Below, in pieces: positions 1 through 64,000 of a DNA stretch of 64,000 nt. A model generated the notes under the pieces. It was not told the origin of the DNA and did not search any database. It saw only the letters and a list, made by a program, of their open reading frames with translations. This stretch comes from Gottschalkia acidurici 9a. Lineage in GTDB: Bacteria; Bacillota; Clostridia; Tissierellales; Gottschalkiaceae. How positions within the stretch are numbered: position 1 is the first letter of the stretch; every line of letters begins with the position of its first letter. Made by a program: the position numbers and the translations under genes. Location of the stretch: positions 2,030,380 through 2,094,379 of the forward strand of contig NC_018664.1 of NCBI RefSeq assembly GCF_000299355.1, written 5' to 3'.

Positions 1-309
1 TGTCTATTCCCTCAAAACCAATGGTTTGTAAACAATCCACCAATTAGTTGGGGTATATATAGAAATATTCCATTTACAATTATGGGACTTATTATGATTT
101 ATCTTTTATATAGTTATGGGGCTAAAAATAGAGATAAAGATTACAAAAACCTTGGTATAGCTGTGCTATTATCCTTCGGATTCTACGCACCAGTTGTAAT
201 TTGGGCTTCTGAAAACTTCCTTGTTGGAATGCTTATGATACCTAAAACATTAGCATACGTTTGGGTAGTCTTAATAGGGTATAAAGAGTTTAAAAAACTA
301 AGTAAATAA
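1..309 (+). CDS. C-terminal part of an unidentified membrane protein (cut by window edge)
   Basis: The frame is open from the first base and ends at 309, so only the last 102 residues are visible and the start lies outside the window. About three hydrophobic segments can be seen (roughly residues 24-40, 50-66 and 73-92 of the visible part), and the tail is basic, ending KEFKKLSK. It is therefore an integral membrane protein. I do not recognise the family and infer no function. A hairpin overlaps the stop codon. Confidence 0.6.
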   Translation, partial: CLFPQNQWFVNNPPISWGIYRNIPFTIMGLIMIYLLYSYGAKNRDKDYKNLGIAVLLSFGFYAPVVIWASENFLVGMLMIPKTLAYVWVVLIGYKEFKKLSK

Positions 310-326
310 TAAATATTTACTTAGTT
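296..326. terminator. Hairpin over the end of the first gene
   Basis: A perfect 13-bp stem (296-308 with 314-326) has a 5-nt loop and overlaps the stop codon at 307-309. No strong T-run follows on either strand, so termination is plausible but not certain. Confidence 0.45.
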
Positions 327-473
327 AGGATTAATATACCTACACTTTTATACTAACACCATATATATCGTTATACAAAAGGGATTTCTCAGATTAGAGT
401 TCTATTTTTATTATATATTTTTTATCTATCTTACAATGAACAATGTTCAAATAATAATATTAGGAGGATTTTT

Positions 474-851
474 ATGTCTACATTATTAATTAGTGCAATG
501 ATCTTTATAACTTTAGCACTTATATTCTACACAATAGGCGTATTTGGAGAAAAGAAAAAAGGAACGCTACTGAAATGGCATGCGATAATATTTTGGATGG
601 GATTTATATGTGATACTATAGGTACTACTATAATGAGTAAAATATCTAGTGGAGGATTTAGTTTTAATTTACATGGAATAACTGGTTTAATAGCCTTATT
701 ACTTATGGCATTCCATGCTATATGGGCAACAATTATTTTAAGAAAAGATGATGAAAAAGCAAAGCAAATATTCCATAAATTTAGTATAGTTGTTTGGGCT
801 ATATGGTTAGTTCCTTATATATTAGGTATGTTGATAGGTATGAATGCATAA
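474..851 (+). CDS. HsmA/TIGR03987-like four-helix membrane protein
   Basis: A 125-residue protein with four hydrophobic helices (about 3-24, 36-56, 66-88 and 100-122) and conserved-looking histidines in HAIIFW, LHGITG and FHAIWA. The size and the WHAIIFWxGFxxDTxGT pattern match the TIGR03987 (HsmA) family of small clostridial membrane proteins, whose biochemical role is not established. A strong AGGAGG lies 7 nt upstream of the ATG, so the start is secure. It appears monocistronic. Confidence 0.7.
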   Translation: MSTLLISAMIFITLALIFYTIGVFGEKKKGTLLKWHAIIFWMGFICDTIGTTIMSKISSGGFSFNLHGITGLIALLLMAFHAIWATIILRKDDEKAKQIFHKFSIVVWAIWLVPYILGMLIGMNA

Positions 852-1070
852 TCTAGTTGTATTCTAAATCCTCATTCAGTAGACTTTAAATTAGTTTGTA
901 AGAAGAAGCCATGAAAGTATTCAAAAGAATACGGTTTATATACCTTTTTCATTATACTGAGATTATATTGATTTTAAATTTCTGTAAAACTTGTGTATAT
1001 AGGTGCAAAAAAATATGAAACAAATAAAAAGTAGTAATATAGTATTACCTAAAAAACATCAGGAGGTCTT

Positions 1071-1822
1071 ATGACTTTATTTTTCAATATTTTATTTGCG
1101 TGGATATCAGTAATATCAGCAATACTCCTAAGCATAACATGGCTAATCAAAGTTCTACAAAAAAAATACAAAAATGTTGTAATAAAGATTTATTAATAAA
1201 AATAAATAAGCTTTTAAGAAAAAATCACATTAACTTAGGATACTTATTTCTAATATCATCATTTATTCATGGCGTTCTTTCCTCATATTCAATTATAAGC
1301 TTTAATTATGGAACAATTGATCTGATAATATGGCTACTTTTATGGCATACATTTATTGATAAAAAAACATGGGAAAGACTCGGAAAGACATGGGTACAAA
1401 GACATAGAGAGTTAACAGTCTTACTTATTGTTATTACAGTATTACACATATTTGAAATCGGAGGGTTTGTTGGGTTTGATAGAATTTTCAATAGTATTAA
1501 ATCAGACTTAAATCCTAAAATAAATATAGATAATATCAATATAAGCAATGATTATAAAGATGGAGTATACGAAGGTACTGGCTATGGATATAGACCAGAC
1601 CTTAAAGTTCTAGTGACTATAAATGGTGGAGTAATAGATGAGATATCAATAGTTAGTCATAATGAAGTAGGTGAAATATTTTATACACCAGCTTTTGATT
1701 ATATTCCTAAGCAAATAATAGATAAACAATCATATGATGTTGATACACTAAGTGGCTCAACTTATTCTTCAAAGGGAATTATGGAATCTGTGGAAAATGC
1801 CTTATCTAAAGCTAAAAAGTAA
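1071..1822 (+). pseudogene. Membrane-anchored FMN-binding domain protein, split by one frameshift
   Basis: The C-terminal part (in frame from 1100) has three membrane segments followed by an FMN_bind domain of the RnfG/NqrC type. That domain carries DGVYEGTGYGY and a flavinylation-like motif LSGSTYSS, in which the threonine would carry FMN by a phosphoester bond. The only good ribosome site (AGGAGG, 1061-1066) precedes ATG 1071 in another frame, which encodes a hydrophobic N-terminus (MTLFFNILFAWISVIS) and stops at about 1197. The two frames join if one base is added in the A8 run at 1159-1166, or by a -1 slip there. In relatives an N-terminal helix precedes the LRKNHxxLGY segment, as it would here after repair. 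The protein probably belongs to membrane electron transfer. Whether it is dead, phase-variable, slippage-expressed or a sequencing error cannot be told. Confidence 0.75.
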
Positions 1823-1874
1823 CCGTATATAAATTAAAAGCTATATTATCAGAATTAATTTATTCTTTAATTAC

Positions 1875-1914
1875 AAAGGGTTCTTAGTATTGACACACTA
1901 AGAACCTTTTATTT
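1875..1914 (+). terminator. Terminator after the FMN-binding gene
   Basis: The stem GGTTCTTAGT/ACTAAGAACC, extended by A-T and G-T pairs (1875-1910), has an 8-nt loop and is followed by TTTTATTT on the + strand. Confidence 0.8.
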
Positions 1915-2130
1915 GTATGATTATTAGATAATATTTCAGTCTAAAATAAACTATGATTCTATACTAAAATCATGCTCCGTAACTTATTATACAGTTTACC
2001 TAAGATTATCTTAAACAAAGTCTAACTAAACGTATCTATCCACATATTCTTTACTTAAACAGTTAGATCTCTACGCCGTCCCAGAAATCAACTTCGCCGT
2101 CATCTCGCCGCCTTAATACCAACTATTATC

Positions 2131-2296
2131 CAGAAACAAATAAAGCCAGCTGAAAGTCACTTCGACCCAACTAGCTAATAATCATCACTTTTCAAATTCA
2201 ATCGTCACTATCTAAAACCAACTAAAAACCCCTTATCAAGATTTGAAGACTAGAGAGCACACCAGGACTCATCTATTCCCATAATCTATAGACACA
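2131..2296 (-). ncRNA. Candidate small RNA, repeat copy A
   Basis: On the - strand a promoter (-10 TATAAT at 2303-2308, -35 TTAAAA at 2326-2331, 17-bp spacer) should start a transcript near 2296. The sequence then contains a small stem GAGT/GCTC, the string CTCTCTAG, and a terminator-like hairpin (2144-2175) followed by TTTATTTGTTT. It is closely related to copy D (14690-14856) and more distantly to 4084-4116, 11872-11901 and 38151-38310. I know no RNA family that it matches. No ORF is conserved across the copies within the transcribed part. Confidence 0.45.
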
Positions 2297-2302
2297 AGTA
2301 TC

Positions 2303-2331
2303 ATTATAGATTATTTCTATTGAAATTTTAA
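2303..2331 (-). promoter_or_regulatory. Promoter of repeat copy A
   Basis: TATAAT at 2303-2308 (read on -) with TTAAAA at 2326-2331 and a 17-bp spacer. The 17-bp spacer and the -10 box are conserved in copy D, which supports function. Confidence 0.5.
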
Positions 2332-2360
2332 CATCTTTCGAAGTTTTTATATGCCTTTTT

Positions 2361-2555
2361 GTATATCAACAAAGGCTTTTTGAGATAGGAAATAATGTTA
2401 AAGAGATGCTTAATAACTATTATGAGTAAGATTCTTCTAATAAAGTCTTGGATGAAATTTACAGGCTTGTGGAATATACAAAGTACCACTTTAATTAAGA
2501 AGAAAAGTTGATGGAACACTATGCTTATGAAGAATCATATGAATATAGATTTTAG
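2361..2555 (+). pseudogene. Decayed bacteriohemerythrin
   Basis: Reading from 2361 gives QQRLFEIGNNVKEML, then a stop, then VLDEIYRLVEYTKYHF, another stop, and EEKLMEHYAYEE. This is the hemerythrin pattern: an (H)QxLF start, then HFxxEExxM in helix C, which supplies His and Glu ligands of the di-iron site. Both TAA codons fall inside the domain, the first ligand His is CAA (Gln), and there is no start codon or ribosome site. It is the remnant of an oxygen-binding or sensing protein. The open frame on the opposite strand (2328-2519) is its shadow. Confidence 0.75.
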
Positions 2556-2612
2556 ATACAGTTAACTTCCGGCAAAGACTATGTGAGGAAATACCAATTA
2601 GGGAAAAAGCTA

Positions 2613-2648
2613 ACCCAGTATAATCTTAATTATAAGGTTATACTGGGT
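2613..2648 (-). terminator. Terminator of the symporter gene
   Basis: A perfect 11-bp stem (2613-2623/2638-2648) with a 14-nt loop lies 30 nt after the stop of the - strand symporter. On that strand it is followed by TTAGCTTTTT. Confidence 0.75.
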
Positions 2649-2678
2649 CATGAATCTTCTGTTTCTTATTCTATATTA

Positions 2679-3848
2679 TTATGTTAATTTACTTTTAAAG
2701 GTATCTACTATCATTGCAACGGCTTGATCACCACTAACATTAGCAGCTGTACCAAAACTATCTTGAGCTATATATAGTGCTATCATTAATGAGATCATAG
2801 ATTCGTCAAACCCTAAAAATATTTTTAATACTCCCAATGCGGCCATAACAGCACCACCTGGAACACCTGGTGCAGCAACTATGGATATGCCTAACATAGC
2901 TATAAATCCAGAAAATGCTGAAAATTCTATTGCAGAGCCATGTAACATCATAACAGACATAGCACAAAGAGTTAGTGTTATGGCACTACCAGACATATGA
3001 GTGGTAGCACAAAGAGGAATTACGAAATCTCTAATTCCCTTGGAGATTCCCATTTTTTCAGAACATTCAAGGTTAACAGGTATAGTAGCTGCTGAAGATT
3101 GAGTTCCTAATGCTGTTAGATACCCAGGAACTTGACTTCTTAGGCAATAGAGTAAGTTCTTTTTTGAAATTGCAGTTCCAACTGTAAATTGAAATACTAG
3201 TATCAAAAGATGGCATATTATTACCAATATGAAAACTTTCCAAAATACAGACAGTATTGTAAATGCTTCACCAGATGCAGACATATCTGCAAATATTCCT
3301 AAGATATGCACTGGTAAAAGAGGTATTATAATTGCATTTATAGTTTTAGATATTATGGATTGAAATTCAAAAGACATCTTCTTTAAAGTTTCACTTTTCG
3401 TAGCAGAAATTCCAAGTCCTAATAAGAATGCCAAGAACAATGCAGTTGTAACTTCAGTGATTGGTGGAATTTCTACTGTAAAGAATGGTTTTAATGATAC
3501 CTCTGCACCAGTTATAATATCAGTGGCTTTTGAAGTTATAATTTTACCTAGTAGTGCCTTACCTACAAAGAATGCAAAAAATCCAGATATTGAAGTAAAT
3601 ACATAGGCAACTCCTACGGTTACTCCTAACAGTTTTCCAGCACCACTTCCTAAGTCAGCAATACCTGCCGTGACAAAACCTATAATGAGTAAAGGTATAA
3701 TAAACCCTAAAAAATTGCCAAAAATGGAGCTAAAAGTTATAAAGATCCTAGTAAAACCGTGTGGTAGATACCTGCCTATTATAATTCCAAGAACTATTGC
3801 TATAACTATTCTTGGAATTAATCCTAATTTAAACTTTTTATCACTCAT
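2679..3848 (-). CDS. Dicarboxylate/amino acid:cation symporter (DAACS family)
   Basis: A 389-residue transporter with about eight membrane helices and two re-entrant hairpins. Family signatures are the serine-rich hairpin TQSSAATIP (about residue 250), HMSGSAI, the second hairpin GVPGGAV (about 328) and AANVSGDQAVAMI near the C-terminus, which holds the Asn and Asp that bind substrate and cation in GltPh-type proteins. It imports an acidic amino acid or C4-dicarboxylate with Na+ or H+. The substrate cannot be fixed from sequence. It is closer in length to the SstT/GltP group than to the long EAAT group. It has its own terminator and appears monocistronic. Confidence 0.9.
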   Translation of the reverse strand: MSDKKFKLGLIPRIVIAIVLGIIIGRYLPHGFTRIFITFSSIFGNFLGFIIPLLIIGFVTAGIADLGSGAGKLLGVTVGVAYVFTSISGFFAFFVGKALLGKIITSKATDIITGAEVSLKPFFTVEIPPITEVTTALFLAFLLGLGISATKSETLKKMSFEFQSIISKTINAIIIPLLPVHILGIFADMSASGEAFTILSVFWKVFILVIICHLLILVFQFTVGTAISKKNLLYCLRSQVPGYLTALGTQSSAATIPVNLECSEKMGISKGIRDFVIPLCATTHMSGSAITLTLCAMSVMMLHGSAIEFSAFSGFIAMLGISIVAAPGVPGGAVMAALGVLKIFLGFDESMISLMIALYIAQDSFGTAANVSGDQAVAMIVDTFKSKLT

Positions 3849-4369
3849 TTTTAAGACTCCTTTCTTCAGTATTTTTTGTTATTTATGATTGTAATATATA
3901 TGATACCTCTATATTCGGGGGCTAAACATAAGTTTTGTGTGGAGTTGATATATGTAATAATTTTTAACCGTTGAACTGTAGACTGAGACAAGTCACCCGT
4001 CTCTATATCTCCGAGTACCTGCTCTCCATCATCTCTTATAGTATGTCCAAGCATGAAGAGAATTAATCCTCCAAAACAAATAAGACCAGTTGAAAGTATC
4101 CTCAATTCAACTGGTCAGTAATAATAATTTTAGTATTAAATCATGTTTATATAAAACTAATTAAAAATCGTCTTTAATTTTTAAGAGTACTATGGTAGTT
4201 ATATAGTTTACTGTATCGAAGATTTGCTCTAAGTCTATATCTACCACGTGTTTATAACCTTCATTTATATATTCTTAATATTCCTGTACAGTATATTAAT
4301 TCTATTTATTATAAAGCTAAAAGCTGATATTTAAAGATTTTTTATCTAATATTTAATTAGTAACTTAAT
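3849..4369 (-). repeat. Intergenic region with repeat copy B
   Basis: The region contains a perfect hairpin GACCAGTTGA/TCAACTGGTC (4084-4093/4107-4116), the core of the repeat family also seen near 2144, 11872, 14703 and 38151. Similarity continues to about 4200 (AAAACTAATTAAAAATC, matching copy E). The - strand frame 3866-4105 overlaps the hairpin and has no ribosome site. Part of it (RDDGEQVLGDIE) resembles the degenerate stretch beside copy A, so it may be a relic of coding origin. I see nothing else here. Confidence 0.5.
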
Positions 4370-6751
4370 CTACTTCTTACTTTCATTCTCTTCTTTTTCC
4401 TTCAATGCTTTTAATACCTTATCTGGAGTTACGGGTAATGAAGTTAATCTTATTCCAACTGCATCATATATAGCATTAACTATTGAAGGCGCAACTGGAA
4501 GTATAACAGGCTCCCCTATACCTTTTGCTCCGAATGGTGCTGAGGTTTCAGGAGACTCGATTATATATTTATTTATATTCGGCATATCCATCGCTGTAGG
4601 TATTATATACTTACTAAATTTGTTGTTTTTTATTTTTCCATTACTTACTCCAAGATCTTCATATAAGACATACCCAAGTCCCATAGCAAATCCACCATCT
4701 ATTTGTCCTTCTATTAATATAGGATTTACAGCTTTTCCAACGTCTTGAGCACACCAAGCATCAGTACATTGAACCCTACCTGTAAGTGTATCTACTTCAA
4801 CTTCAACTCCATATGAGTTAAATGTATATGGCCAATACGGTGCTCCATATGCATTGTCATCAAGCATTACCGTTTGAGCAGTAAAGGACTCTCTAACTCT
4901 AAGATTTTTTCCTTCTTCTGCTAAGTTTTTTGCTATCTCTGCTAAAGTTACTCTCATCTTTGGAAGTATTTCAAGATAGACCTCACCATTTTCTACTTTA
5001 AATTTATGATTTGAATTAAGTCTAGCTAATTCAGGAAGTGGTTTGTTTATAAGCTTTACTGCTTCTTTTATTAACTCACTTTTGAATTTCTCACTAGCTA
5101 ACTTAACGGCATTTCCTGTATTATAAGTTTGTCTTGTAGCAGCGGCTGTTCCTGAATCTTCACATTCTTCAGTATCTTCTGAAGATATTTTTATCTCAGA
5201 CGGGTCCATTCCTAAAACCTCTGCTGCTATCTGAGGCATGACAGTTTTTGCACCCTGTCCAACCTCTGCTGCTCCAACTCTAAGAAGTACACTTCCATCT
5301 TTAAGAAGCTCGACATCAGCTACTGACACGTCTGGAAATCCATTTCCATATCCAGTTCCATACCAAGCTGCTGCTATTCCTCTACCTTTCTTTATATATG
5401 ATTTATTAGATTTATTATCGATATTTTCTTTACCCATAGCTTTTTCTACAGTATCAATACATACATCTAGAGGACAACTTTCAGTAATTATTTGACCATT
5501 TGCTGTCTCACTACCAACTCTAAATATATTTTTCTTTCTTATTTCAAACTTATCTATATCTAGCTTCTCAGCTAACATATCTATCAATGTTTCACTAACT
5601 ATAGGAACCTGCGTAGCCCCAAATCCTCTCATTGCTCCTCCAAATGGATTATTAGTATAAACTGAATAGCCGTCTACTTTAACATTCGGGATTTGATAAG
5701 GTCCAGTTACATGTACGCAAGCTTTTCTTGTAATATTTATAGCCCACGATGCATATGCTCCAGAATCTGAATAAATCTCAGCTTCAAAAGCGATAAGCTT
5801 ACCTTCTTTGTTGGCACCCATTTTTGCTTTAATTTTCATAGGATGTCTCTTAGAGTGAGCATAGAAAGATTCTTCTCTTGTGTACGTGGCCTTTACAGGT
5901 CTTCTAAGTCTTAAAGCAGCAATTGCAAGATGTATCTGTAGACTGATATCTTCTCTAGCCCCAAATGCACCACCAATCGCTGGATTAACAACCCTTACCC
6001 TTTTTTCATCTACATTAAGAGCTTCTGCTATCTCTGTTCTATCAAAGTGCATGTATTGTGTTGATACTGTAACTACAATTTTATCATTCTCATCCACATA
6101 GGCTATACCACTTTCAGGCTGAAGAAAAGCAGACTCTACGAACGGAGAGTTGAACTCACTTTCAGCAATTGCCGCACATTCTTTCCATATTGATTCAGAC
6201 TCGCACTCGCCTTTTCTTCCTTTATATCTGAATATTAAATTAGGATATGGGATATTCTCTGGTTTTTCATAGACAGTATTCATATCTTTATCGTAAAAAA
6301 AGAATCTATCAGAGTAATCATTCACTACTGGTGCATCAGACTTCAATCCTTCTTCAGGACTAAATATTGCCGGTAGTTCTTCATAGGTTACTTCAACTAG
6401 TTTAGCTGCATCTCTTGCTTGCTCCTGTGTTTCTGCAACTACGAATGCTACAGGATCGCCTATTCTTCTTACTTTTTCTTTGCAAAACACATTATGATCT
6501 CTATATAGAACTCCATGAGCATTCTCTCCTGGCACATCGTCGGCCGTAAATACTTCTAAAACTCCATCAGCAGATTTTGCTTTTTTCGTATCTATGGCAA
6601 CTATCTTGGCATGAGCATAAGGTGACCTTACAGTTGCACCATATGCCATGTCTTCCATTATGATATCTTCTGGATAAATAGCTTTACCTGTAAGCTTATC
6701 AACTCCGTCACGTCTTATTATACTTTTACCAACTTGTTTTAGATCAGCCAT
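4370..6751 (-). CDS. xdhA: Molybdenum hydroxylase large subunit (xanthine dehydrogenase type)
   Basis: A 793-residue molybdopterin-binding subunit. The a/b hammerhead domain covers about 15-130, followed by the two Mo-cofactor domains. Visible motifs are GGAFGARED (cofactor binding), MRGFGATQ, GQGAKTVMPQIAAEVLG and GAKGIGEP, whose Glu is the catalytic base equivalent in xanthine oxidase. It hydroxylates a purine such as hypoxanthine or xanthine, or reduces urate in reverse. It is the last gene of the purine operon and overlaps the Fe-S subunit by 8 nt. In purinolytic clostridia the orthologous enzyme carries labile selenium at Mo. That is family knowledge and cannot be seen in this sequence. 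Gene names follow the E. coli order and are provisional. Confidence 0.9.
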   Translation of the reverse strand: MADLKQVGKSIIRRDGVDKLTGKAIYPEDIIMEDMAYGATVRSPYAHAKIVAIDTKKAKSADGVLEVFTADDVPGENAHGVLYRDHNVFCKEKVRRIGDPVAFVVAETQEQARDAAKLVEVTYEELPAIFSPEEGLKSDAPVVNDYSDRFFFYDKDMNTVYEKPENIPYPNLIFRYKGRKGECESESIWKECAAIAESEFNSPFVESAFLQPESGIAYVDENDKIVVTVSTQYMHFDRTEIAEALNVDEKRVRVVNPAIGGAFGAREDISLQIHLAIAALRLRRPVKATYTREESFYAHSKRHPMKIKAKMGANKEGKLIAFEAEIYSDSGAYASWAINITRKACVHVTGPYQIPNVKVDGYSVYTNNPFGGAMRGFGATQVPIVSETLIDMLAEKLDIDKFEIRKKNIFRVGSETANGQIITESCPLDVCIDTVEKAMGKENIDNKSNKSYIKKGRGIAAAWYGTGYGNGFPDVSVADVELLKDGSVLLRVGAAEVGQGAKTVMPQIAAEVLGMDPSEIKISSEDTEECEDSGTAAATRQTYNTGNAVKLASEKFKSELIKEAVKLINKPLPELARLNSNHKFKVENGEVYLEILPKMRVTLAEIAKNLAEEGKNLRVRESFTAQTVMLDDNAYGAPYWPYTFNSYGVEVEVDTLTGRVQCTDAWCAQDVGKAVNPILIEGQIDGGFAMGLGYVLYEDLGVSNGKIKNNKFSKYIIPTAMDMPNINKYIIESPETSAPFGAKGIGEPVILPVAPSIVNAIYDAVGIRLTSLPVTPDKVLKALKEKEENESKK

Positions 6752-7229
6752 TGTTTTTCATCTCCTTTCTATATACTTTTTGAGCGTCTTTTACTGCTTT
6801 AAACATCTTGTCATACCCTGTACATCTACATAGATTTCCTGATACACATTCCTTTATATCATCTTCTGAGGCATCCGGTTTACTATCTAGAAGAGCCTTT
6901 GCCGAAAGAACCATTCCAGGAATACAGAAACCACATTGTACTGCACCATTATCTAGAAATGACTGTTGAACTGGATGTAGTTCTCCACCTTTCCCAACAC
7001 CTTCAATAGTTTCGATTTTTTTACCATGGCATTGTGCTGCAAGCATTAAACATGAGTCGACAGCCTTTCCATCAACAATAACTGTACAAGCTCCGCACTC
7101 ACCTTCTCCGCAACCTTCCTTAGTTCCTGTTAATCCAAGGTCATTTCGTATGAAGTCAAGAAGCCTCATATCAGGATTAATTTGTTTTTCATAATCAATT
7201 CCATTTACAGTTATCTTTAAATCGAACAT
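6744..7229 (-). CDS. xdhC: Molybdenum hydroxylase 2Fe-2S subunit
   Basis: A 161-residue ferredoxin-like subunit. The plant-type 2Fe-2S motif CGEGECGACTV sits near residue 40 with a partner Cys near 61. The second cluster domain has CGFCIPGM near 98 and CRCTGY near 133. It passes electrons from the Mo site to FAD. The start ATG has AGGAGG eight bases upstream. The gene lies 12 bp after the FAD subunit and overlaps the large subunit, as expected for one heterotrimer. All eight cluster cysteines are present. Confidence 0.93.
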   Translation of the reverse strand: MFDLKITVNGIDYEKQINPDMRLLDFIRNDLGLTGTKEGCGEGECGACTVIVDGKAVDSCLMLAAQCHGKKIETIEGVGKGGELHPVQQSFLDNGAVQCGFCIPGMVLSAKALLDSKPDASEDDIKECVSGNLCRCTGYDKMFKAVKDAQKVYRKEMKNNG

Positions 7230-7241
7230 TTCTATTACCTC

Positions 7242-8108
7242 CTAAATTTCAATCTGCTTAAATGCTTTATCAAGAGCTTTTGTTATTACGCCTTTTACTG
7301 CTTCCTGTTTGAATTCTGCACTACTTCTACCTTTTAACCTTTCAGCAACTATATCTGAAAAATAGTCTGAAGCTTCTTTGATAGTATCTTCTTTCAATGG
7401 CTTTCCTACTAAAAACTCTCCCATTTTCTTTTCAACAGTAGGGATGGTTCCGAGTGCACCTGATGCTACCTTAGCACCTTTTATAATACTATCTTCTACT
7501 TCAAGCGAAACTGCTGAACTAATTCTAGATATAGCAAGAGCATTTCTCAATCCTAATTTATCGAATCCTATTATTCTAAATTTCTTTCCATACATAGGAA
7601 TTATAAATTCTTTTATAACAGCATCTTCCTCTAATGCTGTCTTTCCTTTTCCTAAAAAGAAATCATCAATATCTATTATTTTTTCTTCTGACTTAGATAC
7701 AATTACAACTTTCGCCCCAAGTGCTAGTAATGGTGGTATAGAATCTGCTGCTGGTGACCCATTAGCAGCATTCCCCCCTATAGTACCAGTGTTTCTTATC
7801 TGCTTAGCTCCTACAAGACTACATGCTTCCCATAGTCCGGGTAAAGCCTTCTTAATCTCATTTGAACTTACAATTTCCGTAAACGTAACTGCAGCTCCAA
7901 TTGTTATCTCATCGTCTGAAATATTTATATTTTTCATTTCAGCAACATCTGAAACATCTATTAGAACAGAATGTGAAACCTCTTTAGATCTAAGTTTAAT
8001 CATAATATCTGTTCCACCTGCAATTAAAGTTGCTTTTCCTTTATTTTCACTAAGTGCTTGAGTTACTTCATTTATATTATAAGCCTTAATTATATTTGAT
8101 ATTTTCAC
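7242..8108 (-). CDS. xdhB: Molybdenum hydroxylase FAD-binding subunit
   Basis: A 288-residue member of the CO dehydrogenase/xanthine dehydrogenase flavoprotein family. The FAD-binding motifs are LIAGGTDIMIKLR (about residue 29) and TIGGNAANGSPAADSIPPL (about 108), with the C-terminal CODH FAD domain from about 175. It accepts electrons from the Fe-S subunit and donates to NAD(P) or another acceptor. Translation starts at GTG 8108 with AGGAGG upstream. The length is normal for the family. It is the third gene of the purine operon. Confidence 0.92.
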   Translation of the reverse strand: MKISNIIKAYNINEVTQALSENKGKATLIAGGTDIMIKLRSKEVSHSVLIDVSDVAEMKNINISDDEITIGAAVTFTEIVSSNEIKKALPGLWEACSLVGAKQIRNTGTIGGNAANGSPAADSIPPLLALGAKVVIVSKSEEKIIDIDDFFLGKGKTALEEDAVIKEFIIPMYGKKFRIIGFDKLGLRNALAISRISSAVSLEVEDSIIKGAKVASGALGTIPTVEKKMGEFLVGKPLKEDTIKEASDYFSDIVAERLKGRSSAEFKQEAVKGVITKALDKAFKQIEI

Positions 8109-8148
8109 ATCTGATCCTCCTCTCTTAATTTTGATAAATTATATTATT

Positions 8149-9414
8149 TTATTTGGGTTCACCAACTTCTTTTCCTGCTATATAACGTCTTACAATATTT
8201 CTATCGTCCCCTATATATATAAATCTTTGTAATCTCTCTTCTACACATCTAAAGTCTTTATCACCTAAATTATCATCATTTATAACTAGAGCATCAAATT
8301 CATATCCTTTTTCAAAAGAACCTACTTTTCCAAAGAACTCTCCTCCAGCTTTAGTACCTAGATAGAATACTTCTGATGTAGTTAATGGCTTTTCTTCACG
8401 GTTAACATAAACCCTATTCATTTTAGAAGCTTCAATTGCTTGACTCATAACTTTATATATTCCTACTTGATGTCCTGCTCCCACATCGCTTCCAAGTGCT
8501 ACTTTCACTCCAGATTCTAGAAATCTTCTCACGGGCATTATTCCTGATGATAGATTATAGTTACCGTTAGGACAGTGAGCTGAAACAGTTCCTCTCTCAG
8601 CAAGAAGCTTTATTTCTTCATCTGTGCTGTGAACAGTATGAGCCATTACAGTATTATCATTTAAAAGACCCATTCCATCATATACTGATGCATATGAATT
8701 ATATTCTGGATGAAGATCTTTAACCCATTCAATCTCGCCTTCATTTTCAGAAAGGTGACTCTGAATCTTAACATTATATTTTTTTGAAAGATCCGATAAC
8801 CCTTTCATAAGCTTTTCAGTACAAGCAGGAACGAAACTCGGTGTAATTATTGGTTTTATTAATTTATATTTGTCTTTAGTATCTAAAATCCATTCTTCTG
8901 TAACCTTAAGTGATTCATCTGTATCTTCTATATAAAAATCTGGAGAGTTCCTATCCATGTTTATTTTTCCTATATAAGCCCCAATCCCTGATTTATCTAT
9001 TACGTCCATTAAAACATCAGTTCCATTTTTATGAATCGTTGAGAAAAGAACTACCCTAGTTGTACCGTTTCTCCAAAGCGCTTTAGCAACATTAGTATAA
9101 AGTCTCTTAGCATACTCTTCATCACCATATTTTGCTTCTTCCGGAAATGTGTATTTATTAAGCCAAGGCATAAGCTCTTCATCTAAACCAAGTCCAAGGT
9201 TTTGAAATTGAGGAGCATGAAAATGCATATCTACAAATCCTGGAATTATAAGCGAATCTCCAAAATCTTCAACTTCTACATTTTTATATTCTTTTGGAAT
9301 CTCTTTAAATATTCCTTTTACTAATCCATCTGATTCAATAAGATAACTATCCTCATGTATCTCAAATTTTTCTTTTGTTGCTGTATAAATTATATTACCT
9401 TTTAATATTTTCAA
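8149..9414 (-). CDS. guaD: Guanine deaminase
   Basis: An amidohydrolase of about 421 residues that converts guanine to xanthine and ammonia. Zn-binding and catalytic motifs are PGFVDMHFHAPQF (HxH, about residue 60), SHLSEN (His), VMAHTVH (His) and GSDVGAGH (Asp). The FHAPQFQNLG context is that of guanine deaminases rather than cytosine deaminase or hydantoinase. The frame extends to GTG 9423, but AGGAG would touch that codon. TTG 9414, 8 nt from AGGAG, is the better start. It lies between the purine permease and the xanthine dehydrogenase, so its product feeds the next enzyme. Confidence 0.92.
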   Translation of the reverse strand: MKILKGNIIYTATKEKFEIHEDSYLIESDGLVKGIFKEIPKEYKNVEVEDFGDSLIIPGFVDMHFHAPQFQNLGLGLDEELMPWLNKYTFPEEAKYGDEEYAKRLYTNVAKALWRNGTTRVVLFSTIHKNGTDVLMDVIDKSGIGAYIGKINMDRNSPDFYIEDTDESLKVTEEWILDTKDKYKLIKPIITPSFVPACTEKLMKGLSDLSKKYNVKIQSHLSENEGEIEWVKDLHPEYNSYASVYDGMGLLNDNTVMAHTVHSTDEEIKLLAERGTVSAHCPNGNYNLSSGIMPVRRFLESGVKVALGSDVGAGHQVGIYKVMSQAIEASKMNRVYVNREEKPLTTSEVFYLGTKAGGEFFGKVGSFEKGYEFDALVINDDNLGDKDFRCVEERLQRFIYIGDDRNIVRRYIAGKEVGEPK

Positions 9415-9539
9415 AACTGCCACTCCTAGTCTATTAACTTTTAAGTTTTTAAAGAACTATAATAATTTACTCAAAGTTAGTCTTCTGATGACAACTATTA
9501 AAAGCTCTTTTATCAGGTTTCCAAATATTAAATATATAT

Positions 9540-10865
9540 TTACAGCATTAGTAAATGTATTATAAATGTAACTGCAAGTATATACATTATAGGATTTACT
9601 TCTTTTGCTTTTCCTGCAGCAACTTTTACTATAACATATGATATAAAACCAAATGACATACCTTCTGATATACTAGCTGTTAAAGGCATCATTATAATTG
9701 TAAGGAATGAAGGTAGAGCGTCTGTAAAGTCACTAAAGTCTATGTTAGAAACCTCTCCAATCATCAGTGCTCCAAGTATCATTAGTACAGGTGCTGTAGC
9801 TGCTCCAGGAACTAATCCCGCAAGTGGTGTAAGGAATAGTGCTGCTAAGAATAGAAGTCCTGTTGTAACAGATGTTAAGCCTGTTTTACCACCTTCTGCA
9901 ACTCCTGATGCACTTTCAAGGTATGATGTAACTGTACAACTTCCAAATATTGCACCAACTATAGCACTAATCCCTCCAGCTATAAGTCCTTTGTTTATTC
10001 CTGGAAGGTTTCCGTTTTCATCAACTAATCCTGCTTTTGATGAAACAGCTATCAAAGTTCCTATGTTATCAAAAAGATCAACTATAGTTATAGTGAATAT
10101 TATTGAAATTATTCCATAGCCTATAGCTGCCATAATATCTAGCTGTCCAAATGTATCTATCGGAAGAGCTGGAACAAATGATATGATATCACCTATACCC
10201 TTAGGAGTAGGAGCTACTCCCATTATCATTCCAATTATAGTAGTTGCAGCTATTCCGATAAGAAATGCTCCTTTTACATTTCTAGCCATAAGTACACACA
10301 TTATTATAAGTCCAATTATAGATAATAATGTTGATGGGTTGGCTAAATCCCCAAGTGCTAAAAGTGAACTTTCTGAACCAACAACTATTCCGGCACTTTT
10401 AAACCCTATAAAAGATATAAATAAACCTATCCCCACACCAATAGCTGATTTAAGTACTTTAGGTATTGCATCAATAATCGCCTTTGTTATATTCGTTATT
10501 GCAAGTATGAATAAAACTATTCCTGAAACAAATACAGCTCCAAGAGCAGTTTGCCAGTTTAGACCCATACTACCGGTCAATACAAATGTAAACATTGCTC
10601 CAAGTCCTAAACCAGGTCCCATAGCTATTGGTAGATTCCCGTAAATTCCAACAAGAAGTGTAGAAAATGCAGATGAAAGTATAACTGCAGCTGTTGCACT
10701 TTCAAGCGGCATTCCAGCCACACTTAAAAACTGTCCTGGAACAAGAAAAATGATATAAGACATTGCTATAAAAGTTGTAAGACCAGCAATTATCTCAGTT
10801 CTAACACTAGTGTTTCTTTCAGTAAGCTTAAAGCGCCTATCTAAAAAAGAATTATTATTTTCCAT
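9540..10865 (-). CDS. Purine permease of the AzgA/PbuG (NCS2) group
   Basis: A 441-residue transporter with 12-14 membrane segments. Signatures are TEIIAGLTTFIAMSYI at the N-terminus, AMGPGLGLGAMFTF (about residue 83), FDNIGTLIAVSSKAG (about 268) and SCTVTSYLESASGVAEGG (about 311), typical of the COG2252 hypoxanthine/guanine/adenine family as opposed to UraA/PbuX. It is the first gene after the purine riboswitch and heads the operon with guanine deaminase and xanthine dehydrogenase. Transport of guanine or hypoxanthine is likely. Exact specificity is not readable. Its start has GGAGG seven bases upstream. Confidence 0.9.
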   Translation of the reverse strand: MENNNSFLDRRFKLTERNTSVRTEIIAGLTTFIAMSYIIFLVPGQFLSVAGMPLESATAAVILSSAFSTLLVGIYGNLPIAMGPGLGLGAMFTFVLTGSMGLNWQTALGAVFVSGIVLFILAITNITKAIIDAIPKVLKSAIGVGIGLFISFIGFKSAGIVVGSESSLLALGDLANPSTLLSIIGLIIMCVLMARNVKGAFLIGIAATTIIGMIMGVAPTPKGIGDIISFVPALPIDTFGQLDIMAAIGYGIISIIFTITIVDLFDNIGTLIAVSSKAGLVDENGNLPGINKGLIAGGISAIVGAIFGSCTVTSYLESASGVAEGGKTGLTSVTTGLLFLAALFLTPLAGLVPGAATAPVLMILGALMIGEVSNIDFSDFTDALPSFLTIIMMPLTASISEGMSFGFISYVIVKVAAGKAKEVNPIMYILAVTFIIHLLML

Positions 10866-11069
10866 CTTAAATACCTCCAGTTAATATTAGTTTTTGTTAT
10901 TTAAATAAGCCTTCATTTCGTGATAACGTTTTCATCATGACATTAAATTCCCCTTATTTTTATATTATCCTCTCCTTATAAATTATTATTATGAATATTC
11001 ATATTTTATTAAAATACATTATGCTATTACTCTCTCTAAGTTATTCTTAGATTTTCTATTTGTGAAAAT

Positions 11070-11136
11070 AAAAAAATCCGACTACAAGAATAACCCAAAA
11101 ATAGCAATTTTAAGCTGTGGTTATTCTTGTAGCCGG
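11070..11136 (-). terminator. Riboswitch expression-platform terminator
   Basis: An 18-bp stem (11119-11136 with 11078-11095, one G-U pair) is followed on - by ATTTTTTTATTTT. Its 5' arm contains the 3' strand of aptamer helix P1 and the end of P3, so terminator and aptamer exclude each other. Confidence 0.88.
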
Positions 11137-11195
11137 ATTATTTAAGGTAACCCGCTAGAAACTCTTAGACCATATTACTAAGGATATACAAGAAT
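11123..11195 (-). promoter_or_regulatory. Purine (guanine-class relative) riboswitch aptamer with altered pocket bases
   Basis: The - strand has the three-way junction of the purine class. P1 is ATTCTTGTA/TACAAGAAT. P2 is CTTAG/CTAAG with loop UAAUAUGGU, J2/3 is GUUUCUA, and P3 is CGGGUUA/UAAUCCG with loop CCUUAAA. The loop-loop bases match B. subtilis xpt. In xpt numbering U51 and C74 are kept, which excludes the adenine type. Position 53 is G (normally C) and position 73 is G (normally A); both belong to base triples around the ligand. It lies upstream of a purine permease, guanine deaminase and xanthine dehydrogenase, so it probably controls the whole operon. The alignment was done by hand. 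Confidence 0.85.
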
Positions 11196-11810
11196 CATAT
11201 TTATTTTTCATCATATTATTTAAATCCATTTTACAGTAGTATTCTTTGTATGTCAATTTCTTTTAATTATCCTCTTTAAGAAATTTTATACATTGTCTAT
11301 GATATCGCAAAAGCTACTCAGACTCAACCTTCCAATAATTATAATTTATTGAATTAAATAACGGTTGCATAAAACTAAATAGAACTCTTAATTTCCTTTT
11401 AAGGGTTAAAAATTATAAATTAAACTAACACGTATCTATTACCTTAATCAATAAACACATATACAACTATAAATTATCTCCATATGCTTTTAATTTTTTT
11501 ATACTTTTTTAGTATAGCTATTTTCTTTATTTAATCGTCTTATATCATTTCTTACAATATTATAATTACATAATAAACATAAACAGATAAAGCTAATCTT
11601 AGATTATTTAACATACTCATACCCATTTTTAGATCTATTAAATATTTTTCATTCTATTTTTTTAGCTAATCATATACTTTATATATGAGAATATAAGTGT
11701 AGTATATGATTAGTTGAAATTATTATATTATCTTCTGTTGCAATAGCATTATGTTTATTTTCTTCGACTTTTCTATTTAACCTACTTATTTAAACTCTAT
11801 ATTTTTTCTC
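11196..11810. other. AT-rich intergenic stretch with one long-stem hairpin
   Basis: I see no gene. A 13-bp perfect inverted repeat (11666-11678/11701-11713, 22-nt loop) is present without a T-run on either side. The promoter of the purine operon should lie just upstream of 11195 on the - strand, but no convincing -35/-10 pair could be picked in this very AT-rich DNA. Confidence 0.4.
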
Positions 11811-11862
11811 TATATACTTGAACTACGCCAACTCATATAAGTTGGCGTAGTTCAAGTATATA
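11811..11862. repeat. 23-bp perfect inverted repeat
   Basis: The arms 11811-11833 and 11840-11862 are exact complements around the 6-nt centre CATATA. The core is ACGCCAACT/AGTTGGCGT. It abuts repeat copy C. No T-run follows on either strand. It could be a degenerate terminator, a DNA cruciform or a protein site. Confidence 0.7.
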
Positions 11863-11865
11863 AAT

Positions 11866-11960
11866 AAATAAAGCCAGTCGAATCTTTTTACCCAACTGGC
11901 TAATAATGGTTATTATATAAATTTAATTGTATTAAACAACTATAGTTAAATGGAAATAAG
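11866..11960 (-). repeat. Repeat copy C (hairpin core only)
   Basis: The hairpin AGCCAGTCG/CAACTGGCT (11872-11880/11893-11901) is followed on - by TTTATTTATTTA, the same terminator-like core as the other copies. The promoter end of the element is not recognisable here. It stands between gatD and the purine riboswitch. Confidence 0.5.
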
Positions 11961-12154
11961 TACAATTAGATATTACTTATATTTGCTTTTAAGTATCCCT
12001 TAATTTTTTCCTATACTTTATTTTGATAATACTCTTCTCGATTCTACTATCTATCATCTTTAATAAACGTTCCTAGTAATAATCTTAATTCTATTTAATT
12101 TCAATAGCGAAAAGTATGTTATAGCACATAGTATAGGTACTCTAAATAAAATGA

Positions 12155-12907
12155 TTATTTAACTGCTGCTCGTTTTTCCCTGTTTATTATAAAGTTTTTA
12201 GCTTTTAACTCAATATCATCATCAAGTTCATCAAGATGTATTTTCTCACCATATTTCTTTTCAAGAGCATTCCTTATAAGCCTGTCTGCAATCTCAGGAT
12301 TTTTTGGCAATAACGAACCATGAAAATATGTGCAATAAGTATTTTTGTATATACATCCTTCAGTACCATCTTCACCATTATTACCGTTACCAACAACAAT
12401 TTTACCTATAGGTTTCATATTACCTATAAAAGTTCTACCTGAGTGATTTTCAAAACCAACATAAGTCTCATCCAGCTCTTCATTGTATATAACAGTATTT
12501 CCTATGAATCTAGTACTTCCACTCTCCGTGTAGAAGTCAAGAATTTCAGCACCAGGCAACTTTTCTCCTTTAGCTGTAGTGTAATACTTACCTAGAAGTT
12601 GATATCCACCGCAGATTGCTAACAATACCTTTTCTTCCTCTATATATTGTCTAAGTGCAAGTTTTTTTGTATTGATAAGATCCTCCGATACTATCTCTTG
12701 TTCGTAGTCTTGTCCACCACCGAAAAATACGATGTCATATTTATCAGGATCAAAGTCATCTCCAATAGATATGTTGGTAATATTAACCTTGATACCTCTC
12801 TTTTCAGCTCTATATTTGATGGTTAAAATATTTCCAAGATCGCCATATGCGTTCAATAAATCTGGATATAGGTGGCATATGTTTACTTCCATTATCTTAT
12901 TATCCAT
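12155..12907 (-). CDS. gatD: Lipid II isoglutaminyl synthase, glutamine amidotransferase subunit GatD
   Basis: A 250-residue class I glutamine amidotransferase of the CobB/CobQ-like type. The nucleophile is Cys99 in LLAICGGYQLLG, and the catalytic His lies in CTYFHGSLLPKNP (about residue 195). FFGGGQDYEQ is the usual oxyanion-side motif. It hydrolyses glutamine and passes ammonia to MurT, which amidates the alpha-carboxyl of D-Glu in lipid II. It starts one base after the murT stop, so the two are co-translated, as in staphylococci and clostridia. AAAGGAG precedes the ATG. Confidence 0.92.
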   Translation of the reverse strand: MDNKIMEVNICHLYPDLLNAYGDLGNILTIKYRAEKRGIKVNITNISIGDDFDPDKYDIVFFGGGQDYEQEIVSEDLINTKKLALRQYIEEEKVLLAICGGYQLLGKYYTTAKGEKLPGAEILDFYTESGSTRFIGNTVIYNEELDETYVGFENHSGRTFIGNMKPIGKIVVGNGNNGEDGTEGCIYKNTYCTYFHGSLLPKNPEIADRLIRNALEKKYGEKIHLDELDDDIELKAKNFIINREKRAAVK

Positions 12908-12908
12908 T

Positions 12909-14267
12909 TTACCATAGCTCCTTTATATAACCTTTTGTATTTAGAAATTTTCTAAAGTTTATCATTGCAGTATAGGTAGCCATAACGTACACAGTATCAC
13001 TTTCTGCTTCTTTTATTCCATTTAGAAGTTCTTCTTGATTTTCCATGATATTGAATTTGTCTACAGACATACCTGCTATCTTAAGTCTTAAAGCCATATC
13101 ATAGAGTCTAATGCCCGAAATAAATATCTTATCAAGATTAAGATTTGAAAGCTTTTCAAACTTTACGTCCCAAAGCCAAGAAACATCCCTTCCATCAGCA
13201 TAATTGTCATTAAGAAGCATTATCAAACTTATTTTTTTGCTCTCAAGGCCTACAGTATCTATTGCTTGGTCATAACCTGCAGGGTTTTTAACCAGTATAA
13301 TCTTGACTGCTTTGCCATCTATATCAATAGTTTCTTGTCTTCCAAAACTACTTTTTTGACTCTTAAGGGAATCGTATATTACCTCGTTGTCTATACCAAG
13401 TTCCTTTGCGACCGAATATGCACATAGCATGTTATATATGTTATATGTTCCTGGTACATTTATATAGTATTGATTACCACTGATTTCCACTGTAGATCCC
13501 TCTGGTGTAAGCTCAACAATTTTATCAATAGAATACCTAAGGTCAGGACGCTCATATCCACAATTGTCACAATAGAATTTTCCAAGATGGTTATAAGTTA
13601 GATAGTGGTATTTATAGGGACTCTTACACTTCTTGCAGAACTTAGAGTCTGCGTTAACATCTACTTTGGTATTCTGTTCAATGGAAGTATCAAAGCCAAA
13701 GTATACGGACTCATTAGGTAGACCAAGTTCTCCTAGTAATGACTCATCACCGTTAAGTACTAATTTAGAAGAAGAAGTTTTCTCTACACCTTCTAGTATT
13801 TTCTTAAGTGTAGTGTATACTTCTCCATATCTATCCAACTGATCTCTGAATAAATTTGTTATAGTTATGATTTCAGGAGTAATTATTTCAGTTATAAATT
13901 TGACATTAGCTTCGTCTACTTCTATAACAGCATACTTTTCATCCCTAGATTTTGAAAATGAGTAGTTGTCCACAAAACAAGCAACTATTCCTGAGTACAT
14001 GTTAGCACCTGTGCTGTTAGAGATTACTTTCTTTCCACTATCCTTAATCATACCTTGAATCATACTAGTAGTTGTCGTTTTTCCGTTTGTGCCTGTAACA
14101 AGTATTACTTTGTACCCTTTAGATACTGTCTTTAGTATACTTTTATCTAGTTTAAGAGCCACTTTCCCTGGAAAGCTACTTCCTCCTTTAAAGAACACTT
14201 TTGAAAACTTCATGACAGCCTTTGATGCAATAATGCTTGAAAATGTATTAATGTTAATCTTCAACAC
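12909..14267 (-). CDS. murT: Lipid II isoglutaminyl synthase, Mur ligase-like subunit MurT
   Basis: A 452-residue Mur ligase homologue. The P-loop VTGTNGKTTTTSMI is near residue 58, the central ligase domain carries NLFRDQLDRYGE, and a four-Cys zinc ribbon (CKKCKSPY ... CDNCGYERPD, about 213-243) is inserted, as is typical of MurT. The C-terminal DUF1727 region contains NDNYADGRDVSWLWD. It uses ATP to activate the D-Glu carboxyl of lipid II for amidation by GatD-derived ammonia. The frame begins at GTG 14267, but SD spacing is poor; the next TTG codon may be used instead. The N-terminal sequence aligns with the usual MurT start. Confidence 0.92.
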   Translation of the reverse strand: MLKININTFSSIIASKAVMKFSKVFFKGGSSFPGKVALKLDKSILKTVSKGYKVILVTGTNGKTTTTSMIQGMIKDSGKKVISNSTGANMYSGIVACFVDNYSFSKSRDEKYAVIEVDEANVKFITEIITPEIITITNLFRDQLDRYGEVYTTLKKILEGVEKTSSSKLVLNGDESLLGELGLPNESVYFGFDTSIEQNTKVDVNADSKFCKKCKSPYKYHYLTYNHLGKFYCDNCGYERPDLRYSIDKIVELTPEGSTVEISGNQYYINVPGTYNIYNMLCAYSVAKELGIDNEVIYDSLKSQKSSFGRQETIDIDGKAVKIILVKNPAGYDQAIDTVGLESKKISLIMLLNDNYADGRDVSWLWDVKFEKLSNLNLDKIFISGIRLYDMALRLKIAGMSVDKFNIMENQEELLNGIKEAESDTVYVMATYTAMINFRKFLNTKGYIKELW

Positions 14268-14671
14268 CTCATTTATAAAATATTAATTTATCTGCATTTA
14301 ATCTCTTGAAAGCTGAACATCTCTTACTTATATAATTCAATTTAAAAATAAAACTTAATTTTATTAGATACTTTTTAAATTGAATAATCTTTTTAAATAA
14401 CTCATTTTATTAAAAATCTTACCTACAAGGCATAAATGTAACATCATAATTTATATATAAAGCAATGTAATTAATTTTAGATAGTCATATATATTATCTA
14501 ACATTTAAGTATCTGATTCTCTCCCAAAATTAATTTTCTTATATAAAAGATAATCTATAGTTATATTAAGTATCTCATACCAAAATACATATAACTAAAT
14601 TCTATTTACTTATATTCACTAAAATATAAAAAAACACCATGTGTAATAAAAGTATATTCATTTTATCTGTG
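14268..14671. other. AT-rich intergenic stretch upstream of murT
   Basis: No gene, RNA or clear hairpin was seen. The murT promoter should lie here. Confidence 0.4.
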
Positions 14672-14689
14672 TGACAATATCTATTATCC

Positions 14690-14856
14690 AAAAATAAATT
14701 AAAGCCAGTTGAAAATCACGGTGGCTCAACTAGCTAATAATAATCATTTTTTTATTCAATCGTCACCATATAAAACTATTTATAAAAATCTTCTATTAAT
14801 ATTTAAATTCTAGAGAGTATGTCATCACTCATCTATTCCAATAATCGACAGATACA
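14690..14856 (-). ncRNA. Candidate small RNA, repeat copy D
   Basis: This is the best copy of the repeated element. The promoter at 14863-14891 should start transcription near 14856. The body has the stem GAGT/ACTC with an 8-nt loop, then CTCTCTAG and GGTGACGATTGAAT. The hairpin AGCTAGTTGA/TCAACTGGCT (14703-14712/14726-14735) is followed by TTTAATTTATTTTT. The GAGT stem pairs in copies A, D and E through compensatory changes (GAGT/GCTC, GAGT/ACTC, GAGTA/TACTC), which supports a structured RNA. It lies between the malK-like and murT genes. The family is unknown to me. Confidence 0.5.
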
Positions 14857-14862
14857 AATATC

Positions 14863-14891
14863 ATTATAAATTATTTCTATTGAAAATTCAA
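14863..14891 (-). promoter_or_regulatory. Promoter of repeat copy D
   Basis: TTGAAT (14886-14891) and TATAAT (14863-14868) on the - strand, with a 17-bp spacer, form a near-consensus sigma-A promoter. No ORF follows it, only the hairpin-ended element. Confidence 0.6.
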
Positions 14892-14920
14892 CGTTTTTCA
14901 TGATTTTTATATGCCTTTTT

Positions 14921-15223
14921 TTAAACGGTAGTTTTATCGATTCAGTGTTCTTTAAACCATCTAGCCATATTATAGCCTTAGATCGCTTAACCTATTCATT
15001 TTCACTTATAACATACTCATCTCAAATAGTAGCCCTATTAATTTTTTATTATCTTTTATAGAGATAACCCTATATTATTTCACTTACCCTATATAAATGT
15101 CTACTTATATCATAAATAAAAATAAAAAGTAAATTACTTTTAACTTTAGATTATAGTAATCATTATAACGGATTTATTGTCATGAAAAATATTGTTAAGA
15201 CCTAATCATCACAATGAATTAAT
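14921..15223. other. Intergenic stretch after the ABC operon
   Basis: I see no gene here. It separates repeat copy D from the end of the MalK-type gene. No clear terminator for that operon could be picked out. Confidence 0.35.
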
Positions 15224-16330
15224 TTAATAACTTATAATTTGTTCACTTTTTTTATCAAACATATGTATTTTTTCTTCATCAAAAACTATATCTATATAGT
15301 CCCCTATATTAGCAGTTATGTTTGCCTCTGTTTTTACTATTAATTCTTGCCCTCTTATATCTAAGTATAGATATGCTTCAGATCCTAGCATTTCTTTTAC
15401 TTCTACTTTTCCTTTTATATTATTATACTTTTCGTTTCTATTACATTTAATTGAAATTGCCTCTGGTCTTATTCCTACTATTATAGTTTTGTCTATATAT
15501 CCTTTTTCTTCTACCATTTTTGCTTTAGCACCAGGTAGTAAAATTTCATTTTCTTGAAATTTAATATAAATGTCGTTATATTTTTTTATTACCTTACATT
15601 CTATAAGATTTATCTGCGGTGACCCTATAAATGTGGCTACAAATACATTCGCAGGTGATGAGTAAATAGTTTGAGGATCTGCTATTTGTTGAACTAATCC
15701 GTCTTTAAGAACTACTATTCTTGATCCCATTGTCATTGCCTCAGTTTGATCGTGTGTTACATATATAAATGTTGTCTGAAGTTTTTTATGAAGCTTGCTT
15801 ATTTCTGTTCTCATATGAGTTCTTAATTTTGCATCTAAATTAGATAGTGGTTCATCCATTAAAAATACTTTTGGTTCTCTTACTATGGCTCTACCTAAAG
15901 CAACTCTTTGTTTTTGCCCTCCAGATAACTCTTTTGGTTTTCTATCTAAAAGGTCTATTATTCCTAATGTTTTAGCTGCATCTTCTACCTTTGCTTTTAT
16001 TTTATCTTTAGGCACTTTTCTCATTTTTAATCCGAATGCTATGTTTTCATATGCAGTTTTATGAGGATATAGAGCATAATTTTGAAAAACCATTGCTATA
16101 TCTCTATCCTTAGGCTCTACTTCATTTACTAAACCTTCATCTATATATAACTCTCCAGATGAAATTTCCTCAAGTCCAGCTATCATTCTAAGAATAGTTG
16201 ACTTTCCACATCCAGAAGGTCCTACTAACACTATAAATTCTTTATCTTTTATTTCTAAATTAAAGTTACTCACTGCATTATATCCATTAGGGTAAGTCTT
16301 TTCTATATTTTTAAGATTAATTTTTGCCAA
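15224..16330 (-). CDS. ABC transporter ATP-binding protein, MalK/UgpC/MsmK type
   Basis: About 368 residues. The Walker A GPSGCGKST is near residue 40, followed by the Q-loop, signature LSGGQKQRVALGRA, Walker B VFLMDEPLSNLDAK and switch His in VTHDQTEA. A C-terminal TOBE/OB domain runs from about 235. It energises a CUT1-type sugar importer, whose permeases and binding protein lie 3-6 kb upstream in the same operon. ATG 16339 sits directly against AGGAG, so TTG 16330 (9-nt spacing) is the likelier start. It is the last gene of the operon and the only ATPase in it. Whether it also serves the FtsX-like proteins is unknown. Confidence 0.9.
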   Translation of the reverse strand: MAKINLKNIEKTYPNGYNAVSNFNLEIKDKEFIVLVGPSGCGKSTILRMIAGLEEISSGELYIDEGLVNEVEPKDRDIAMVFQNYALYPHKTAYENIAFGLKMRKVPKDKIKAKVEDAAKTLGIIDLLDRKPKELSGGQKQRVALGRAIVREPKVFLMDEPLSNLDAKLRTHMRTEISKLHKKLQTTFIYVTHDQTEAMTMGSRIVVLKDGLVQQIADPQTIYSSPANVFVATFIGSPQINLIECKVIKKYNDIYIKFQENEILLPGAKAKMVEEKGYIDKTIIVGIRPEAISIKCNRNEKYNNIKGKVEVKEMLGSEAYLYLDIRGQELIVKTEANITANIGDYIDIVFDEEKIHMFDKKSEQIISY

Positions 16331-16404
16331 CTTCTTCATCTCCTAATTTACTAATTATAAAGTTCATTTTTAAGTAAAACTAGTCTACATTGACTTTTCA
16401 ATAT

Positions 16405-17736
16405 TCATAGATATTGTTTATGTACGAAGTTCAAATATACAAATAAAAGTATTATTCCTAAGCCTTTAATATCTATAAATATTGGCAGTTTTAATATATA
16501 AGCTAGCAATAGTACTAAAGCATAAGATATACAAAAAAATAGATTTAGGTTTTTTAAATTCTTATAATATAAATTTGGTTTTAATTTTAATTGATAAAAT
16601 CCTATATATATCAAAGGAATACCAATAAATATTGAAATATAGAATACAAAAGATAAGATTTTTAAAATAATATTTAATTTAATTTCCTGCAGCGATATTA
16701 TATAGCTTGTGTCTAAAAAACCTTCCCATAATATATTACTAAGTAAATTAAATAAAAATTTAATACTTATAATTTCTTCGGAAATATACTCTTTTGGAAT
16801 ATATATATTGAACTTTACTATATTCCATATTATAAAGACACTTAAAATAATAATAATTATATATAACATCTTATTAACTACCTTACGTATATTTCTTTTT
16901 AAAACATCCACTAAATAATCTTCTTTGCATTCTCTCAAAATAAAACTATATAAATCCCTTATCATATATATAGCGAATTTAATAGTAATTATTATAGAGA
17001 TAGTACCTAGTAAAAACATTATGATTCTTGGCTTTTGTATACTCTGCATACTTTTAATATTATAGTCATATATGTTATAATCATCAGGATGTTTACCTAT
17101 TAATTTCAAGGCATTTTCCATATCCTCAATATTTTTTTTCGTTGTATATGAATTGCTAGTCTTTATTTCCAAGTGAGATATTCTTGTACATTCGTCTATT
17201 TTTAAAAGAGACTCCAGCGGCATATATATTTCTAACATTTTTTCATGTGACTTAATGCCTACTATTTTAAATTTTTCTTCAAGTATATAAATTTCTTTTC
17301 CTAAAACATCTATGCTTCCAAAAGCTTTCCATGCTAGTTTTTCATCAATTACTACAATTTTTTCATTTAGCTCCTCATCTTTTTTATTAAAGAAGTAACC
17401 CTTATTAAACTTTACATTATTAAAATTAGTATAGTTATAGTTTGTCCCTATAAGTCTTACATTTGTAACATCTTCTATATCTACTTCATTATATGATGAA
17501 AATGTAATTTCACTATTTTTAAATATATCTTTTAGATTTTTTATGTCTTCAAGTGTAAACGGAGCTCCATCTTTATTAGTTTTTAAATCCTTAATATTTA
17601 CTATAACTTTTTCCATACCATACTTTCCGTTAATCTCTTGTAGCTTCAAAACCAATGAATTTCCTAATACTGTACCTAATATTATCAGTAACAAACCCAT
17701 ATATATTAAAATCATTGAAAAACCAGCTTTTTTCAC
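16405..17736 (-). CDS. MacB/FtsX-like membrane protein
   Basis: 443 residues. There is an N-terminal helix (about 8-28), an extracytoplasmic MacB-PCD-like domain (about 30-235; note VVIDEKLAWKAFGS and VLGKEIYI, typical of the fold), then three or four helices (about 237-260, 288-308, 358-380, 403-440). This is the topology of an FtsX/MacB permease, but its helices diverge from characterised exporters. The GTG start overlaps the stop of the HlyD-like gene by 4 nt, so the two are translationally coupled, like MacA/MacB pairs. No MacB-type ATPase is encoded next to it. Confidence 0.75.
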   Translation of the reverse strand: MKKAGFSMILIYMGLLLIILGTVLGNSLVLKLQEINGKYGMEKVIVNIKDLKTNKDGAPFTLEDIKNLKDIFKNSEITFSSYNEVDIEDVTNVRLIGTNYNYTNFNNVKFNKGYFFNKKDEELNEKIVVIDEKLAWKAFGSIDVLGKEIYILEEKFKIVGIKSHEKMLEIYMPLESLLKIDECTRISHLEIKTSNSYTTKKNIEDMENALKLIGKHPDDYNIYDYNIKSMQSIQKPRIIMFLLGTISIIITIKFAIYMIRDLYSFILRECKEDYLVDVLKRNIRKVVNKMLYIIIIILSVFIIWNIVKFNIYIPKEYISEEIISIKFLFNLLSNILWEGFLDTSYIISLQEIKLNIILKILSFVFYISIFIGIPLIYIGFYQLKLKPNLYYKNLKNLNLFFCISYALVLLLAYILKLPIFIDIKGLGIILLFVYLNFVHKQYL

Positions 17737-18992
17737 TCCACCTTTATCCTTTCCTTCTCTGATATTGGTCTATCACTATTTACTATAATCTCATCTTCAA
17801 TGTCTATGATACCAACTACAGCTGTATTTGAATTGTCCGAATCTTCTATGTTTAATCTGATTTCTTGAGTATAATACTCCTTTCCAAATGGACCCTCTGT
17901 AGTTTTAACTATCAGCACAAATCTACCCTTATAGTCTTCACGTATAGCTTCATTTGGAACTAATAAATCATAATTTAAGGATTTCTTTTTTATATTTACT
18001 TCAGCTATCTCTCCTCCTACTAATTTTTCTGAATTTAAAGATATTATTATTTCTTTTTCGTCTCTTTTTTCTTCTTGAGTATTTGAATTATCTATAATAT
18101 CTGTAATTTTTCCTTCTATATTTTCTCCTATAGACCTTATGACTACTTCTACTACATCTTCTTTATTTAAATAAGAAGCTTTTTTGATATCTAAAGGAAT
18201 TCTTACTTGATATCCTTTAGATATATCTGATATTTTATATAAAGGCTTTGATGAATCTGTAAAAGTACCTTCTAAAAAATTAATCTCTTCTATTCTTCCG
18301 TCCATTTTAGCCATCATCTTACCTAAATTTTCTATGTCATCTTTGAGACTATTAATTTTGTTTTCTTGTAGCTTTAATTCAAGTTCTAACTCTTTTGTAT
18401 TAAGTTTTCTTTCTTCTATTTCTCTTTCTTTATCTAGTAAAACTTTTTGATACTCTCTCTTTATATTATTCAAGTTTATTTCTGATTTTTTAATATTAGC
18501 TTCAGATTCTCCTCCAATTTTATAAAGCTCCTTATTTATTCTCAATTCGTCTTCAGCTTGTCTAATCTTATCTTCTAAGGATCTAAGATCTATATTATAT
18601 TTTTCATCTATATTACTACTAAGCTTCTCAATACTAACTTTTTTTTTCTCAAATGTTATAAGTTCATCTTCTAGATTCCTTTGTAACTCTCTAGTGTCAA
18701 CATTCATAAGTACCTGTCCACTATTAACTAAATCTCCGACCTTAACATTTACATCAGTAACCTTAAGAGATTTGTCCATATAAAACTCATAAGTTTCCTT
18801 TGCCTCTATTTTTCCCTCTCCACTAATAGCTATTTCTAGCTCACCACTGGTTGGATTAGTTACACTTACAGTAGGTATCATAAAGTTATAGATTGTTTTC
18901 GAAAAAAACGTAAGAAAAATCATTGTTATAATAAATCCTTTTATAGCTTTTTTTATAAAGACTCTATCTGTGTCTTCTCTAATATCTGCCAT
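17733..18992 (-). CDS. HlyD/MacA-like periplasmic adaptor protein
   Basis: 419 residues. There is an N-terminal membrane anchor (about 17-36), a lipoyl/barrel half (about 50-90; GEGKIEAKETYEF, VKVGDLVNSGQVL), a long coiled coil (about 93-225, rich in Glu, Lys and Leu), and the second barrel half with a C-terminal domain (LLVPNEAIREDYKGR). It is a membrane fusion-type adaptor that in Gram-positives works with MacB/FtsX-like permeases. The start has AGGAGG 8 nt away. It overlaps the FtsX-like gene downstream and follows a sugar-type permease by 16 bp, so it belongs to one operon with an importer, which is uncommon. Confidence 0.88.
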   Translation of the reverse strand: MADIREDTDRVFIKKAIKGFIITMIFLTFFSKTIYNFMIPTVSVTNPTSGELEIAISGEGKIEAKETYEFYMDKSLKVTDVNVKVGDLVNSGQVLMNVDTRELQRNLEDELITFEKKKVSIEKLSSNIDEKYNIDLRSLEDKIRQAEDELRINKELYKIGGESEANIKKSEINLNNIKREYQKVLLDKEREIEERKLNTKELELELKLQENKINSLKDDIENLGKMMAKMDGRIEEINFLEGTFTDSSKPLYKISDISKGYQVRIPLDIKKASYLNKEDVVEVVIRSIGENIEGKITDIIDNSNTQEEKRDEKEIIISLNSEKLVGGEIAEVNIKKKSLNYDLLVPNEAIREDYKGRFVLIVKTTEGPFGKEYYTQEIRLNIEDSDNSNTAVVGIIDIEDEIIVNSDRPISEKERIKVE

Positions 18993-19008
18993 ATATCTGT
19001 CCTCCTAG

Positions 19009-19854
19009 TTAGCCCTTATTCCCAGAATCTTTTATACCTTCAGTAAGATATTTTCCGCAATATAAAAACATAAGTAACATAGGTATCATGTAAAAAAAAG
19101 AAGCTGCAAATGCAACACCCTTTTCATTTTGATTTATTGCATATAAATAAGTAGATAGTGGTTGTTTATATTCTTCTTTTAAAAATACAATGGGCTGTTC
19201 TACCATATTCCAGTTATCTATAAACGTAAGTATTGCTAATGCTACTATAGCTGTCTTACAAAGAGGAGCTACTATTTTTATAAAGATTCCCAATGTACTT
19301 GCTCCATCTATTCTAGCAGCCTCTATATAAGACTTAGGTATTTTTTTCATATATTGCCTTAGTAAAAACACTCCATATGTATTAAATATACCTGGAAATA
19401 TTATTGATAAGTAACTTCCAATTAAGTTTAGTTTATCTGCAATAATATAGTTAGGAACTAATGTTACATGAATAGGCATAAGCATCACAACTATATATAC
19501 AAAAAACAGATGTTCCTTCCATTTTAATTTACTTATATGAAATGCATATGATGCCATCAAGGATACTACTACTTGTCCTAAAGTAATAGGTAAAACTATT
19601 AAAATGGAGTTCCAAAACATATTAAAATACATATTATTTTTTATAAACAATGAATAGTATTGTTCTATAGTTACTTCTTCAGGAATTAATTTCATAGTTA
19701 TAAACTCTATTTTCTCACTTTCAATATCATAGCTATTATTAATTTCCCTTTCCGACATAAATGAATTTAACATAGTAAAAATCGTAGGAAAAGAAAATAT
19801 GACTACTAGAAGAGTTACTATTATTAAAGCTATAATCTTTTTTATATTTAACAC
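19009..19854 (-). CDS. Carbohydrate-type ABC transporter permease (MalG-like)
   Basis: 281 residues with six predicted helices. The EAA loop EAARIDGASTLGIFIKIVAPL (about residue 180) contacts the ATPase. The N-terminal region matches the CUT1 MalG/LacG type, including a periplasmic segment before helix 2. It starts at GTG with AGGTGA upstream and follows the MalF-like permease by 11 bp. It forms the second half of the transmembrane channel. The substrate cannot be inferred. Confidence 0.9.
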   Translation of the reverse strand: MLNIKKIIALIIVTLLVVIFSFPTIFTMLNSFMSEREINNSYDIESEKIEFITMKLIPEEVTIEQYYSLFIKNNMYFNMFWNSILIVLPITLGQVVVSLMASYAFHISKLKWKEHLFFVYIVVMLMPIHVTLVPNYIIADKLNLIGSYLSIIFPGIFNTYGVFLLRQYMKKIPKSYIEAARIDGASTLGIFIKIVAPLCKTAIVALAILTFIDNWNMVEQPIVFLKEEYKQPLSTYLYAINQNEKGVAFAASFFYMIPMLLMFLYCGKYLTEGIKDSGNKG

Positions 19855-19865
19855 TAAATCACCTC

Positions 19866-20720
19866 TTAATCAAAACTATCAGAGCTTATTTTCTTTTCAA
19901 CCTTAAATATAAAATATACTAGTATAGCGATAGCACATGTTATTATGTATGCTGATGTAGATAGTCTTTGATAATTAACCGAACTAAACATATTATTCAT
20001 ATAGTGCTGAATCATATATATGCTTTCATGAGGATATTCTCCAAATACTAAGTAAATTTCTCTAAAGGTTTTAAATGAATTGATAATAGAAATTATAAAT
20101 ATAAAAAAAGTCGTTGGTGTTAAATATACTATAGTTATATTAAAAAACTTCTGAATACTATTTGCTCCGTCTATGTTAGCAGCTTCATAGTAAACTTTAG
20201 GTATTTCACTTAATCCAGCTAAATATAATATAACGTTATATCCAATGTTCCTCCACATATAAATTAATACTATGATTATCCTAGACCATCCTGTATTTAT
20301 CCAATCTATACCTTCTATATTAAAGACGTTTAATATATAGTTTAGCAACCCCTTTGAATCAAAAATAATTTGCCAAAAGAATGCTACAGATGCAACTGGA
20401 ACTACCAAGGGACACATAAATATAGTTCTAAGCAAGTTTTTTAAAAAACTTATTTTGTTTAAAAGTATTGCTATCAATAGTGAAAATATTATATTTAAAG
20501 GAATGCTTATAGCTATAAATATAACTGTATTTAACATAGCTTTTAAAAATACAGTGTTAGTCAGCAGTTCTTTAAAACTATTTAACCCTATAAATTTGTT
20601 GTCTATAGGGTTAAAGGCTATATAATATATACTTGCTATAAAAGGCAATAGGTAGAATATTAAAAATCCTATTAAGCTTGGTATGAGAAATAAATTTACC
20701 TTGTCTTTAATACTGTTCAT
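19866..20720 (-). CDS. Carbohydrate-type ABC transporter permease (MalF-like)
   Basis: 284 residues with six helices. The EAA motif YEAANIDGANSIQKFF is near residue 185. Its N-terminus FLIPSLIGFLIFYLLPFIASIYYI is typical of CUT1 permeases. The gene overlaps the end of the solute-binding protein gene by 14 nt, so the two are coupled. It pairs with the MalG-like protein downstream. Confidence 0.9.
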   Translation of the reverse strand: MNSIKDKVNLFLIPSLIGFLIFYLLPFIASIYYIAFNPIDNKFIGLNSFKELLTNTVFLKAMLNTVIFIAISIPLNIIFSLLIAILLNKISFLKNLLRTIFMCPLVVPVASVAFFWQIIFDSKGLLNYILNVFNIEGIDWINTGWSRIIIVLIYMWRNIGYNVILYLAGLSEIPKVYYEAANIDGANSIQKFFNITIVYLTPTTFFIFIISIINSFKTFREIYLVFGEYPHESIYMIQHYMNNMFSSVNYQRLSTSAYIITCAIAILVYFIFKVEKKISSDSFD

Positions 20721-22029
20721 TTAAGTACATTAAGACCTTTTTTTGTATATTTTTAGCTACTTCTTCTGCTGACTTTTTTCCTGAAAAATACGTTTCTATT
20801 TCTTTAAAAACGATATCATTAATTACACGATTGCTATGAACATATTTATTAGCATTTAACATACGTTCTCTTTTGATTTCCGTTATTTCATCAAATGTAT
20901 TAATAGCTTTATCCTTGTCTAATTCATCTTTTTCTATATCTTTTATGTACTCATTATGTTCTTTTTTAATTTTTTCTTCAAAAGCTATTTTATTTACCGG
21001 CAAAAGGTAATTATTTGGTGAAGATTGCATCTCACTAGAAATTAAAAATTTCATAAATTTCCATGCTATATCTTTATTTTTAGAATTATTATTCATCGCA
21101 TAACTATGGCCTGGGCGAAAGTTTACTTTCCCATTTCCTGAAGGTTCTCTATAAATACGTTTATCATCATATTTAGCTAATAGTTCTTTTGAAGCAACTG
21201 ATGTCTCATAATATATTTCATTTTCAAAATAAATATTAGCCTTTGGATACTTTGATTTCTCTGAAGGTGATAATATAACTTTATCGTCAGATATTTTCTT
21301 ACTGTATTTAAGTAGATTTATAAACTCTTCTGAATCAAAGTTTACACTCTTTTTATTTTCATTTACAAAATCTTCATAAGTATCTCCAAATATTGCTGCA
21401 AAAACACGAGTACTAGAATATTCAACTACATAGTCATTTTCATTTTTGTTCTTACCTAAGTCATAAAAATCTTCCCATGTCCAATTCTTGTCATCTACTT
21501 TTATATCTTTTGCTCCCCTTAATAAGCCAAAGTCAATATCAGTTGGAAGTGTATATAGGCCTTCTCTGTATTCTATGCCTTTAAATATATTCATATAGTA
21601 CTCATCCTTATTAAATTCCCTATCATTTTCTATTAATTTGTTTAAATCTACAAGTAATCCCTTGTTTATATACTCTTGATAAGGAAGTCTCCAGGAATCA
21701 CAAAGTATTATATCAGGACCACCTCCAGCCATAAGCTCAGTGTTTATACTACGTGTAAATTTATCTTTGGACTCATCGTATGCTTTTTTATCAAGATCCT
21801 TACGATTTTTTGGCAAATGTTCTTTTATATTAATTTTTATACCTGGATTATTTTTTTCAAATTCACGTGCTACTGCTTCTAAGTAGTTATCTGATGCAAA
21901 TCCTTCTATATTTATAACTTTGTTTTCTCCTCTCTTAGAACTAGTATCTTTAAAATTACTGCACGCCGTAAAAGTAAATAATATTAAAGAATTTAATATT
22001 AGTATAAAAACCTTATTTAAATCTTTCAT
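20707..22029 (-). CDS. Extracellular solute-binding lipoprotein (family 1 type)
   Basis: 440 residues. A lipoprotein signal peptide ends in the lipobox FTAC (Cys about 23). The mature part has the family 1 extracellular-binding fold: INIEGFASDNYLEAVAREFEK, GGGPDIILCDSW (about residue 104), and PGHSYAMNNNSKNKDIAWKFMKFL near the C-terminus. It captures the ligand for the MalF/MalG-like channel. The ligand is unknown; family members bind sugars, and some bind other solutes. The gene follows the permease-kinase fusion after a terminator-like hairpin, so it may also have its own promoter or be attenuated. Confidence 0.88.
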   Translation of the reverse strand: MKDLNKVFILILNSLILFTFTACSNFKDTSSKRGENKVINIEGFASDNYLEAVAREFEKNNPGIKINIKEHLPKNRKDLDKKAYDESKDKFTRSINTELMAGGGPDIILCDSWRLPYQEYINKGLLVDLNKLIENDREFNKDEYYMNIFKGIEYREGLYTLPTDIDFGLLRGAKDIKVDDKNWTWEDFYDLGKNKNENDYVVEYSSTRVFAAIFGDTYEDFVNENKKSVNFDSEEFINLLKYSKKISDDKVILSPSEKSKYPKANIYFENEIYYETSVASKELLAKYDDKRIYREPSGNGKVNFRPGHSYAMNNNSKNKDIAWKFMKFLISSEMQSSPNNYLLPVNKIAFEEKIKKEHNEYIKDIEKDELDKDKAINTFDEITEIKRERMLNANKYVHSNRVINDIVFKEIETYFSGKKSAEEVAKNIQKKVLMYLNEQY

Positions 22030-22049
22030 TTTTATCTCTCCTCCAAATA

Positions 22050-22115
22050 AAAAAGATGATATTTTTAGGTGTTAAGCTAATAACCCTTAATTCACCTAAA
22101 AGATACCATCTTTTT
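22050..22115 (-). terminator. Hairpin between the kinase fusion and the binding-protein gene
   Basis: A long interrupted stem (22050-22071/22093-22115) is followed by TTTTTT on the - strand, 20 nt before the ribosome site of the lipoprotein gene. It could end the regulator transcript or lower expression of the downstream genes. Confidence 0.7.
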
Positions 22116-22166
22116 ATATACACTTCAACTATATTTGCAAAAGTGTAGCCTTTATATGCAAAAGTG

Positions 22167-25100
22167 TTAGTCAATACTTTTATTTTTAAGTAAAACAGAT
22201 AATTTAAAAAATTTATTAGCACAACTTATATCTAAATCTCCATCATATTTATTTACTATATTTCTTATAGTAGATAAACCATATCCGTGATAAGTTTTAT
22301 CTATCTTTGTCGTTTCTAAAAAGTTTACATCTATATTCTCATATACGGGATTTATTATAACAATAGAAATATACTCTTGTACTGTTGATAATTTAACTAT
22401 TATAGTTCTATTACTATTAGTCTCTGATATTTTTTCAGTCGCCTCAATTGCATTATCAATAGCATTTGATAGTAATATAGAAATATCAATATGATCTATG
22501 ACGATTTCTTTTGATATAGCTAACTTATAATCTAATTTACTGTTAATTTCTTTAATTCTTTTACATTTTGAGTTTAAAATAGAGTCTAGGGACGCTATTC
22601 CTGTATCAAAATAGTTTTTTATACTCTTCACTTCCCCTGTTAACTCTAATATATAATTTTTAGCACTTTCTAAATCATTTTTTTCTAAGTATCCATGTAT
22701 AGCTAATAAATTTGCGTTTATATCATGCTTTATTCTTCTAATTTCATTTTGTGAGCTATACAGTTCTTTATAATATTCCTTTTGAATTTTAAGTTGATTT
22801 TCAATAAATAATATCTTCTGCTTCTCTACCTCTACTTTTATTTTACGTTCAATAATATAAAATAAAAGTATTGCTCCAAAGGCTGCTAGTGTACATAAAG
22901 TTATAGAAATAGCACTAAACTCTAGTATTTCTATTATAGGAAGCCTATATTTAACTATATTTGGCATTCCAAAGTCGTTTTTATACTGCTTTATAACCAT
23001 TTTAATAAATATATAGATTTTATAAGAACCTAATATGGCAGAAGCTATACTTCCTAATATTCCATACACAATAGCTTCTTTCAATATAATATTTTTTATT
23101 TTATTAAATTTCATATTTGTATTTATTAATAATTTAGTTCTTATTGTATTAAATATATTTAACCCAGCTATAAATAATAATATACTTATGATTATTCCAT
23201 ACCTTTTTTTATTTTCTTTACTTAAACTTTTAGACTTTTGAATATGTTCAATTTTGCTTTTTATAGTTGAAAAAGGTTTGTTTTTTATTATTTTATTTAG
23301 TTTTTTATATACATAATCTTCCTTTCCCTTTTCCACTCTGATGTTAACGGTTCTATATTCATTTCTTCCAGTCATATCTATGAGCTTACTTTTTGGGATT
23401 ATAATCTCGGGCATTGTTCCTATTCCATTGTCTCCTTTTATCGACCACTCTTTTTTCAATAACGCTCCTACTCTTACTTTATAATCTGTATAAGTTAGTT
23501 TACCCTCTTTTACTATAGGCATTTTTACAGTGATTATATCCCCTACTTTTAAATTTTTTCTAACTTTTTTGATTTTATAGTTATTTAATCCATCATAGTA
23601 ATAGTTATATGCTATAACACTAGGATATTTATCTAATGTTTCATCTAATATAGATTTGCTATCAATATACTTTTCTAACTTCTTTAGTTTACCATCATCA
23701 TAACCTTTTATCTGAATGTGTGTTTCAATATTTTCACTTCCATTTGATACTCCTATATCTTTTATATATTCATCTTCTATATCTCTGATATTTGACTTTA
23801 AAAAACCATATATTTTTATAACAGAGTCAACTTCACTAACACCATCTATATTAGATATATTTTTTATATCCTCATCGGTATACCCTGTAAAATTAGTATC
23901 TATATTAAAATAATAGTCATAATCCAGTATAAAGTCATTATCTTCCATTGATAGCAGTCTAGGTGATATATCATCAAGAATACTATCATTTATACTAGAG
24001 ATATGCTCTATATAAACCATCCCACCTATACTTATAGATAAAACCGTTATAATAGATATTATCTTATTTTTTATACTATTTTTATAATTTATTTTTCTAT
24101 TTATATTAAATATTTTATCTAATTTTCTAAGTACTTTACTTTTTAGTAGTAATAGTTGTACTACACTTGATACTATAGTCATTAACGTCCCAACTTTAAT
24201 AGACCTTGTTATAGTTTTTAAACTTATATAGATATCTCCTTTAACATCAAGCAGTATACTTGTTGATACATATCCGAACATTTCTACTCCATAATGTGCA
24301 AAAGTAGCTCCTAATATAGTTCCTAAAATTATTCCTAGCGTCATTATCATTAGACTTTGAATAAGTATTATAACATCTACATCTTTATTTGATAGTTTTA
24401 AAGTTTCTTTATCTTGTATAATATTATTTATTAGACTATTAAATATAATAGATAATAACAAAGTAACTGTAATAATAACTAAAGTTTTTATATAGACGTA
24501 ATTCTCACCATTCTGTGCAGCATAATAATCATCTAATGCTCCTATTAGATGATTATCACCGTTATAATTTGATCTTTCTATGTTATATCTTTCTCTTATT
24601 TGATCTAATTTTTCTTTATGATTTATATTTGTTTTAAGCTTTACATAAGTTTCATATTTTATTAAATTATCCGGTATTATTTTGGTTTCTCCTTCTTCAA
24701 AAAACGTAAAACCTTTAAATATATGATATTCTTTGTAGTAGTCACTTGGCTTGTCTATTATGCCTACTAGTTTAAACTCCTTATCTTCTACAAATATTTG
24801 ATTTATGTTATTTTCGTCTTTATATTCCTTTTTAATTTTAAAGTTAATTATTTGATTTAACTCTTCCTTTAGCCCCATTTTCTTCAGGGTTTGTGATTCT
24901 AATATTAATTCTCCATGTTTTTTAGGTATGTGTCCTTTTTTAAGGATATATTCATTCATATTTATATAATATTTATCTACAGAGTTTAAGCTTAAACTAA
25001 CTCCATTATCATATATAGCCTGTCCCAAGTTTGCAATTTCTACTGATTTATCTATATCTTTATCTAGTTTAATTTCTTTTACTTTTTCTTTATCTAGATT

Positions 25101-25289
25101 AATATAAGCCCCATGAAAAGAACCATATATCTTGTACACATTCTCTAACTGACCTCTACTTTGACTTTCTCCTATTACATCAAGTCCGAATACTATTGCC
25201 ACTGCTAAAGAAATTCCCAATATAGAAATAATTACTCTATCTTTTTCACTTTTAAAATAATTTAAAGCTAAGTATATGTATTTTTTCAT
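22167..25289 (-). CDS. FtsX-type ABC permease fused to an AgrC-like GHKL histidine kinase
   Basis: One uninterrupted 1040-residue frame. The N-terminal 815 residues form a full FtsX/MacB-like permease: helix about 19-40, extracellular domain 41-265, three helices (266-290, 307-335, 365-383), helix 407-428, second extracellular domain 430-695, and three helices (697-717, 738-770, 786-813). A short coiled coil leads to a DHp-like segment with RRIKHDINANLLAIHGYL (His855), then a GHKL ATPase domain with N-box LLSNAIDNAIEAT (about 939) and G-box HGYGLSTIRN (about 1001). The kinase resembles AgrC/LytTR-partner kinases, and a LytTR regulator lies 16 bp upstream. The permease part probably senses a ligand or a transporter state. 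This architecture is not one I know as standard. Confidence 0.85.
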   Translation of the reverse strand: MKKYIYLALNYFKSEKDRVIISILGISLAVAIVFGLDVIGESQSRGQLENVYKIYGSFHGAYINLDKEKVKEIKLDKDIDKSVEIANLGQAIYDNGVSLSLNSVDKYYINMNEYILKKGHIPKKHGELILESQTLKKMGLKEELNQIINFKIKKEYKDENNINQIFVEDKEFKLVGIIDKPSDYYKEYHIFKGFTFFEEGETKIIPDNLIKYETYVKLKTNINHKEKLDQIRERYNIERSNYNGDNHLIGALDDYYAAQNGENYVYIKTLVIITVTLLLSIIFNSLINNIIQDKETLKLSNKDVDVIILIQSLMIMTLGIILGTILGATFAHYGVEMFGYVSTSILLDVKGDIYISLKTITRSIKVGTLMTIVSSVVQLLLLKSKVLRKLDKIFNINRKINYKNSIKNKIISIITVLSISIGGMVYIEHISSINDSILDDISPRLLSMEDNDFILDYDYYFNIDTNFTGYTDEDIKNISNIDGVSEVDSVIKIYGFLKSNIRDIEDEYIKDIGVSNGSENIETHIQIKGYDDGKLKKLEKYIDSKSILDETLDKYPSVIAYNYYYDGLNNYKIKKVRKNLKVGDIITVKMPIVKEGKLTYTDYKVRVGALLKKEWSIKGDNGIGTMPEIIIPKSKLIDMTGRNEYRTVNIRVEKGKEDYVYKKLNKIIKNKPFSTIKSKIEHIQKSKSLSKENKKRYGIIISILLFIAGLNIFNTIRTKLLINTNMKFNKIKNIILKEAIVYGILGSIASAILGSYKIYIFIKMVIKQYKNDFGMPNIVKYRLPIIEILEFSAISITLCTLAAFGAILLFYIIERKIKVEVEKQKILFIENQLKIQKEYYKELYSSQNEIRRIKHDINANLLAIHGYLEKNDLESAKNYILELTGEVKSIKNYFDTGIASLDSILNSKCKRIKEINSKLDYKLAISKEIVIDHIDISILLSNAIDNAIEATEKISETNSNRTIIVKLSTVQEYISIVIINPVYENIDVNFLETTKIDKTYHGYGLSTIRNIVNKYDGDLDISCANKFFKLSVLLKNKSID

Positions 25290-25305
25290 TTTTATCTCCT
25301 AATAT

Positions 25306-26016
25306 TTATATACTATGACCCTCTAAGTATCTGTTAAATTCTTTTATAGTATCAGCTCTTTTTCTTACGCTTATTGGAACTTCACTTCCATTAGTTAATA
25401 TAATGTCTGACTTACTTATCTCCTTTATATATGCCATATTAACAAGAAACCCCTGATGACAAGTAACAAAATTATATGATTTTAAAATTTTCTCCTGATC
25501 CTTTAACTTACCTACTGATTCATAAATATTGTCTTCTGTAAAAACTTTTATATGTCTTCTATAACCTTCAATATATAAAATATCTTTTATTTCTAAATTA
25601 ATTATTGATTCATTATTTTTAACTGAATATTTGAAATAATTTACTCTATGTTGTTTAATCGCTTTATTAAGTACTTCATTAAACTCTTCTAGTGTAAATG
25701 GCTTTACAAGATAGTTAAAAGCATTTAAAGAAAAAACATTAAAAACATATTGAGTATAACTAGATATAAATATTATTATTACATTTTTGTCTAATTTTCT
25801 GATTTCTTCTGCTGTGTCTAATCCATTTATATTTATAAGTTCAACGTCTAAGAGTAAAATATCATATTTATGTTCTGCATTATAAGAATTTAATAAATCT
25901 TCTCCACAACAAAATTCAAACATCTCTATCTCAGGATATTCTTCAATATATGTATTTAAATGGTTTTTTATTTTATCTCTAAAAATCTTATCATCATCGC
26001 ATAGTGCTACTTTCAT
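25306..26016 (-). CDS. LytTR-family response regulator
   Basis: 236 residues. The receiver domain (1-120) has the acidic pair in LCDDD, phospho-acceptor Asp57 in LLLDVEL and Lys105 in LVKPF. The LytTR DNA-binding domain (about 130-236) has ILYIEGYRRHIKVFT and FVTCHQGFLVNMAYI. It is the AgrA/VirR type. The frame opens at 26031, but the first five codons are the ribosome site itself (AGGAGG), so ATG 26016 is the start. It is the first gene of the operon and is the evident partner of the fused kinase downstream. It probably controls the transporter genes that follow. Confidence 0.93.
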   Translation of the reverse strand: MKVALCDDDKIFRDKIKNHLNTYIEEYPEIEMFEFCCGEDLLNSYNAEHKYDILLLDVELININGLDTAEEIRKLDKNVIIIFISSYTQYVFNVFSLNAFNYLVKPFTLEEFNEVLNKAIKQHRVNYFKYSVKNNESIINLEIKDILYIEGYRRHIKVFTEDNIYESVGKLKDQEKILKSYNFVTCHQGFLVNMAYIKEISKSDIILTNGSEVPISVRKRADTIKEFNRYLEGHSI

Positions 26017-26515
26017 ACTATTCCTCCTCATATAAATATCTAGTAGAGCTCTTAGCTAAAAAAACCACTTCTCATAATAGAAGTGGTTTTTTTATCCAGT
26101 TTAGTCTCATATCTCAGCTCTTACTTCATATTTAAAAACCTTTACCCAGTAAATCCACCCCATCATATACTAACTTATTGATTTTATTTGACCAAATAAT
26201 ATTTTATCATGAGTTGGTAGTATTTTCTATGCCATATATGAAAGTGCTACTCTCGATTTTCTTATTAAGCAAAATATGTTGATATTCTATATTTATATTT
26301 TTTCATTCTACTTTAGTCTCTTTTGGGATTACTTATGATACGATTGTACATATCTCTTACAGCTAAATTTTTTATTAATAAACTATTTAAAGCTACTGAT
26401 ACTTTTACATAAAAGTATCAATAGCTTTAACACAATAATTATATATTATTAATTAATTTACTATTTATTCTATTTCTGTTCTAAGAACAAAGTTTTACTT
26501 CTTCTTTATTGTTGA
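26017..26515. other. Intergenic region upstream of the LytTR operon
   Basis: The region holds the hairpin at 26058-26093 and another stem, GCTACTGATACTTTTA/AAAAGTATCAATAGC, at about 26390-26426, after the LiaF-like gene. I see no ORF. Direct repeats that would mark LytTR sites could not be identified with confidence. Confidence 0.4.
26058..26093. terminator. Bidirectional terminator upstream of the LytTR gene
   Basis: The stem CCACTTCT/AGAAGTGG with A7 before it and T7 after it reads as a terminator on both strands. It lies only about 42 nt upstream of the regulator start, so the operon promoter must overlap or precede it. Attenuation is possible. Confidence 0.8.
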
Positions 26516-27214
26516 CTAGATATAAATTATTTCTACTCCTGCAAAATTAATATCACCAACTAATGTTAGAGTACTCGTTGTTGTTTTATCATTCTTGTTT
26601 TTTTCACTAATAGCGCCTAAAAATACATTAGTTTTATCATTTACATTCCAAGTTTTTGGTATATATAGTTCTATTCCTGAAAAAGAAGCATTAATACTAA
26701 CTATAGCATTATCATTAAGCATAATTGCATTATCAAAATACACCTTCATGGCTCCAAAAGAACAATTAAAATCTGCTTGTTCAAAACTATCTGTATTTAT
26801 ATATTTTATACTAGCGCCAAATGAATTTTTAAATATAACATGACTTTCGTCCTCTATATCAATTTTTTCAAATTTATAATCTTCAGTATTATTCTCAATC
26901 TTAGTCCATTTATTAGGTTTATGAAAGATCATAGAGAAACCAATACTACCAAGTAGGGCTGCAATTAATACAGTCCAAGGTGTAATATTTGTAATCCCTA
27001 ATTGTTTGTCATATATTATACAAATAAATGCAATAGGAAATAAAATACCTGCAAAATTAATACGAAGAATACTTTTTACAATAACTACTACTAAAAAAAC
27101 TGTTAGCAATAAGCTAAACACATTTACATCTGGAAAGTATCCAAGCTTACTTATAACTAAGAAAATTCCTCCTAGTATAAGTAAAATTCCAAAGAAAATC
27201 CTCTCTTTTTTCAT
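26516..27214 (-). CDS. LiaF-like cell-envelope response protein
   Basis: 232 residues. Four N-terminal helices (about 5-22, 28-47, 50-68, 82-98) are followed by a soluble beta-rich domain with repeated FGA and FSG turns (SFGASIKYI, SFGAMKVYFDNAI, SFSGIELYIPKTWNV). That domain matches the DUF2154/LiaF C-terminal fold (bactofilin-like repeats). LiaF proteins restrain LiaRS-type envelope-stress signalling. The partner here is not a LiaS kinase but the LytTR protein encoded 1 nt upstream, a pairing common in Firmicutes. Confidence 0.82.
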   Translation of the reverse strand: MKKERIFFGILLILGGIFLVISKLGYFPDVNVFSLLLTVFLVVVIVKSILRINFAGILFPIAFICIIYDKQLGITNITPWTVLIAALLGSIGFSMIFHKPNKWTKIENNTEDYKFEKIDIEDESHVIFKNSFGASIKYINTDSFEQADFNCSFGAMKVYFDNAIMLNDNAIVSINASFSGIELYIPKTWNVNDKTNVFLGAISEKNKNDKTTTSTLTLVGDINFAGVEIIYI

Positions 27215-27215
27215 A

Positions 27216-27671
27216 TCATTTCCTCTTTTCTAATAATTTAATTTTTAATGGCTTATAATAATACCTTGAAACATATACCTGTTTATGAGTATTCTGAAAC
27301 TCAACCTTACTTGAGGATGATAATTTTCGTGTTATGGAGTAAATATGATTTGTATTTAGAATTGTTGATTTTGAAACTCTCATAAAATATCCTGGCAAAA
27401 CTTCTTCAAGTTCATAAAGTTTATATTTTACACTATATATATTATCAATGGTATGTGCACAAATCCCATTGCTTTCAGTTTCGAAAAATAAAATCTTCTC
27501 CAGTGAAATATAATACTCAGTATCGTCTCTGTAAAATGTGATATGTTTCTTGTGTGATAACATATCACTAAGTATAGTCTGAATATTTTTAACATCTTCA
27601 CTTAGTTCGTTGCACCTAATAATAACTTCACTTTCTTTAATTTTACTATCTATTTCAATTCTTATTTTCAT
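27216..27671 (-). CDS. Stand-alone LytTR DNA-binding protein
   Basis: About 151 residues with no receiver domain. The LytTR domain occupies about 45-150: ISLEKILFFETESNGICAHT, LPGYFMRVSKSTILNTNHI and VYVSRYYYKPLKIKL. The frame extends to GTG 27686, but GGAG nine bases before ATG 27671 marks the start. It is a transcription regulator co-transcribed with the LiaF-like gene, which probably modulates it. A promoter was not resolved. Confidence 0.87.
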   Translation of the reverse strand: MKIRIEIDSKIKESEVIIRCNELSEDVKNIQTILSDMLSHKKHITFYRDDTEYYISLEKILFFETESNGICAHTIDNIYSVKYKLYELEEVLPGYFMRVSKSTILNTNHIYSITRKLSSSSKVEFQNTHKQVYVSRYYYKPLKIKLLEKRK

Positions 27672-27882
27672 ATTTTCACTCTCCACATCTTTTATTATAT
27701 TAACTATTTTTCCTTTGTAAATATAACAACAGTAAGTGGTCAGTTATTGATTGTAAGTGGTATGCCTTTTATACATACATGTATTAAACTATATATAATA
27801 AAGATTTCATCAGTACTAAATATGTCTTTTTAATACTTTTCCATTGATTTCATCTAGTCTATTTTAAGCCTTCTTGAATATT

Positions 27883-28338
27883 CTACTCACTATATTTATA
27901 ATCTAAAGGTTTTCCCCAATGTTCAATTTTATTGTAGTACGGTATATTAGAAATAAAGTAAACTATTATATTAGAACTATCTAGTAGTGGATATTTATAA
28001 AAAAATTCTTTATCTCCATATCTAATAGCCTCAAGTGCTAGAGGTAGCTCTCTTCTAAATATCATGTCTCTTATGGGAATGGTTTCTATATTTCCTTCTC
28101 CGTCTATACATAAATATATATTTAGAAAATATCTATCATTTACTTTAGTCCACTGTCCAAATACTTCATCCCGCATTGAAGTTATTTTATCATATGCATA
28201 GTAATAATCTATGGTAAGAAAAAGCTCTCCTGTTATATCTGAGTGAGTTAATGTGTAATACCTATCCAAAACAGGTTTAGTATACGTAATGCAATTTCTA
28301 AACTCTACAGATAGTTTACTTGGATCTAATCTATTCAT
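27883..28338 (-). CDS. Staygreen-family protein
   Basis: About 151 residues matching the bacterial staygreen (SGR, PF12638) family. The N-terminal LDPSKLSVEFRNCIT, RYYTLTHSDITGELFLTI and the block FRRELPLALEAIRYGDKEFF with IIVYFISNIPYYN are its hallmarks. Plant relatives act in chlorophyll breakdown (Mg-dechelation). The role in anaerobic Firmicutes is not known. The frame reaches GTG 28347, but AGGTG places the start at ATG 28338. The gene stands alone, with a long palindrome just upstream. Confidence 0.9.
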   Translation of the reverse strand: MNRLDPSKLSVEFRNCITYTKPVLDRYYTLTHSDITGELFLTIDYYYAYDKITSMRDEVFGQWTKVNDRYFLNIYLCIDGEGNIETIPIRDMIFRRELPLALEAIRYGDKEFFYKYPLLDSSNIIVYFISNIPYYNKIEHWGKPLDYKYSE

Positions 28339-28362
28339 ATAATTCACCTCTCATCTACTTAA

Positions 28363-28418
28363 ATATAAAATACACTTAATCTCATAGTATATACTATGAG
28401 ATTAAGTGTATTTTATAT
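28363..28418. repeat. 56-bp perfect palindrome
   Basis: The two 28-bp arms (28363-28390, 28391-28418) are exact complements with no loop. It begins 25 bp upstream of the staygreen start codon. A run of four T follows the core on each side, so it could act as a terminator. Its place in the 5' region of the gene is unusual. Confidence 0.8.
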
Positions 28419-28730
28419 CAATATGATCCTGTAAAATATTTGTTACGAATATTGTCGGACTAATATAAGATAGATGACCTAACAGTAATTAATATTAACT
28501 CAGAGAAAAAATCCTTTTTTATACTAAATATTATTAATTCTACCGCCAGTAACATTTCAATTCATGACTTCTGACAATATACTTGCTATTCTTGATATAG
28601 TTTCCGCGACAGAACAAATTTCCCTACACCATTTAGCTTATATATTATGTCAAGGCAAGAATGCCTTTTATTACATAACTATTATTATATTTTAAAATGC
28701 TAAAAAATATCTCTTTAATTTCATTATGAA

Positions 28731-28958
28731 ATGAATAGTTTTAATGGTGTTGCTACTAAATATATTAGTAATTATATGTATTGGTTCAAACGGTTTTAAC
28801 TGCTTGAAAATGATAAAGAATCAGTAAAAGTAAAAATTTTTATGGCTCAATGTAATATAGCACATAATTATATAAAACATCAGATATTAAAGAAAGGGAA
28901 TCAATATTTGTATAAAAATATACATTATCTTCAAATTAGTGTTATAATTAAGATATAG
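28731..28958 (+). pseudogene. C-terminal relic of an IS1595/ISXO2-type transposase
   Basis: The frame reads FNGVATKYISNYMYWFKRF, then a stop (28797-28799), then LLENDKESVKVKIFMAQC and more to the stop at 28956. The (F)xGVxTKYLxNYLxWF block is the characteristic C-terminus of IS1595-family transposases. Only about 75 codons remain, with one internal stop, no start and no recognisable inverted repeats. The 310 bp before it (28419-28730) show no intact gene. I could not find the other end of the element. Confidence 0.7.
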
Positions 28959-29029
28959 ATTACCTATAATTAATTACACAATTGGAAATATACATAGTAA
29001 TGTATATATTTTTATGAAAGGAGCATGTT

Positions 29030-29332
29030 ATGATTGGTTTGCTTAACCTTGGAAGTCTTATACTTGGTCTAGTAGCTTGGATACTTCCTGCTATTAACAT
29101 TGTTCATGATAATAGAAATTGGTTTACTCTTTCTACTATTAGTATGAGTGCTTGTGCTATTTCACTATGTTTTCAGATTTTTTATAACAATCATCTGGTT
29201 AAGATTGAGGATTGGTCTGCTCTTATGGACACAACAGGGGCCTTAGTATTTGTTGCATCAGTTCTTCTTATTGTTACCATTATCTTAAATGCAATTACTC
29301 TGATTATATATCGTGATAAATTAGCTAAGTAA
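29030..29332 (+). CDS. Small three-helix membrane protein
   Basis: 100 residues with three hydrophobic segments (about 2-24, 34-52, 70-93). AAAGGAG lies 8 nt upstream of the ATG. I recognise similar small proteins in Firmicutes but no assigned function. The sequence is typical of the genome in composition, and the gene appears monocistronic. Upstream, TATAAT-like boxes near 28940 could serve as its promoter. Confidence 0.65.
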   Translation: MIGLLNLGSLILGLVAWILPAINIVHDNRNWFTLSTISMSACAISLCFQIFYNNHLVKIEDWSALMDTTGALVFVASVLLIVTIILNAITLIIYRDKLAK

Positions 29333-29396
29333 AATATCAATTTTTAACTTGTAGGGTTGGAATACAGGACGTTCACATCTTTCTTAAAAGGTGAAT

Positions 29397-29422
29397 TAAG
29401 GGAAGTCAAATGACTTCCCTTA
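29397..29422. terminator. Hairpin after the small membrane gene
   Basis: A 12-bp stem (29397-29408/29411-29422) has a 2-nt loop. It lies between two convergent genes. The downstream T content is weak on + and moderate on -. Confidence 0.5.
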
Positions 29423-29475
29423 AAAATATATATATTTTAAACACTGTTCTAAAACATAGCTTATCTTTAAAACTT

Positions 29476-29886
29476 CTAATAGCTTTTATATATACCTTTT
29501 TCTCTTTTATTTTGTGTATTTCCATATATATACGACTTCTCTACTATATTTTTATATCCTTTTTTTAGAATAATATTTTTAATATAGTCAACATGAGGAC
29601 ATCTATCAGAGTGATGATTATCAGTTACTATACACGATGACAAGTGGATAAAAACATTACCTTTATTTAGGTCATTAAACATTTTAGACTTTTTAGCAAA
29701 TTGCTCTAGTTTTGCTGCTAAACTTTTTCCACAACATCCACCACAAGTAAAAGAAATATATCTTATATCTTCTTCATATTTCTCAAACATTCCCTCTCTC
29801 TTATAGAAAGCATCAGTACAGGCAATACCACTACATCTCCTATGTGTAAGATCACATTGAATAATAACAACATATTTTATATCCAT
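29476..29886 (-). CDS. CGGC-domain protein
   Basis: 136 residues of the CGGC-domain family (PF08821), named for the motif seen here as FTCGGCCGKSL (about residue 48). Other cysteines are in CDLTHRRCSGIAC near the N-terminus, SSCIVTDNHHSDRCPHV near 85-100, so eight cysteines and several histidines could bind metal or do redox chemistry. The family has no settled function. AGGGAGGAA precedes the ATG. It is divergent from the MocR regulator, 144 bp away. Confidence 0.85.
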   Translation of the reverse strand: MDIKYVVIIQCDLTHRRCSGIACTDAFYKREGMFEKYEEDIRYISFTCGGCCGKSLAAKLEQFAKKSKMFNDLNKGNVFIHLSSCIVTDNHHSDRCPHVDYIKNIILKKGYKNIVEKSYIYGNTQNKREKGIYKSY

Positions 29887-30029
29887 ATTAATTCCTCCCT
29901 TTAATTATTAATATCTACTCTATAACCTACTTTACTTTGAATCCCTTTTGAAAATAGTGTATCATAGTATTGTATATATCGTTATATACAGTTATTGCTC
30001 AGCTAATAGGTACAGTTTGGAGGTATGTT

Positions 30030-31439
30030 ATGAACGAGATAATACTTAATCTAGAGAGAAATTCTAATGAACCACTATACATACAGCTTTATAAATATCT
30101 TCGTGAAGAAATAAAAGCTAATAGAATAAAAGAGGGTACTAAACTACCTTCTATTCGATACCTAGCAGATTATCTGAATGTCAGCAAAATTACAGTGGAT
30201 AATGCATACCAACAATTATTGGTTGAAGGATATATAGAAAGTAGACAAAGAAGTGGAATGTATGTTCAACACATTGAAGAGATACCATTTGCACCACTAG
30301 AAGTTAATAAGATAAATATTTGTCCAACCACATCTTTTAATCGTATCAAATATGACTTTCATTATGGAACTATTGATACCGAGAGTTTTGACTTTAATAT
30401 ATGGCGAAAGCTAACTTCTCAAGTTTTAAAATCATCTCAGGGAGAATTCCTTCAGTGTGGAGATGCTCAAGGAGAATTGAATTTTAGAGAGGAAATAGCA
30501 AACTATCTTAGATTATCAAGAGGTGTATTATGTACATCTAGCCAGATAATAGTTACATCAGGTACTCAGAACTCCTTACAGTTATTGTGTGAGTTAATAG
30601 ACCATGATAATAAATCAATAGCCGTTGAAGACCCTGGATGGAGTAATGCAAAGTTTGTCTTTCAGCAAAACAACTTTATAATAAATCCTATTCCCCTAGA
30701 TAAAGATGGTATGTGTTTAAAAACATTGGGAGAAAGTTCCTCAAAATTTGTTTATGTTACTCCTTCCCATCAATTTCCATCCGGAATAGTTATGCCCATT
30801 ACAAGAAGGCAAAATCTCTTAAGATGGGCTAAAAATAGTAAAGCATTCATCATTGAAGATGACTACGATAGTGAGTTTCGTTATACCGGTAGACCTATTC
30901 CCTCATTACAATGTCTTGATGATGATGAGCGTGTTATTTACCTTGGTACATTTTCAAAGTCGCTTGCACCCTCTTTACGCATAAGTTATATGGTTCTACC
31001 TAATAAATTACTAGATAAATATAAACGGAATATGTCTATGTACGAACAACCAACCTCAAGATTAAATCAAAAGACTCTTCAATTATTTATGTCTAATGGT
31101 TACTGGGAACGACATATTCAAAAGATGCGTAAAGTCTACCGCAAAAAGTACAATACATTAATGAAATCGATAGAAGATTACTTAAATAATAAAGTCAGAT
31201 TAATTGGTGGAAATGCTGGGATACATATACTTCTAGAAATAAGAAATGGTATGTCTGAAGATATGATTATTCAAAAGACAGAAATGGCAGGTGTGAGAAT
31301 ATACCCAACTTCAAAATACTGGGTTACCCATAGCAATTTAGATTTTCCTATTTTCCTAATAGGTTTTGGAGGGTTAAGTGAAAATCAAATAAGAGAAGGA
31401 ATAGAATTACTTGGAGAAGTATTAAATAATAATGAATAA
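30030..31439 (+). CDS. MocR/GabR-type regulator (GntR HTH fused to aminotransferase)
   Basis: 469 residues from ATG 30030, which has GGAGG six bases upstream; the frame itself extends 20 codons further. The winged-helix GntR domain (about 10-78) has LPSIRYLADYLNVSKITVDNAYQQL. A class I aminotransferase-like domain (about 100-465) has the PLP lysine in YLGTFSKSLAPSLR and the Asp in EDDYDSEFRY. Such proteins sense PLP or amino-acid adducts and regulate adjacent genes. No obvious target is adjacent except the divergent CGGC gene. The promoter TTGAAA-N17-TATCAT-like region near 29948 is only a guess. Confidence 0.92.
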   Translation: MNEIILNLERNSNEPLYIQLYKYLREEIKANRIKEGTKLPSIRYLADYLNVSKITVDNAYQQLLVEGYIESRQRSGMYVQHIEEIPFAPLEVNKINICPTTSFNRIKYDFHYGTIDTESFDFNIWRKLTSQVLKSSQGEFLQCGDAQGELNFREEIANYLRLSRGVLCTSSQIIVTSGTQNSLQLLCELIDHDNKSIAVEDPGWSNAKFVFQQNNFIINPIPLDKDGMCLKTLGESSSKFVYVTPSHQFPSGIVMPITRRQNLLRWAKNSKAFIIEDDYDSEFRYTGRPIPSLQCLDDDERVIYLGTFSKSLAPSLRISYMVLPNKLLDKYKRNMSMYEQPTSRLNQKTLQLFMSNGYWERHIQKMRKVYRKKYNTLMKSIEDYLNNKVRLIGGNAGIHILLEIRNGMSEDMIIQKTEMAGVRIYPTSKYWVTHSNLDFPIFLIGFGGLSENQIREGIELLGEVLNNNE

Positions 31440-32102
31440 CGAGAGAATACTAATATTGTCTTTAGTATAACAGCAAGGATACTAGTAATTGTTCATTAAC
31501 TTTTCATCTTAATGTTAGTATAAAAGTGTTGATAATTCATTTTTCAAAGTAAGAAAATATAAATTTCAAACTACTCCTTTATTTATAATATGGTTCTCCG
31601 CATTAGTATTGAGTGAGGCTTTTCTAAAAATCTTATTTGATCGTATAGCAATATCTAAATTTAATATATTTATCTCAAGATTTCTTACCATAAAATAAGA
31701 AGGAGTACCCTTTATAAATAATCCTTCTTCCTTTGTGGAGAAGAACCGCTATTTCTTTTGTATACTTTTTACTCAATTCCTGTAATTGATTAATTTCATA
31801 TATCTTTTTCATTATAAATATCTGCCTTCTAAATATAAAAACTCTTACCTATACTTTAGTATAAGTAAGAGCTTTGCTTTTCTAAGCAATAATGTATGTA
31901 AGTTTATCTTTTGTATTCAATAGTTAACCTTACCTACTATATAAATTGGAATCTATTATTCTAAGTTCTTTGTTTTCATACTTGATGCAACATTTTTATT
32001 GAATGCTTTTCCCCAAATTTCTAGCCTCCACTAAACTTGACTTTCCTTTAATTTCTCCTTCTCCATTTTCGTTTATTTGAGAGTTGCTTTTTTATTATAA
32101 TA
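31440..32102. other. Intergenic region with two short frame fragments and a terminator
   Basis: On - there is a 45-codon frame (31812 to 31675; MKKIYEINQLQELSKKY...) and an overlapping 41-codon frame (31691 to 31566) in a different phase, which together look like one decayed gene. Neither has a good ribosome site, and I recognise no family. The hairpin CTCTTAC/GTAAGAG (31842-31871) followed by CTTTGCTTTT is a possible + strand terminator. Nothing else could be supported. Confidence 0.35.
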
Positions 32103-32606
32103 CTACCATTTATCATAATGGATTCTTTCAGCTTTAAAGCTGTCTATAAATACATTTTCTTGTTTATCTGGATAACCAATCGCAATTAATGCAAAGGGGG
32201 TAATGTTTGATTGAAGTCCATACATTTCCCTGATATAATTTATAGCAGAATCAACAGAAGAAACACTCATCCACACTGCTCCAAGCTCCAAATATACAGC
32301 TTCTAATAAAATGTTTTGCGCTGCTGCACTCATATCCGATTTCCAATCTGGCTCGAATCTAAAATAATTACTATTGGCTACCAATATTATAGTTAGCGCT
32401 GAACTATCAATTGGTTTTGCATCTGGCATAGACTTAGATAGTTTTTGTAAAGATTCTCTATCTTCAATTACTATAAATTCCCACGGCTGTTGATTCAATG
32501 CAGAGGGAGCCTGCATCGCCGCTCTCAACAATTTGTCTACTTTTTCTTTCTCTACTGTTAAACTCTTGAATTTTCTAATACTCCTACGATTAAATATTTC
32601 TCGCAC
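32103..32606 (-). CDS. Nitroreductase-family protein
   Basis: 167 residues, a short FMN-dependent nitroreductase. The FMN-binding RRSIRKF is at the N-terminus, APSALNQQPWEFIVI near residue 33, and AAAQNILLEAVYLELGAVWM near 95-115. IAIGYPDK near the C-terminus contacts the flavin in the family. It reduces nitro compounds, quinones or other electrophiles with NAD(P)H. It is divergent from a LysR-type regulator (162-bp spacer), which is its likely controller. AGGAGG lies near the start. Confidence 0.92.
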   Translation of the reverse strand: MREIFNRRSIRKFKSLTVEKEKVDKLLRAAMQAPSALNQQPWEFIVIEDRESLQKLSKSMPDAKPIDSSALTIILVANSNYFRFEPDWKSDMSAAAQNILLEAVYLELGAVWMSVSSVDSAINYIREMYGLQSNITPFALIAIGYPDKQENVFIDSFKAERIHYDKW

Positions 32607-32768
32607 GCTAATACCTCCTATTTTTGATTTTCATAAATATCACTATCTAAATTAAACATGGTATTTAGCTTTTGATATATGCTATTATAGTACCATATCA
32701 TTTTCAATCAGTGAAATTGATTATTTCTATTATTATAATCAATAAATTAGATAAGAGGTGTTGATCTT

Positions 32769-33653
32769 ATGGATATACGATTAATTACATCATTTGTAAC
32801 AGTAGCCACATTACACAACTTTACAAAAGCCGCAGAACAACTTGGGTATGCTCAATCATCCGTTACATATCAAATTCAACTTTTGGAGAAAGAACTGGGA
32901 ATAAAGTTATTTGATAGATTAGGTAAGAAAGTCCGCCTTACACCAGAAGGCGAACAATTTCTGAAAGATGCAAGAATGCTTCTTTTTTCATGGGAAAAGG
33001 CGAAAGGCTCATTATCTTTGATAAAATCTCCGCACGGGGTTTTGACGATTGGTGCTAATGAATCCGTCTGTTCTGTCAAACTACCCAAACTATTAGCAGA
33101 ATATCGCAAACGGTACCCAGATGTTGAATTTCATATAAAAATCGGATCTACTGACGAACTAGAGCTATGGATTAAAGAAAATGAAATCGATGTAGCAGTG
33201 CTATTAGACATGCCTTGGCATGTCCCTGAACTAACAGTAAAAGTACAGCAAGAGGCAGAGCTAGGACTTTTAGTATCGCCTACTCATCCTTTGAATTGCA
33301 TGGAAAACATACTTCCTCAAGATGTTTCAAATTATCCACTGCTTTTAGTATCTCACAGCAGTTGTTGGAAAAACATTTTCAAAGTTGTTATGGAAGAAGT
33401 GCATGAACCATTTAAAATTATGCTGGAAACAGCAAGTATTTCCGACCTTAAACAATTTGCTATATTAGGTTTTGGTATAGCGATTATACCTTTATATTCC
33501 GTAAATACAGAAGTAGCCTCTAAACAACTATCTGTTCTTCCCTGGTCGGGAAAAGAGCTGAAATTATTAGTTCAAGTAGTACATCATAGAGATAAATGGA
33601 TTTCTCCTTCGTTAGATGCATTTTTAGAAATATGCGCAAACGTTGAATGGTGA
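32769..33653 (+). CDS. LysR-family transcriptional regulator
   Basis: 294 residues. The winged HTH (1-60) includes HNFTKAAEQLGYAQSSVTYQIQLLEKELG and LFDRLGKKVRLTPEGE, followed by the two-lobed effector domain (about 90-290). It is the standard architecture and full length. It is divergent from the nitroreductase gene. The spacer has imperfect dyads such as CAATCAGTGAAATTGATT (about 32706-32723), a T-N11-A-like LysR site. The effector is unknown. AGAGGTG precedes the ATG. Confidence 0.92.
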   Translation: MDIRLITSFVTVATLHNFTKAAEQLGYAQSSVTYQIQLLEKELGIKLFDRLGKKVRLTPEGEQFLKDARMLLFSWEKAKGSLSLIKSPHGVLTIGANESVCSVKLPKLLAEYRKRYPDVEFHIKIGSTDELELWIKENEIDVAVLLDMPWHVPELTVKVQQEAELGLLVSPTHPLNCMENILPQDVSNYPLLLVSHSSCWKNIFKVVMEEVHEPFKIMLETASISDLKQFAILGFGIAIIPLYSVNTEVASKQLSVLPWSGKELKLLVQVVHHRDKWISPSLDAFLEICANVEW

Positions 33654-33667
33654 TGTATAATATAATT

Positions 33668-33825
33668 GCCTTCCTCGATATGTGCATCGGCATTTTTGCT
33701 GGAAAGAAGTACAACAGTCTCCAAATGCATAGTTTGTTGACATTCGAGACTGTGATGTATTTTAAAATGTTTTAACGCTACTTAATGTCAAGGTCAATTT
33801 TGTATATATTCGAGATTGTAGGCCT
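33668..33825 (-). pseudogene. C-terminal relic of a 23S rRNA (uracil-5)-methyltransferase
   Basis: On - the string MHLETVVLLSSKNADAHIEE matches the HVETVVLLS end of RlmD/RumA-type methyltransferases. Upstream in the same frame are LEYIQN and ALKHFK, separated by stops, which resemble the VYISCNPxTLARDLKHF block holding the catalytic Cys. Three stops lie within about 20 codons, and the rest of the gene is absent. This marks the edge of a decay zone. Confidence 0.65.
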
Positions 33826-34030
33826 TAATGTGATTTACAAAACTTATTTATGCTTTAAATTAAAGTGTGAGGTGGTGGAAGAATGGCGGAAATCTATTCT
33901 ATTTCCACCATTATGATAGAAATTATGGCATATATGCAGTTTTAATGGGTTTATTATATCATATGTCCTCTACAATCGAATACAAAATAGAGTTTTTATA
34001 AACTAAAATAATAACATACGTATTTGAGCA
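33826..34030. other. Intergenic stretch with a hairpin
   Basis: AATGGCGGAAAT/ATTTCCACCATT (about 33884-33914) forms a 12-bp stem with one G-T pair. The string GGGTTTATTATA(T/C)CATAT near 33949 recurs near 37094 as part of a duplicated region. No gene was seen. Confidence 0.35.
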
Positions 34031-34033
34031 TAG

Positions 34034-34075
34034 AAAAAAGGCTAGACTATAGAGTTAATCTATAGTCTAGCCTTT
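34034..34075 (-). terminator. Terminator of the small membrane gene
   Basis: A perfect 17-bp stem (34037-34053/34059-34075) with a 5-nt loop is followed by TTTTTT on -. It starts 5 nt after the stop of the gene at 34080. Confidence 0.88.
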
Positions 34076-34079
34076 ACTT

Positions 34080-34259
34080 TTAATTTAAATATCTATCTAA
34101 TGATTTATCTATTTCTTTTTCACTTTGCTTTTCTTGTATATCATATTCCTTTTTAGCGATTTCTGAAGTCTTCAGAAGTATACCTAAGTTTAATATAAAA
34201 TTAACTGATGCAATCATCCCAATACAAATAATCACACCATATAATATTCTTTTCACCAC
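34080..34259 (-). CDS. Small single-helix membrane protein
   Basis: A 58-59 residue protein starting at GTG 34259 or GTG 34256, with AGGGG about 10 nt upstream. One membrane helix (about 4-24, ILYGVIICIGMIASVNFIL) is followed by a charged, Lys/Glu-rich tail ending DKSLDRYLN. A perfect terminator follows directly, which supports a real transcript. It lies among phage lysis-like relics, so a phage or prophage accessory role is possible. I do not recognise a family. Confidence 0.6.
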   Translation of the reverse strand: MVKRILYGVIICIGMIASVNFILNLGILLKTSEIAKKEYDIQEKQSEKEIDKSLDRYLN

Positions 34260-34349
34260 ATAGCTTACCCCTGTTTTTAATTTATCATAAATAAACTATA
34301 GTACCCCGTAAAAGGTTATTCTTCAAAAGGTTTACAACACCTCTTTTTA

Positions 34350-34460
34350 AGCTGAAAAGTCTTAAAAACTAACCATATATTTATATTAAAAACTATTTTA
34401 AAACTCACTATAACTTAATTTTTGAGCCTGTGCTATACTTCTAATGTTTCCTTTAACTCT
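34350..34460. repeat. Duplicated segment, copy 1 (other copy 37255-37370)
   Basis: The two segments share about 80 bp: TTAAAAACTAAC(C/T)ATATAT, AAAACTATTTTAAAACTCACT and CCTGTGCTAT with TTCTA. The neighbouring terminator (34037-34075) also has a decayed relative near 37190-37225. This shows an old local duplication of about 400 bp or more, now diverged. Confidence 0.6.
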
Positions 34461-34627
34461 GATACACATTTCTCTATTAAATAGTCTAGTTCTTTTTCAG
34501 ATAAAAATATTTTCAATATAGGAGCTTTTCTATAAAACTCTTTAATAACATACTATCCCTTTATCTTGTCTTGTCTACTTTTATAATCTAACTCTGACTT
34601 TTCAACTAACCTTATTAATATTCTTTT
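34433..34627 (-). pseudogene. Relic of a phage holin-like gene (LLH type suspected)
   Basis: On - one frame reads IRLVEKSELDYKSRQDKIKG, stop, then YVIKEFYRKAPILKIFLSEKELDYLIEKCVSELKETLEV and a final stop. The IxLSEKELDYLIExxVxELK ending resembles the C-terminus of LLH-family phage holins. The N-terminal membrane helix is missing and one stop interrupts the frame. The match is from memory and only moderate. Confidence 0.4.
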
Positions 34628-34705
34628 AACTGATTTCTTTTTGTATCTACAAATAAATACATCAATGGCGGGTATTGTTTAATAAAAAATAAAAAGAGAA
34701 TATTT

Positions 34706-35146
34706 ATGAAGAAAAGGAAGTATGTCATTTTTATTTTTATTTTAATACCTATAGTTTTACTTCTTTTTTATTATAAAAAATTTCAATATGATGAGAATTT
34801 TGTAAAGACATTGCCTAATATACAAGTGTCCAATGATTCGAATGAAATAAAAACTTTTATTAATTACTATAGCCTTAATTCTAAGATAGGTGAGAAGAAG
34901 ATATTGATATCTGATGAAGATATTCAGAATGTAGCTCCTAATGAAAAGTTTAATATTAAGTTTGCTGATACTCCTCATGAGTATAATCTTTCAATTATTT
35001 TAGATGAAGGTGAAGCTAATGTGACTACTAGTGATGATTCTTTTAACACTCCGAAAAATAAAGGTAAGCATGAGTATATATTAACGACTAGATGGTATGA
35101 TAAAGGAACAATTTCATATAAATTCACAGTGAATGTAGTTGAATAA
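34706..35146 (+). CDS. Unidentified membrane-anchored or secreted protein
   Basis: 146 residues. One N-terminal hydrophobic segment (about 6-23) with a basic start, no lipobox, then a soluble acidic domain, probably beta-rich at its end (HEYILTTRWYDKGTISYKF). The ribosome site is weak (AAAGAGA). I recognise no family. It is followed about 300 bp later by another exported protein gene, and both are in the decay zone, so it may be part of a mobile or competition cassette. No terminator was identified. Confidence 0.55.
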   Translation: MKKRKYVIFIFILIPIVLLLFYYKKFQYDENFVKTLPNIQVSNDSNEIKTFINYYSLNSKIGEKKILISDEDIQNVAPNEKFNIKFADTPHEYNLSIILDEGEANVTTSDDSFNTPKNKGKHEYILTTRWYDKGTISYKFTVNVVE

Positions 35147-35440
35147 TTACTAGAAAAGATAAGATTAAATTTTTAATAAATAATCATTAAGATATTAAAC
35201 CTAACATTTATAATATTAATCATCAGCAATATACAGTTATTGGGAAATAAAAAACCCTACAAAGGACATATTTAATAGTTAAATGCACTTAGATTTAGCT
35301 TGTATGCTCACCTTCTTGGAATTTTATACAAACAGTAAACTTCTCAGGAACTTGATACCAATTTAGACAAAAAATTCACTACACTTATGATAAACTAAAA
35401 TTGAATAAAAATAAATTGTTTCGAAAGGAGATTTACTTAT

Positions 35441-36085
35441 ATGAAAAGAATTATTAACTTAACACTTGTATTTGTTTTACTAATTTCTATGTCAGTACCG
35501 TCTTTTGCTACATCTACAGAAACTTTAGAACTAGATATTGAGAGTATTACTGGCGAGGTTTTTGATCCTCAACAAATGAGTAAAAATGAAAAAAAGGCTT
35601 ATTATGAATCTATTGACAAGCAAGTTGAATTAATGGAGGAAAAACATGGACAAGACTTCGATTCTAAATCTTTTAGAGAAGAATTAATATTTGTACTAGA
35701 AACAGAGGATTCATTTCAACAACTAGTTAATGAAAATCCTGGTGCAATTACCGCAAGAGCTGGTACTTGGATTCCAGATGTAAAAGTTAAAAATGACATT
35801 GCAGCATCGGCTTTCAATGTAGCCATTGACGTAGCTCTTGCAGCTGCTGGTGTAGGTACTGTAGCAGCATTAGTTAAAAAAGTAGGTTTAAAAGAAGCTA
35901 GAAAAATTTTCACAAGAACTTTAGCATCAAAGTTAAAGGCTTGGGGACTTTCTGCTCTTGCAGGATCTATTCCACTAGCTATTGATTTTATCTTAGATTA
36001 TCTTAATCCTGGAGATAGGATTGCAAAGTTCTTTGATAGTAAAGATAGTTATCCGAATAATGGATATATCGATATTATTCTATAA
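35441..36085 (+). CDS. Secreted protein with hydrophobic C-terminal helices, unknown function
   Basis: 214 residues. There is a clear Sec signal peptide with an SFA cleavage site (about residue 23), then a highly charged helical region (about 35-105). Next comes an Ala/Gly/Val-rich pair of amphipathic helices (NVAIDVALAAAGVGTVAALVKK and KLKAWGLSALAGSIPLAIDFIL, about 125-190) and a polar tail. The layout (signal, charged pro-like region, membrane-active helices) resembles exported toxin precursors such as SdpC-type proteins, but no sequence match is claimed. AAAGGAG lies 9 nt before the ATG, and a perfect terminator follows. A small membrane gene lies just downstream. Confidence 0.7.
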   Translation: MKRIINLTLVFVLLISMSVPSFATSTETLELDIESITGEVFDPQQMSKNEKKAYYESIDKQVELMEEKHGQDFDSKSFREELIFVLETEDSFQQLVNENPGAITARAGTWIPDVKVKNDIAASAFNVAIDVALAAAGVGTVAALVKKVGLKEARKIFTRTLASKLKAWGLSALAGSIPLAIDFILDYLNPGDRIAKFFDSKDSYPNNGYIDIIL

Positions 36086-36093
36086 ATAAAAAT

Positions 36094-36135
36094 AAGAATT
36101 CTCCCACATTTAAAAGATGGGAGAATTCTTGCTTT
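36094..36135 (+). terminator. Terminator of the secreted-protein gene
   Basis: The perfect 13-bp stem AAGAATTCTCCCA/TGGGAGAATTCTT (36094-36106/36118-36130) is followed by GCTTTTATT. Confidence 0.85.
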
Positions 36136-36173
36136 TATTCACATTAACATATATAGGAAAGGTAGGCTTTAAT

Positions 36174-36472
36174 ATGTACGATCCATTTTTTAAAGAAGGT
36201 ATATTCTCATATTTTCTATTTTACATTTTAACTACTATATTTATATACGTTTTTCTTAGAAAGATAGATTTATTTAAAAGCAAATATGCTTATAAGTTAA
36301 GTACTTTATTTAAATTTTTATTTTAATTTTAGTATCATTATTTAACATTATTATACTGATGGTATTAGATATTGCAAATGCCCCATGGATAATTGGTGTT
36401 GCATATAATGCTTTTAGTGCCACACTAACTATTTATCTTACAATTGCACTTTTTTTTAAAAAAGAAGAGTAA
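36174..36472 (+). pseudogene. Small three-helix membrane protein with a frameshift
   Basis: ATG 36174 (preceded by AAAGGTAGG) opens a frame with one helix that stops at 36326. The next frame continues at once as ILVSLFNIIILMVLDIANAPWIIGVAYNAF, ending at 36472 with two more helices. One added base in the T-rich run at 36315-36324 would join them into a protein of about 100 residues. A terminator follows at 36520-36552. It sits just after the secreted protein, like an immunity gene. The family is not recognised. An earlier ATG at 36117 lies inside the terminator and is not credible. Confidence 0.55.
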
Positions 36473-36519
36473 ATTTATGAGATATATAGATGTTTGATTT
36501 ACACTGAATATTCTTACTT

Positions 36520-36556
36520 ATAAAACAGGTCATTCCTAACGACCTGTTTTATAAAG
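36520..36556 (+). terminator. Terminator after the frameshifted membrane gene
   Basis: The 12-bp perfect stem ATAAAACAGGTC/GACCTGTTTTAT (36520-36531/36541-36552) has a T-run inside its 3' arm. Confidence 0.75.
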
Positions 36557-36601
36557 TTATTATAGATATTGATACTATCACGTTTAAAGTAACTGTATAT
36601 A

Positions 36602-36649
36602 AAAAAAGATGTTAGATCATAGAATTAGCTATAATCTAACATCTTTTTT
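36602..36649. terminator. Bidirectional terminator between convergent genes
   Basis: The stem AAAAAAGATGTTAGAT/ATCTAACATCTTTTTT overlaps the last codons and stop of the - strand gene at 36629. It carries an A-run and a T-run, so it can serve both strands. Confidence 0.8.
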
Positions 36650-37006
36650 ATTTTTAAACTCTCTATAAACAAGTTGCGTAAAAATAATAAAAGTTATAGA
36701 GAATCCTAAAGTGTCAATTGCTGTACTGTATTTATGATAATGATAAGTTAATGCTTGTTGCATAGATACAAACCATAAAGCCAAAGGCATTAATAACAGT
36801 GACATATTTAATGATATATACTTTGTAGTTTTTAAATATATACTATAACATATAAAAAATATAATTATTAAAAGAGACATTATTCTAGCTTCATTAGTAG
36901 ATATTTTAACTGGTATATCACTTGAAATTATCATCGAAAGTCCCCATAATATAAATGAGAAGCTATTAATTAATAAACAAATAATTATATCCAAAGCTTT
37001 ATTCAT
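36629..37006 (-). CDS. Four-helix membrane protein of unknown function
   Basis: 125 residues with four hydrophobic segments (about 7-27, 42-59, 66-82, 95-112) and a basic C-terminal tail. CAGGAGG lies 10 nt upstream of the ATG. No signature motif is present and I do not recognise the family. The gene's 3' end is inside the shared terminator. It is alone in its orientation between accessory genes. Confidence 0.6.
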   Translation of the reverse strand: MNKALDIIICLLINSFSFILWGLSMIISSDIPVKISTNEARIMSLLIIIFFICYSIYLKTTKYISLNMSLLLMPLALWFVSMQQALTYHYHKYSTAIDTLGFSITFIIFTQLVYREFKNKKDVRL

Positions 37007-37512
37007 CTCTTCTCAACCTCCTGCCTGGATAATAATCTCACTTTCTATTTAATTTATGTTGCATATATATCAAGATGATACTACTGAAACATGTATTAAT
37101 TGGGTTTATTATACCATATATTTTCCAATGGTTGCACATAATCTATACAAATATAACAATTTAAGATTATAGAGTAAATGTTTATATAAAAAACAGGGTA
37201 GACTATAGAAATCAATCTATAACCTACTCTTGTATTTAAACCTTCCATTTTCAGTTTTAAAATGTTTTAAAAACTAACTATATATTTTTTTATATCAAAA
37301 ACTATTTTAAAACTCACTGTAGCTTAAAGTTTAAACCTGTGCTATTCTTCTAGTATTTCTTAATTCTTTTTCTACTCCAGCATTCCATTTATCATTCTGT
37401 ATTATCCTTCAAAACTAAAAAGATGGAATAGAACACAGAATTTAATCTGCAATCTATCCCATTAGACATATATTCTAAGAAAATACTACTATAGCTCGAT
37501 ATCCTTTAGTTT
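37007..37512. other. Intergenic region with the second duplicated segment and a terminator
   Basis: Positions 37255-37370 repeat 34350-34460, and about 37190-37225 is a decayed copy of the hairpin at 34037-34075. On - a stem GGGATAGATTGCAGA/TCTGTGTTCTATTCC (about 37424-37460) followed by a T-run is the terminator of the amidase relic. No intact gene was seen. Confidence 0.5.
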
Positions 37513-37926
37513 TTAGTTCATTACTAAACTATCTGCATTTACTCTTACACTAAATGCACCTACTTGAACTTTGTATAGTGTACCTGAAGAACCACCATTA
37601 TACGATATACAAAAGTTGCTTAAAATACCCTTAGTCACTGCTAACGCTAATTCATTTTGTCTATTTCTTAGTATATCAGCATCCTGAGTGTTGCTAATGA
37701 ATACTAACTCTACTAAAGCTGCTGGCATTTTTGTTAATCTTAATACTGAAAAGTTTGCTGTTTTAGTTCCTCTATTTGCTGTATATACTTTACTTGCAAT
37801 TATGCTATCTTGTATATTTTTTGATAACTTAGCTTCTGTTGTACTACCTGGATAACTGTCTATGAGAACATATAACAAACTTCTTTCTAAACAAAAAGAG
37901 AGTGTAAAATTATATACACTCTCCAT
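37513..37926 (-). pseudogene. Truncated N-acetylmuramoyl-L-alanine amidase (Amidase_3)
   Basis: The frame contains SYPGSTTEAKLSKNIQDSI, NRGTKTANFSVLRLTKMPA, ALVELVFISNTQDADIL and KGILSNF, the C-terminal half of a zinc-dependent Amidase_3 domain including its catalytic Glu (VELVF). A linker and the start of a SPOR-like repeat follow (YKVQVGAFSVRVNADSL). The N-terminal half with the zinc His/Glu ligands is missing. The first 25 residues do not fit the family, and the SPOR domain is cut after about 20 residues. It cannot be an active hydrolase. It is probably a relic of a phage or sporulation lysin. Confidence 0.8.
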
Positions 37927-38364
37927 AAATTTAATTATGATATGATCCAGTACTTCTCACTCAAAAAACCTGATTTACTTATGGTACGGTTCACCCATGA
38001 TTATTCTAAATAGAATCTAATATAAAACCCTATGACTTATATCTATTTGCTAGAATTTTATAAAATATTGTAAATCTTCACGACTTCAATAATCACCTTC
38101 GTCATCATTTAATCTTCTTAATGCTAGTTCATTTGTACAAAAATAAATAAAACCAGTTGAAAAATCCCTTAGACTCAACTGGCTAACAATCATATTTTTT
38201 AATTCTGAATTAATTTATATCTTTATAAAACTAATTAAAAGTTTCTTATCAAAATTTAAAGACTAGAGAGTATATTAGTACTCATAAATTCAGCATCTAT
38301 AAGATCATTTAGTTTGTTATCATCTTCTATAAAACTTCTGGTCTCTTTCTGACTCTTTTATATT
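37927..38364 (-). repeat. Repeat copy E, downstream of selB
   Basis: The hairpin AGCCAGTTGA/TCAACTGGTT (38151-38160/38176-38185) is followed on - by TTATTTATTTTT, and similarity to copies A and D extends to about 38285 (CTCTCTAG and GAGTA/TACTC stem). The promoter part is not conserved. Beyond the hairpin the sequence ALRRLNDDEGDY resembles LVLRRRDDGEVDFW beside copy A (2063-2122), which suggests an additional shared stretch, perhaps of coding origin. It may act as the terminator of the sel operon. Confidence 0.55.
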
Positions 38365-40275
38365 TTACTTAAACATTACTCTTTTGTCATCTAAGCGCTT
38401 TGTAATTTTATTTTCATCAAAGTATTCAAGTATAATTATTGATAGTTTTCTATTTGTCTTTAATAAATCTCTGAATTCTCCAGCTTTTACACTACCTTTT
38501 TCTTTTAAATATTCAATTAAAGTATCCTTGCATTCATTTATAGTATCTTTATGAAGTATGGTATCTTCTTTCATCTTTATTAGTATTCCACTGTCCAACA
38601 TTAACTTATATACATCATCTAAATCTTTTTTATTATAATTAAGTTTACTTATTATCTCATCTTTTTTTGGTACATCAAGCTTTCCATCTATATATATTTT
38701 TTCTATATCTTTTTCTATGCTTTTTTGTACATCTGTTAATTTTACTTCAAAGTCTTTTAAGGCAATGTTTTCATTTATAATTTTTACATTACCAACCTCA
38801 CTCATTTTATTTATTATTACGTCTCCAAGTTTTGGTTTTATATCTTTAAAGTATTTGCTTCTAATTTCTTCTTTTAACATTCCTGGTTTTAAAGTGTTAT
38901 TTTTATGAAATTCACCTAAATCTTTTTCTATTTTTGAAGATACCTCATTAAAATAACTTACATGCATAGTATGAATATCTTTTAGCAGCTCAAAAGCATA
39001 TATTCGTCCTTCCTGTGAAAGCTTTTCAACTTCTTCTCTAACCTTTTCTTCTGACATAACTGTTAAAAGAGATATATCTTTTATACTTGGAGCTTTTTTG
39101 CTCTTATCTAAAATTATCTTTTCTACTACTTCTTTAGTATCTCCCTTCTCTTTTAACTTTAGTTCATCTATAGTCTCTTCACTAAACCTTTTTCTCTTAG
39201 GAGGATTTGCGTCTATAACTTCACCACCACCTATAGTTGTCATTGGTGAGTAAAATCTTATTATAAATTTATCCTTTGGTTTTGCTACAGTAGATTCCTC
39301 TAATCTTAGCTGAGCATAGCATTCTTCACCTGGTGTAATCTTCTCCTTATCTAATAGAATGACTCTACATAATATCTCACTTGAACCTATGTAAAGTCTC
39401 AGTCTAGTTCTGTTTTCTATGATTCTTTTAGAGTCTTTTAAAAGTCTTAACTTTACGTCTATCATCATAGTTGGTTCCATAGAGTTAGGCTTTGAAATGA
39501 TGTCTCCTCTTTTTATATCTGATTTTTTAATACCAGATATATTTATAGCTACTCTCTGCCCTCCAAATGCATTTTCACTATCCTTTCCATGAACCTGTAT
39601 ATTTCTTATTCTTCCTATAACATCTCCTGGAAAAGCTCTTATTTCATCTCCTGTAGTTAATTTTCCTGCTATCAGTGTCCCTGTAACTACAGTTCCGAAT
39701 CCCGATATTGTAAATACTCTATCAACTGGCAACCTCGCAGTTTCTAGTTCATTTTTTTCGTCTATTGATTCAGTTAGCTTGTCTAAAGTATCAACTAATT
39801 TATCTATTCCTTGTTTTTTTATAGAGTCAACAAGAATAATTTCACTATCTTCTAAAAAGGTATCTTTTATATTTTCCTTTATGTCTTCTTTTATTAACTT
39901 TAGCCAGTCATCATCCACTAGCGATGCTTTAGTAATAACTACTAGTCCTTTTTTTATTCCTAGTAAATTTAATATGTGCAAGTGTTCTTTAGTTTGAGGC
40001 ATTACCCCTTCATCTGCAGCTACTACTAGCATAACTACATCTATACCTGTAGCACCTGCTAACATGTTTCGAATAAATTTTTCATGCCCTGGAACATCTA
40101 TAATTCCTGCCCTTTTTCCACTTGGTAGGTCAAAATAAGTAAATCCAAGTTCTATTGATATACCTCGCTCTTTTTCTTCTTTTAATCTATCTGTTTGTCT
40201 TCCTGTTAACGCTCTTATAAGGGTAGTTTTTCCGTGATCTATATGACCAGCAGTCCCTATGATAACATTCTTCAT
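38365..40275 (-). CDS. selB: Selenocysteine-specific elongation factor SelB
   Basis: About 636 residues. The GTPase domain has G1 [27 protein letters not shown] and TKASL, followed by domains II and III and four winged-helix repeats (about 370-636) that bind the SECIS hairpin. It brings Sec-tRNA to in-frame UGA codons. The frame extends to ATG 40293, but [15 protein letters not shown] is the usual family start and GGAG lies 12 nt before ATG 40275. It follows selA by a few bases in the order selD-selA-selB. tRNA-Sec was not found in this window. Confidence 0.95.
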
Positions 40276-40296
40276 ATTATCCATCCACTCCATATT

Positions 40297-41700
40297 CTAA
40301 AGATTATCTACAGCATATTTGATTCCTTCTACCACAATATCTATCTCATCTTCACTTATAGTTCTTAAATCTATAAATATTTTATCCTTATATAGTCTTG
40401 TTATTATTGGTATATCAAATTTTCTTAATCCTTGCTCTAACTTTGAAATACTTAATATGTTTGAAGACAAGGTCAAACATTTTGTAGTTATCATTTCTAG
40501 TGGCATAGATCCACCGCCCACCTGTGAATATTCATCAACAACTTCAATTTGTAATTTATCAACTAAAATTGTTTTTAATTTATTTAATAAAAGATTTGCC
40601 TTACTTTCTATTTCACTGATATGCATAGTAAGCAATCTTATAGTTGGTATTTCTTTTAATGACGATTCATTTAGATATAGTCTTAAAGTTGATTCTAAAG
40701 CTGCTATAGTAATTTTATCTACTCTTAAGGCTCTGTTAAGAGGATGTTTCTTCATTTTATCTATATACTTCTTTTTTCCCACTATAATTCCAGCTTGAGG
40801 TCCACCTAATAGCTTATCACCACTGAAAGTAACTACATCTACTCCCGCTTTTATAGAATTTTGTACTGTTGGCTCATACTCTAGTCCATATTTACTTAAA
40901 TCACAAAGTACTCCACTACCTAAGTCTTCTATTACAGGTATATCATGTTTACTTCCTAATTCCACTAGGTCATCTAGGCTTGGACTAGATGTGAATCCAA
41001 CTATTTTATAGTTGCTAGTATGTACTTTTAAGAGTGCTGCTGTTTCTTCAGTTATAGCATTTTCATAATCATGAATATGAGTTCTATTAGTTGCTCCTAC
41101 TGATACTAACTTAGCTCCACTTTGCTCCATTACTTCAGGGATTCTAAATGATCCACCTATTTCTACTAGCTCTCCTCTTGAAATTACTACTTCACTATCT
41201 TTTCCCATAGCTTTTAAAACAAGAATTACAGCTGCTGCATTATTATTTACAACTAATGCAGCTTCAGCTCCTGTTACTCTTCTTATAATTTCCTCTATAT
41301 GACTGTATCGGTCTCCTCTACTTCCAGTTTCCAAATCTAACTCAAGATTAGAATAATTTGTTGCTATTTCATAAATATTATTCATTATGCTTTTGCTAAT
41401 TAGTGATCTTCCTAAATTTGTGTGTATTACTACTCCAGTTCCATTTATAACTCTTTTTAAATGAAGTTTACTTCTTTCGTTTACTTGAAATACAATATTG
41501 TCTATCAATTTCTGAATCTCTAAGTCTAACGACTGAATGCTAAGTTTTTCTTCAGATATTTTTAATCTTATATTCTGAAGTTCTTCTCTTATTACCTCTA
41601 ATACTAATTCTCTTGAACTATCAATAATTAATTTCTGTACTGTATCGTTTTCAAGTATTTGATCTACTTTCGGAATTCTACTATATATATTTTCATTCAT
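40297..41700 (-). CDS. selA: L-seryl-tRNA(Sec) selenium transferase SelA
   Basis: 467 residues, normal for SelA. The N-terminal domain contacts tRNA; the fold-type I PLP domain has VVNNNAAAVILVL (about residue 154), IEDLGSGVL and the PLP lysine in TFSGDKLLGGPQAG (about 297). It converts Ser-tRNA(Sec) to Sec-tRNA(Sec) with selenophosphate made by SelD. It lies 50 bp after selD and 3-21 bp before selB, evidently one operon. Confidence 0.96.
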   Translation of the reverse strand: MNENIYSRIPKVDQILENDTVQKLIIDSSRELVLEVIREELQNIRLKISEEKLSIQSLDLEIQKLIDNIVFQVNERSKLHLKRVINGTGVVIHTNLGRSLISKSIMNNIYEIATNYSNLELDLETGSRGDRYSHIEEIIRRVTGAEAALVVNNNAAAVILVLKAMGKDSEVVISRGELVEIGGSFRIPEVMEQSGAKLVSVGATNRTHIHDYENAITEETAALLKVHTSNYKIVGFTSSPSLDDLVELGSKHDIPVIEDLGSGVLCDLSKYGLEYEPTVQNSIKAGVDVVTFSGDKLLGGPQAGIIVGKKKYIDKMKKHPLNRALRVDKITIAALESTLRLYLNESSLKEIPTIRLLTMHISEIESKANLLLNKLKTILVDKLQIEVVDEYSQVGGGSMPLEMITTKCLTLSSNILSISKLEQGLRKFDIPIITRLYKDKIFIDLRTISEDEIDIVVEGIKYAVDNL

Positions 41701-41750
41701 TATTAAATCATCCTTATCTTTTGTAGTAAAAAGCTAAAAACTATAAAAGT

Positions 41751-42797
41751 TTACTCTACTATTATAAAGTGTTCTTGCTTTTCTAATACCTCTCCTACAA
41801 CTGAATATTCAGTAGCATTTCCCTCTAGATTCTTCAACAGTGTATTTAAATTATCTTTTTTTATAGATATAAGAAGTCCTCCTGAAGTCTGAGGGTCATA
41901 TAACATATCTTTCATTTCTTCTTTCACATTATCACTAAAAGTAACCTTATTCCCGATGAAATTTTTGTTTGCATAGGCTCCTGCAGGAACTAATCCCATC
42001 TTAGCAAATTCTTCTGCTCCATTTATTACAGGTATTTTATCTGAAAATAATTTTATAGTTACATTGCTTCCTTCTGCCATTTCTAAACTATGACCTAGTA
42101 ATCCAAAACCAGTAATATCTGTACAGCTATTAGCTTGAGACTTTACCATGGCATCTTTCGCAAACTTATTTAAAGTAGTCATTACTTTTACAGCCTCATT
42201 ATACATTTCTTCATCTGCCATTTGTGCTTTTATAACTGTATTTACTATTCCTATACCTATAGGTTTCGTTAGTACAAGAACATCTCCAACTTTAGCATTA
42301 CTATTAGTTAGTACATCCTTAGGATGTATAAATCCACTTGCACATAGTCCATATTTAGGTTCATCATCTTCTACTGTGTGTCCACCTATTATTATTGCTC
42401 CTGCTTCTGTTACTTTGTCATATCCACCTTTTAATATTTCCGCCATTATTTCTGGTGGCAAACAGTTTGGAAAGCATATTATGTTCATTGCGAGTTTAGG
42501 TTCTCCACCCATTGCATAAACATCACTTAATGAGTTAGTAGCTGCTATTTGTCCAAATGTATAAGGATCATCAACCACTGGTGTAAAGAAATCGACAGTT
42601 TGTATTAAAGCTGTATCTTCATTTATTTTATATACAGCTGCATCATCAGATGTTTCTATTCCTACTAATAAATTCTCATCTTCATGTACTTTTGGTAAAT
42701 GACACAAAACTTGTGCCAAGGTATCTGGACCTATTTTTGCTGCTCAACCAGAGCTCTTAGATAGTTCTGTTAATCTCTTATATTTCTCACTCATCAT
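41751..42797 (-). CDS. selD: Selenophosphate synthetase SelD, itself a selenoprotein (UGA at 42744-42746)
   Basis: Reading from ATG 42797 (GGAGGTGA just upstream) gives 348 residues, with an in-frame TGA as codon 18 in SKSSG-U-AAKIGP. Standard SelD has Cys or Sec at exactly this place, followed by the Lys seen here, so the TGA is selenocysteine. An ordinary annotation would start at TTG 42719 and lose the active site. Further motifs are [22 protein letters not shown] and [13 protein letters not shown] (ATP and Mg binding). It makes selenophosphate from selenide and ATP and heads the selD-selA-selB operon. Confidence 0.95.
42701..42717 (-). promoter_or_regulatory. Candidate bacterial SECIS hairpin in selD
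   Basis: GGCACAA-GUU-UUGUGUC forms a 7-bp stem with a 3-nt GUU loop, 26 nt downstream of the selD UGA. The spacing and the G-U at the loop fit bacterial SECIS elements, which are read by SelB. The assignment rests on inspection only. Confidence 0.45.
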
Positions 42798-42812
42798 ATT
42801 CACCTCCAACTT

Positions 42813-43478
42813 CTATCTAGCTATAATCATTTCTTTTATTGCCTGAAACTTTTTTTCGCCGATTCCAGAAACTTTCATTATATCTTCTATTGAATTAAAT
42901 TTACTTGCTTCTCTATAATCTATAATTTTTTGTGCTGTAGCTTCGCCTATTCCTGGTAACATCTTTAATTCTTCTTTTGAAGCAATATTTATGTTGATTT
43001 TTCCACTACCAGTAACATTACTGCTTCCTTCTGACTTATTTTCATTTGATATTATATTTATATCATCAGACATAGAGTCACTTTCTATATCTTCCCCTAT
43101 TTTAGGTATATATACTTTATCTTCATCAAGTAATTTTTTTGCTAAATTTATTTTACTTTCGTCTGCCGATGATGTGAGTCCCCCAGCTTCTTTTATTGCA
43201 TCTATTATTCTATCGTCTTCTTTTAAAGTAACTATTCCAGGTTCATTTATCTCTCCTGTAATATGTATTACTATTTCAGCTTGTCCCTCATCTTTATTAT
43301 TCGATACTTTGGAATCATCATCTATATTGTTCTCTATTTCATTGTCAAAGAATAACTCTTCATCTTCTACTAATATTCCTTGTTGTTGATCCTTATCAAT
43401 TATTTTATACCCTACAATAAATATTAATACAACAATTATAAGTATAGCTATTTGTTGTTTTTTTGTAAAGTTAATCAT
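42813..43478 (-). CDS. comEA: ComEA-type DNA-binding protein
   Basis: 221 residues. The N-terminal membrane anchor (about 9-25) precedes an acidic linker, an SLBB domain (IVIHITGEINEPGIVTL, about 68-130), a second linker, and two helix-hairpin-helix motifs at the C-terminus (LKMLPGIGEATAQKIIDYR and IMKVSGIGEKKFQAIKEMI). It binds double-stranded DNA at the outer face of the membrane for uptake in competent cells. Many non-competent clostridia keep it. It is divergent from the DacF-type gene and may lie in the selD transcript (15-bp spacing). Confidence 0.9.
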   Translation of the reverse strand: MINFTKKQQIAILIIVVLIFIVGYKIIDKDQQQGILVEDEELFFDNEIENNIDDDSKVSNNKDEGQAEIVIHITGEINEPGIVTLKEDDRIIDAIKEAGGLTSSADESKINLAKKLLDEDKVYIPKIGEDIESDSMSDDINIISNENKSEGSSNVTGSGKININIASKEELKMLPGIGEATAQKIIDYREASKFNSIEDIMKVSGIGEKKFQAIKEMIIAR

Positions 43479-43590
43479 TTTTATCCCCTTCCTCTAAATT
43501 TTTTAATTATATTTAAAATTAACTTTAGATTAAAATTTACTATATCTTCTGATATAATACTATTATTAATAATTTTTTGGAGGTGCTATA

Positions 43591-44916
43591 TTGAAAAAAG
43601 TTTTACCACTCTTGCTGGTACTAATAATCACTGCCTGTAATACTTTCTCATACGCAGTTAATGAAACTAATGTCAATGATTCCCTAGAGCTTTCCGCTGA
43701 ATCTGCTATACTTATAAACGCAGACACAGGAGAAATTCTCTACAGTAAAGATCCTTATAAAAAAATGTTTCCTGCTAGTACAACTAAAATTCTGACAGCT
43801 ATTATTGCAATAGAAAACAGTAGTTTATCTGAGAAAGTAATAATAGACAATGAAACTATAAACGGTATAGATGGAAGTCATATAGCCCTAGAACCTGGTG
43901 AAGTACTTTCTATGAAAGATCTTCTTTATGCATTATTGATAGAGTCTGCTAATGATGCTGCAGTGGCTATAGCGAGGCATATATCTGGTTCTGTAGAAAA
44001 TTTTTCAAAGCTTATGAATGAAAAAGCTGCTAAAATAGGCGCTAAAAATAGTAACTTTTTAAATCCCAACGGTCTTCCAAATGAAAATCATACCACTACA
44101 GCATATGATTTAGCCATGATTGGTAAGTACGCTATGGAAAATGAAACTTTTCGTAAAATTGTTAGTAATTATACCTATACTATAGAGCCTACTAATAAAA
44201 AAAGTGATCCTAGAATTATGAATTCTTCAAATAAACTTTTATATAGTCAAAATAAAATTGATGTAGATGGTGTCTCAGTTCCTATAAAGTATGATGGTAT
44301 AAATGGAGTTAAAACTGGATATACACAAGTAGCACAGCAATGCTTAGTATCTTCTGTGAATAGAGACAATCAAAAATATATAAGTGTGGTTCTGCATTCT
44401 ATAGGGTCTAATGTCTATGTAGATACGCATAAGCTATTTAACTATGGCTTTACAAGCTATAAACCTACTAAGATAGCTAGTAAAAATGAATTTGTAGATA
44501 ATATAAGCATTAAAAGTGGAAGTTCTCCTTTTATAACTAGTGTTTTTGCTGATGACCTCTATGCTACTGTACCTATTGGAAAAAATCTTAATATAGAAAA
44601 AGAATTTATTCCTATTAAAGATATAAAGCCTCCTATTTCTAAAGGACAAGTTGTTGGTAAAGTTACTTTTAAGGCTGATAATAAGGTTATAGGAAGTATG
44701 GATGTTATTTCTAAAACTGATATTCATAGCAGTGTTAGCGTAGTACAGAAGTCTTTAGACTTTCTTTTTTCTAAGTGGTGGTTTTGGTTAATATGTTCTT
44801 TTATATTCTTAAGATTGTATGTAGGAATTCTTAGAGTGTCTAGAAGAATGAAAAAACTTAAAAGAAGAAAGTTTAGAAAAAATCATATAACTATAATAGA
44901 TACTAAAGTTCTTTAA
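43591..44916 (+). CDS. D-alanyl-D-alanine carboxypeptidase (PBP5/DacF type)
   Basis: 441 residues starting at TTG 43591, with GGAGG 7-8 nt upstream. The exported N-terminus is followed by the S11 peptidase domain: SxxK in PASTTKIL (Ser63, Lys66), SxN in ESANDAAVA (about 121) and KTG in GVKTGYT. A PBP5 C-terminal domain and a membrane helix (about 393-412) with a basic tail follow. It trims the terminal D-Ala of peptidoglycan stem peptides. ITAC at 14-17 could act as a lipobox, though SYA near 31 fits signal peptidase I. A strong terminator follows. Confidence 0.92.
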   Translation: MKKVLPLLLVLIITACNTFSYAVNETNVNDSLELSAESAILINADTGEILYSKDPYKKMFPASTTKILTAIIAIENSSLSEKVIIDNETINGIDGSHIALEPGEVLSMKDLLYALLIESANDAAVAIARHISGSVENFSKLMNEKAAKIGAKNSNFLNPNGLPNENHTTTAYDLAMIGKYAMENETFRKIVSNYTYTIEPTNKKSDPRIMNSSNKLLYSQNKIDVDGVSVPIKYDGINGVKTGYTQVAQQCLVSSVNRDNQKYISVVLHSIGSNVYVDTHKLFNYGFTSYKPTKIASKNEFVDNISIKSGSSPFITSVFADDLYATVPIGKNLNIEKEFIPIKDIKPPISKGQVVGKVTFKADNKVIGSMDVISKTDIHSSVSVVQKSLDFLFSKWWFWLICSFIFLRLYVGILRVSRRMKKLKRRKFRKNHITIIDTKVL

Positions 44917-44925
44917 AATAAAACA

Positions 44926-44959
44926 AAAGGGCAGACTCTAGTTATTGAGTCTGCCCTTT
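44926..44959. terminator. Bidirectional terminator between convergent genes
   Basis: The 13-bp perfect stem AAAGGGCAGACTC/GAGTCTGCCCTTT (44926-44938/44947-44959) has an A-run before and T3 after. It serves the carboxypeptidase gene on + and the RidA gene on -. Confidence 0.85.
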
Positions 44960-44974
44960 AATGATGATAACTTA

Positions 44975-45355
44975 CTATAATATAGCTATAGCTTCTATTT
45001 CTATATTTCCGTCTTTAGGTAGTCTTGCTACTTCTACACAAGATCTAGCAGGTTTGTTTTCAGAGAAGAATTCTGAATAAACTTCATTTATTAAAGCAAA
45101 TTGATTCAAATCTTTTACAAATACTGTGGTTTTTACTACATCACTTAAACTTGCTCCTGCTTCTTCTAGTACAGCTTTTACATTTTGTAATGATTGTCTA
45201 GCCTCATCTTGAATGCTTGTTTTAACTATTTCTCCCGTAGATGGATCTAGTCCTAATTGTCCTGATGTATAAATCATGTTACCTGCAACCATTCCTTGTG
45301 AGTATGGTCCTATTGCTTGTGGTGCTTTTTCTGTTGATATTACTTTATTTGCCAT
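44975..45355 (-). CDS. ridA: RidA-family reactive intermediate deaminase
   Basis: 126 residues with the full RidA pattern: [54 protein letters not shown], and the catalytic Arg in [15 protein letters not shown], followed by IEIEAIA. It hydrolyses 2-aminoacrylate-type enamines and forms a trimer in the cytoplasm. It is separated from rsfS by 24 bp and may be the last gene of that transcript. Confidence 0.96.
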
Positions 45356-45379
45356 ATGAAGTACCTCCCTAAATTTTAT

Positions 45380-45733
45380 CTAATTTAATATATTTTCAAC
45401 ATCTATTGATTTTGCATCCTTCCAAAGTCTTTCTAAGTCATAGAACTCTCTATCATCTTTATAGAATACATGAACTAATATATCTCCATAGTCTAATAAT
45501 ATCCAATTTCCACTTTGATGTCCTTCTTTATTTAGCAGTTGATGTCCATGTTCATGCATTTTATCTTCTATTTCATCGGCTATAGATAATGCTTGTCTCT
45601 GAGAGTTTCCACTCAGTATTATAAAGTAATCTGATATAGTACTTAATCCAGAAATGTCCAATGCTTTTATGTCAAAAGCTTTTTTATCGTCTCCAGCCTT
45701 TACTATAATAGATATTCTTTCATCCATTAACAA
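45380..45733 (-). CDS. rsfS: Ribosome silencing factor RsfS
   Basis: 117 residues of the RsfS/Iojap/YbeB family: ISDYFIILSGNSQRQ, GNWILLDYGDILVHVFYKDDREFYDLERLW. It binds ribosomal protein L14 and blocks subunit joining when nutrients are low. The start is TTG 45733 (AGGAG, 8-nt spacing) or ATG 45727. The order nadD-yqeK-LCP gene-rsfS is the usual clostridial one. Confidence 0.96.
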   Translation of the reverse strand: MLMDERISIIVKAGDDKKAFDIKALDISGLSTISDYFIILSGNSQRQALSIADEIEDKMHEHGHQLLNKEGHQSGNWILLDYGDILVHVFYKDDREFYDLERLWKDAKSIDVENILN

Positions 45734-45744
45734 CTTATCATCTC

Positions 45745-46695
45745 CTATTTTATCTTATTATCATTACTTTTATTTACTACTTCATGATTTGAAAACATAT
45801 CTTTAATAATCTTACTTGACTCTTCTTTATCTGCAATGAAGTACCATAAATCATCTACCATCTTAGCTTCTCCCGGAAGAGTATTAGACTCCATCTTTTC
45901 AGTATCAAGATTCTTAACATCTAGTGCATATTGTAGCATGACTTTAGTTGGAATATTTGTATCAACATTATTTACAAAAGTATCTACAACTTTTGGTAGT
46001 TTAAAAATATTTTTTGGATTTAATAGTTCTTTACTTGCACTTTTTATGAATTCTTGTTGTGCATTTATCCTTCCCAAATCTTGATCTGCATATCCTTTTC
46101 TAAATCTTAAAAATTGTAATGCTTTATCACCATCTAGTGTTTGTTTACCTTTTTTAAGATTTATACTAAGAGGAGGATCTGCAACAGGATCACTATATCT
46201 CATATCCATAGGAACGTCTATTTCTACGCCTCCCATTGTATCAACAAAATCCCTAACTACATTATAATTTACCATAACGTAGTAATTAATATCTGTATCT
46301 AATAACTCATTTACTGTTTTCAGTGCTAGTTCTGGTCCACCGTAAGCATGTGCGTGATTTATTTTCTCTTCAAATCTTTTTCCTTTTATTTTTGCTTTAG
46401 TATCTCTCGGTATAGATAGCATAGAAGCTTTCCCTGTTGTGCTATCATATCTGCAAATTATCATAGTATCTGTTCTTTGTCCTTCAGATTTTTTAGCGTC
46501 TTTAGCATCTACTCCCATTAATAAAAACGTAATATCTTCTTTTTTGTTGTCTTCTTTCTTTTCATTTTCTTCCACTATATTAGTATAAATTTCTTGATCA
46601 TATTCTTTATTTTGAATAGTAAAGAATATTCCTCCTCCAGCAATTACTGAAAATATCATAAGAGAAACAAAAAAAGTTTTAAAAAACTTTACCAT
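45745..46695 (-). CDS. LytR-CpsA-Psr (LCP) family cell-wall ligase
   Basis: 316 residues. An N-terminal membrane helix (about 7-27), then the LCP domain with LLMGVDAKDAKKSEGQRTDTMII, MLSIPRDTKAKIKG, KINHAHAYGGPELALKTVNELL and LDGDKALQFLRFRKGYADQDLGRINAQQEFI, which hold the Asp/Arg residues that bind pyrophosphate lipid. It attaches anionic glycopolymers such as teichoic acid to peptidoglycan outside the membrane. It lies between yqeK and rsfS, 11 bp from rsfS. Confidence 0.94.
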   Translation of the reverse strand: MVKFFKTFFVSLMIFSVIAGGGIFFTIQNKEYDQEIYTNIVEENEKKEDNKKEDITFLLMGVDAKDAKKSEGQRTDTMIICRYDSTTGKASMLSIPRDTKAKIKGKRFEEKINHAHAYGGPELALKTVNELLDTDINYYVMVNYNVVRDFVDTMGGVEIDVPMDMRYSDPVADPPLSINLKKGKQTLDGDKALQFLRFRKGYADQDLGRINAQQEFIKSASKELLNPKNIFKLPKVVDTFVNNVDTNIPTKVMLQYALDVKNLDTEKMESNTLPGEAKMVDDLWYFIADKEESSKIIKDMFSNHEVVNKSNDNKIK

Positions 46696-46716
46696 ATAAT
46701 CTCACCCATTCTTCTA

Positions 46717-47280
46717 TTATTCAAGGCTAAACAACAAAAAATTCCTTGCTTTTATAGTATCCTCGTGAATAATTAATCCCCTTTTTATTATATAAACTAT
46801 AGTATTGTCAATCGATCTTATAAGAGATTTGTCTAAATCTTTATAACATAATTCTCTTATTTTATCTATTCCGTCAAAATCTCTACCCGGTTCTATATAA
46901 TCTGCCATATATATAATCTTTTCTAATTTACTCATATTTTCTCTACCTGTAGTATGATATCTTATAGAATTTAAAATATCTATGTCATCTATATTATATT
47001 CTTGTTTAGCTATTTCAGCTCCTAAGTAAGCGTGTAGAAGATTATCACTTTTTGCATAAACATCTTCTAAAATTATACCAAAATCCTGAGCTTTTTTCAA
47101 TAAATATGATTTTTCTTTAAGTCTACCGCAGTCATGTAAAAGTCCTGCTATACTAGCTTTAGCTTGATCTACACCATACATTTCTGCAAGCTTATTGGCC
47201 TCATCCATTACTCTTAATGAGTGCTCATATCTTTTTGTCCCTATTGAATTTAACAAGTCTTCCTTTATTTTTTCTATCAT
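46717..47280 (-). CDS. yqeK: HD-domain nucleotide hydrolase YqeK
   Basis: About 187 residues. HD superfamily motifs are YEHSLRVMDEA, AGLLHDCGRLK (HD near residue 53), LLHAYLGAEIA and SIRYHTTGRENMSKLEKIIYMADYIEPGRDF. YqeK proteins are symmetrical Ap4A hydrolases in Firmicutes. The frame reaches GTG 47289, but AGGTGA fits ATG 47280. It follows nadD by 12 bp. Confidence 0.94.
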   Translation of the reverse strand: MIEKIKEDLLNSIGTKRYEHSLRVMDEANKLAEMYGVDQAKASIAGLLHDCGRLKEKSYLLKKAQDFGIILEDVYAKSDNLLHAYLGAEIAKQEYNIDDIDILNSIRYHTTGRENMSKLEKIIYMADYIEPGRDFDGIDKIRELCYKDLDKSLIRSIDNTIVYIIKRGLIIHEDTIKARNFLLFSLE

Positions 47281-47292
47281 AATTATCACCTA

Positions 47293-47910
47293 TTATTTAT
47301 ATAGTTTATACTTTTCTATGTATACTTCAACTGATTCAGGTAGGAGGTATTTTATTGTCATACCATTTTTAACTCTATGTCTTATATCTGTAGATGATAT
47401 TTGAAGTCCTGGTGTAGTTATAGTGTTTATACTTTCCTTATTATCTTCATTTAACTCTTTTAGTCTTTCTTCCATATCTCCTAGATCATATCCAGGTCTA
47501 GTTGCTGCAACTATTTTGCATAACTCTAAAATTTTATCAGAGTCTTTCCAAGTATGTAACTCTAAGAGAGAGTCTGCTCCAGTTATAAAATAAAATTCAA
47601 CATCATCTTTATATTTTTCTTTTAAAGTAATCATAGTATCTATAGTATATGTCGTACCTTTTCTATCTAGTTCTAGCCTAGATACTTCAAAAAATGGATT
47701 AGTTACTGTAGCTAAAAGTGTCATTTCATACCTATATTGTCCTAATGCAACTTCTTTACTGCTTTTATGTGGAGGATCTCCCGTTGGCATAAAAATAACC
47801 TTATCTAAATTAAACTCTTGTCTTACTTCCTCTGCTACTACTAGATGTCCTGTATGGATTGGGTCAAAAGTTCCCCCCATAATACCATATCTTTTTTTCT
47901 TTTTTTCCAT
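47293..47910 (-). CDS. nadD: Nicotinate-nucleotide adenylyltransferase NadD
   Basis: 205 residues. The nucleotidyl-transferase motif GGTFDPIHTGHLVVAEEV is at the N-terminus, FMPTGDPPHKS near residue 41, FITGADSLLELHTW near 107 and QISSTDIRHRV near the C-terminus. It makes deamido-NAD from nicotinate mononucleotide and ATP. It heads the nadD-yqeK-LCP-rsfS cluster. Confidence 0.96.
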   Translation of the reverse strand: MEKKKKRYGIMGGTFDPIHTGHLVVAEEVRQEFNLDKVIFMPTGDPPHKSSKEVALGQYRYEMTLLATVTNPFFEVSRLELDRKGTTYTIDTMITLKEKYKDDVEFYFITGADSLLELHTWKDSDKILELCKIVAATRPGYDLGDMEERLKELNEDNKESINTITTPGLQISSTDIRHRVKNGMTIKYLLPESVEVYIEKYKLYK

Positions 47911-47994
47911 TTTACTTCCTCCTGATAGCGTTTACACTGTTCTTTTAACTATATGTTATTTCATTATATATCATTTTTCGCAGAACTCAAATAA

Positions 47995-48034
47995 AAAAAT
48001 CAAGAGTCTGATATTTTAGCTCTTGATCTTATTT
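47995..48034 (-). terminator. Terminator upstream of the nadD cluster
   Basis: The stem TCAAGAG/CTCTTGA with flanking A and T runs directly follows the stop of the 63-codon gene on -. Confidence 0.65.
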
Positions 48035-48226
48035 TTAATAGTTGTCTATAAAGTTTTTAATATCGGATATTTCTTTTTCATCTTTAATTACTACAGTATT
48101 AGTTTTTTCTTCTTCAAAATTTTTTAAATATACTGTAAAATCTCCACTATCTGCAAACTCATACTTTATGCACTTGAATCTATTTTCATATAGATCTTTT
48201 ATTTCCTTAACTTTATTGATGCTCAT
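48035..48226 (-). CDS. Short conserved-looking cytoplasmic protein, function unknown
   Basis: 63 residues, Lys/Glu/Asp-rich, no membrane segment. GGGAG lies about 9 nt before the ATG, and a terminator follows the stop. The compact alpha/beta-like pattern (IKYEFADSGDFTVYLKNFEEE) suggests a folded small protein. I do not recognise a family. It lies between yhbY and nadD with its own terminator. Confidence 0.55.
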   Translation of the reverse strand: MSINKVKEIKDLYENRFKCIKYEFADSGDFTVYLKNFEEEKTNTVVIKDEKEISDIKNFIDNY

Positions 48227-48355
48227 ATTATACAGCTCCCTATCTTACTAATATTACTCTAGTTATGAAGTATAAAAAAAGAGACTAGATTTCTAATCCC
48301 TTATCTTTTGTTATTTATATTTTTATCCTTTTACCTAAATTTATTCTATAGCTTT

Positions 48356-48652
48356 CTACTTTCTTGGTAACTCTATCTTTTTCTTTTCCTTTGATTCTCT
48401 ATATATAACAAATCTATTTCCTATGCTTTGAACAAATTCAGCTCTTAACTGTTCTGATATCTCATTAGCTACTTCTTTTGCCTCTAGTTCACTATTATTT
48501 AAAATTTTAATTTTTATTAATTCTCTAGCTTCTAAAGCTTCATCTACTTGTTTCAGAAAATTTTCTGAAACTCCGTATTTTCCTAATTGAAATAATGGCT
48601 CTATATTATGAGCTAATGACTTTAAATAACTTCTTTGTTTACTTGTTATCAA
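48356..48652 (-). CDS. yhbY: CRM-domain RNA-binding protein YhbY
   Basis: 98 residues covering one CRM domain: LTSKQRxYLK-like start (MITSKQRSYLKSLAHNIEP), FQLGKYGVSENFLKQVDEAL, LIKIKILNN and the GNRFVIYR ending. It associates with pre-50S ribosomes. It is 27 bp after obgE, a standard neighbour. Confidence 0.95.
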   Translation of the reverse strand: MITSKQRSYLKSLAHNIEPLFQLGKYGVSENFLKQVDEALEARELIKIKILNNSELEAKEVANEISEQLRAEFVQSIGNRFVIYRESKEKKKIELPRK

Positions 48653-48679
48653 AAAAACTACTCCCCTTCATTAAAAATC

Positions 48680-49960
48680 TTATTCAAAAAACTCAAATTC
48701 ATATCCACATATATTTACAATGTCTTCTTCTTGTATACCTAATTTTCTTAATTCCTCTACTATTCCTCTTTTTCTTATGATTTCTTGGAAATGTCTAACT
48801 GACTCATGATCATCAAAGTTAGTAGAGTTTATTAGTTTTTCTATAGGATAACCTTCTACGATATAAATCTCATTTTCTTTTTTAACTATAACTTCACTAT
48901 CATTCTTCTTAAACTCATATAGTTTACTTTCATCAATTACTTCTTCTATAGGCTCTGCTTCACCTATTTCTTCTAGTTTATTTAATATTGCATATTCAAG
49001 CTCTCTTATTCCTTTTCTTGTGGCTGCTGATATAGGATAAATGCTATATCCTTGTTTTTCAACTTCTTCTTTTAGTTTTTCATATCCTTCTTCAGACTCT
49101 GGTATGTCCATTTTATTTCCAACTACTATTTGAGGTTTTTTAGCAAGCTTTGAACTATATTTCTCTAGTTCTTCATTTATCTTATAGAAGTCCTCTATAG
49201 GATCTCTTCCCTCTTGGCCAGATACATCTATCAAATGAACCAATACTCTAGTTCTTTCTATATGTCTTAAAAACTCATGACCTAGTCCAACACCAGTATG
49301 TGCACCTTCTATAAGTCCTGGAATATCTGCTATAGCAAAACTTTTACCATCATCTACTTGTACCATTCCTAAATTAGGAGTTAATGTTGTAAAGTGATAA
49401 TTTGCAATTTTAGGTTTAGCATCCGTTACGATGGACAAAAGTGTAGATTTTCCTACATTAGGAAACCCTATAAGTCCAACATCCGCTATAAGCTTTAGTT
49501 CTAGGGTAATTGATCTTTCCTCCCCTTTACTACCACCCTCTGCAAATCTAGGTGCTTGACGTGTAGATGTCGTAAACTTGGAGTTTCCTTTTCCACCTTT
49601 ACCGCCTCTTGCTATTACTACAGACTTTTTGTCTTCTGTTAAGTCAGCTAAAACTACTCCAGTTTCAGTATCTCTAACTATAGTTCCTGGTGGAACTTTT
49701 AATGTCATATTTTCTCCATTTTTACCGTATTGATTTTTAGACTTTCCATCTTCTCCAACTTGAGCTTTATAGTGCTTTTTATATCTAAAATCCATTAGTG
49801 TTCTAAGTCCACTATCTACTTCAATTATAACACTACCACCGTTACCACCATCTCCACCTGCTGGTCCACCCGCTGGCTCGTATTTTTCCCTTCTAAAGGC
49901 TACGGCTCCATTACCACCATTTCCGCCTTTTACATAAATATTTGCTATATCTATAAACAT
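48680..49960 (-). CDS. obgE: GTPase ObgE
   Basis: About 426 residues. The Gly-rich Obg fold (1-157; VKGGNGGNGAVAFRREKY, GGPAGGDGGNGGSV) is followed by the GTPase domain (G1 GFPNVGKSTLL, G2 TTLTPN, G3 DIPGLIEGA, G4 NKMD), and a C-terminal OCT domain (about 345-426). It takes part in 50S assembly and stress and sporulation control. The ATG at 49969 is in frame, but AAGGA spacing favours ATG 49960. Confidence 0.96.
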   Translation of the reverse strand: MFIDIANIYVKGGNGGNGAVAFRREKYEPAGGPAGGDGGNGGSVIIEVDSGLRTLMDFRYKKHYKAQVGEDGKSKNQYGKNGENMTLKVPPGTIVRDTETGVVLADLTEDKKSVVIARGGKGGKGNSKFTTSTRQAPRFAEGGSKGEERSITLELKLIADVGLIGFPNVGKSTLLSIVTDAKPKIANYHFTTLTPNLGMVQVDDGKSFAIADIPGLIEGAHTGVGLGHEFLRHIERTRVLVHLIDVSGQEGRDPIEDFYKINEELEKYSSKLAKKPQIVVGNKMDIPESEEGYEKLKEEVEKQGYSIYPISAATRKGIRELEYAILNKLEEIGEAEPIEEVIDESKLYEFKKNDSEVIVKKENEIYIVEGYPIEKLINSTNFDDHESVRHFQEIIRKRGIVEELRKLGIQEEDIVNICGYEFEFFE

Positions 49961-50039
49961 ATTTATCATCCTTACTAAAGTTTAGTATTTTCATTATATC
50001 AATTATCTTTATTGTGTCAATAAATTTATTTTATGTCTA

Positions 50040-50714
50040 CTATATAGTATTAGAATATATTTTGGAATAAATACTTTCTTTAATTTGTATATTTTTTACT
50101 CCTTCATATTTCAAAGTTATTATAATTTTATTATTATGTACTTTAGCTTCGTCATATAAGTTTTCTATATACTTTACTTCGTCTAAATTATAATACTGTG
50201 AATTTGTTAAAATAGTAATTTCTATACTGTCTATATTTTCTATTATTTTCATATTAATAGTAAGCTCTTGATCTTCACTATGTTGATATAATAAGCAGTC
50301 AATTATCTCTCTTGTTTTTTCTAACAGTTCTTCTTCATTATCAATTGCTCTAAATTCACTATTTGATTCAGTCTCTACTTCTATATTTAAGTTTATTCCT
50401 AGATTATTTGCTTGCATTATTTTTCTTTCCAACAGTAGGACCATGCTAAAAATAGATATACTATATAATTTACTTATATTTTGCGTCATACTCGTAACTT
50501 TCTTTATTTGATCTATCGCATCTTCTTTTCTATTTAGCTGAAGATATCCATATATTATTTGAAAAATATTCATATAATCATGTCTTTGATTTCTAGATAA
50601 GTTTTTTAAATCTTTTATATTTAAAAGTTCTAAGTTCTTCAAGTATTTTTCACATCCTTGTAAGAGATTTAATATAAGTAACTTTCTTAAATTTATTAAC
50701 TTTTTTATAAGCAA
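50040..50714 (-). CDS. Spo0B-like sensor/phosphotransferase domain protein
   Basis: About 224 residues from TTG 50714; the true start is uncertain because no ATG lies near the N-terminus and TTG 50714 is in the T-run of the rpmA terminator. The SpoOB_a helical hairpin has RNQRHDYMNIFQIIYGYLQL, with the His (RHD) that carries phosphate in Spo0B. An ATPase-like remnant follows without clear nucleotide motifs. The position between rpmA and obgE is the same as spo0B in Bacillus, so a role in the sporulation relay or as a related signalling protein is inferred. Confidence 0.75.
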   Translation of the reverse strand: MLIKKLINLRKLLILNLLQGCEKYLKNLELLNIKDLKNLSRNQRHDYMNIFQIIYGYLQLNRKEDAIDQIKKVTSMTQNISKLYSISIFSMVLLLERKIMQANNLGINLNIEVETESNSEFRAIDNEEELLEKTREIIDCLLYQHSEDQELTINMKIIENIDSIEITILTNSQYYNLDEVKYIENLYDEAKVHNNKIIITLKYEGVKNIQIKESIYSKIYSNTI

Positions 50715-50738
50715 AAAAACCTACCAACATTGGTAGGT
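50713..50738 (-). terminator. Terminator after rpmA
   Basis: The 9-bp stem ACCTACCAA/TTGGTAGGT with a 2-nt loop is followed by TTTTTTT on -. It lies 8 nt after the rpmA stop and covers the start of the Spo0B-like frame, so obgE and the Spo0B-like gene depend on readthrough or another promoter. Confidence 0.85.
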
Positions 50739-50745
50739 CTTTAAA

Positions 50746-51036
50746 TTAAGCTAATTCTTCTTGTGGATATATACTAACTTGTTTTTTATCTTTACCTTTT
50801 CTTTCAAACTTAACTATTCCGCTAACTGTTGCGAATAGAGTATCATCTCCACCTCTTCCAACGTTTACTCCTGGGTGAATTTTTGTTCCTCTTTGTCTAA
50901 CTAATATGTTTCCTGCTAGAACAAATTGTCCGTCAGCTCTCTTAACACCTAGTCTTTTTGCCTGGCTATCACGACCGTTTCTAGAGCTACCTACTCCTTT
51001 TTTCGATGCGAAAAGTTGTAAATTAATTCTCATCAT
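50746..51036 (-). CDS. rpmA: 50S ribosomal protein L27
   Basis: 96 residues, the complete L27. The N-terminal extension [15 protein letters not shown] carries the Firmicute cleavage motif (LQLFA/SKKG), removed by the Prp protease encoded next to it. [18 protein letters not shown] and [17 protein letters not shown] are the conserved core near the peptidyl-transferase centre. AGGAGG precedes the start. It is the third gene of the rplU-prp-rpmA operon. Confidence 0.97.
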
Positions 51037-51039
51037 TTT

Positions 51040-51387
51040 TTACACCTCCTCTTTCTTTATACTTATATATTTGGGATACTGATAAGCTAAGTCTTCTATT
51101 CCTACAATCATAGTCTCTAGTACGACATTAGCCTTATCTTTTATGTTTTTTTCTAAGTTCTTAGGTATAGATACTTTTAAGTATCCACTTTCATCATCTA
51201 CAGAAAAAGCTATATCTTTTTCTTTTATACCACATACCTTATTTAAAGCTATAAGAGTAGTTTGACTAAGTACAGATATTGCTGCACAGAGAATATCTTT
51301 TCCGTATTCATCAAAATCTGCATGTCCTGATATTTCATATTGAACTATGCTTCCATCCTGATCTGTGAATATTTTTATATTAGTCAT
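51040..51387 (-). CDS. prp: Ribosomal-processing cysteine protease Prp
   Basis: 115 residues of the YsxB/Prp family. The catalytic pair is His22 in SGHADFDEYG and Cys34 in DILCAAISVL. It removes the N-terminal peptide of L27, which has the expected cleavage site here. It is encoded between rplU and rpmA with spacings of 6 and 3 bp. Confidence 0.95.
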   Translation of the reverse strand: MTNIKIFTDQDGSIVQYEISGHADFDEYGKDILCAAISVLSQTTLIALNKVCGIKEKDIAFSVDDESGYLKVSIPKNLEKNIKDKANVVLETMIVGIEDLAYQYPKYISIKKEEV

Positions 51388-51393
51388 AATTAA

Positions 51394-51711
51394 TCAGTTA
51401 TTAACCATTAATCTTTTCAATTTTAACTCTTGTATATGGTTGACGATGTCCTTGTTTTTTCTGTAGTTTTTCTTAGCTTTGTATTTGAACACTATTATTT
51501 TTTTTCCTTTTCCTTGCTCTAATACACTTCCGCTAACTGTAACTCCATCAACATAAGGCTTACCTACTTTTAAGTCTCCTTCTCCTGAAACTAAAAGTAC
51601 TTTATCAAAGTTTATACTATCTCCTTGGTTTGCATCAACCTTTTCAATGAAGATTGTATCTCCTTCTTGAACTCTGTATTGTTTTCCACCTGTTTCTATT
51701 ACTGCGTACAT
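51394..51711 (-). CDS. rplU: 50S ribosomal protein L21
   Basis: 105 residues from ATG 51711 ([17 protein letters not shown]). The frame extends to ATG 51723, which lies on the ribosome site (GAGGAGGTG), so the inner ATG is the start. [17 protein letters not shown] and [22 protein letters not shown] are conserved L21 segments. It is the first gene of the operon after the L21 leader. Confidence 0.96.
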
Positions 51712-51723
51712 TCTACGATGCAC

Positions 51724-51830
51724 CTCCTCTATCCAGTCTCGCCAATGTAAAGGTACTTTTCAGTTTAAAACCTCCATTGTGCGGCTACTTTACAAGACTA
51801 AATTTTATCAGAACAACATCAGTTTGTCAA
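51724..51830 (-). promoter_or_regulatory. rplU promoter and L21 leader
   Basis: TTGACA (51825-51830) and TAAAAT (51802-51807) with a 17-bp spacer form a near-perfect sigma-A promoter on -. The transcript would start near 51795 and carry about 70 nt of leader with GTAAAGTAGCCGCACAATGGAGG and a complementary GTACCTTTAC, resembling the Rfam L21 leader of Firmicutes, which is linked to autoregulation. Confidence 0.75.
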
Positions 51831-51839
51831 CTAGATTGA

Positions 51840-53345
51840 TTAAAGTTTTTCTTCTTTTAAAGTATTTTCTATATATTCCTTTTTTCCTATTCTAAATACT
51901 TTTACATCATTGTAATGTATGGTTGTATCTATAATAAAATGTATTTCTATATTGTATTCATTTTTTATACTATCTATATAATCTTTTACTTCGTTTTCTA
52001 TATATTTCTGTATAGATGGATTCACCTTAAATATAATAGCTTCAGCAGTAGTATGATATTTTGTTCTTTTTACTTCTTTTTCTATTTTAGATAGAACGAA
52101 ATCCTCTGACTCGACTTTTCCCGTACCATCGCAATATGGACAACTCCTTAGTAGTTTTTCCGTTAATCTTGATCTTGTTTTTTTTCTAGTCATTTCTACT
52201 AGTCCAAGTTGTGTCATTCCAAATACCGTTGACTTAGTTCTATCTTTTTTCAAAGCTTGTTCCAGCTCATCTAGTACTCTTTTTTCATATTGAGCATTTG
52301 ACATATCTATAAAATCTATTATTATTATTCCACCTATATTTCTTAACATTAGCTGCTTAGCTATTTCTTTTGCTGCCTCAATATTAGTCTGTAGTACTGT
52401 ATCCTCTAAATTAATACTTCCAACATATTTACCAGTGTTTACATCAATAGATGTCAAGGCTTCTGTTTCATCTATTATTATATATCCTCCACTTTTTAAC
52501 CATACTTTTTTGTCTAGGGCTTTACTAATCATTCCATCTATTTTAAAATATCCAAATATATCATGTATGTCATCTAAACATTCTATCCTAGACTTTAATT
52601 CTGGTGATACCATGTCTGCTAGTTTTATTATACTATCATAGCTTTGTTTATTATTTATAATAAGTTTATCTATATTTTTAGTAAACAAATCTCTTACAGT
52701 TCTCTGAATAATATCTAAGTCCTTATATATTATTCTCGGAGCTACTCCAAGTTTTTTTTCTTTGTCAATATTATTGAAAATCTTTAATAAATAATCAATA
52801 TCATGCTTAAATTCTTCTTCATCAATATTTCCACTTGCTGTCCTTAATATTACACCCATGTCTTTTGGCTTATACTTTTCAGCTAACTTTCTTAGTCTAT
52901 CTCTATCTTTTTCCGCTGTAATTTTTCTAGATATGCCTATATAGTTTGTATCTGCCATAAGAACAACATGTCTTCCTGGTATACTTATATGTGTAGTTAC
53001 CCTAGCACCTTTAGTCCCATAAGGTTCTTTTACAACTTGTACTATTAACTCTTGACCTGACTTTATAATACTTTTTATATCTATATCTTTTAGATTTATT
53101 TTCTTATTAGAAAACATCTCTTTAGGAAGTGCATCCTTTACATACAAAAAAGCATTCTTCTCAAGTCCTATATCTATAAAGGCAGCTTGCATTCCCGGCA
53201 ATACATTTACTACTCTTCCCTTATATATATTTCCAGTAACCTTTTTGCTATCATCATGTTCTATATATAGTTCTACCATTTCATCGTCTTCAAGTATGGC
53301 TACCTTACTCTCATTCATACTTACATCTATTATTATTTGATTCAT
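51840..53345 (-). CDS. rng: Ribonuclease G/E family protein
   Basis: 501 residues. The S1-like RNA-binding domain (about 35-120) has GNIYKGRVVNVLPGMQAAFIDIGLEKNAFL. The catalytic core has IIDETEALTSIDVNTGKYVG (Mg-binding Asp) and GIIIIDFIDM, and the zinc-link CPYCDGTGK is near residue 405. The C-terminal scaffold of E. coli RNase E is absent, as in RNase G. It cleaves single-stranded A/U-rich RNA and rRNA precursors. It precedes rplU, with 10 bp between its stop and the rplU promoter. Confidence 0.94.
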   Translation of the reverse strand: MNQIIIDVSMNESKVAILEDDEMVELYIEHDDSKKVTGNIYKGRVVNVLPGMQAAFIDIGLEKNAFLYVKDALPKEMFSNKKINLKDIDIKSIIKSGQELIVQVVKEPYGTKGARVTTHISIPGRHVVLMADTNYIGISRKITAEKDRDRLRKLAEKYKPKDMGVILRTASGNIDEEEFKHDIDYLLKIFNNIDKEKKLGVAPRIIYKDLDIIQRTVRDLFTKNIDKLIINNKQSYDSIIKLADMVSPELKSRIECLDDIHDIFGYFKIDGMISKALDKKVWLKSGGYIIIDETEALTSIDVNTGKYVGSINLEDTVLQTNIEAAKEIAKQLMLRNIGGIIIIDFIDMSNAQYEKRVLDELEQALKKDRTKSTVFGMTQLGLVEMTRKKTRSRLTEKLLRSCPYCDGTGKVESEDFVLSKIEKEVKRTKYHTTAEAIIFKVNPSIQKYIENEVKDYIDSIKNEYNIEIHFIIDTTIHYNDVKVFRIGKKEYIENTLKEEKL

Positions 53346-53363
53346 ATAATCTCACCTATTTTT

Positions 53364-54071
53364 CTATATTGGAGTTATTACATTGCCATCTTGTTCTATA
53401 AAAAGCTCAAGTCTATGAATTTTAGTTTCACTACTGTTTATCTTTATCTCACTATATTTATCTATTGCCTCTAAAAGCAACTCTGGTTTTAAATTTCCGT
53501 TACTTCCTGTCATTAGAGTAGTTTTTAAAACTACTCTTTTATCTTCATGTAAAAGTACCTTTATATCTTTTATTTTGTCTTTTATATTCTCTTGTCTTAT
53601 CTCTATTTTCTTCTTTCTCTTTCTTTCTTTCATTACAGGAATTTCTTCTAAGCTTAAAAATCTCTGTATTTCAGACTCTAACTTAGTATTATCTATATCA
53701 TTAATTAATTCTATCTCAACTATATATGATCCCCATCTTATTAGAGACATTATAGACTCTTTTTCTTCTTTATATGCTGCCTTTACTATTTTTACGCCTT
53801 CTGGTAATACACTATTTGTTCTATTTATAAATTCATCGACTTCTATTGAATTTTCTAGTTCAACATCCATATATTCACCTTCACTAGAAACCCCAAGAGA
53901 TAGGGCTGTAGCAAAAGCTAATTTAGGTTGAGGATTAAATCCCTCTGTATGCTTTACTAAAATACCAGCCCTTCTAAATGCCCTTTGAAATAACCTCATT
54001 AAATCTAAGTGAGATATATACTTTGAATTCTTCTGTTTTGTAAATTTTGCTCTTATATTAATCATTAGCAT
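53364..54071 (-). CDS. TIGR03936/DUF2344 radical-SAM-associated protein
   Basis: 235 residues: RAKFTKQKNSKYISHLDLMRLFQRAFRRAGI, GFNPQPKLAFATALSLGVSSEGEYMDVEL. This family is almost always next to, or fused to, the TIGR03960 radical SAM protein, as here, where the start overlaps the upstream stop by 7 nt. The function is not established; a tRNA or ribosome modification role has been suggested from genomic context. Confidence 0.93.
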   Translation of the reverse strand: MLMINIRAKFTKQKNSKYISHLDLMRLFQRAFRRAGILVKHTEGFNPQPKLAFATALSLGVSSEGEYMDVELENSIEVDEFINRTNSVLPEGVKIVKAAYKEEKESIMSLIRWGSYIVEIELINDIDNTKLESEIQRFLSLEEIPVMKERKRKKKIEIRQENIKDKIKDIKVLLHEDKRVVLKTTLMTGSNGNLKPELLLEAIDKYSEIKINSSETKIHRLELFIEQDGNVITPI

Positions 54072-55906
54072 ACACCACCTGTAAAACTTTTATTTATACC
54101 ACATGCTGTACATCCTTTTCTACAATCTTTAGTTAATTCTTCTTCCTTTGATTTTTCATTTTCAGATATAAGATATTCTTTAGACACACCTATATCTAAA
54201 AAATCCCACGGTAATATTTCTTCATAACTTCTTTCTCTAGTTGCATAAAAATCAGGATTTATTTCTAGTTCCTCAAAAGTTTCCATCCATTTATCAAAAT
54301 CAAAGAAATCAGACCAACCGTCAAATTTACATCCTTTTTCCCAAGCTTTTACTAGTGCTTTTGAAATTCTTCTATCTCCTCTAGCTATTATAGCCTCTAA
54401 GTAACTTAATTTAGAGTCATGATAGTTATAATTTATTTTTCCATCTCTAATTTGACTTCTTAAGTGCTTAATTTTTGCATCAAACTCCTCTAAAGTGTCT
54501 TGTGGATGCCATTGGAAAGGAGTAAATGGTTTTGGTACAAAGCATGAAGTACTAACTGTTACTCTCAAGTTTCCTTTTCTCTCTTCCCTAGGTATTTTAA
54601 AGAATTCATCTTTAACCTTATATGCTAAATCCTTTATTCCATCTATATCTTCGTAAGTTTCTGTTGGAAGGCCTATCATAAAGTAAAGTTTTACACCTGA
54701 CCATCCTCTACTAAAAGCATCTTTTACTGAGTTAATTATATTGTCTTCAGTTATACCTTTATTAATAACATCTCTAAGTCTTTGAGTTCCTGCCTCTGGT
54801 GCAAATGTAAGTCCTGTTTTTCTTACTTTTTGTATTTCCTCTATTACTTCTAGGGAGAAATTATCTATTCTTAATGAAGGAAGTGATAGTCCTATTTTTT
54901 GATCTTTAAATTCTATCATAAGTTTAGTTACTAATTCTTCTAGCTGAGAATAGTCACTAGTACTTAAAGATGATAAAGATATTTCTTCATATCCTGTAGC
55001 CTTTATAAGCTTTTTAGCTAAGTTCATTAATGTCTCTATACTTCTTTCTCTAACAGGTCTATAAATCATACCTGCCTGACAAAATCTACATCCTCTAGTA
55101 CATCCTCTAAATATTTCTAACATTACTCTATCATGTACGGTTTCTATATATGGTACTACTAGTTTTTCTGGGAAATAAGATTCTTCTAAACTACTAACTA
55201 TTCTTTTTTTAATTTTCTTAGGACTTTTGTCATTTTTAGGATAAAAGTCTTTTATAGTTCCATCTTCGTTGTAATCTACCTCGTAAAGACTAGGAACATA
55301 TATTCCATCTATTTCACTTACAGCCTCTAAAAAATTCAGCTCTACTTTTTTATTTTCTTTATATTGTTTATATAGTCTTATAAACTCTATATTTACTTCT
55401 TCACCTTCTCCTATAATGAAAAAGTCTATTATATCCACTAATGGTTCTGGATTATATGCACAAGGTCCTCCTGCTACTACTATAGGATCTTCTTCTTCTC
55501 TATCTTTAGATAGTATTGGAATTCCTCCTAGATCTAGCATATTTATTATATTTGTATAACTCATTTCGTATTGCAGTGTAAACCCTACAAAGTCAAATTC
55601 ACTTATAGCATCTTTACTTTCTAGTCCATAAAGAGGTATATTGTTTTTTCTCATTTCCTCTTCCATATCTATCCACGGAGCAAATATTCTTTCACAATAA
55701 ATATCTTCTTCACTATTTAAAAGATTATATAATATATGCATACCTAAGTGAGACATACCTACTTCGTATACATCCGGAAATCCAAATCCAAATCTAATTA
55801 ATCCTTCTTTTACTTCTTTTTTTATACTACCAAGTTCATCTCCTATATATCTAGATGGCTTCTCTACTTTCGGAAGGATCTTTTCTAGTGTACTCATATC
55901 TATCAT
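54065..55906 (-). CDS. TIGR03960-family B12-binding-domain radical SAM protein
   Basis: 613 residues. An N-terminal cobalamin-binding-like region (about 30-200; GMSHLGMHILYNLLN, VVAGGPCAYNPEPLVD) precedes the radical SAM core with CTRGCRFCQAGMIYRPVRER (CxxxCxxC, about residue 265). The C-terminus has a further Cys cluster, DCRKGCTACGINKSF. It is an iron-sulfur SAM enzyme whose substrate is not established. It is coupled to the DUF2344 gene. Confidence 0.94.
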   Translation of the reverse strand: MIDMSTLEKILPKVEKPSRYIGDELGSIKKEVKEGLIRFGFGFPDVYEVGMSHLGMHILYNLLNSEEDIYCERIFAPWIDMEEEMRKNNIPLYGLESKDAISEFDFVGFTLQYEMSYTNIINMLDLGGIPILSKDREEEDPIVVAGGPCAYNPEPLVDIIDFFIIGEGEEVNIEFIRLYKQYKENKKVELNFLEAVSEIDGIYVPSLYEVDYNEDGTIKDFYPKNDKSPKKIKKRIVSSLEESYFPEKLVVPYIETVHDRVMLEIFRGCTRGCRFCQAGMIYRPVRERSIETLMNLAKKLIKATGYEEISLSSLSTSDYSQLEELVTKLMIEFKDQKIGLSLPSLRIDNFSLEVIEEIQKVRKTGLTFAPEAGTQRLRDVINKGITEDNIINSVKDAFSRGWSGVKLYFMIGLPTETYEDIDGIKDLAYKVKDEFFKIPREERKGNLRVTVSTSCFVPKPFTPFQWHPQDTLEEFDAKIKHLRSQIRDGKINYNYHDSKLSYLEAIIARGDRRISKALVKAWEKGCKFDGWSDFFDFDKWMETFEELEINPDFYATRERSYEEILPWDFLDIGVSKEYLISENEKSKEEELTKDCRKGCTACGINKSFTGGVC

Positions 55907-56045
55907 TCATAAATCATCCTCTTCTTGTTTTTTGTCTCATATCATTTTATCACTTTTTATTATGGTTTGATAGTTTTTCTATTTTTATTACTTTTAAATC
56001 AAAGAAAAGCTACTATTTATATTTTAGTAGCCTAAATTTTTTACT

Positions 56046-56678
56046 TTATTTATAAGATAATGGTGTTTTACTATTGCTTTCTAAATATTCTAAAGGATTT
56101 AAAGACTTATTGTCTTTCCACATTTCAAAGTGAAGCTGTTTATTTTTTCTAGATACATCCCCCATGCTCCCCAGTATGTGACCCTTTATTATTTTCTCTC
56201 CTTTTTTGACATTAACTTTTTCTAGTTTAGAATATATTGCTTTTATATCGCCATGTAAAACCTTTATTTCTATTCCATCACTTTTTTTATTAACTTCAAT
56301 AACTTCTCCATTTCCAATGGATTTAACAAACTCTTCATAAGCTATTATATCAATACCATTTTCATCTTCACTATATTTCTTATATAAAGTCCCCTGTATA
56401 GGTGTTGAATATTTTTCGTCTGATACATTTATACTAAATGCAGTTACTGCTTTCTTAATATCTTTAATCCTCTTGTCATTCATATCCAATTCATAGTTTA
56501 GTGTTTTCTTTATCATAACTATGCTTTTTTTAGTATATGCGGTGTTTATATTGTTTATAAGAAGTACTAATAATATTATTAATATACTTATAAATAGCTT
56601 TATCAACTGCTTTTTGTAAATATTCTTTGAAAGATTATTTCTATATCGCTTATTTATATTCAAGTTTTTTTCCCCCAC
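56046..56678 (-). CDS. Degenerate M23/LytM-domain protein, SpoIVFA-like
   Basis: 210 residues. A basic cytoplasmic N-terminus, one membrane helix (about 28-46), a linker, and a C-terminal LytM fold (about 110-205) with NGEVIEVNKKSDGIEIKVLHGD, YSKLEKVNVKKGEKI, and QLHFEMWKDNKSLNPLEYL. Only the last zinc-motif His (LHFEMW) is seen and the HxxxD part is missing, so it is probably not an active endopeptidase. The position after minCDE matches spoIVFA, which tethers the SpoIVFB protease at the forespore. A spoIVFB gene does not follow. It starts at GTG. Confidence 0.7.
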   Translation of the reverse strand: MGEKNLNINKRYRNNLSKNIYKKQLIKLFISILIILLVLLINNINTAYTKKSIVMIKKTLNYELDMNDKRIKDIKKAVTAFSINVSDEKYSTPIQGTLYKKYSEDENGIDIIAYEEFVKSIGNGEVIEVNKKSDGIEIKVLHGDIKAIYSKLEKVNVKKGEKIIKGHILGSMGDVSRKNKQLHFEMWKDNKSLNPLEYLESNSKTPLSYK

Positions 56679-56727
56679 TTCATTCTCACTATTACAATGA
56701 TATTTAAAAGTAGGAGTCTTTATTACT

Positions 56728-56760
56728 AAAATGACCCTATCATAATCGACAGGGTCATAC
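56728..56760 (-). terminator. Terminator after minE
   Basis: The stem ATGACCCT/AGGGTCAT (56731-56738/56751-56758) lies 5 nt after the minE stop and is followed by TTTTAG on -. Confidence 0.7.
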
Positions 56761-56762
56761 TT

Positions 56763-57047
56763 TTAGTCTATAGAGTTTTCTTTCATCTTTAATATAGGAA
56801 TGTTCGCCACTAGGGCTGATATAGGTGTATTATCATTGTCATTTCTTGTTCTTGTTAATTTTATATCTAGTCCTTCTTCATCTATAACCATGTAGTCAGA
56901 AATAACCCTAATAATATCCCCTTTTATCATTTCTAAGAAATTAGGAGAAAGATTTGCCCTATCATGAATCAACACTAATTTTAGTCTTTCTTTTGCTACA
57001 TTCTTACTTTTCTTTTCACTTCTTCCGAATATTTTTAGAAAATCCAA
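56763..57047 (-). CDS. minE: Cell division topological specificity factor MinE
   Basis: 94 residues from TTG 57047 (GGGGGG upstream). The N-terminal amphipathic MDFLKIFGR binds membrane, then AKERLKLVLIHDRANLSPNFLEMIKGDII is the MinD-activating helix/strand region. It stimulates MinD ATPase so that the Z-ring forms at mid-cell. It is the last gene of minC-minD-minE. Confidence 0.96.
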   Translation of the reverse strand: MDFLKIFGRSEKKSKNVAKERLKLVLIHDRANLSPNFLEMIKGDIIRVISDYMVIDEEGLDIKLTRTRNDNDNTPISALVANIPILKMKENSID

Positions 57048-57065
57048 GTTAATCCCCCCTTTGAA

Positions 57066-57860
57066 CTACTTTCCAAAAAACATTTTTCTTATCTTACTAA
57101 ATACACCTTCATCTACATCTAAATTTAATAATGGCACATTTTCACCAAGTAATCTTTTTACTATATTATTATAAGCTTGTCCTGCTAAAGCTTTTTCCTC
57201 TATAACTACAGGTTCTCCCTTATTAGTAGATATAACTATAGCTTCATCATCAGGAACTACTCCAATTAAATCTATAGCTAGAATATCAATCATATCATCA
57301 ATATTCATCATGTCTCCTCTTTTAACCATATCATATCTTATTCTATTGATTATAAGCTTAGGGTCATTTAAGGAGTTAGCTTCTAAAAGACCTATTATTC
57401 TATCTGCATCTCTTACTGCGGATATTTCTGGAGTAGTGACTACTAGTGCTTTGTCTGCTCCAGCTATAGCATTTTGAAACCCTTGCTCTATACCAGCGGG
57501 ACAGTCTATTATAACAAAATCAAACATCTCTTTTAGTTCATCACACAATTCTTTCATTTGACTTGGAGATATTGCGTTCTTATCTTTAGTTTGTGCTGCG
57601 GGTAAAAGATATAAGCTTTCAAGTTTTTTATCTCTAATCAGACCTTGCTTTATTCTACATTTTTTTTCAACTACATCAACAATATCATAAACTATTCTAT
57701 TCTCCAGTCCCATAACAACATCTAGGTTTCTAAGTCCAATATCAGCATCCACTACTGCTACACTTTTTCCTAACATAGCTAGTCCAGTTCCTATATTTGC
57801 TGTAGTAGTCGTTTTTCCTACTCCACCTTTTCCTGAAGTAATTACTATTACCTCTCCCAT
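57066..57860 (-). CDS. minD: Septum site-determining ATPase MinD
   Basis: 264 residues. The deviant Walker A KGGVGKTTTTANIG is at the N-terminus, with VVDADIGLRNLDVVMG, FVIIDCPAGIEQGFQNA and the C-terminal amphipathic membrane-targeting helix FSKIRKMFFGK. It recruits MinC to the membrane and cycles with MinE. Spacing is 18 bp to minE and 22 bp to minC. Confidence 0.97.
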   Translation of the reverse strand: MGEVIVITSGKGGVGKTTTTANIGTGLAMLGKSVAVVDADIGLRNLDVVMGLENRIVYDIVDVVEKKCRIKQGLIRDKKLESLYLLPAAQTKDKNAISPSQMKELCDELKEMFDFVIIDCPAGIEQGFQNAIAGADKALVVTTPEISAVRDADRIIGLLEANSLNDPKLIINRIRYDMVKRGDMMNIDDMIDILAIDLIGVVPDDEAIVISTNKGEPVVIEEKALAGQAYNNIVKRLLGENVPLLNLDVDEGVFSKIRKMFFGK

Positions 57861-57882
57861 ATGTTCTACCTCCTATCATCTA

Positions 57883-58563
57883 TCATTTTTTAAGTAAATA
57901 AGGTTCTATAACAACTGATTCCTCACAAATTTTAGCAATTTCAGGCCACTTTGGAGGTCTCATTTCTCCATCTGGCTTACGTGCTATAGTATTAGCTATT
58001 CTTAGCTGAGTTGGTTGCAAACTGAAAGCTGCAACAATAGAGTCTTCATTTCCATCACTTCCTGCGTTTGCAACTCCTCTTAAAGAACCTAAGACTATAA
58101 TATTTCCTTTTGCTGTTACTACTCCTCCTGGGTTTACATCACCTAGAATGACGATATTCCCATCAAACTCTATTAATTGGCCTGACCTTATTGTGGTTTT
58201 TATAAATTTAGTAATCCCCTCTTTTATTCCTGGAAAAGGTTGTGAATCTGTTATTTCCTCAATACTTTCTATAATATTTTGACTTACATTATTTTGATCC
58301 ACTGCTTCTACTTGCTCCTTTTTATGATCTATAATCATATTATATTTTTCTTTTATAATACTTTTTAGCTCTTCCTCTTCCTCAATAGTCAGTTCTTTAC
58401 CATCTACTCCATATATACCAATGACCTTAGCCCCTCTAAAGAAACCTCTAGATTTTTTCACCTTGTCGTCTAGTTCTTTTTTTATGGCCTCAAAGTCACC
58501 ATCTTTCACATATATACTAATTCCTTCTTTATTACCCTTAAAATTTACTAATTTACGAGCCAT
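57883..58563 (-). CDS. minC: Septum site-determining protein MinC
   Basis: 226 residues. The N-terminal FtsZ-inhibiting domain (1-100) is followed by the C-terminal beta-helix with GNIVILGDVNPGGVVTAKGNIIVLGSLRGVANAG and QPTQLRIANTIARKPD, which binds MinD and FtsZ. It is the first gene of minCDE. AGGGTGA precedes the ATG. Confidence 0.96.
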   Translation of the reverse strand: MARKLVNFKGNKEGISIYVKDGDFEAIKKELDDKVKKSRGFFRGAKVIGIYGVDGKELTIEEEEELKSIIKEKYNMIIDHKKEQVEAVDQNNVSQNIIESIEEITDSQPFPGIKEGITKFIKTTIRSGQLIEFDGNIVILGDVNPGGVVTAKGNIIVLGSLRGVANAGSDGNEDSIVAAFSLQPTQLRIANTIARKPDGEMRPPKWPEIAKICEESVVIEPYLLKK

Positions 58564-58706
58564 CTGTCACCCTCCAAAGCATCAACACAAGAGCTTATTT
58601 AATTTATTTCTTCATAGTTTATTTAATTCCTTCTTTCTATGTTAAAAAACCGATTGACAACATTTTACTTATATTCCTATGTATTTATTGATTACATTTT
58701 AATATA

Positions 58707-58750
58707 ACATAAAAGAATATATTTTATTGTAAAAGCATATTCTTTTATGT
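58707..58750 (-). terminator. Hairpin after the DMT transporter gene
   Basis: A perfect 14-bp AT-rich stem ACATAAAAGAATAT/ATATTCTTTTATGT with a 16-nt loop lies 31 nt after the stop. The T-run on - is weak. Confidence 0.55.
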
Positions 58751-58780
58751 CACTTTCTTATGTCTATATATAAACATAAT

Positions 58781-59695
58781 TTATTTGGAATCCTTATCCC
58801 CTAGAAAATTTGTACCAATAACTCCTCCTATTATGAATATTGATCCTATAATATGATAGTAGAATATTTCCTCTTTTAAAAATACCACTCCTGCAACTAT
58901 TGAAATAACAGTTCCTAAATTTGAAAAAACACTCATCTTCGAAGCCTCTATCTTAGATAAAACATAGTTAGTAAGAAGTGATGTTCCTAAGGATGATAAT
59001 ACCCCTAAATATACTATAGCTATAATATAGTTTAAACTTCCAAGTGGAGTAATATATGCTTTTATATCTCCTCTTATTATATGATTTCCTATAGATACAA
59101 CATTAAAGCATATAAAGCTGATTATTGTCATCATATAACTAAGTTCTATAGTAGTGAAATCTTTAGTTAAACTTCTAGCCATAACACTATAGCCTGAAAA
59201 ACATAATGCTGATAAAACTAACAATATAATTCCTGTCATATTATTAACGTCAAAAGCTGAACCTTTCATAACCATAATATAAATAACACCTAAAACAGAT
59301 AGTACTATAGATATTTTTTGTAATATGTTAGTTTTTTCTTTTAAGAAATATGTAGCTAGTATTAAAGTAAATACAGGTGCTGCTGCCATTAATATTCCGG
59401 CCTCAGAGGAAGATGCATGTATAAGTCCAAATGTTTGAAAACCGAAAAACATAAGTGGATATAGTATTGCGAGTGGAATAATCTTTTTAATTCTTTCTTT
59501 ATTATAATCTACTTTCGTCCACTTCATTAGTACTGGTATTGAAATAGCTATAAAAGATGCAGTAAAGCGATGGGCTAATATATCTGTAGGATCACCATAG
59601 CCTAAAGCAATTTTCGTAAATAGAAATGAGAGTCCCGTTATTATAGCATAGGATATTGCAGCCATGTAGACTAGCTTATATTTATTATTATTCAC
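58781..59695 (-). CDS. EamA-family (DMT superfamily) transporter
   Basis: 304 residues with ten predicted helices in two EamA repeats (about 8-140 and 152-296). Typical features are the early LLFTKIALGYGDP, the LAHRFTASFIAIS loop, and in the second repeat LGVLSSLGTSLLTNYVLSKIEASKMSVFSNLGTV and FLKEEIFYYHIIGSIFIIGGVI. Members export metabolites or amino acids. The substrate is not predictable. AAGGAGG precedes the start. It appears monocistronic. Confidence 0.9.
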   Translation of the reverse strand: MNNNKYKLVYMAAISYAIITGLSFLFTKIALGYGDPTDILAHRFTASFIAISIPVLMKWTKVDYNKERIKKIIPLAILYPLMFFGFQTFGLIHASSSEAGILMAAAPVFTLILATYFLKEKTNILQKISIVLSVLGVIYIMVMKGSAFDVNNMTGIILLVLSALCFSGYSVMARSLTKDFTTIELSYMMTIISFICFNVVSIGNHIIRGDIKAYITPLGSLNYIIAIVYLGVLSSLGTSLLTNYVLSKIEASKMSVFSNLGTVISIVAGVVFLKEEIFYYHIIGSIFIIGGVIGTNFLGDKDSK

Positions 59696-59720
59696 TGTAT
59701 TACCTCCTTCTCCTATAATT

Positions 59721-59765
59721 GTAAAAAACCATACCTTTTAAAGCTTCTAGAGTATGATTTTTTAC
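59721..59765. terminator. Terminator between the BFD-like gene and the DMT transporter
   Basis: A 14-bp stem with one G-T pair (59721-59734/59752-59765) directly follows the BFD-like stop on - and carries an internal T-run. Confidence 0.7.
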
Positions 59766-59772
59766 CTTAACT

Positions 59773-60093
59773 TTATCTTCCTAATTCAATTATATTTTGA
59801 ACAAGAGCCTTACATCTTTCACAATCTGTTCCTGCTCCTGTAATCTCTCCAACTTTGTCTACTGTATCAGCACCATTCTTAACAGCATCAATTACATCTT
59901 TAAGCATTACATTTTTACATCCACAAACTGAAGAAAGGATATAGTCAATTTCACTCTTACACCCTTCGCACTTATTACAAATTCCTGTCATTTCAGTTAT
60001 TTCATCTAAAGTTCTTGCTCCAGCACACATTGCCTTTCTAATTGCTATGTACTCAACATTATTTGTAGTACAAATTACTTTATTTCCTGCCAT
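59773..60093 (-). CDS. Protein of two BFD-like [2Fe-2S] domains
   Basis: 106 residues made of two tandem BFD-like modules. The first has CTTNNVEYIAIRKAMCAGARTLDEI and CNKCEGC (Cys about 8, 39, 42, 45). The second has CGCKNVMLKDVIDAVKNGADTVDKV and CERC (about 56-97). Such modules bind 2Fe-2S clusters and relay electrons, as in bacterioferritin-associated ferredoxin and nitrite reductase. A stand-alone double module is a recognised clostridial type without a settled partner. AAGGAGAAA precedes the ATG. Confidence 0.85.
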   Translation of the reverse strand: MAGNKVICTTNNVEYIAIRKAMCAGARTLDEITEMTGICNKCEGCKSEIDYILSSVCGCKNVMLKDVIDAVKNGADTVDKVGEITGAGTDCERCKALVQNIIELGR

Positions 60094-60444
60094 CTTTTTT
60101 ATTTCTCCTTTACTTTATATAATTATTATAATATTGCAAAATTCATAACTGTATTTTATAAATATATTTTAAAGTAAGTGTAAAAAACTTTGTTTATGAA
60201 CTAGTTTTTTGTAATTAAATGTATGAAATAATGCATTTTTATAAATATTTATTGTATTCTTTCATTATATACTATAGTTTGGGTTTTATCTATAGTCTTA
60301 ATTTCTAAGATACTAAATATCTATTAATCATGATTTTGTAATTTAATTCTTAATAGGAGAACTCTAATTTTCTTAATAAGTTGTAATATGTTTAATTATA
60401 CTTATAAAGCATGAAAGACAGTAAATAAAATAATTATTTACCGT
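60094..60444. other. AT-rich intergenic stretch
   Basis: No gene or RNA could be supported. A short hairpin GTAAATAA/TTATTTAC near 60422-60441 overlaps the region just after the ABC ATPase stop and may be its terminator. The promoter of the BFD-like gene should be here. Confidence 0.4.
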
Positions 60445-61113
60445 CTAAACATCTTCTAATTTGCCTTCTATCATTTTCATTACTCTATTCCCATAACTTA
60501 GTATCTCTAATTCATGTGTAATAATAATGACAGTAGTTCCTTTTTTATTTATGTCTTTTATCAACTCTAAAACTTCTTTAGTTGTTTCAATATCTAAATC
60601 CGCTGTCGGTTCATCAGCGATTAGTAGTTTAGGATCATTTATCAACGCTCTAGCTATAAGCATTCTCTTTAACTCTCCACCTGATAATTGCTTAGGAAAT
60701 TGATTCTTTAAATCTAGTATGCCTAGTATAGACATTAGCTCTTCTACTTTTTTATCAATATCTCCATCATTAGATCCAAGATAATAAGGAAGTCTAATGT
60801 TATCATAAACTGTTAAGTTAGGAAGTGATCCCATTCCCTGTGGAACATATCCTATTTTTTCATTTCGTATTTTAGACATATCATCATCAGACAAGTTTAG
60901 TATTGATTGTCCTTCTATCAATATCTCTCCTTCATCAGGAATCATTACACCTGAAATTAAATTTACAAACGTTGATTTCCCGCTACCTGATCTTCCAATG
61001 ATATTTACAAAGTCTCCTTCTTTAATACTTAAATCTAGTTGATTTAAAACAACTTTTCGTTTATCACCTCTCATAAAGGTCTTTGTTAGTCCAGTGACTT
61101 CAAGCACATTCAT
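60445..61113 (-). CDS. ABC exporter-type ATP-binding protein (LolD/MacB-like)
   Basis: 222 residues. Walker A GRSGSGKST (about 38), Q-loop, signature LSGGELKRMLIARAL, Walker B LLIADEPTADLD, switch His TVIIITHELE. The LolD/FtsE-like subfamily pairs with FtsX-type permeases, and one is encoded 10 bp upstream. The two probably form one complex. The two-gene unit sits beside a nitrate/taurine-type binding protein and ATPase, which may share a substrate. Confidence 0.92.
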   Translation of the reverse strand: MNVLEVTGLTKTFMRGDKRKVVLNQLDLSIKEGDFVNIIGRSGSGKSTFVNLISGVMIPDEGEILIEGQSILNLSDDDMSKIRNEKIGYVPQGMGSLPNLTVYDNIRLPYYLGSNDGDIDKKVEELMSILGILDLKNQFPKQLSGGELKRMLIARALINDPKLLIADEPTADLDIETTKEVLELIKDINKKGTTVIIITHELEILSYGNRVMKMIEGKLEDV

Positions 61114-61123
61114 TTTTTCACCT

Positions 61124-62332
61124 CTAATTATTATCTTTTGTTATTAATGCTAATTCTTGTTTATTTATCGTATTAACTGTTTTCAATGATGCCAGTGGCC
61201 CTATGAGTGATGATATCACTAAGGTAAATAACCCTATAGTAACTAATGTAGAAACACTTGGTGCTACAAAAGGCATTTCTATAGATTTACTAATACTTGA
61301 GTCAAAAATCCAACAGACAATTAGTGAAGTTACAACACCACTAGTTGCACCAATAAAACTAATATATAAAGACTCCAAAATACATAATTGTTTTAGATTT
61401 TTCTTAGTTGCACCTATAATTCGTAATGTTCCGTATTCTTTTTTTCTTTCATTTAGATTCATAGAAAATACTATAGTTAATAATATAAAAGCTAATAACC
61501 ATACTATAGCAACTAGAATATAGATATAAATGTTTAAGCTATTTATTTTTCCTTGTACCTCAGACATTATTTCCTGAGATAGCATTAGTTTAACACCTTG
61601 TCCATATAATTCTTTTTGAATATTGACATACACTTCTTTTGGATTTGAATTATTGTCTAATTTAACTAGAACATTTGATATTAATTTATCATCTGTAGTT
61701 AATGGTGTTTCTAATATATCAGAAGCATATCCTACCATCTTCTTCGCTTCACTTATTGTTGTAAAAATTGTATCATCAAAACCAGAACCCGTCTTGCCTA
61801 GCTTCCCTGCAATTTTATACTTATGATTAAAAAGCGACAAACTATCTCCTGTGTTAAAATAGTTATTACTTCCAACAAGTATTTCTCCTTCTTTCAAACT
61901 GATATTAGCATTACTTTCAATCCACGATTTTATTACAAAGTCAGATTCAAAATCTACTCCTATTACCTGAGTTGGCATACTACAACAGCTTAAACTCAAT
62001 GTAGCAATATAAACTTGAGGAGTAGCTTCTTTAACACCATTAATATTTCTGACCTTTTCAACTAAATCATTTTGAATATAAAAGTTGCTTGGTTTTCCAT
62101 TTAAAATTGCTCCTTCTACTTCTCCTTCATAGCCCTCAGGCACTATCAGAATATCTGCTCCTAATCTATTTTTTAGAGAGTCCATTCCTCCCTTTAAACT
62201 CAATACCATAAAGGTACTCATAAACAGAGTAAATGATAGCATGCTTACTAATAGAATTAATCCTATGGAACGTGCTCTTTTTTGTCTAATATTCTCTTTT
62301 GCTAAAAAATTTATATTAATCTTCTTACTCAT
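61124..62332 (-). CDS. FtsX-like ABC permease with a CC motif
   Basis: 402 residues. TM1 (about 22-44), an extracellular domain (about 45-270) and three C-terminal helices (about 275-297, 322-350, 362-388): the FtsX/MacB topology. The extracellular domain has an unusual vicinal pair in LSLSCCSMPTQVIGVDF (about residue 113), which could bind a soft metal or form a disulfide. The gene starts 37 nt downstream of the palindrome at 62369-62416 and is coupled to the LolD-like ATPase. The substrate is unknown; the Cys pair parallels one in the neighbouring binding protein. Confidence 0.85.
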   Translation of the reverse strand: MSKKININFLAKENIRQKRARSIGLILLVSMLSFTLFMSTFMVLSLKGGMDSLKNRLGADILIVPEGYEGEVEGAILNGKPSNFYIQNDLVEKVRNINGVKEATPQVYIATLSLSCCSMPTQVIGVDFESDFVIKSWIESNANISLKEGEILVGSNNYFNTGDSLSLFNHKYKIAGKLGKTGSGFDDTIFTTISEAKKMVGYASDILETPLTTDDKLISNVLVKLDNNSNPKEVYVNIQKELYGQGVKLMLSQEIMSEVQGKINSLNIYIYILVAIVWLLAFILLTIVFSMNLNERKKEYGTLRIIGATKKNLKQLCILESLYISFIGATSGVVTSLIVCWIFDSSISKSIEMPFVAPSVSTLVTIGLFTLVISSLIGPLASLKTVNTINKQELALITKDNN

Positions 62333-62368
62333 AAAATCTCCTTTATTTTTATCAGTATTTTAAGTTCT

Positions 62369-62416
62369 TTATCAATTAAAAATAGAGGAGATATCTCCTC
62401 TATTTTTAATTGATAA
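62369..62416 (-). terminator. 48-bp perfect palindrome between binding protein and permease genes
   Basis: Two 24-bp arms (62369-62392, 62393-62416) are exact complements; the A5 and T5 runs in the arms give a strong terminator-like structure on either strand. It should reduce readthrough from the binding-protein gene into the permease/ATPase pair. Confidence 0.8.
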
Positions 62417-62457
62417 TACAATAGTTTTGCTAAACACTAAGTCTTATATATTTAATC

Positions 62458-63522
62458 TTACTTTTGTTCTTCAATTTTAATATCTTTAATCAAAGGACTC
62501 CAAATATTAGATAAGGTTTTCTTTGTATCTAATTTTGAATCTATTAATCCAAAGCTCTTATAGTCATCAATAATACTTGTCAAAGCTTTTTCTGTTAATT
62601 CATCTGAAATCTTAAAATCATATGATTCCAGCATTCTAACACTTTGCTCAAAGTCTCCTGATGCCCAATTATTATCAAATAAGATTTGGGTAGCTTCAGC
62701 CTTATTTTCTTCAATCCAATATGATGCTTGTTTAGTAGCAAGAGTTATCTTCTTAGCAGTAATAGGATTTTTCTCAACAAAATCTTTGTTTAGTACATGA
62801 ACACAGCACGGTTCTACTTTAAAATCTTCATCCCATGTTAATGAACGAATAACTTTTAATGTTCCATCTTGAACAAGTTTTTCTGCAAATTGATCTGAAA
62901 GAACAGCACCTTGTACTTCTTTATTTTGCATTGCTAAAATAGTAGCACTAGTTTCTACTGGTTTAAAATTAACTTTTCTTGGATCTATCTTGTCATGATT
63001 AAAAAATCTTAGTGCAATATTATGATCCGATTTACCAATTCCATTAGGAACAGCTACCGTTTTATTGATTAAATCTTTAGTAGAATTGATATTTGAATCA
63101 TTAAGAACATATAACGATTTACACCCAGTCTGTGCTCCTGTCGTAAATACCGCATTTACACCATTTACTATAGGAACCACTAATTCTGCAATATGACTTG
63201 TATATACTTGAATTTTATTTGTACCTATAGCATCAATACCTGACTGCACATTAACAAGTTCAGTTTTCAAACCATTTTTTTCGTAAAATCCTTTGACTGA
63301 TGCAACACCTGGTGAAGCTGTACAAAGTCCTCCGTCATATCCAATTTTGATTGTTTGTCCATATGCAGGTTCTAATTTCCATGCTTCTTCCTCAGATAAT
63401 CCTGCTGTTTTCTCAACACTAGCCTCTTTGCTAGCTTTTTCTTGATTAGCTTTACCACAAGCTGTTAATAATGTACTTACACATAGTACTGCTGCTAATA
63501 ATAATCCTACTCTTTTTTTCAT
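62458..63522 (-). CDS. ABC substrate-binding lipoprotein, nitrate/sulfonate/taurine fold, with conserved-looking cysteines
   Basis: 354 residues. A lipoprotein signal ends at LTACGKAN (Cys about 22). The mature protein has the NMT1/SsuA fold: IKIGYDGGLCTASPGVASVKGFYEKNGLKTELV, STKDLINKTVAVPNG, ILAMQNKEVQGAVLSDQFAEKL. Cysteines at GGLC, TGCKSLYVL and VEPCCVHVLNKDF are not usual in sulfonate or nitrate binders and suggest a thiol or metal ligand. It delivers its ligand to the SsuB-like ATPase system that begins at the right edge. The substrate is not known. Confidence 0.85.
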   Translation of the reverse strand: MKKRVGLLLAAVLCVSTLLTACGKANQEKASKEASVEKTAGLSEEEAWKLEPAYGQTIKIGYDGGLCTASPGVASVKGFYEKNGLKTELVNVQSGIDAIGTNKIQVYTSHIAELVVPIVNGVNAVFTTGAQTGCKSLYVLNDSNINSTKDLINKTVAVPNGIGKSDHNIALRFFNHDKIDPRKVNFKPVETSATILAMQNKEVQGAVLSDQFAEKLVQDGTLKVIRSLTWDEDFKVEPCCVHVLNKDFVEKNPITAKKITLATKQASYWIEENKAEATQILFDNNWASGDFEQSVRMLESYDFKISDELTEKALTSIIDDYKSFGLIDSKLDTKKTLSNIWSPLIKDIKIEEQK

Positions 63523-63542
63523 TTCTTTTTTCCCCCTAATTT

Positions 63543-64000
63543 TTATTTTTCTATCTTACCAAAATCCAGCATCTCCATTATTTCCTTGCGATAATCAACA
63601 AAATCATTACTTAATCTATTTCTAGGATAATCTAAGTCAATATCAATAGACTTTCGAATTCTTCCTGGACGTGGAGCCATTACTATTACTCTAGTACTCA
63701 TATATATAGCTTCATCCACATCATGAGTAACCATTATCATAATATGTTTATTTTCTCTCCACATACCTAGCAATTCATCTTGCATATCCATTCTTGTAAA
63801 TGCATCTAAAGCCCCTAAAGGTTCATCTAGTAAGAAAACTCTTGGCTTATTTATCATGGAGCGTATAAGAGATACTCGTTGCGCCATACCTCCTGATAAT
63901 TGATGGGGATATGAATTTTTAAACTCACTTAATCCGACTTTTGAAATAAGACGATCCACCTCTTCTTTCCCAGATTCAAGCTTATTTTGAACTTTCAAAC
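63543..64000 (-). CDS. ABC ATP-binding protein, SsuB/TauB/NrtD type (N-terminus beyond the window)
   Basis: The visible C-terminal part of about 152 residues has the signature LSGGMAQRVSLIRSMI, Walker B VFLLDEPLGALDAFTR, switch His in MVTHDVDEAIYM and the family ending VIVMAPRPGRIRKSIDIDLDYPRNR. The frame is open to the window edge, so the Walker A part lies outside. It energises a nitrate/sulfonate/taurine-type importer together with the binding protein 20 bp downstream. The matching inner-membrane permease must lie beyond the edge. Confidence 0.92.
   Translation of the reverse strand, partial: LKVQNKLESGKEEVDRLISKVGLSEFKNSYPHQLSGGMAQRVSLIRSMINKPRVFLLDEPLGALDAFTRMDMQDELLGMWRENKHIMIMVTHDVDEAIYMSTRVIVMAPRPGRIRKSIDIDLDYPRNRLSNDFVDYRKEIMEMLDFGKIEK

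Follow-up and report, generated by a model that had tools for sequence, protein, structure and literature searches.

The gene P0001 of Gottschalkia acidurici 9a quite likely encodes a receptor histidine kinase whose receptor would be a former type VII (YbbP/FtsX-like) ABC permease, and our best reading of the sequence is that this motorless permease may act as the receptor of a LytTR two-component system controlling the operon downstream. The gene lies in the window that we analysed, a stretch of 64,000 nucleotides (NC_018664.1, positions 2,030,380 to 2,094,379), and its features are collected in Table 1. A first-pass annotation had described a single frame of 1040 codons without giving its strand; it is indeed one frame, on the minus strand, with an ATG start and zero internal stops, and the 16 bp that had been noted between it and the upstream gene of a LytTR response regulator, P0002, are found as described.

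Table 1. Features of the P0001 locus (positions in the window)
Feature	Position	Strand	Remarks
P0002, LytTR response regulator (receiver + LytTR domain)	25306..26031	-	241 aa
P0001, fused gene: FtsX/YbbP-like permease + AgrC-type GHKL histidine kinase	22167..25289	-	1040 aa
P0001 ectodomain 1, residues ~42-262	24504..25166	-	identity ratio vs unfused relatives 0.98
TM2-TM3 loop, residues 288-306	24372..24428	-	first coupling stretch lost (3-aa gap, motif gone); alignment with relatives
TM4-TM5 linker, residues 383-410	24060..24143	-	~20 residues shorter than in close relatives; alignment with relatives
P0001 ectodomain 2, residues ~440-690	23220..23972	-	identity ratio vs unfused relatives 1.01
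TM6-TM7 loop, residues 716-736	23082..23144	-	second coupling stretch missing (9-aa gap); alignment with relatives
TM8 + lengthened cytoplasmic helix + DHp-like segment, residues 785-893	22611..22937	-	His855 at 22725-22727; takes place of permease C-terminus
GHKL ATPase domain, residues 932-1034	22188..22496	-	Pfam, alignment and AgrC structural match
Predicted LytTR operator-promoter	22103..22167	-	perfect 11-bp direct repeat, then TTGA + extended -10
Hairpin, then T-run	22048..22115	-	approximate, by eye; absent from terminator-scan listing
Predicted target operon gene 1, extracellular solute-binding protein	20707..22029	-	
Predicted target operon gene 2, MalF/UgpA-like permease	19866..20720	-	
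Predicted target operon gene 3, MalG/UgpE-like permease	19009..19854	-	
Predicted target operon gene 4, HlyD/MacA-like adaptor	17733..18992	-	
Predicted target operon gene 5, MacB-like protein P0021	16405..17736	-	
Predicted target operon gene 6, MalK-like ATPase	15224..16339	-	

The N-terminal part had been taken for an FtsX/MacB-like permease with eight helices and two large extracellular domains, which agrees with what we find. It is 36-44% identical to six unfused permeases (852-867 aa) over about 800 residues. A Pfam scan of P0001 lists no FtsX-domain match, with MacB_PCD only below cut-off, so that the permease assignment rests on homology. An AlphaFold2 model of the permease half alone (mean pLDDT 79.7) has eight long helices and two ectodomains, that is, two four-helix units each with a large ectodomain, as in type VII permeases, and its top structural match is YbbP (Z 21.7, rmsd 8.4 over 644 residues). 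YbbP, of the E. coli type VII ABC system YbbAP-TesA, likewise carries two MacB-like halves and two ectodomains on one chain; what sets it apart from P0001, according to its description, is a pair of additional helices in the centre and a pair of coupling helices, which contact two YbbA ATPases (PMC12646458).

These coupling helices of YbbP are reported to be the TM2-3 and TM8-9 loops (PMC12646458), the second of which is the counterpart of the TM6-7 loop of P0001. A ten-residue coupling stretch, ungapped and glycine-ended, is found in both loops of all 35 unfused relatives aligned (a count that leaves out the 768-aa permease of locus L104), and P0001 alone is without both stretches. The basic residue of the motif is less perfectly kept among the unfused relatives, as L020 is without it in both loops and L095:3209-5749 in the second. 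MacB is reported to have, besides, a C-terminal minor coupling helix in contact with its ATPase (PMC5985334); in P0001, the C-terminal tail of the permease has been exchanged for the kinase. It is from the missing coupling stretches only that loss of transport is predicted.

The outer part of the protein has fared differently. Relative to the unfused relatives, the identity ratio is 0.39 in the TM2-3 loop versus 0.98 and 1.01 in the ectodomains; the transmembrane and cytoplasmic regions are eroded, and ectodomain identity is unreduced. The ratio of cytoplasmic to ectodomain identity is 0.84 in P0001, the lowest of 36 proteins, the remaining 35 lying at 1.15-1.84. P0001 sits on a long branch (0.8 changes per column), and ectodomains that keep their identity over such a distance speak for selection acting on the protein's outer side.

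At its C-terminus, P0001 carries the GHKL domain and the DHp-like His855 segment that had been proposed for it. The former matches Pfam HATPase_c_5 with an E value of 1.7e-21 (HATPase_c, and SPOB_a at 847-893, match only below cut-offs), and the motifs KHDIN (from 854, with His855), NAIDNAIEA (at 942, N-box) and GYGLS (at 1002, G-box) are those of an AgrC-type kinase. The kinase part is matched by the AgrC structure 6e52 (E 6e-6) and aligns with AgrC-like kinases through the HD motif, N-box and G-box; for the kinase, alignments that set kinases beside the permease half were left out and A6 was used. P0001 thus shares with AgrC-type kinases and their LytTR regulators the kinase core, the phosphoacceptor motif, the adjacent regulator and, following the kinase gene, direct repeats of LytTR type, but the multi-helix membrane sensor part of its kinase relatives is gone, and the permease stands in its place. 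AgrC-type kinases sense peptides. A structure prediction of the full chain, which the first-pass annotation had suggested, was obtained at low confidence (mean pLDDT 53.1); residues 785-869 form one helix in it, at about 53-75.

Directly behind the P0001 stop codon lies a predicted LytTR-type promoter. The ComE/AgrA box consensus prompted a search for 21-bp repeats, and copies of an 11-bp repeat were found at 22157-22167 and 22136-22146, with a period of 21 bp. LytTR regulators are described as binding direct repeats about 12 bp apart, placed about 10 bp ahead of the -35 element (PMC6193735), and the predicted site at 22103-22167 follows this spacing. The pattern, which allows 11-13 bases ahead of TTGA (locus L092 has 11), was drawn by eye from ten post-kinase spacers of at most 400 bases each, and sites among these are not independent of it; those outside its source spacers are L096/L065, L106, L105, L107, the second of L109 and L058:1141. 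At 22103-22166 it is matched with 0 mismatches, where 0.09 matches are expected in the window at up to two mismatches. In the loci compared there are 12 distinct perfect copies of the geometry, which is common to the split relatives, versus 0 in one shuffled set. A two-mismatch match at window position 29061 is taken as chance. The hairpin with T-run overlaps the predicted promoter and ends about 20 bp ahead of the next start codon, and no known Rfam RNA was found within 12000-33000 of the window.

The predicted promoter precedes a six-gene operon in the order SBP-MalFG-HlyD-MacB-MalK. No LRAIG-type coupling motif was seen in its MacB-like protein P0021. Genome G537 has this transporter cassette too, adjoining a LytTR regulator and a GHKL kinase of the split kind; the promoter pattern does not occur at the G537 cassette.

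The permease-kinase fusion is known from one genome. The first-pass annotation had looked to homologues with the same FtsX-FtsX-GHKL order; none was found, and every relative whose end is visible carries permease and kinase as separate genes, so that one outcome which the annotation had named as a refutation, homologues that are always split, holds for all of these. There was no second fusion among the own-family genomes (n=4), in the order (249 genomes, E <=1e-20, best three candidates per genome), in a phylum sample (398 genomes, E <=1e-20, best five) or in six chosen genomes in which all candidates were scored. The same holds for a class sample of 391 genomes, both among the matches listed for residues 700-1040 (E <=1e-10, best five candidates per genome) and with profile A6 (E <=1e-40, best two), although the A6 model, reduced to 507 positions, contributed little to the class search. 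These samples overlap and are not summed, frames of 612-680 aa were left out in the class and phylum, and a divergent fusion could escape. A collection of 84,980 species yielded no relative when scanned with P0001 and at least 11 loci with profile A3, 10 of those listed being without the fusion; in L102 (genome G565), the permease runs off the contig end, so that its state is not judgeable. Viral contigs gave no relative, and none of 19 plasmid records had a single place covering 80% of the query. In all loci compared, the only frame of at least 900 codons matching the permease half is P0001's own. A second frame of more than 1000 codons in the same genome, with a weak GHKL match, does not match the permease half of P0001, and a short kinase frame in G609 (L066) was rejected as a sensor-less kinase, as it lies near a contig end.

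The split relatives come in rows of regulator, GHKL kinase, permease and ATPase: L056 in the same genome, L091 on a P. sordellii plasmid, L101/L106 in Romboutsia, L104 in Terrisporobacter, and L109. They share the components of the P0001 locus and its promoter geometry (with one mismatch in L104), but their genes are separate, the kinase has a membrane part of its own and the permease keeps the coupling stretches. The regulator frame of L104 is short, with a receiver only. Relatives of the radical-SAM or S8 genes of G394 occur in 5 of 17 distinct permease loci, G394's own included.

One might ask whether P0001 is still a working transporter that also signals, pairing with an FtsE-type ATPase encoded elsewhere and letting its kinase read transport activity, as proposed for BceAB-BceS. 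ATPases would be available in trans from the genome's other loci of this permease family (L056 and L057), and P0001 is modelled with the fold of a complete YbbP-like permease. We nevertheless consider this unlikely, because P0001 has neither coupling stretch, carries the kinase in place of its C-terminal tail, and has membrane and cytoplasmic parts that diverged more, relative to the ectodomains, than in any of the 35 relatives. Nor does the window encode an ATPase of FtsE/LolD type within 22 kb on one side or 35 kb on the other, in line with the earlier remark that none is adjacent: the sole ATPase on the 22-kb side is MalK-type (15224-16339), and the nearest FtsE-like frame on the other side lies 35 kb off (60445-61113). 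As a sole argument for lost transport, a missing neighbour was dropped; of 17 distinct unfused permease loci, 15 had an FtsE-like frame in the stretch covered, and its absence near P0001 proves little by itself because the stretches covered for L092 and L103 show none either. The eroded transmembrane and cytoplasmic regions would also suit a decaying permease half that does no more than hold in the membrane a kinase which is constitutive or under internal control, but ectodomains that hold ratios of 0.98 and 1.01 on so long a branch make this quite improbable.

That all judgeable relatives are split, and that the fusion rests on a single assembly of the organism, could also point to an assembly or sequencing error that joined two genes. 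We regard such an artefact as very improbable: the joint is in frame, with a lengthened TM8 set directly before the kinase linker, and the arrangement of the genes and the promoter are what one expects of a two-component locus that has a single kinase. Furthermore, the same protein is the only one without the coupling stretches, about 90 and about 520 codons upstream of the joint, a unique double loss that a slip at codons 800-860 would not explain. The receptor kinase with a former permease as its receptor is the reading that we prefer, and the earlier proposals that the permease half is the sensor input and may have lost transport gain support from the coupling loss, the held ectodomains and the LytTR-type promoter that is predicted behind the gene.

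Permease-linked sensing had been described in the first-pass annotation as the work of separate proteins. This stands for the Bce modules (BceAB-BceS-BceR), in which a type VII permease senses for a kinase (PMC7828314), as is proposed for P0001, and each of permease, ATPase and kinase is a protein of its own; the response is reported to need an active BceA ATPase (PMC5985334). P0001, in contrast, has permease and kinase in one chain without ATPase contacts or an ATPase nearby, and no separate counterparts of BceB, BceA and BceS. The statement does not extend to CbrA and related SLC5-kinase transceptors, in which transporter and histidine kinase form one polypeptide, as in P0001 (PMC7096432; PMC13022988), so that the single-chain idea has a precedent in another transporter family. 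P0001 resembles these transceptors in the covalent joining of a transporter-type membrane domain to a kinase, but CbrA, as described there, belongs to an unrelated transporter family, is linked through a STAC domain and keeps histidine transport. A membrane fold common to transporters and receptor kinases has also been reported for 5TMR kinases, with the fold of ECF S-components (PMC11109136); that link was found by structure comparison, whereas descent of P0001 from its permease clade is visible at the level of sequence identity. A search by title and abstract, with thin coverage of subscription journals, turned up no paper on a fusion of an FtsX-type permease and a histidine kinase.

For the receptor kinase we propose the following mechanism. 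An extracellular ligand, probably a peptide, would bind both ectodomains; a peptide is the most likely ligand, on the indirect ground that radical-SAM peptide clusters contain several of the permease relatives. The resulting movement would be relayed by the helix bundle and TM8, a helix that is predicted to run on into the dimerisation and phosphotransfer segment. His855 would be phosphorylated and the phosphate handed to P0002, which may then bind the repeat of 21-bp period and switch on the solute-binding-protein/MalFG/HlyD/MacB/MalK operon. ATP-driven transport by P0001 itself would not be expected.

We lean towards the view that a motorless receptor kinase evolved here from a type VII ABC permease, whose outside stayed and whose ATPase contacts were lost, and that the long-range movement, normally passed from ATPase to ectodomain, now goes the opposite way, from an ectodomain with bound ligand to a kinase. 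The published cases that we found either keep transport (CbrA) or are recognised by fold only, as far as these sources describe them, and P0001 would be a visible conversion of transporter to receptor, with 36-44% identical relatives that still have transporter features. It is under discussion whether type VII permeases, BceAB among them, signal because they bind a ligand or because they transport, and a natural protein with ectodomains kept, coupling stretches lost and a kinase gained allows a direct test within a single polypeptide. For P0001 as well as for its split relatives in several genera, a simple reporter is available in the promoter geometry that follows the kinase gene. If our reading is true, sensing by Bce-like permeases need not, in principle, depend on ATP-driven transport.

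The fused protein P0001 is encoded, as the first-pass annotation had proposed, by a single 1040-codon frame; it lies on the minus strand and runs uninterrupted from ATG to stop. Its first 800 residues resemble permeases of 852-867 aa, with identities of 44% in Thermoanaerobacterium, 36% in Romboutsia lituseburensis, approximately 41-44% and 39-40% in two genomes of the same order (G394 and G003, respectively), and about 39-41% to P0007, an unfused paralogue in the same genome. For the last three, the higher figure comes from the genome search. Eight long helices plus two ectodomains make up a model of the permease part only (16 rows, mean pLDDT 79.7, pTM 0.70), which bears out the topology claimed earlier; structural comparison of this model ranks E. 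coli YbbP first (Z 21.7, rmsd 8.4 over 644 residues; Foldseek E 1.1e-18). In the C-terminal part, HATPase_c_5 marks a GHKL ATPase domain at residues 932-1034 (E 1.7e-21), preceded by the motif KHDIN with His855, and phmmer matches this part to the kinase module of AgrC (6e52, E 6e-6). The kinase half is thereby confirmed, as is the LytTR regulator that had been placed just upstream.

Features of the fused gene, its regulator and the predicted target
Feature	Position	Strand	Description
Fused gene P0001	22167-25289	-	ATG start, 1040 residues, 0 internal stops
LytTR response regulator P0002	25306-26031	-	receiver and LytTR domains; 16 bp upstream of P0001
Predicted target operon	15224-22029	-	solute-binding protein, MalF- and MalG-like permeases, HlyD/MacA-like adaptor, MacB-like protein, MalK-like ATPase

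Type VII ABC permeases grip their ATPase at coupling stretches, and we aligned P0001 with 35 unfused homologues of >780 residues from the fetched loci. In all 35 the ten-residue coupling stretch is ungapped and ends in the glycine, in the TM2-TM3 and TM6-TM7 loops alike. In P0001 the first of these loops has lost the motif and shows a gap of 3 residues, and the second shows a gap of 9. The motif's basic residue is kept less strictly, being absent from both loops of one protein (L020) and from the second loop of another (L095:3209-5749). Compared with close relatives, P0001 also has a TM4-TM5 linker that is shorter by some 20 residues. In YbbP, the TM2-TM3 and TM8-TM9 loops hold the coupling helices that contact the ATPases (PMC12646458), and in MacB a C-terminal minor coupling helix does so as well (PMC5985334); it is at the permease end matching the position of this minor helix that the kinase of P0001 begins. 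The predicted ATPase contacts of the permease half are gone.

In agreement with the earlier claim that no MacB-type ATPase is adjacent, no FtsE-type gene was found in the window within 22 kb on one side of P0001 or nearer than 35 kb on the other. Among 17 distinct unfused loci compared, which are a part of the permease loci, 15 have an FtsE-like frame in the fetched stretch, the exceptions being L092 and L103. At 60445-63522 (-), an FtsE-like ATPase frame with 38% identity to an ATPase of L056 (a locus of the same genome with the parts split) has frames of 402 and 354 aa next to it on the same strand; together these are perhaps an ordinary MacAB-type set.

The erosion of the permease half is uneven. 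Relative to the identity among seven close unfused relatives, the identity of P0001 to them gives ratios of 0.98 and 1.01 for the ectodomains and of 0.98, 0.95 and 1.23 for TM6, TM7 and TM8, and it is lowered in TM2 (0.54), the TM2-3 loop (0.39) and TM4 (0.63). The ratio of cytoplasmic to ectodomain identity is 0.84 for P0001 versus 1.15-1.84 for the other 35 proteins (n=36), and that of membrane to ectodomain identity, 0.95, is the lowest of the 36 (next 0.99). In a tree of the permease part, P0001 groups inside the clade formed by its nearest relatives, and its branch is 0.8 changes per column long. Had the protein decayed without selection, every region would have lost identity, and the retention of the ectodomains fits selection on an outward-facing receptor.

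Single chains combining a transporter with a kinase are known from the SLC5 family, in CbrA (PMC7096432, PMC13022988), and a link to transporters by fold is known for S-component kinases (PMC11109136). CbrA and P0001 have in common a transporter-type domain and a kinase in one chain; in Bce modules, by contrast, the type VII permease signals to a separate kinase (PMC7828314). Because related chains are known elsewhere and our literature search, judged by title and the start of the abstract, found no paper on a kinase fused to an FtsX-type permease, P0001 would be new relative to CbrA, the S-component kinases and Bce as an FtsX-type permease-kinase chain, known here from one genome and from sequence alone.

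Split neighbours, consisting of regulator, AgrC-like kinase, permease and ATPase, occur in several genera and also at L056; the regulator frame is short in one such locus from Terrisporobacter (L104). We assign the P0001 locus to the LytTR two-component kind. Behind the stop codon of P0001 lies a perfect 11-bp direct repeat with a period of 21 bp (22136-22167), the sole match in window and genome at up to 3 mismatches. A 9-mer repeat of period 21 with at most 1 mismatch is present in five of ten post-kinase spacers, that of P0001 included, and no other period of 13-35 was found in more than two of the ten. By eye, these spacers have the common geometry YASTT-N16-YASTT-N12-TTGA-N16-TGNTAT. A scan of 784,095 bases of fetched loci, overlapping loci included and with 11-13 bases permitted before TTGA, gave 12 distinct perfect copies, five with one mismatch and two with two, several of them from outside the spacers used to derive the pattern; one shuffled set gave zero, zero and two. 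The perfect match in the window, at 22103-22166, is a predicted promoter that agrees with the spacing of LytTR systems elsewhere (gap of 12 bp, position ~10 bp before the -35; PMC6193735). Directly upstream of P0002, at 26516-27686 (-), an LytTR-only regulator (156 aa) precedes a membrane protein of LiaF type (232 aa); the pair resembles the LytTR regulatory systems treated in that paper. A hairpin with a T-run at ~26057-26095 (-), ~30 bp before the P0002 start codon, was seen by eye and is absent from the terminator scan, which lists a terminator-like hairpin further upstream (26387-26430, -).

In relatives the pattern precedes permease-ATPase genes (L056, L091, L104, L109) or AgrBD genes (L092); behind P0001, the predicted promoter precedes the solute-binding protein gene of the six-gene operon. 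This operon is a recurring hybrid cassette that joins a MalFGK-type importer with solute-binding protein to an HlyD adaptor and a MacB-like protein. Of 248 genomes searched in the order, 38 gave a match to the latter, and all six loci then fetched (L125-L130) contain the cassette, whole or in part. It stands directly before an LytTR regulator and split GHKL kinase in G537 (L125), beside a permease-ATPase pair of P0001's permease family in G412 (L128), and beside a HisKA kinase in the other four (L126, L127, L129, L130), two of which, L127 and L130, also have a confirmed OmpR-type regulator. The cassette is thus associated with two-component genes, twice with ones of the LytTR kind. The promoter pattern is absent from G537, though its post-kinase spacer contains a repeat with a period of 21 bp. 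By eye, no LRAIG-type coupling motif was seen in the cassette's MacB-like protein, in the window or in six aligned relatives, and no FtsE-type gene lies inside the cassette in the window or in L125-L130.

The architecture, the losses, the ectodomain constraint, the adjacent regulator and the promoter pattern, as read from the DNA, suggest how P0001 may work. A ligand would bind between or on the ectodomains, the signal would travel along TM8 into the kinase of a P0001 dimer, phosphate would be transferred to P0002, and P0002 would activate the operon. A full-length model, which is weak, has a single helix at 785-869. Our guess is that the ligand is a peptide, because AgrC-type kinases sense peptides, genes related to the radical-SAM maturases or S8 protease of G394 are found in five of 17 distinct loci (that of G394 among them), and at one plasmid locus AgrB and a cyclic-lactone autoinducer gene lie beside the permease. 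In that locus, L092 of a P. sordellii plasmid, a single row comprises the genes for the regulator, the kinase, AgrB, the cyclic-lactone autoinducer and the FtsX-like permease together with radical-SAM genes. In G565, a short open frame that contains several cysteines (L093, ~7720-7890), by eye like a modified-peptide precursor, lies near radical-SAM genes and permease copies; one copy is in pieces (L093, 3891-7371) with an apparent mobile-element insertion between them, also by eye, and an unbroken copy ~7 kb beyond is cut by the contig end.

The same fixed promoter geometry of LytTR type is found next to genes for GHKL kinases or FtsX permeases at L056, L058, L061, L091, L092, L096, L101, L104-L107 and L109. 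Across these several genera, it is usable for regulon prediction.
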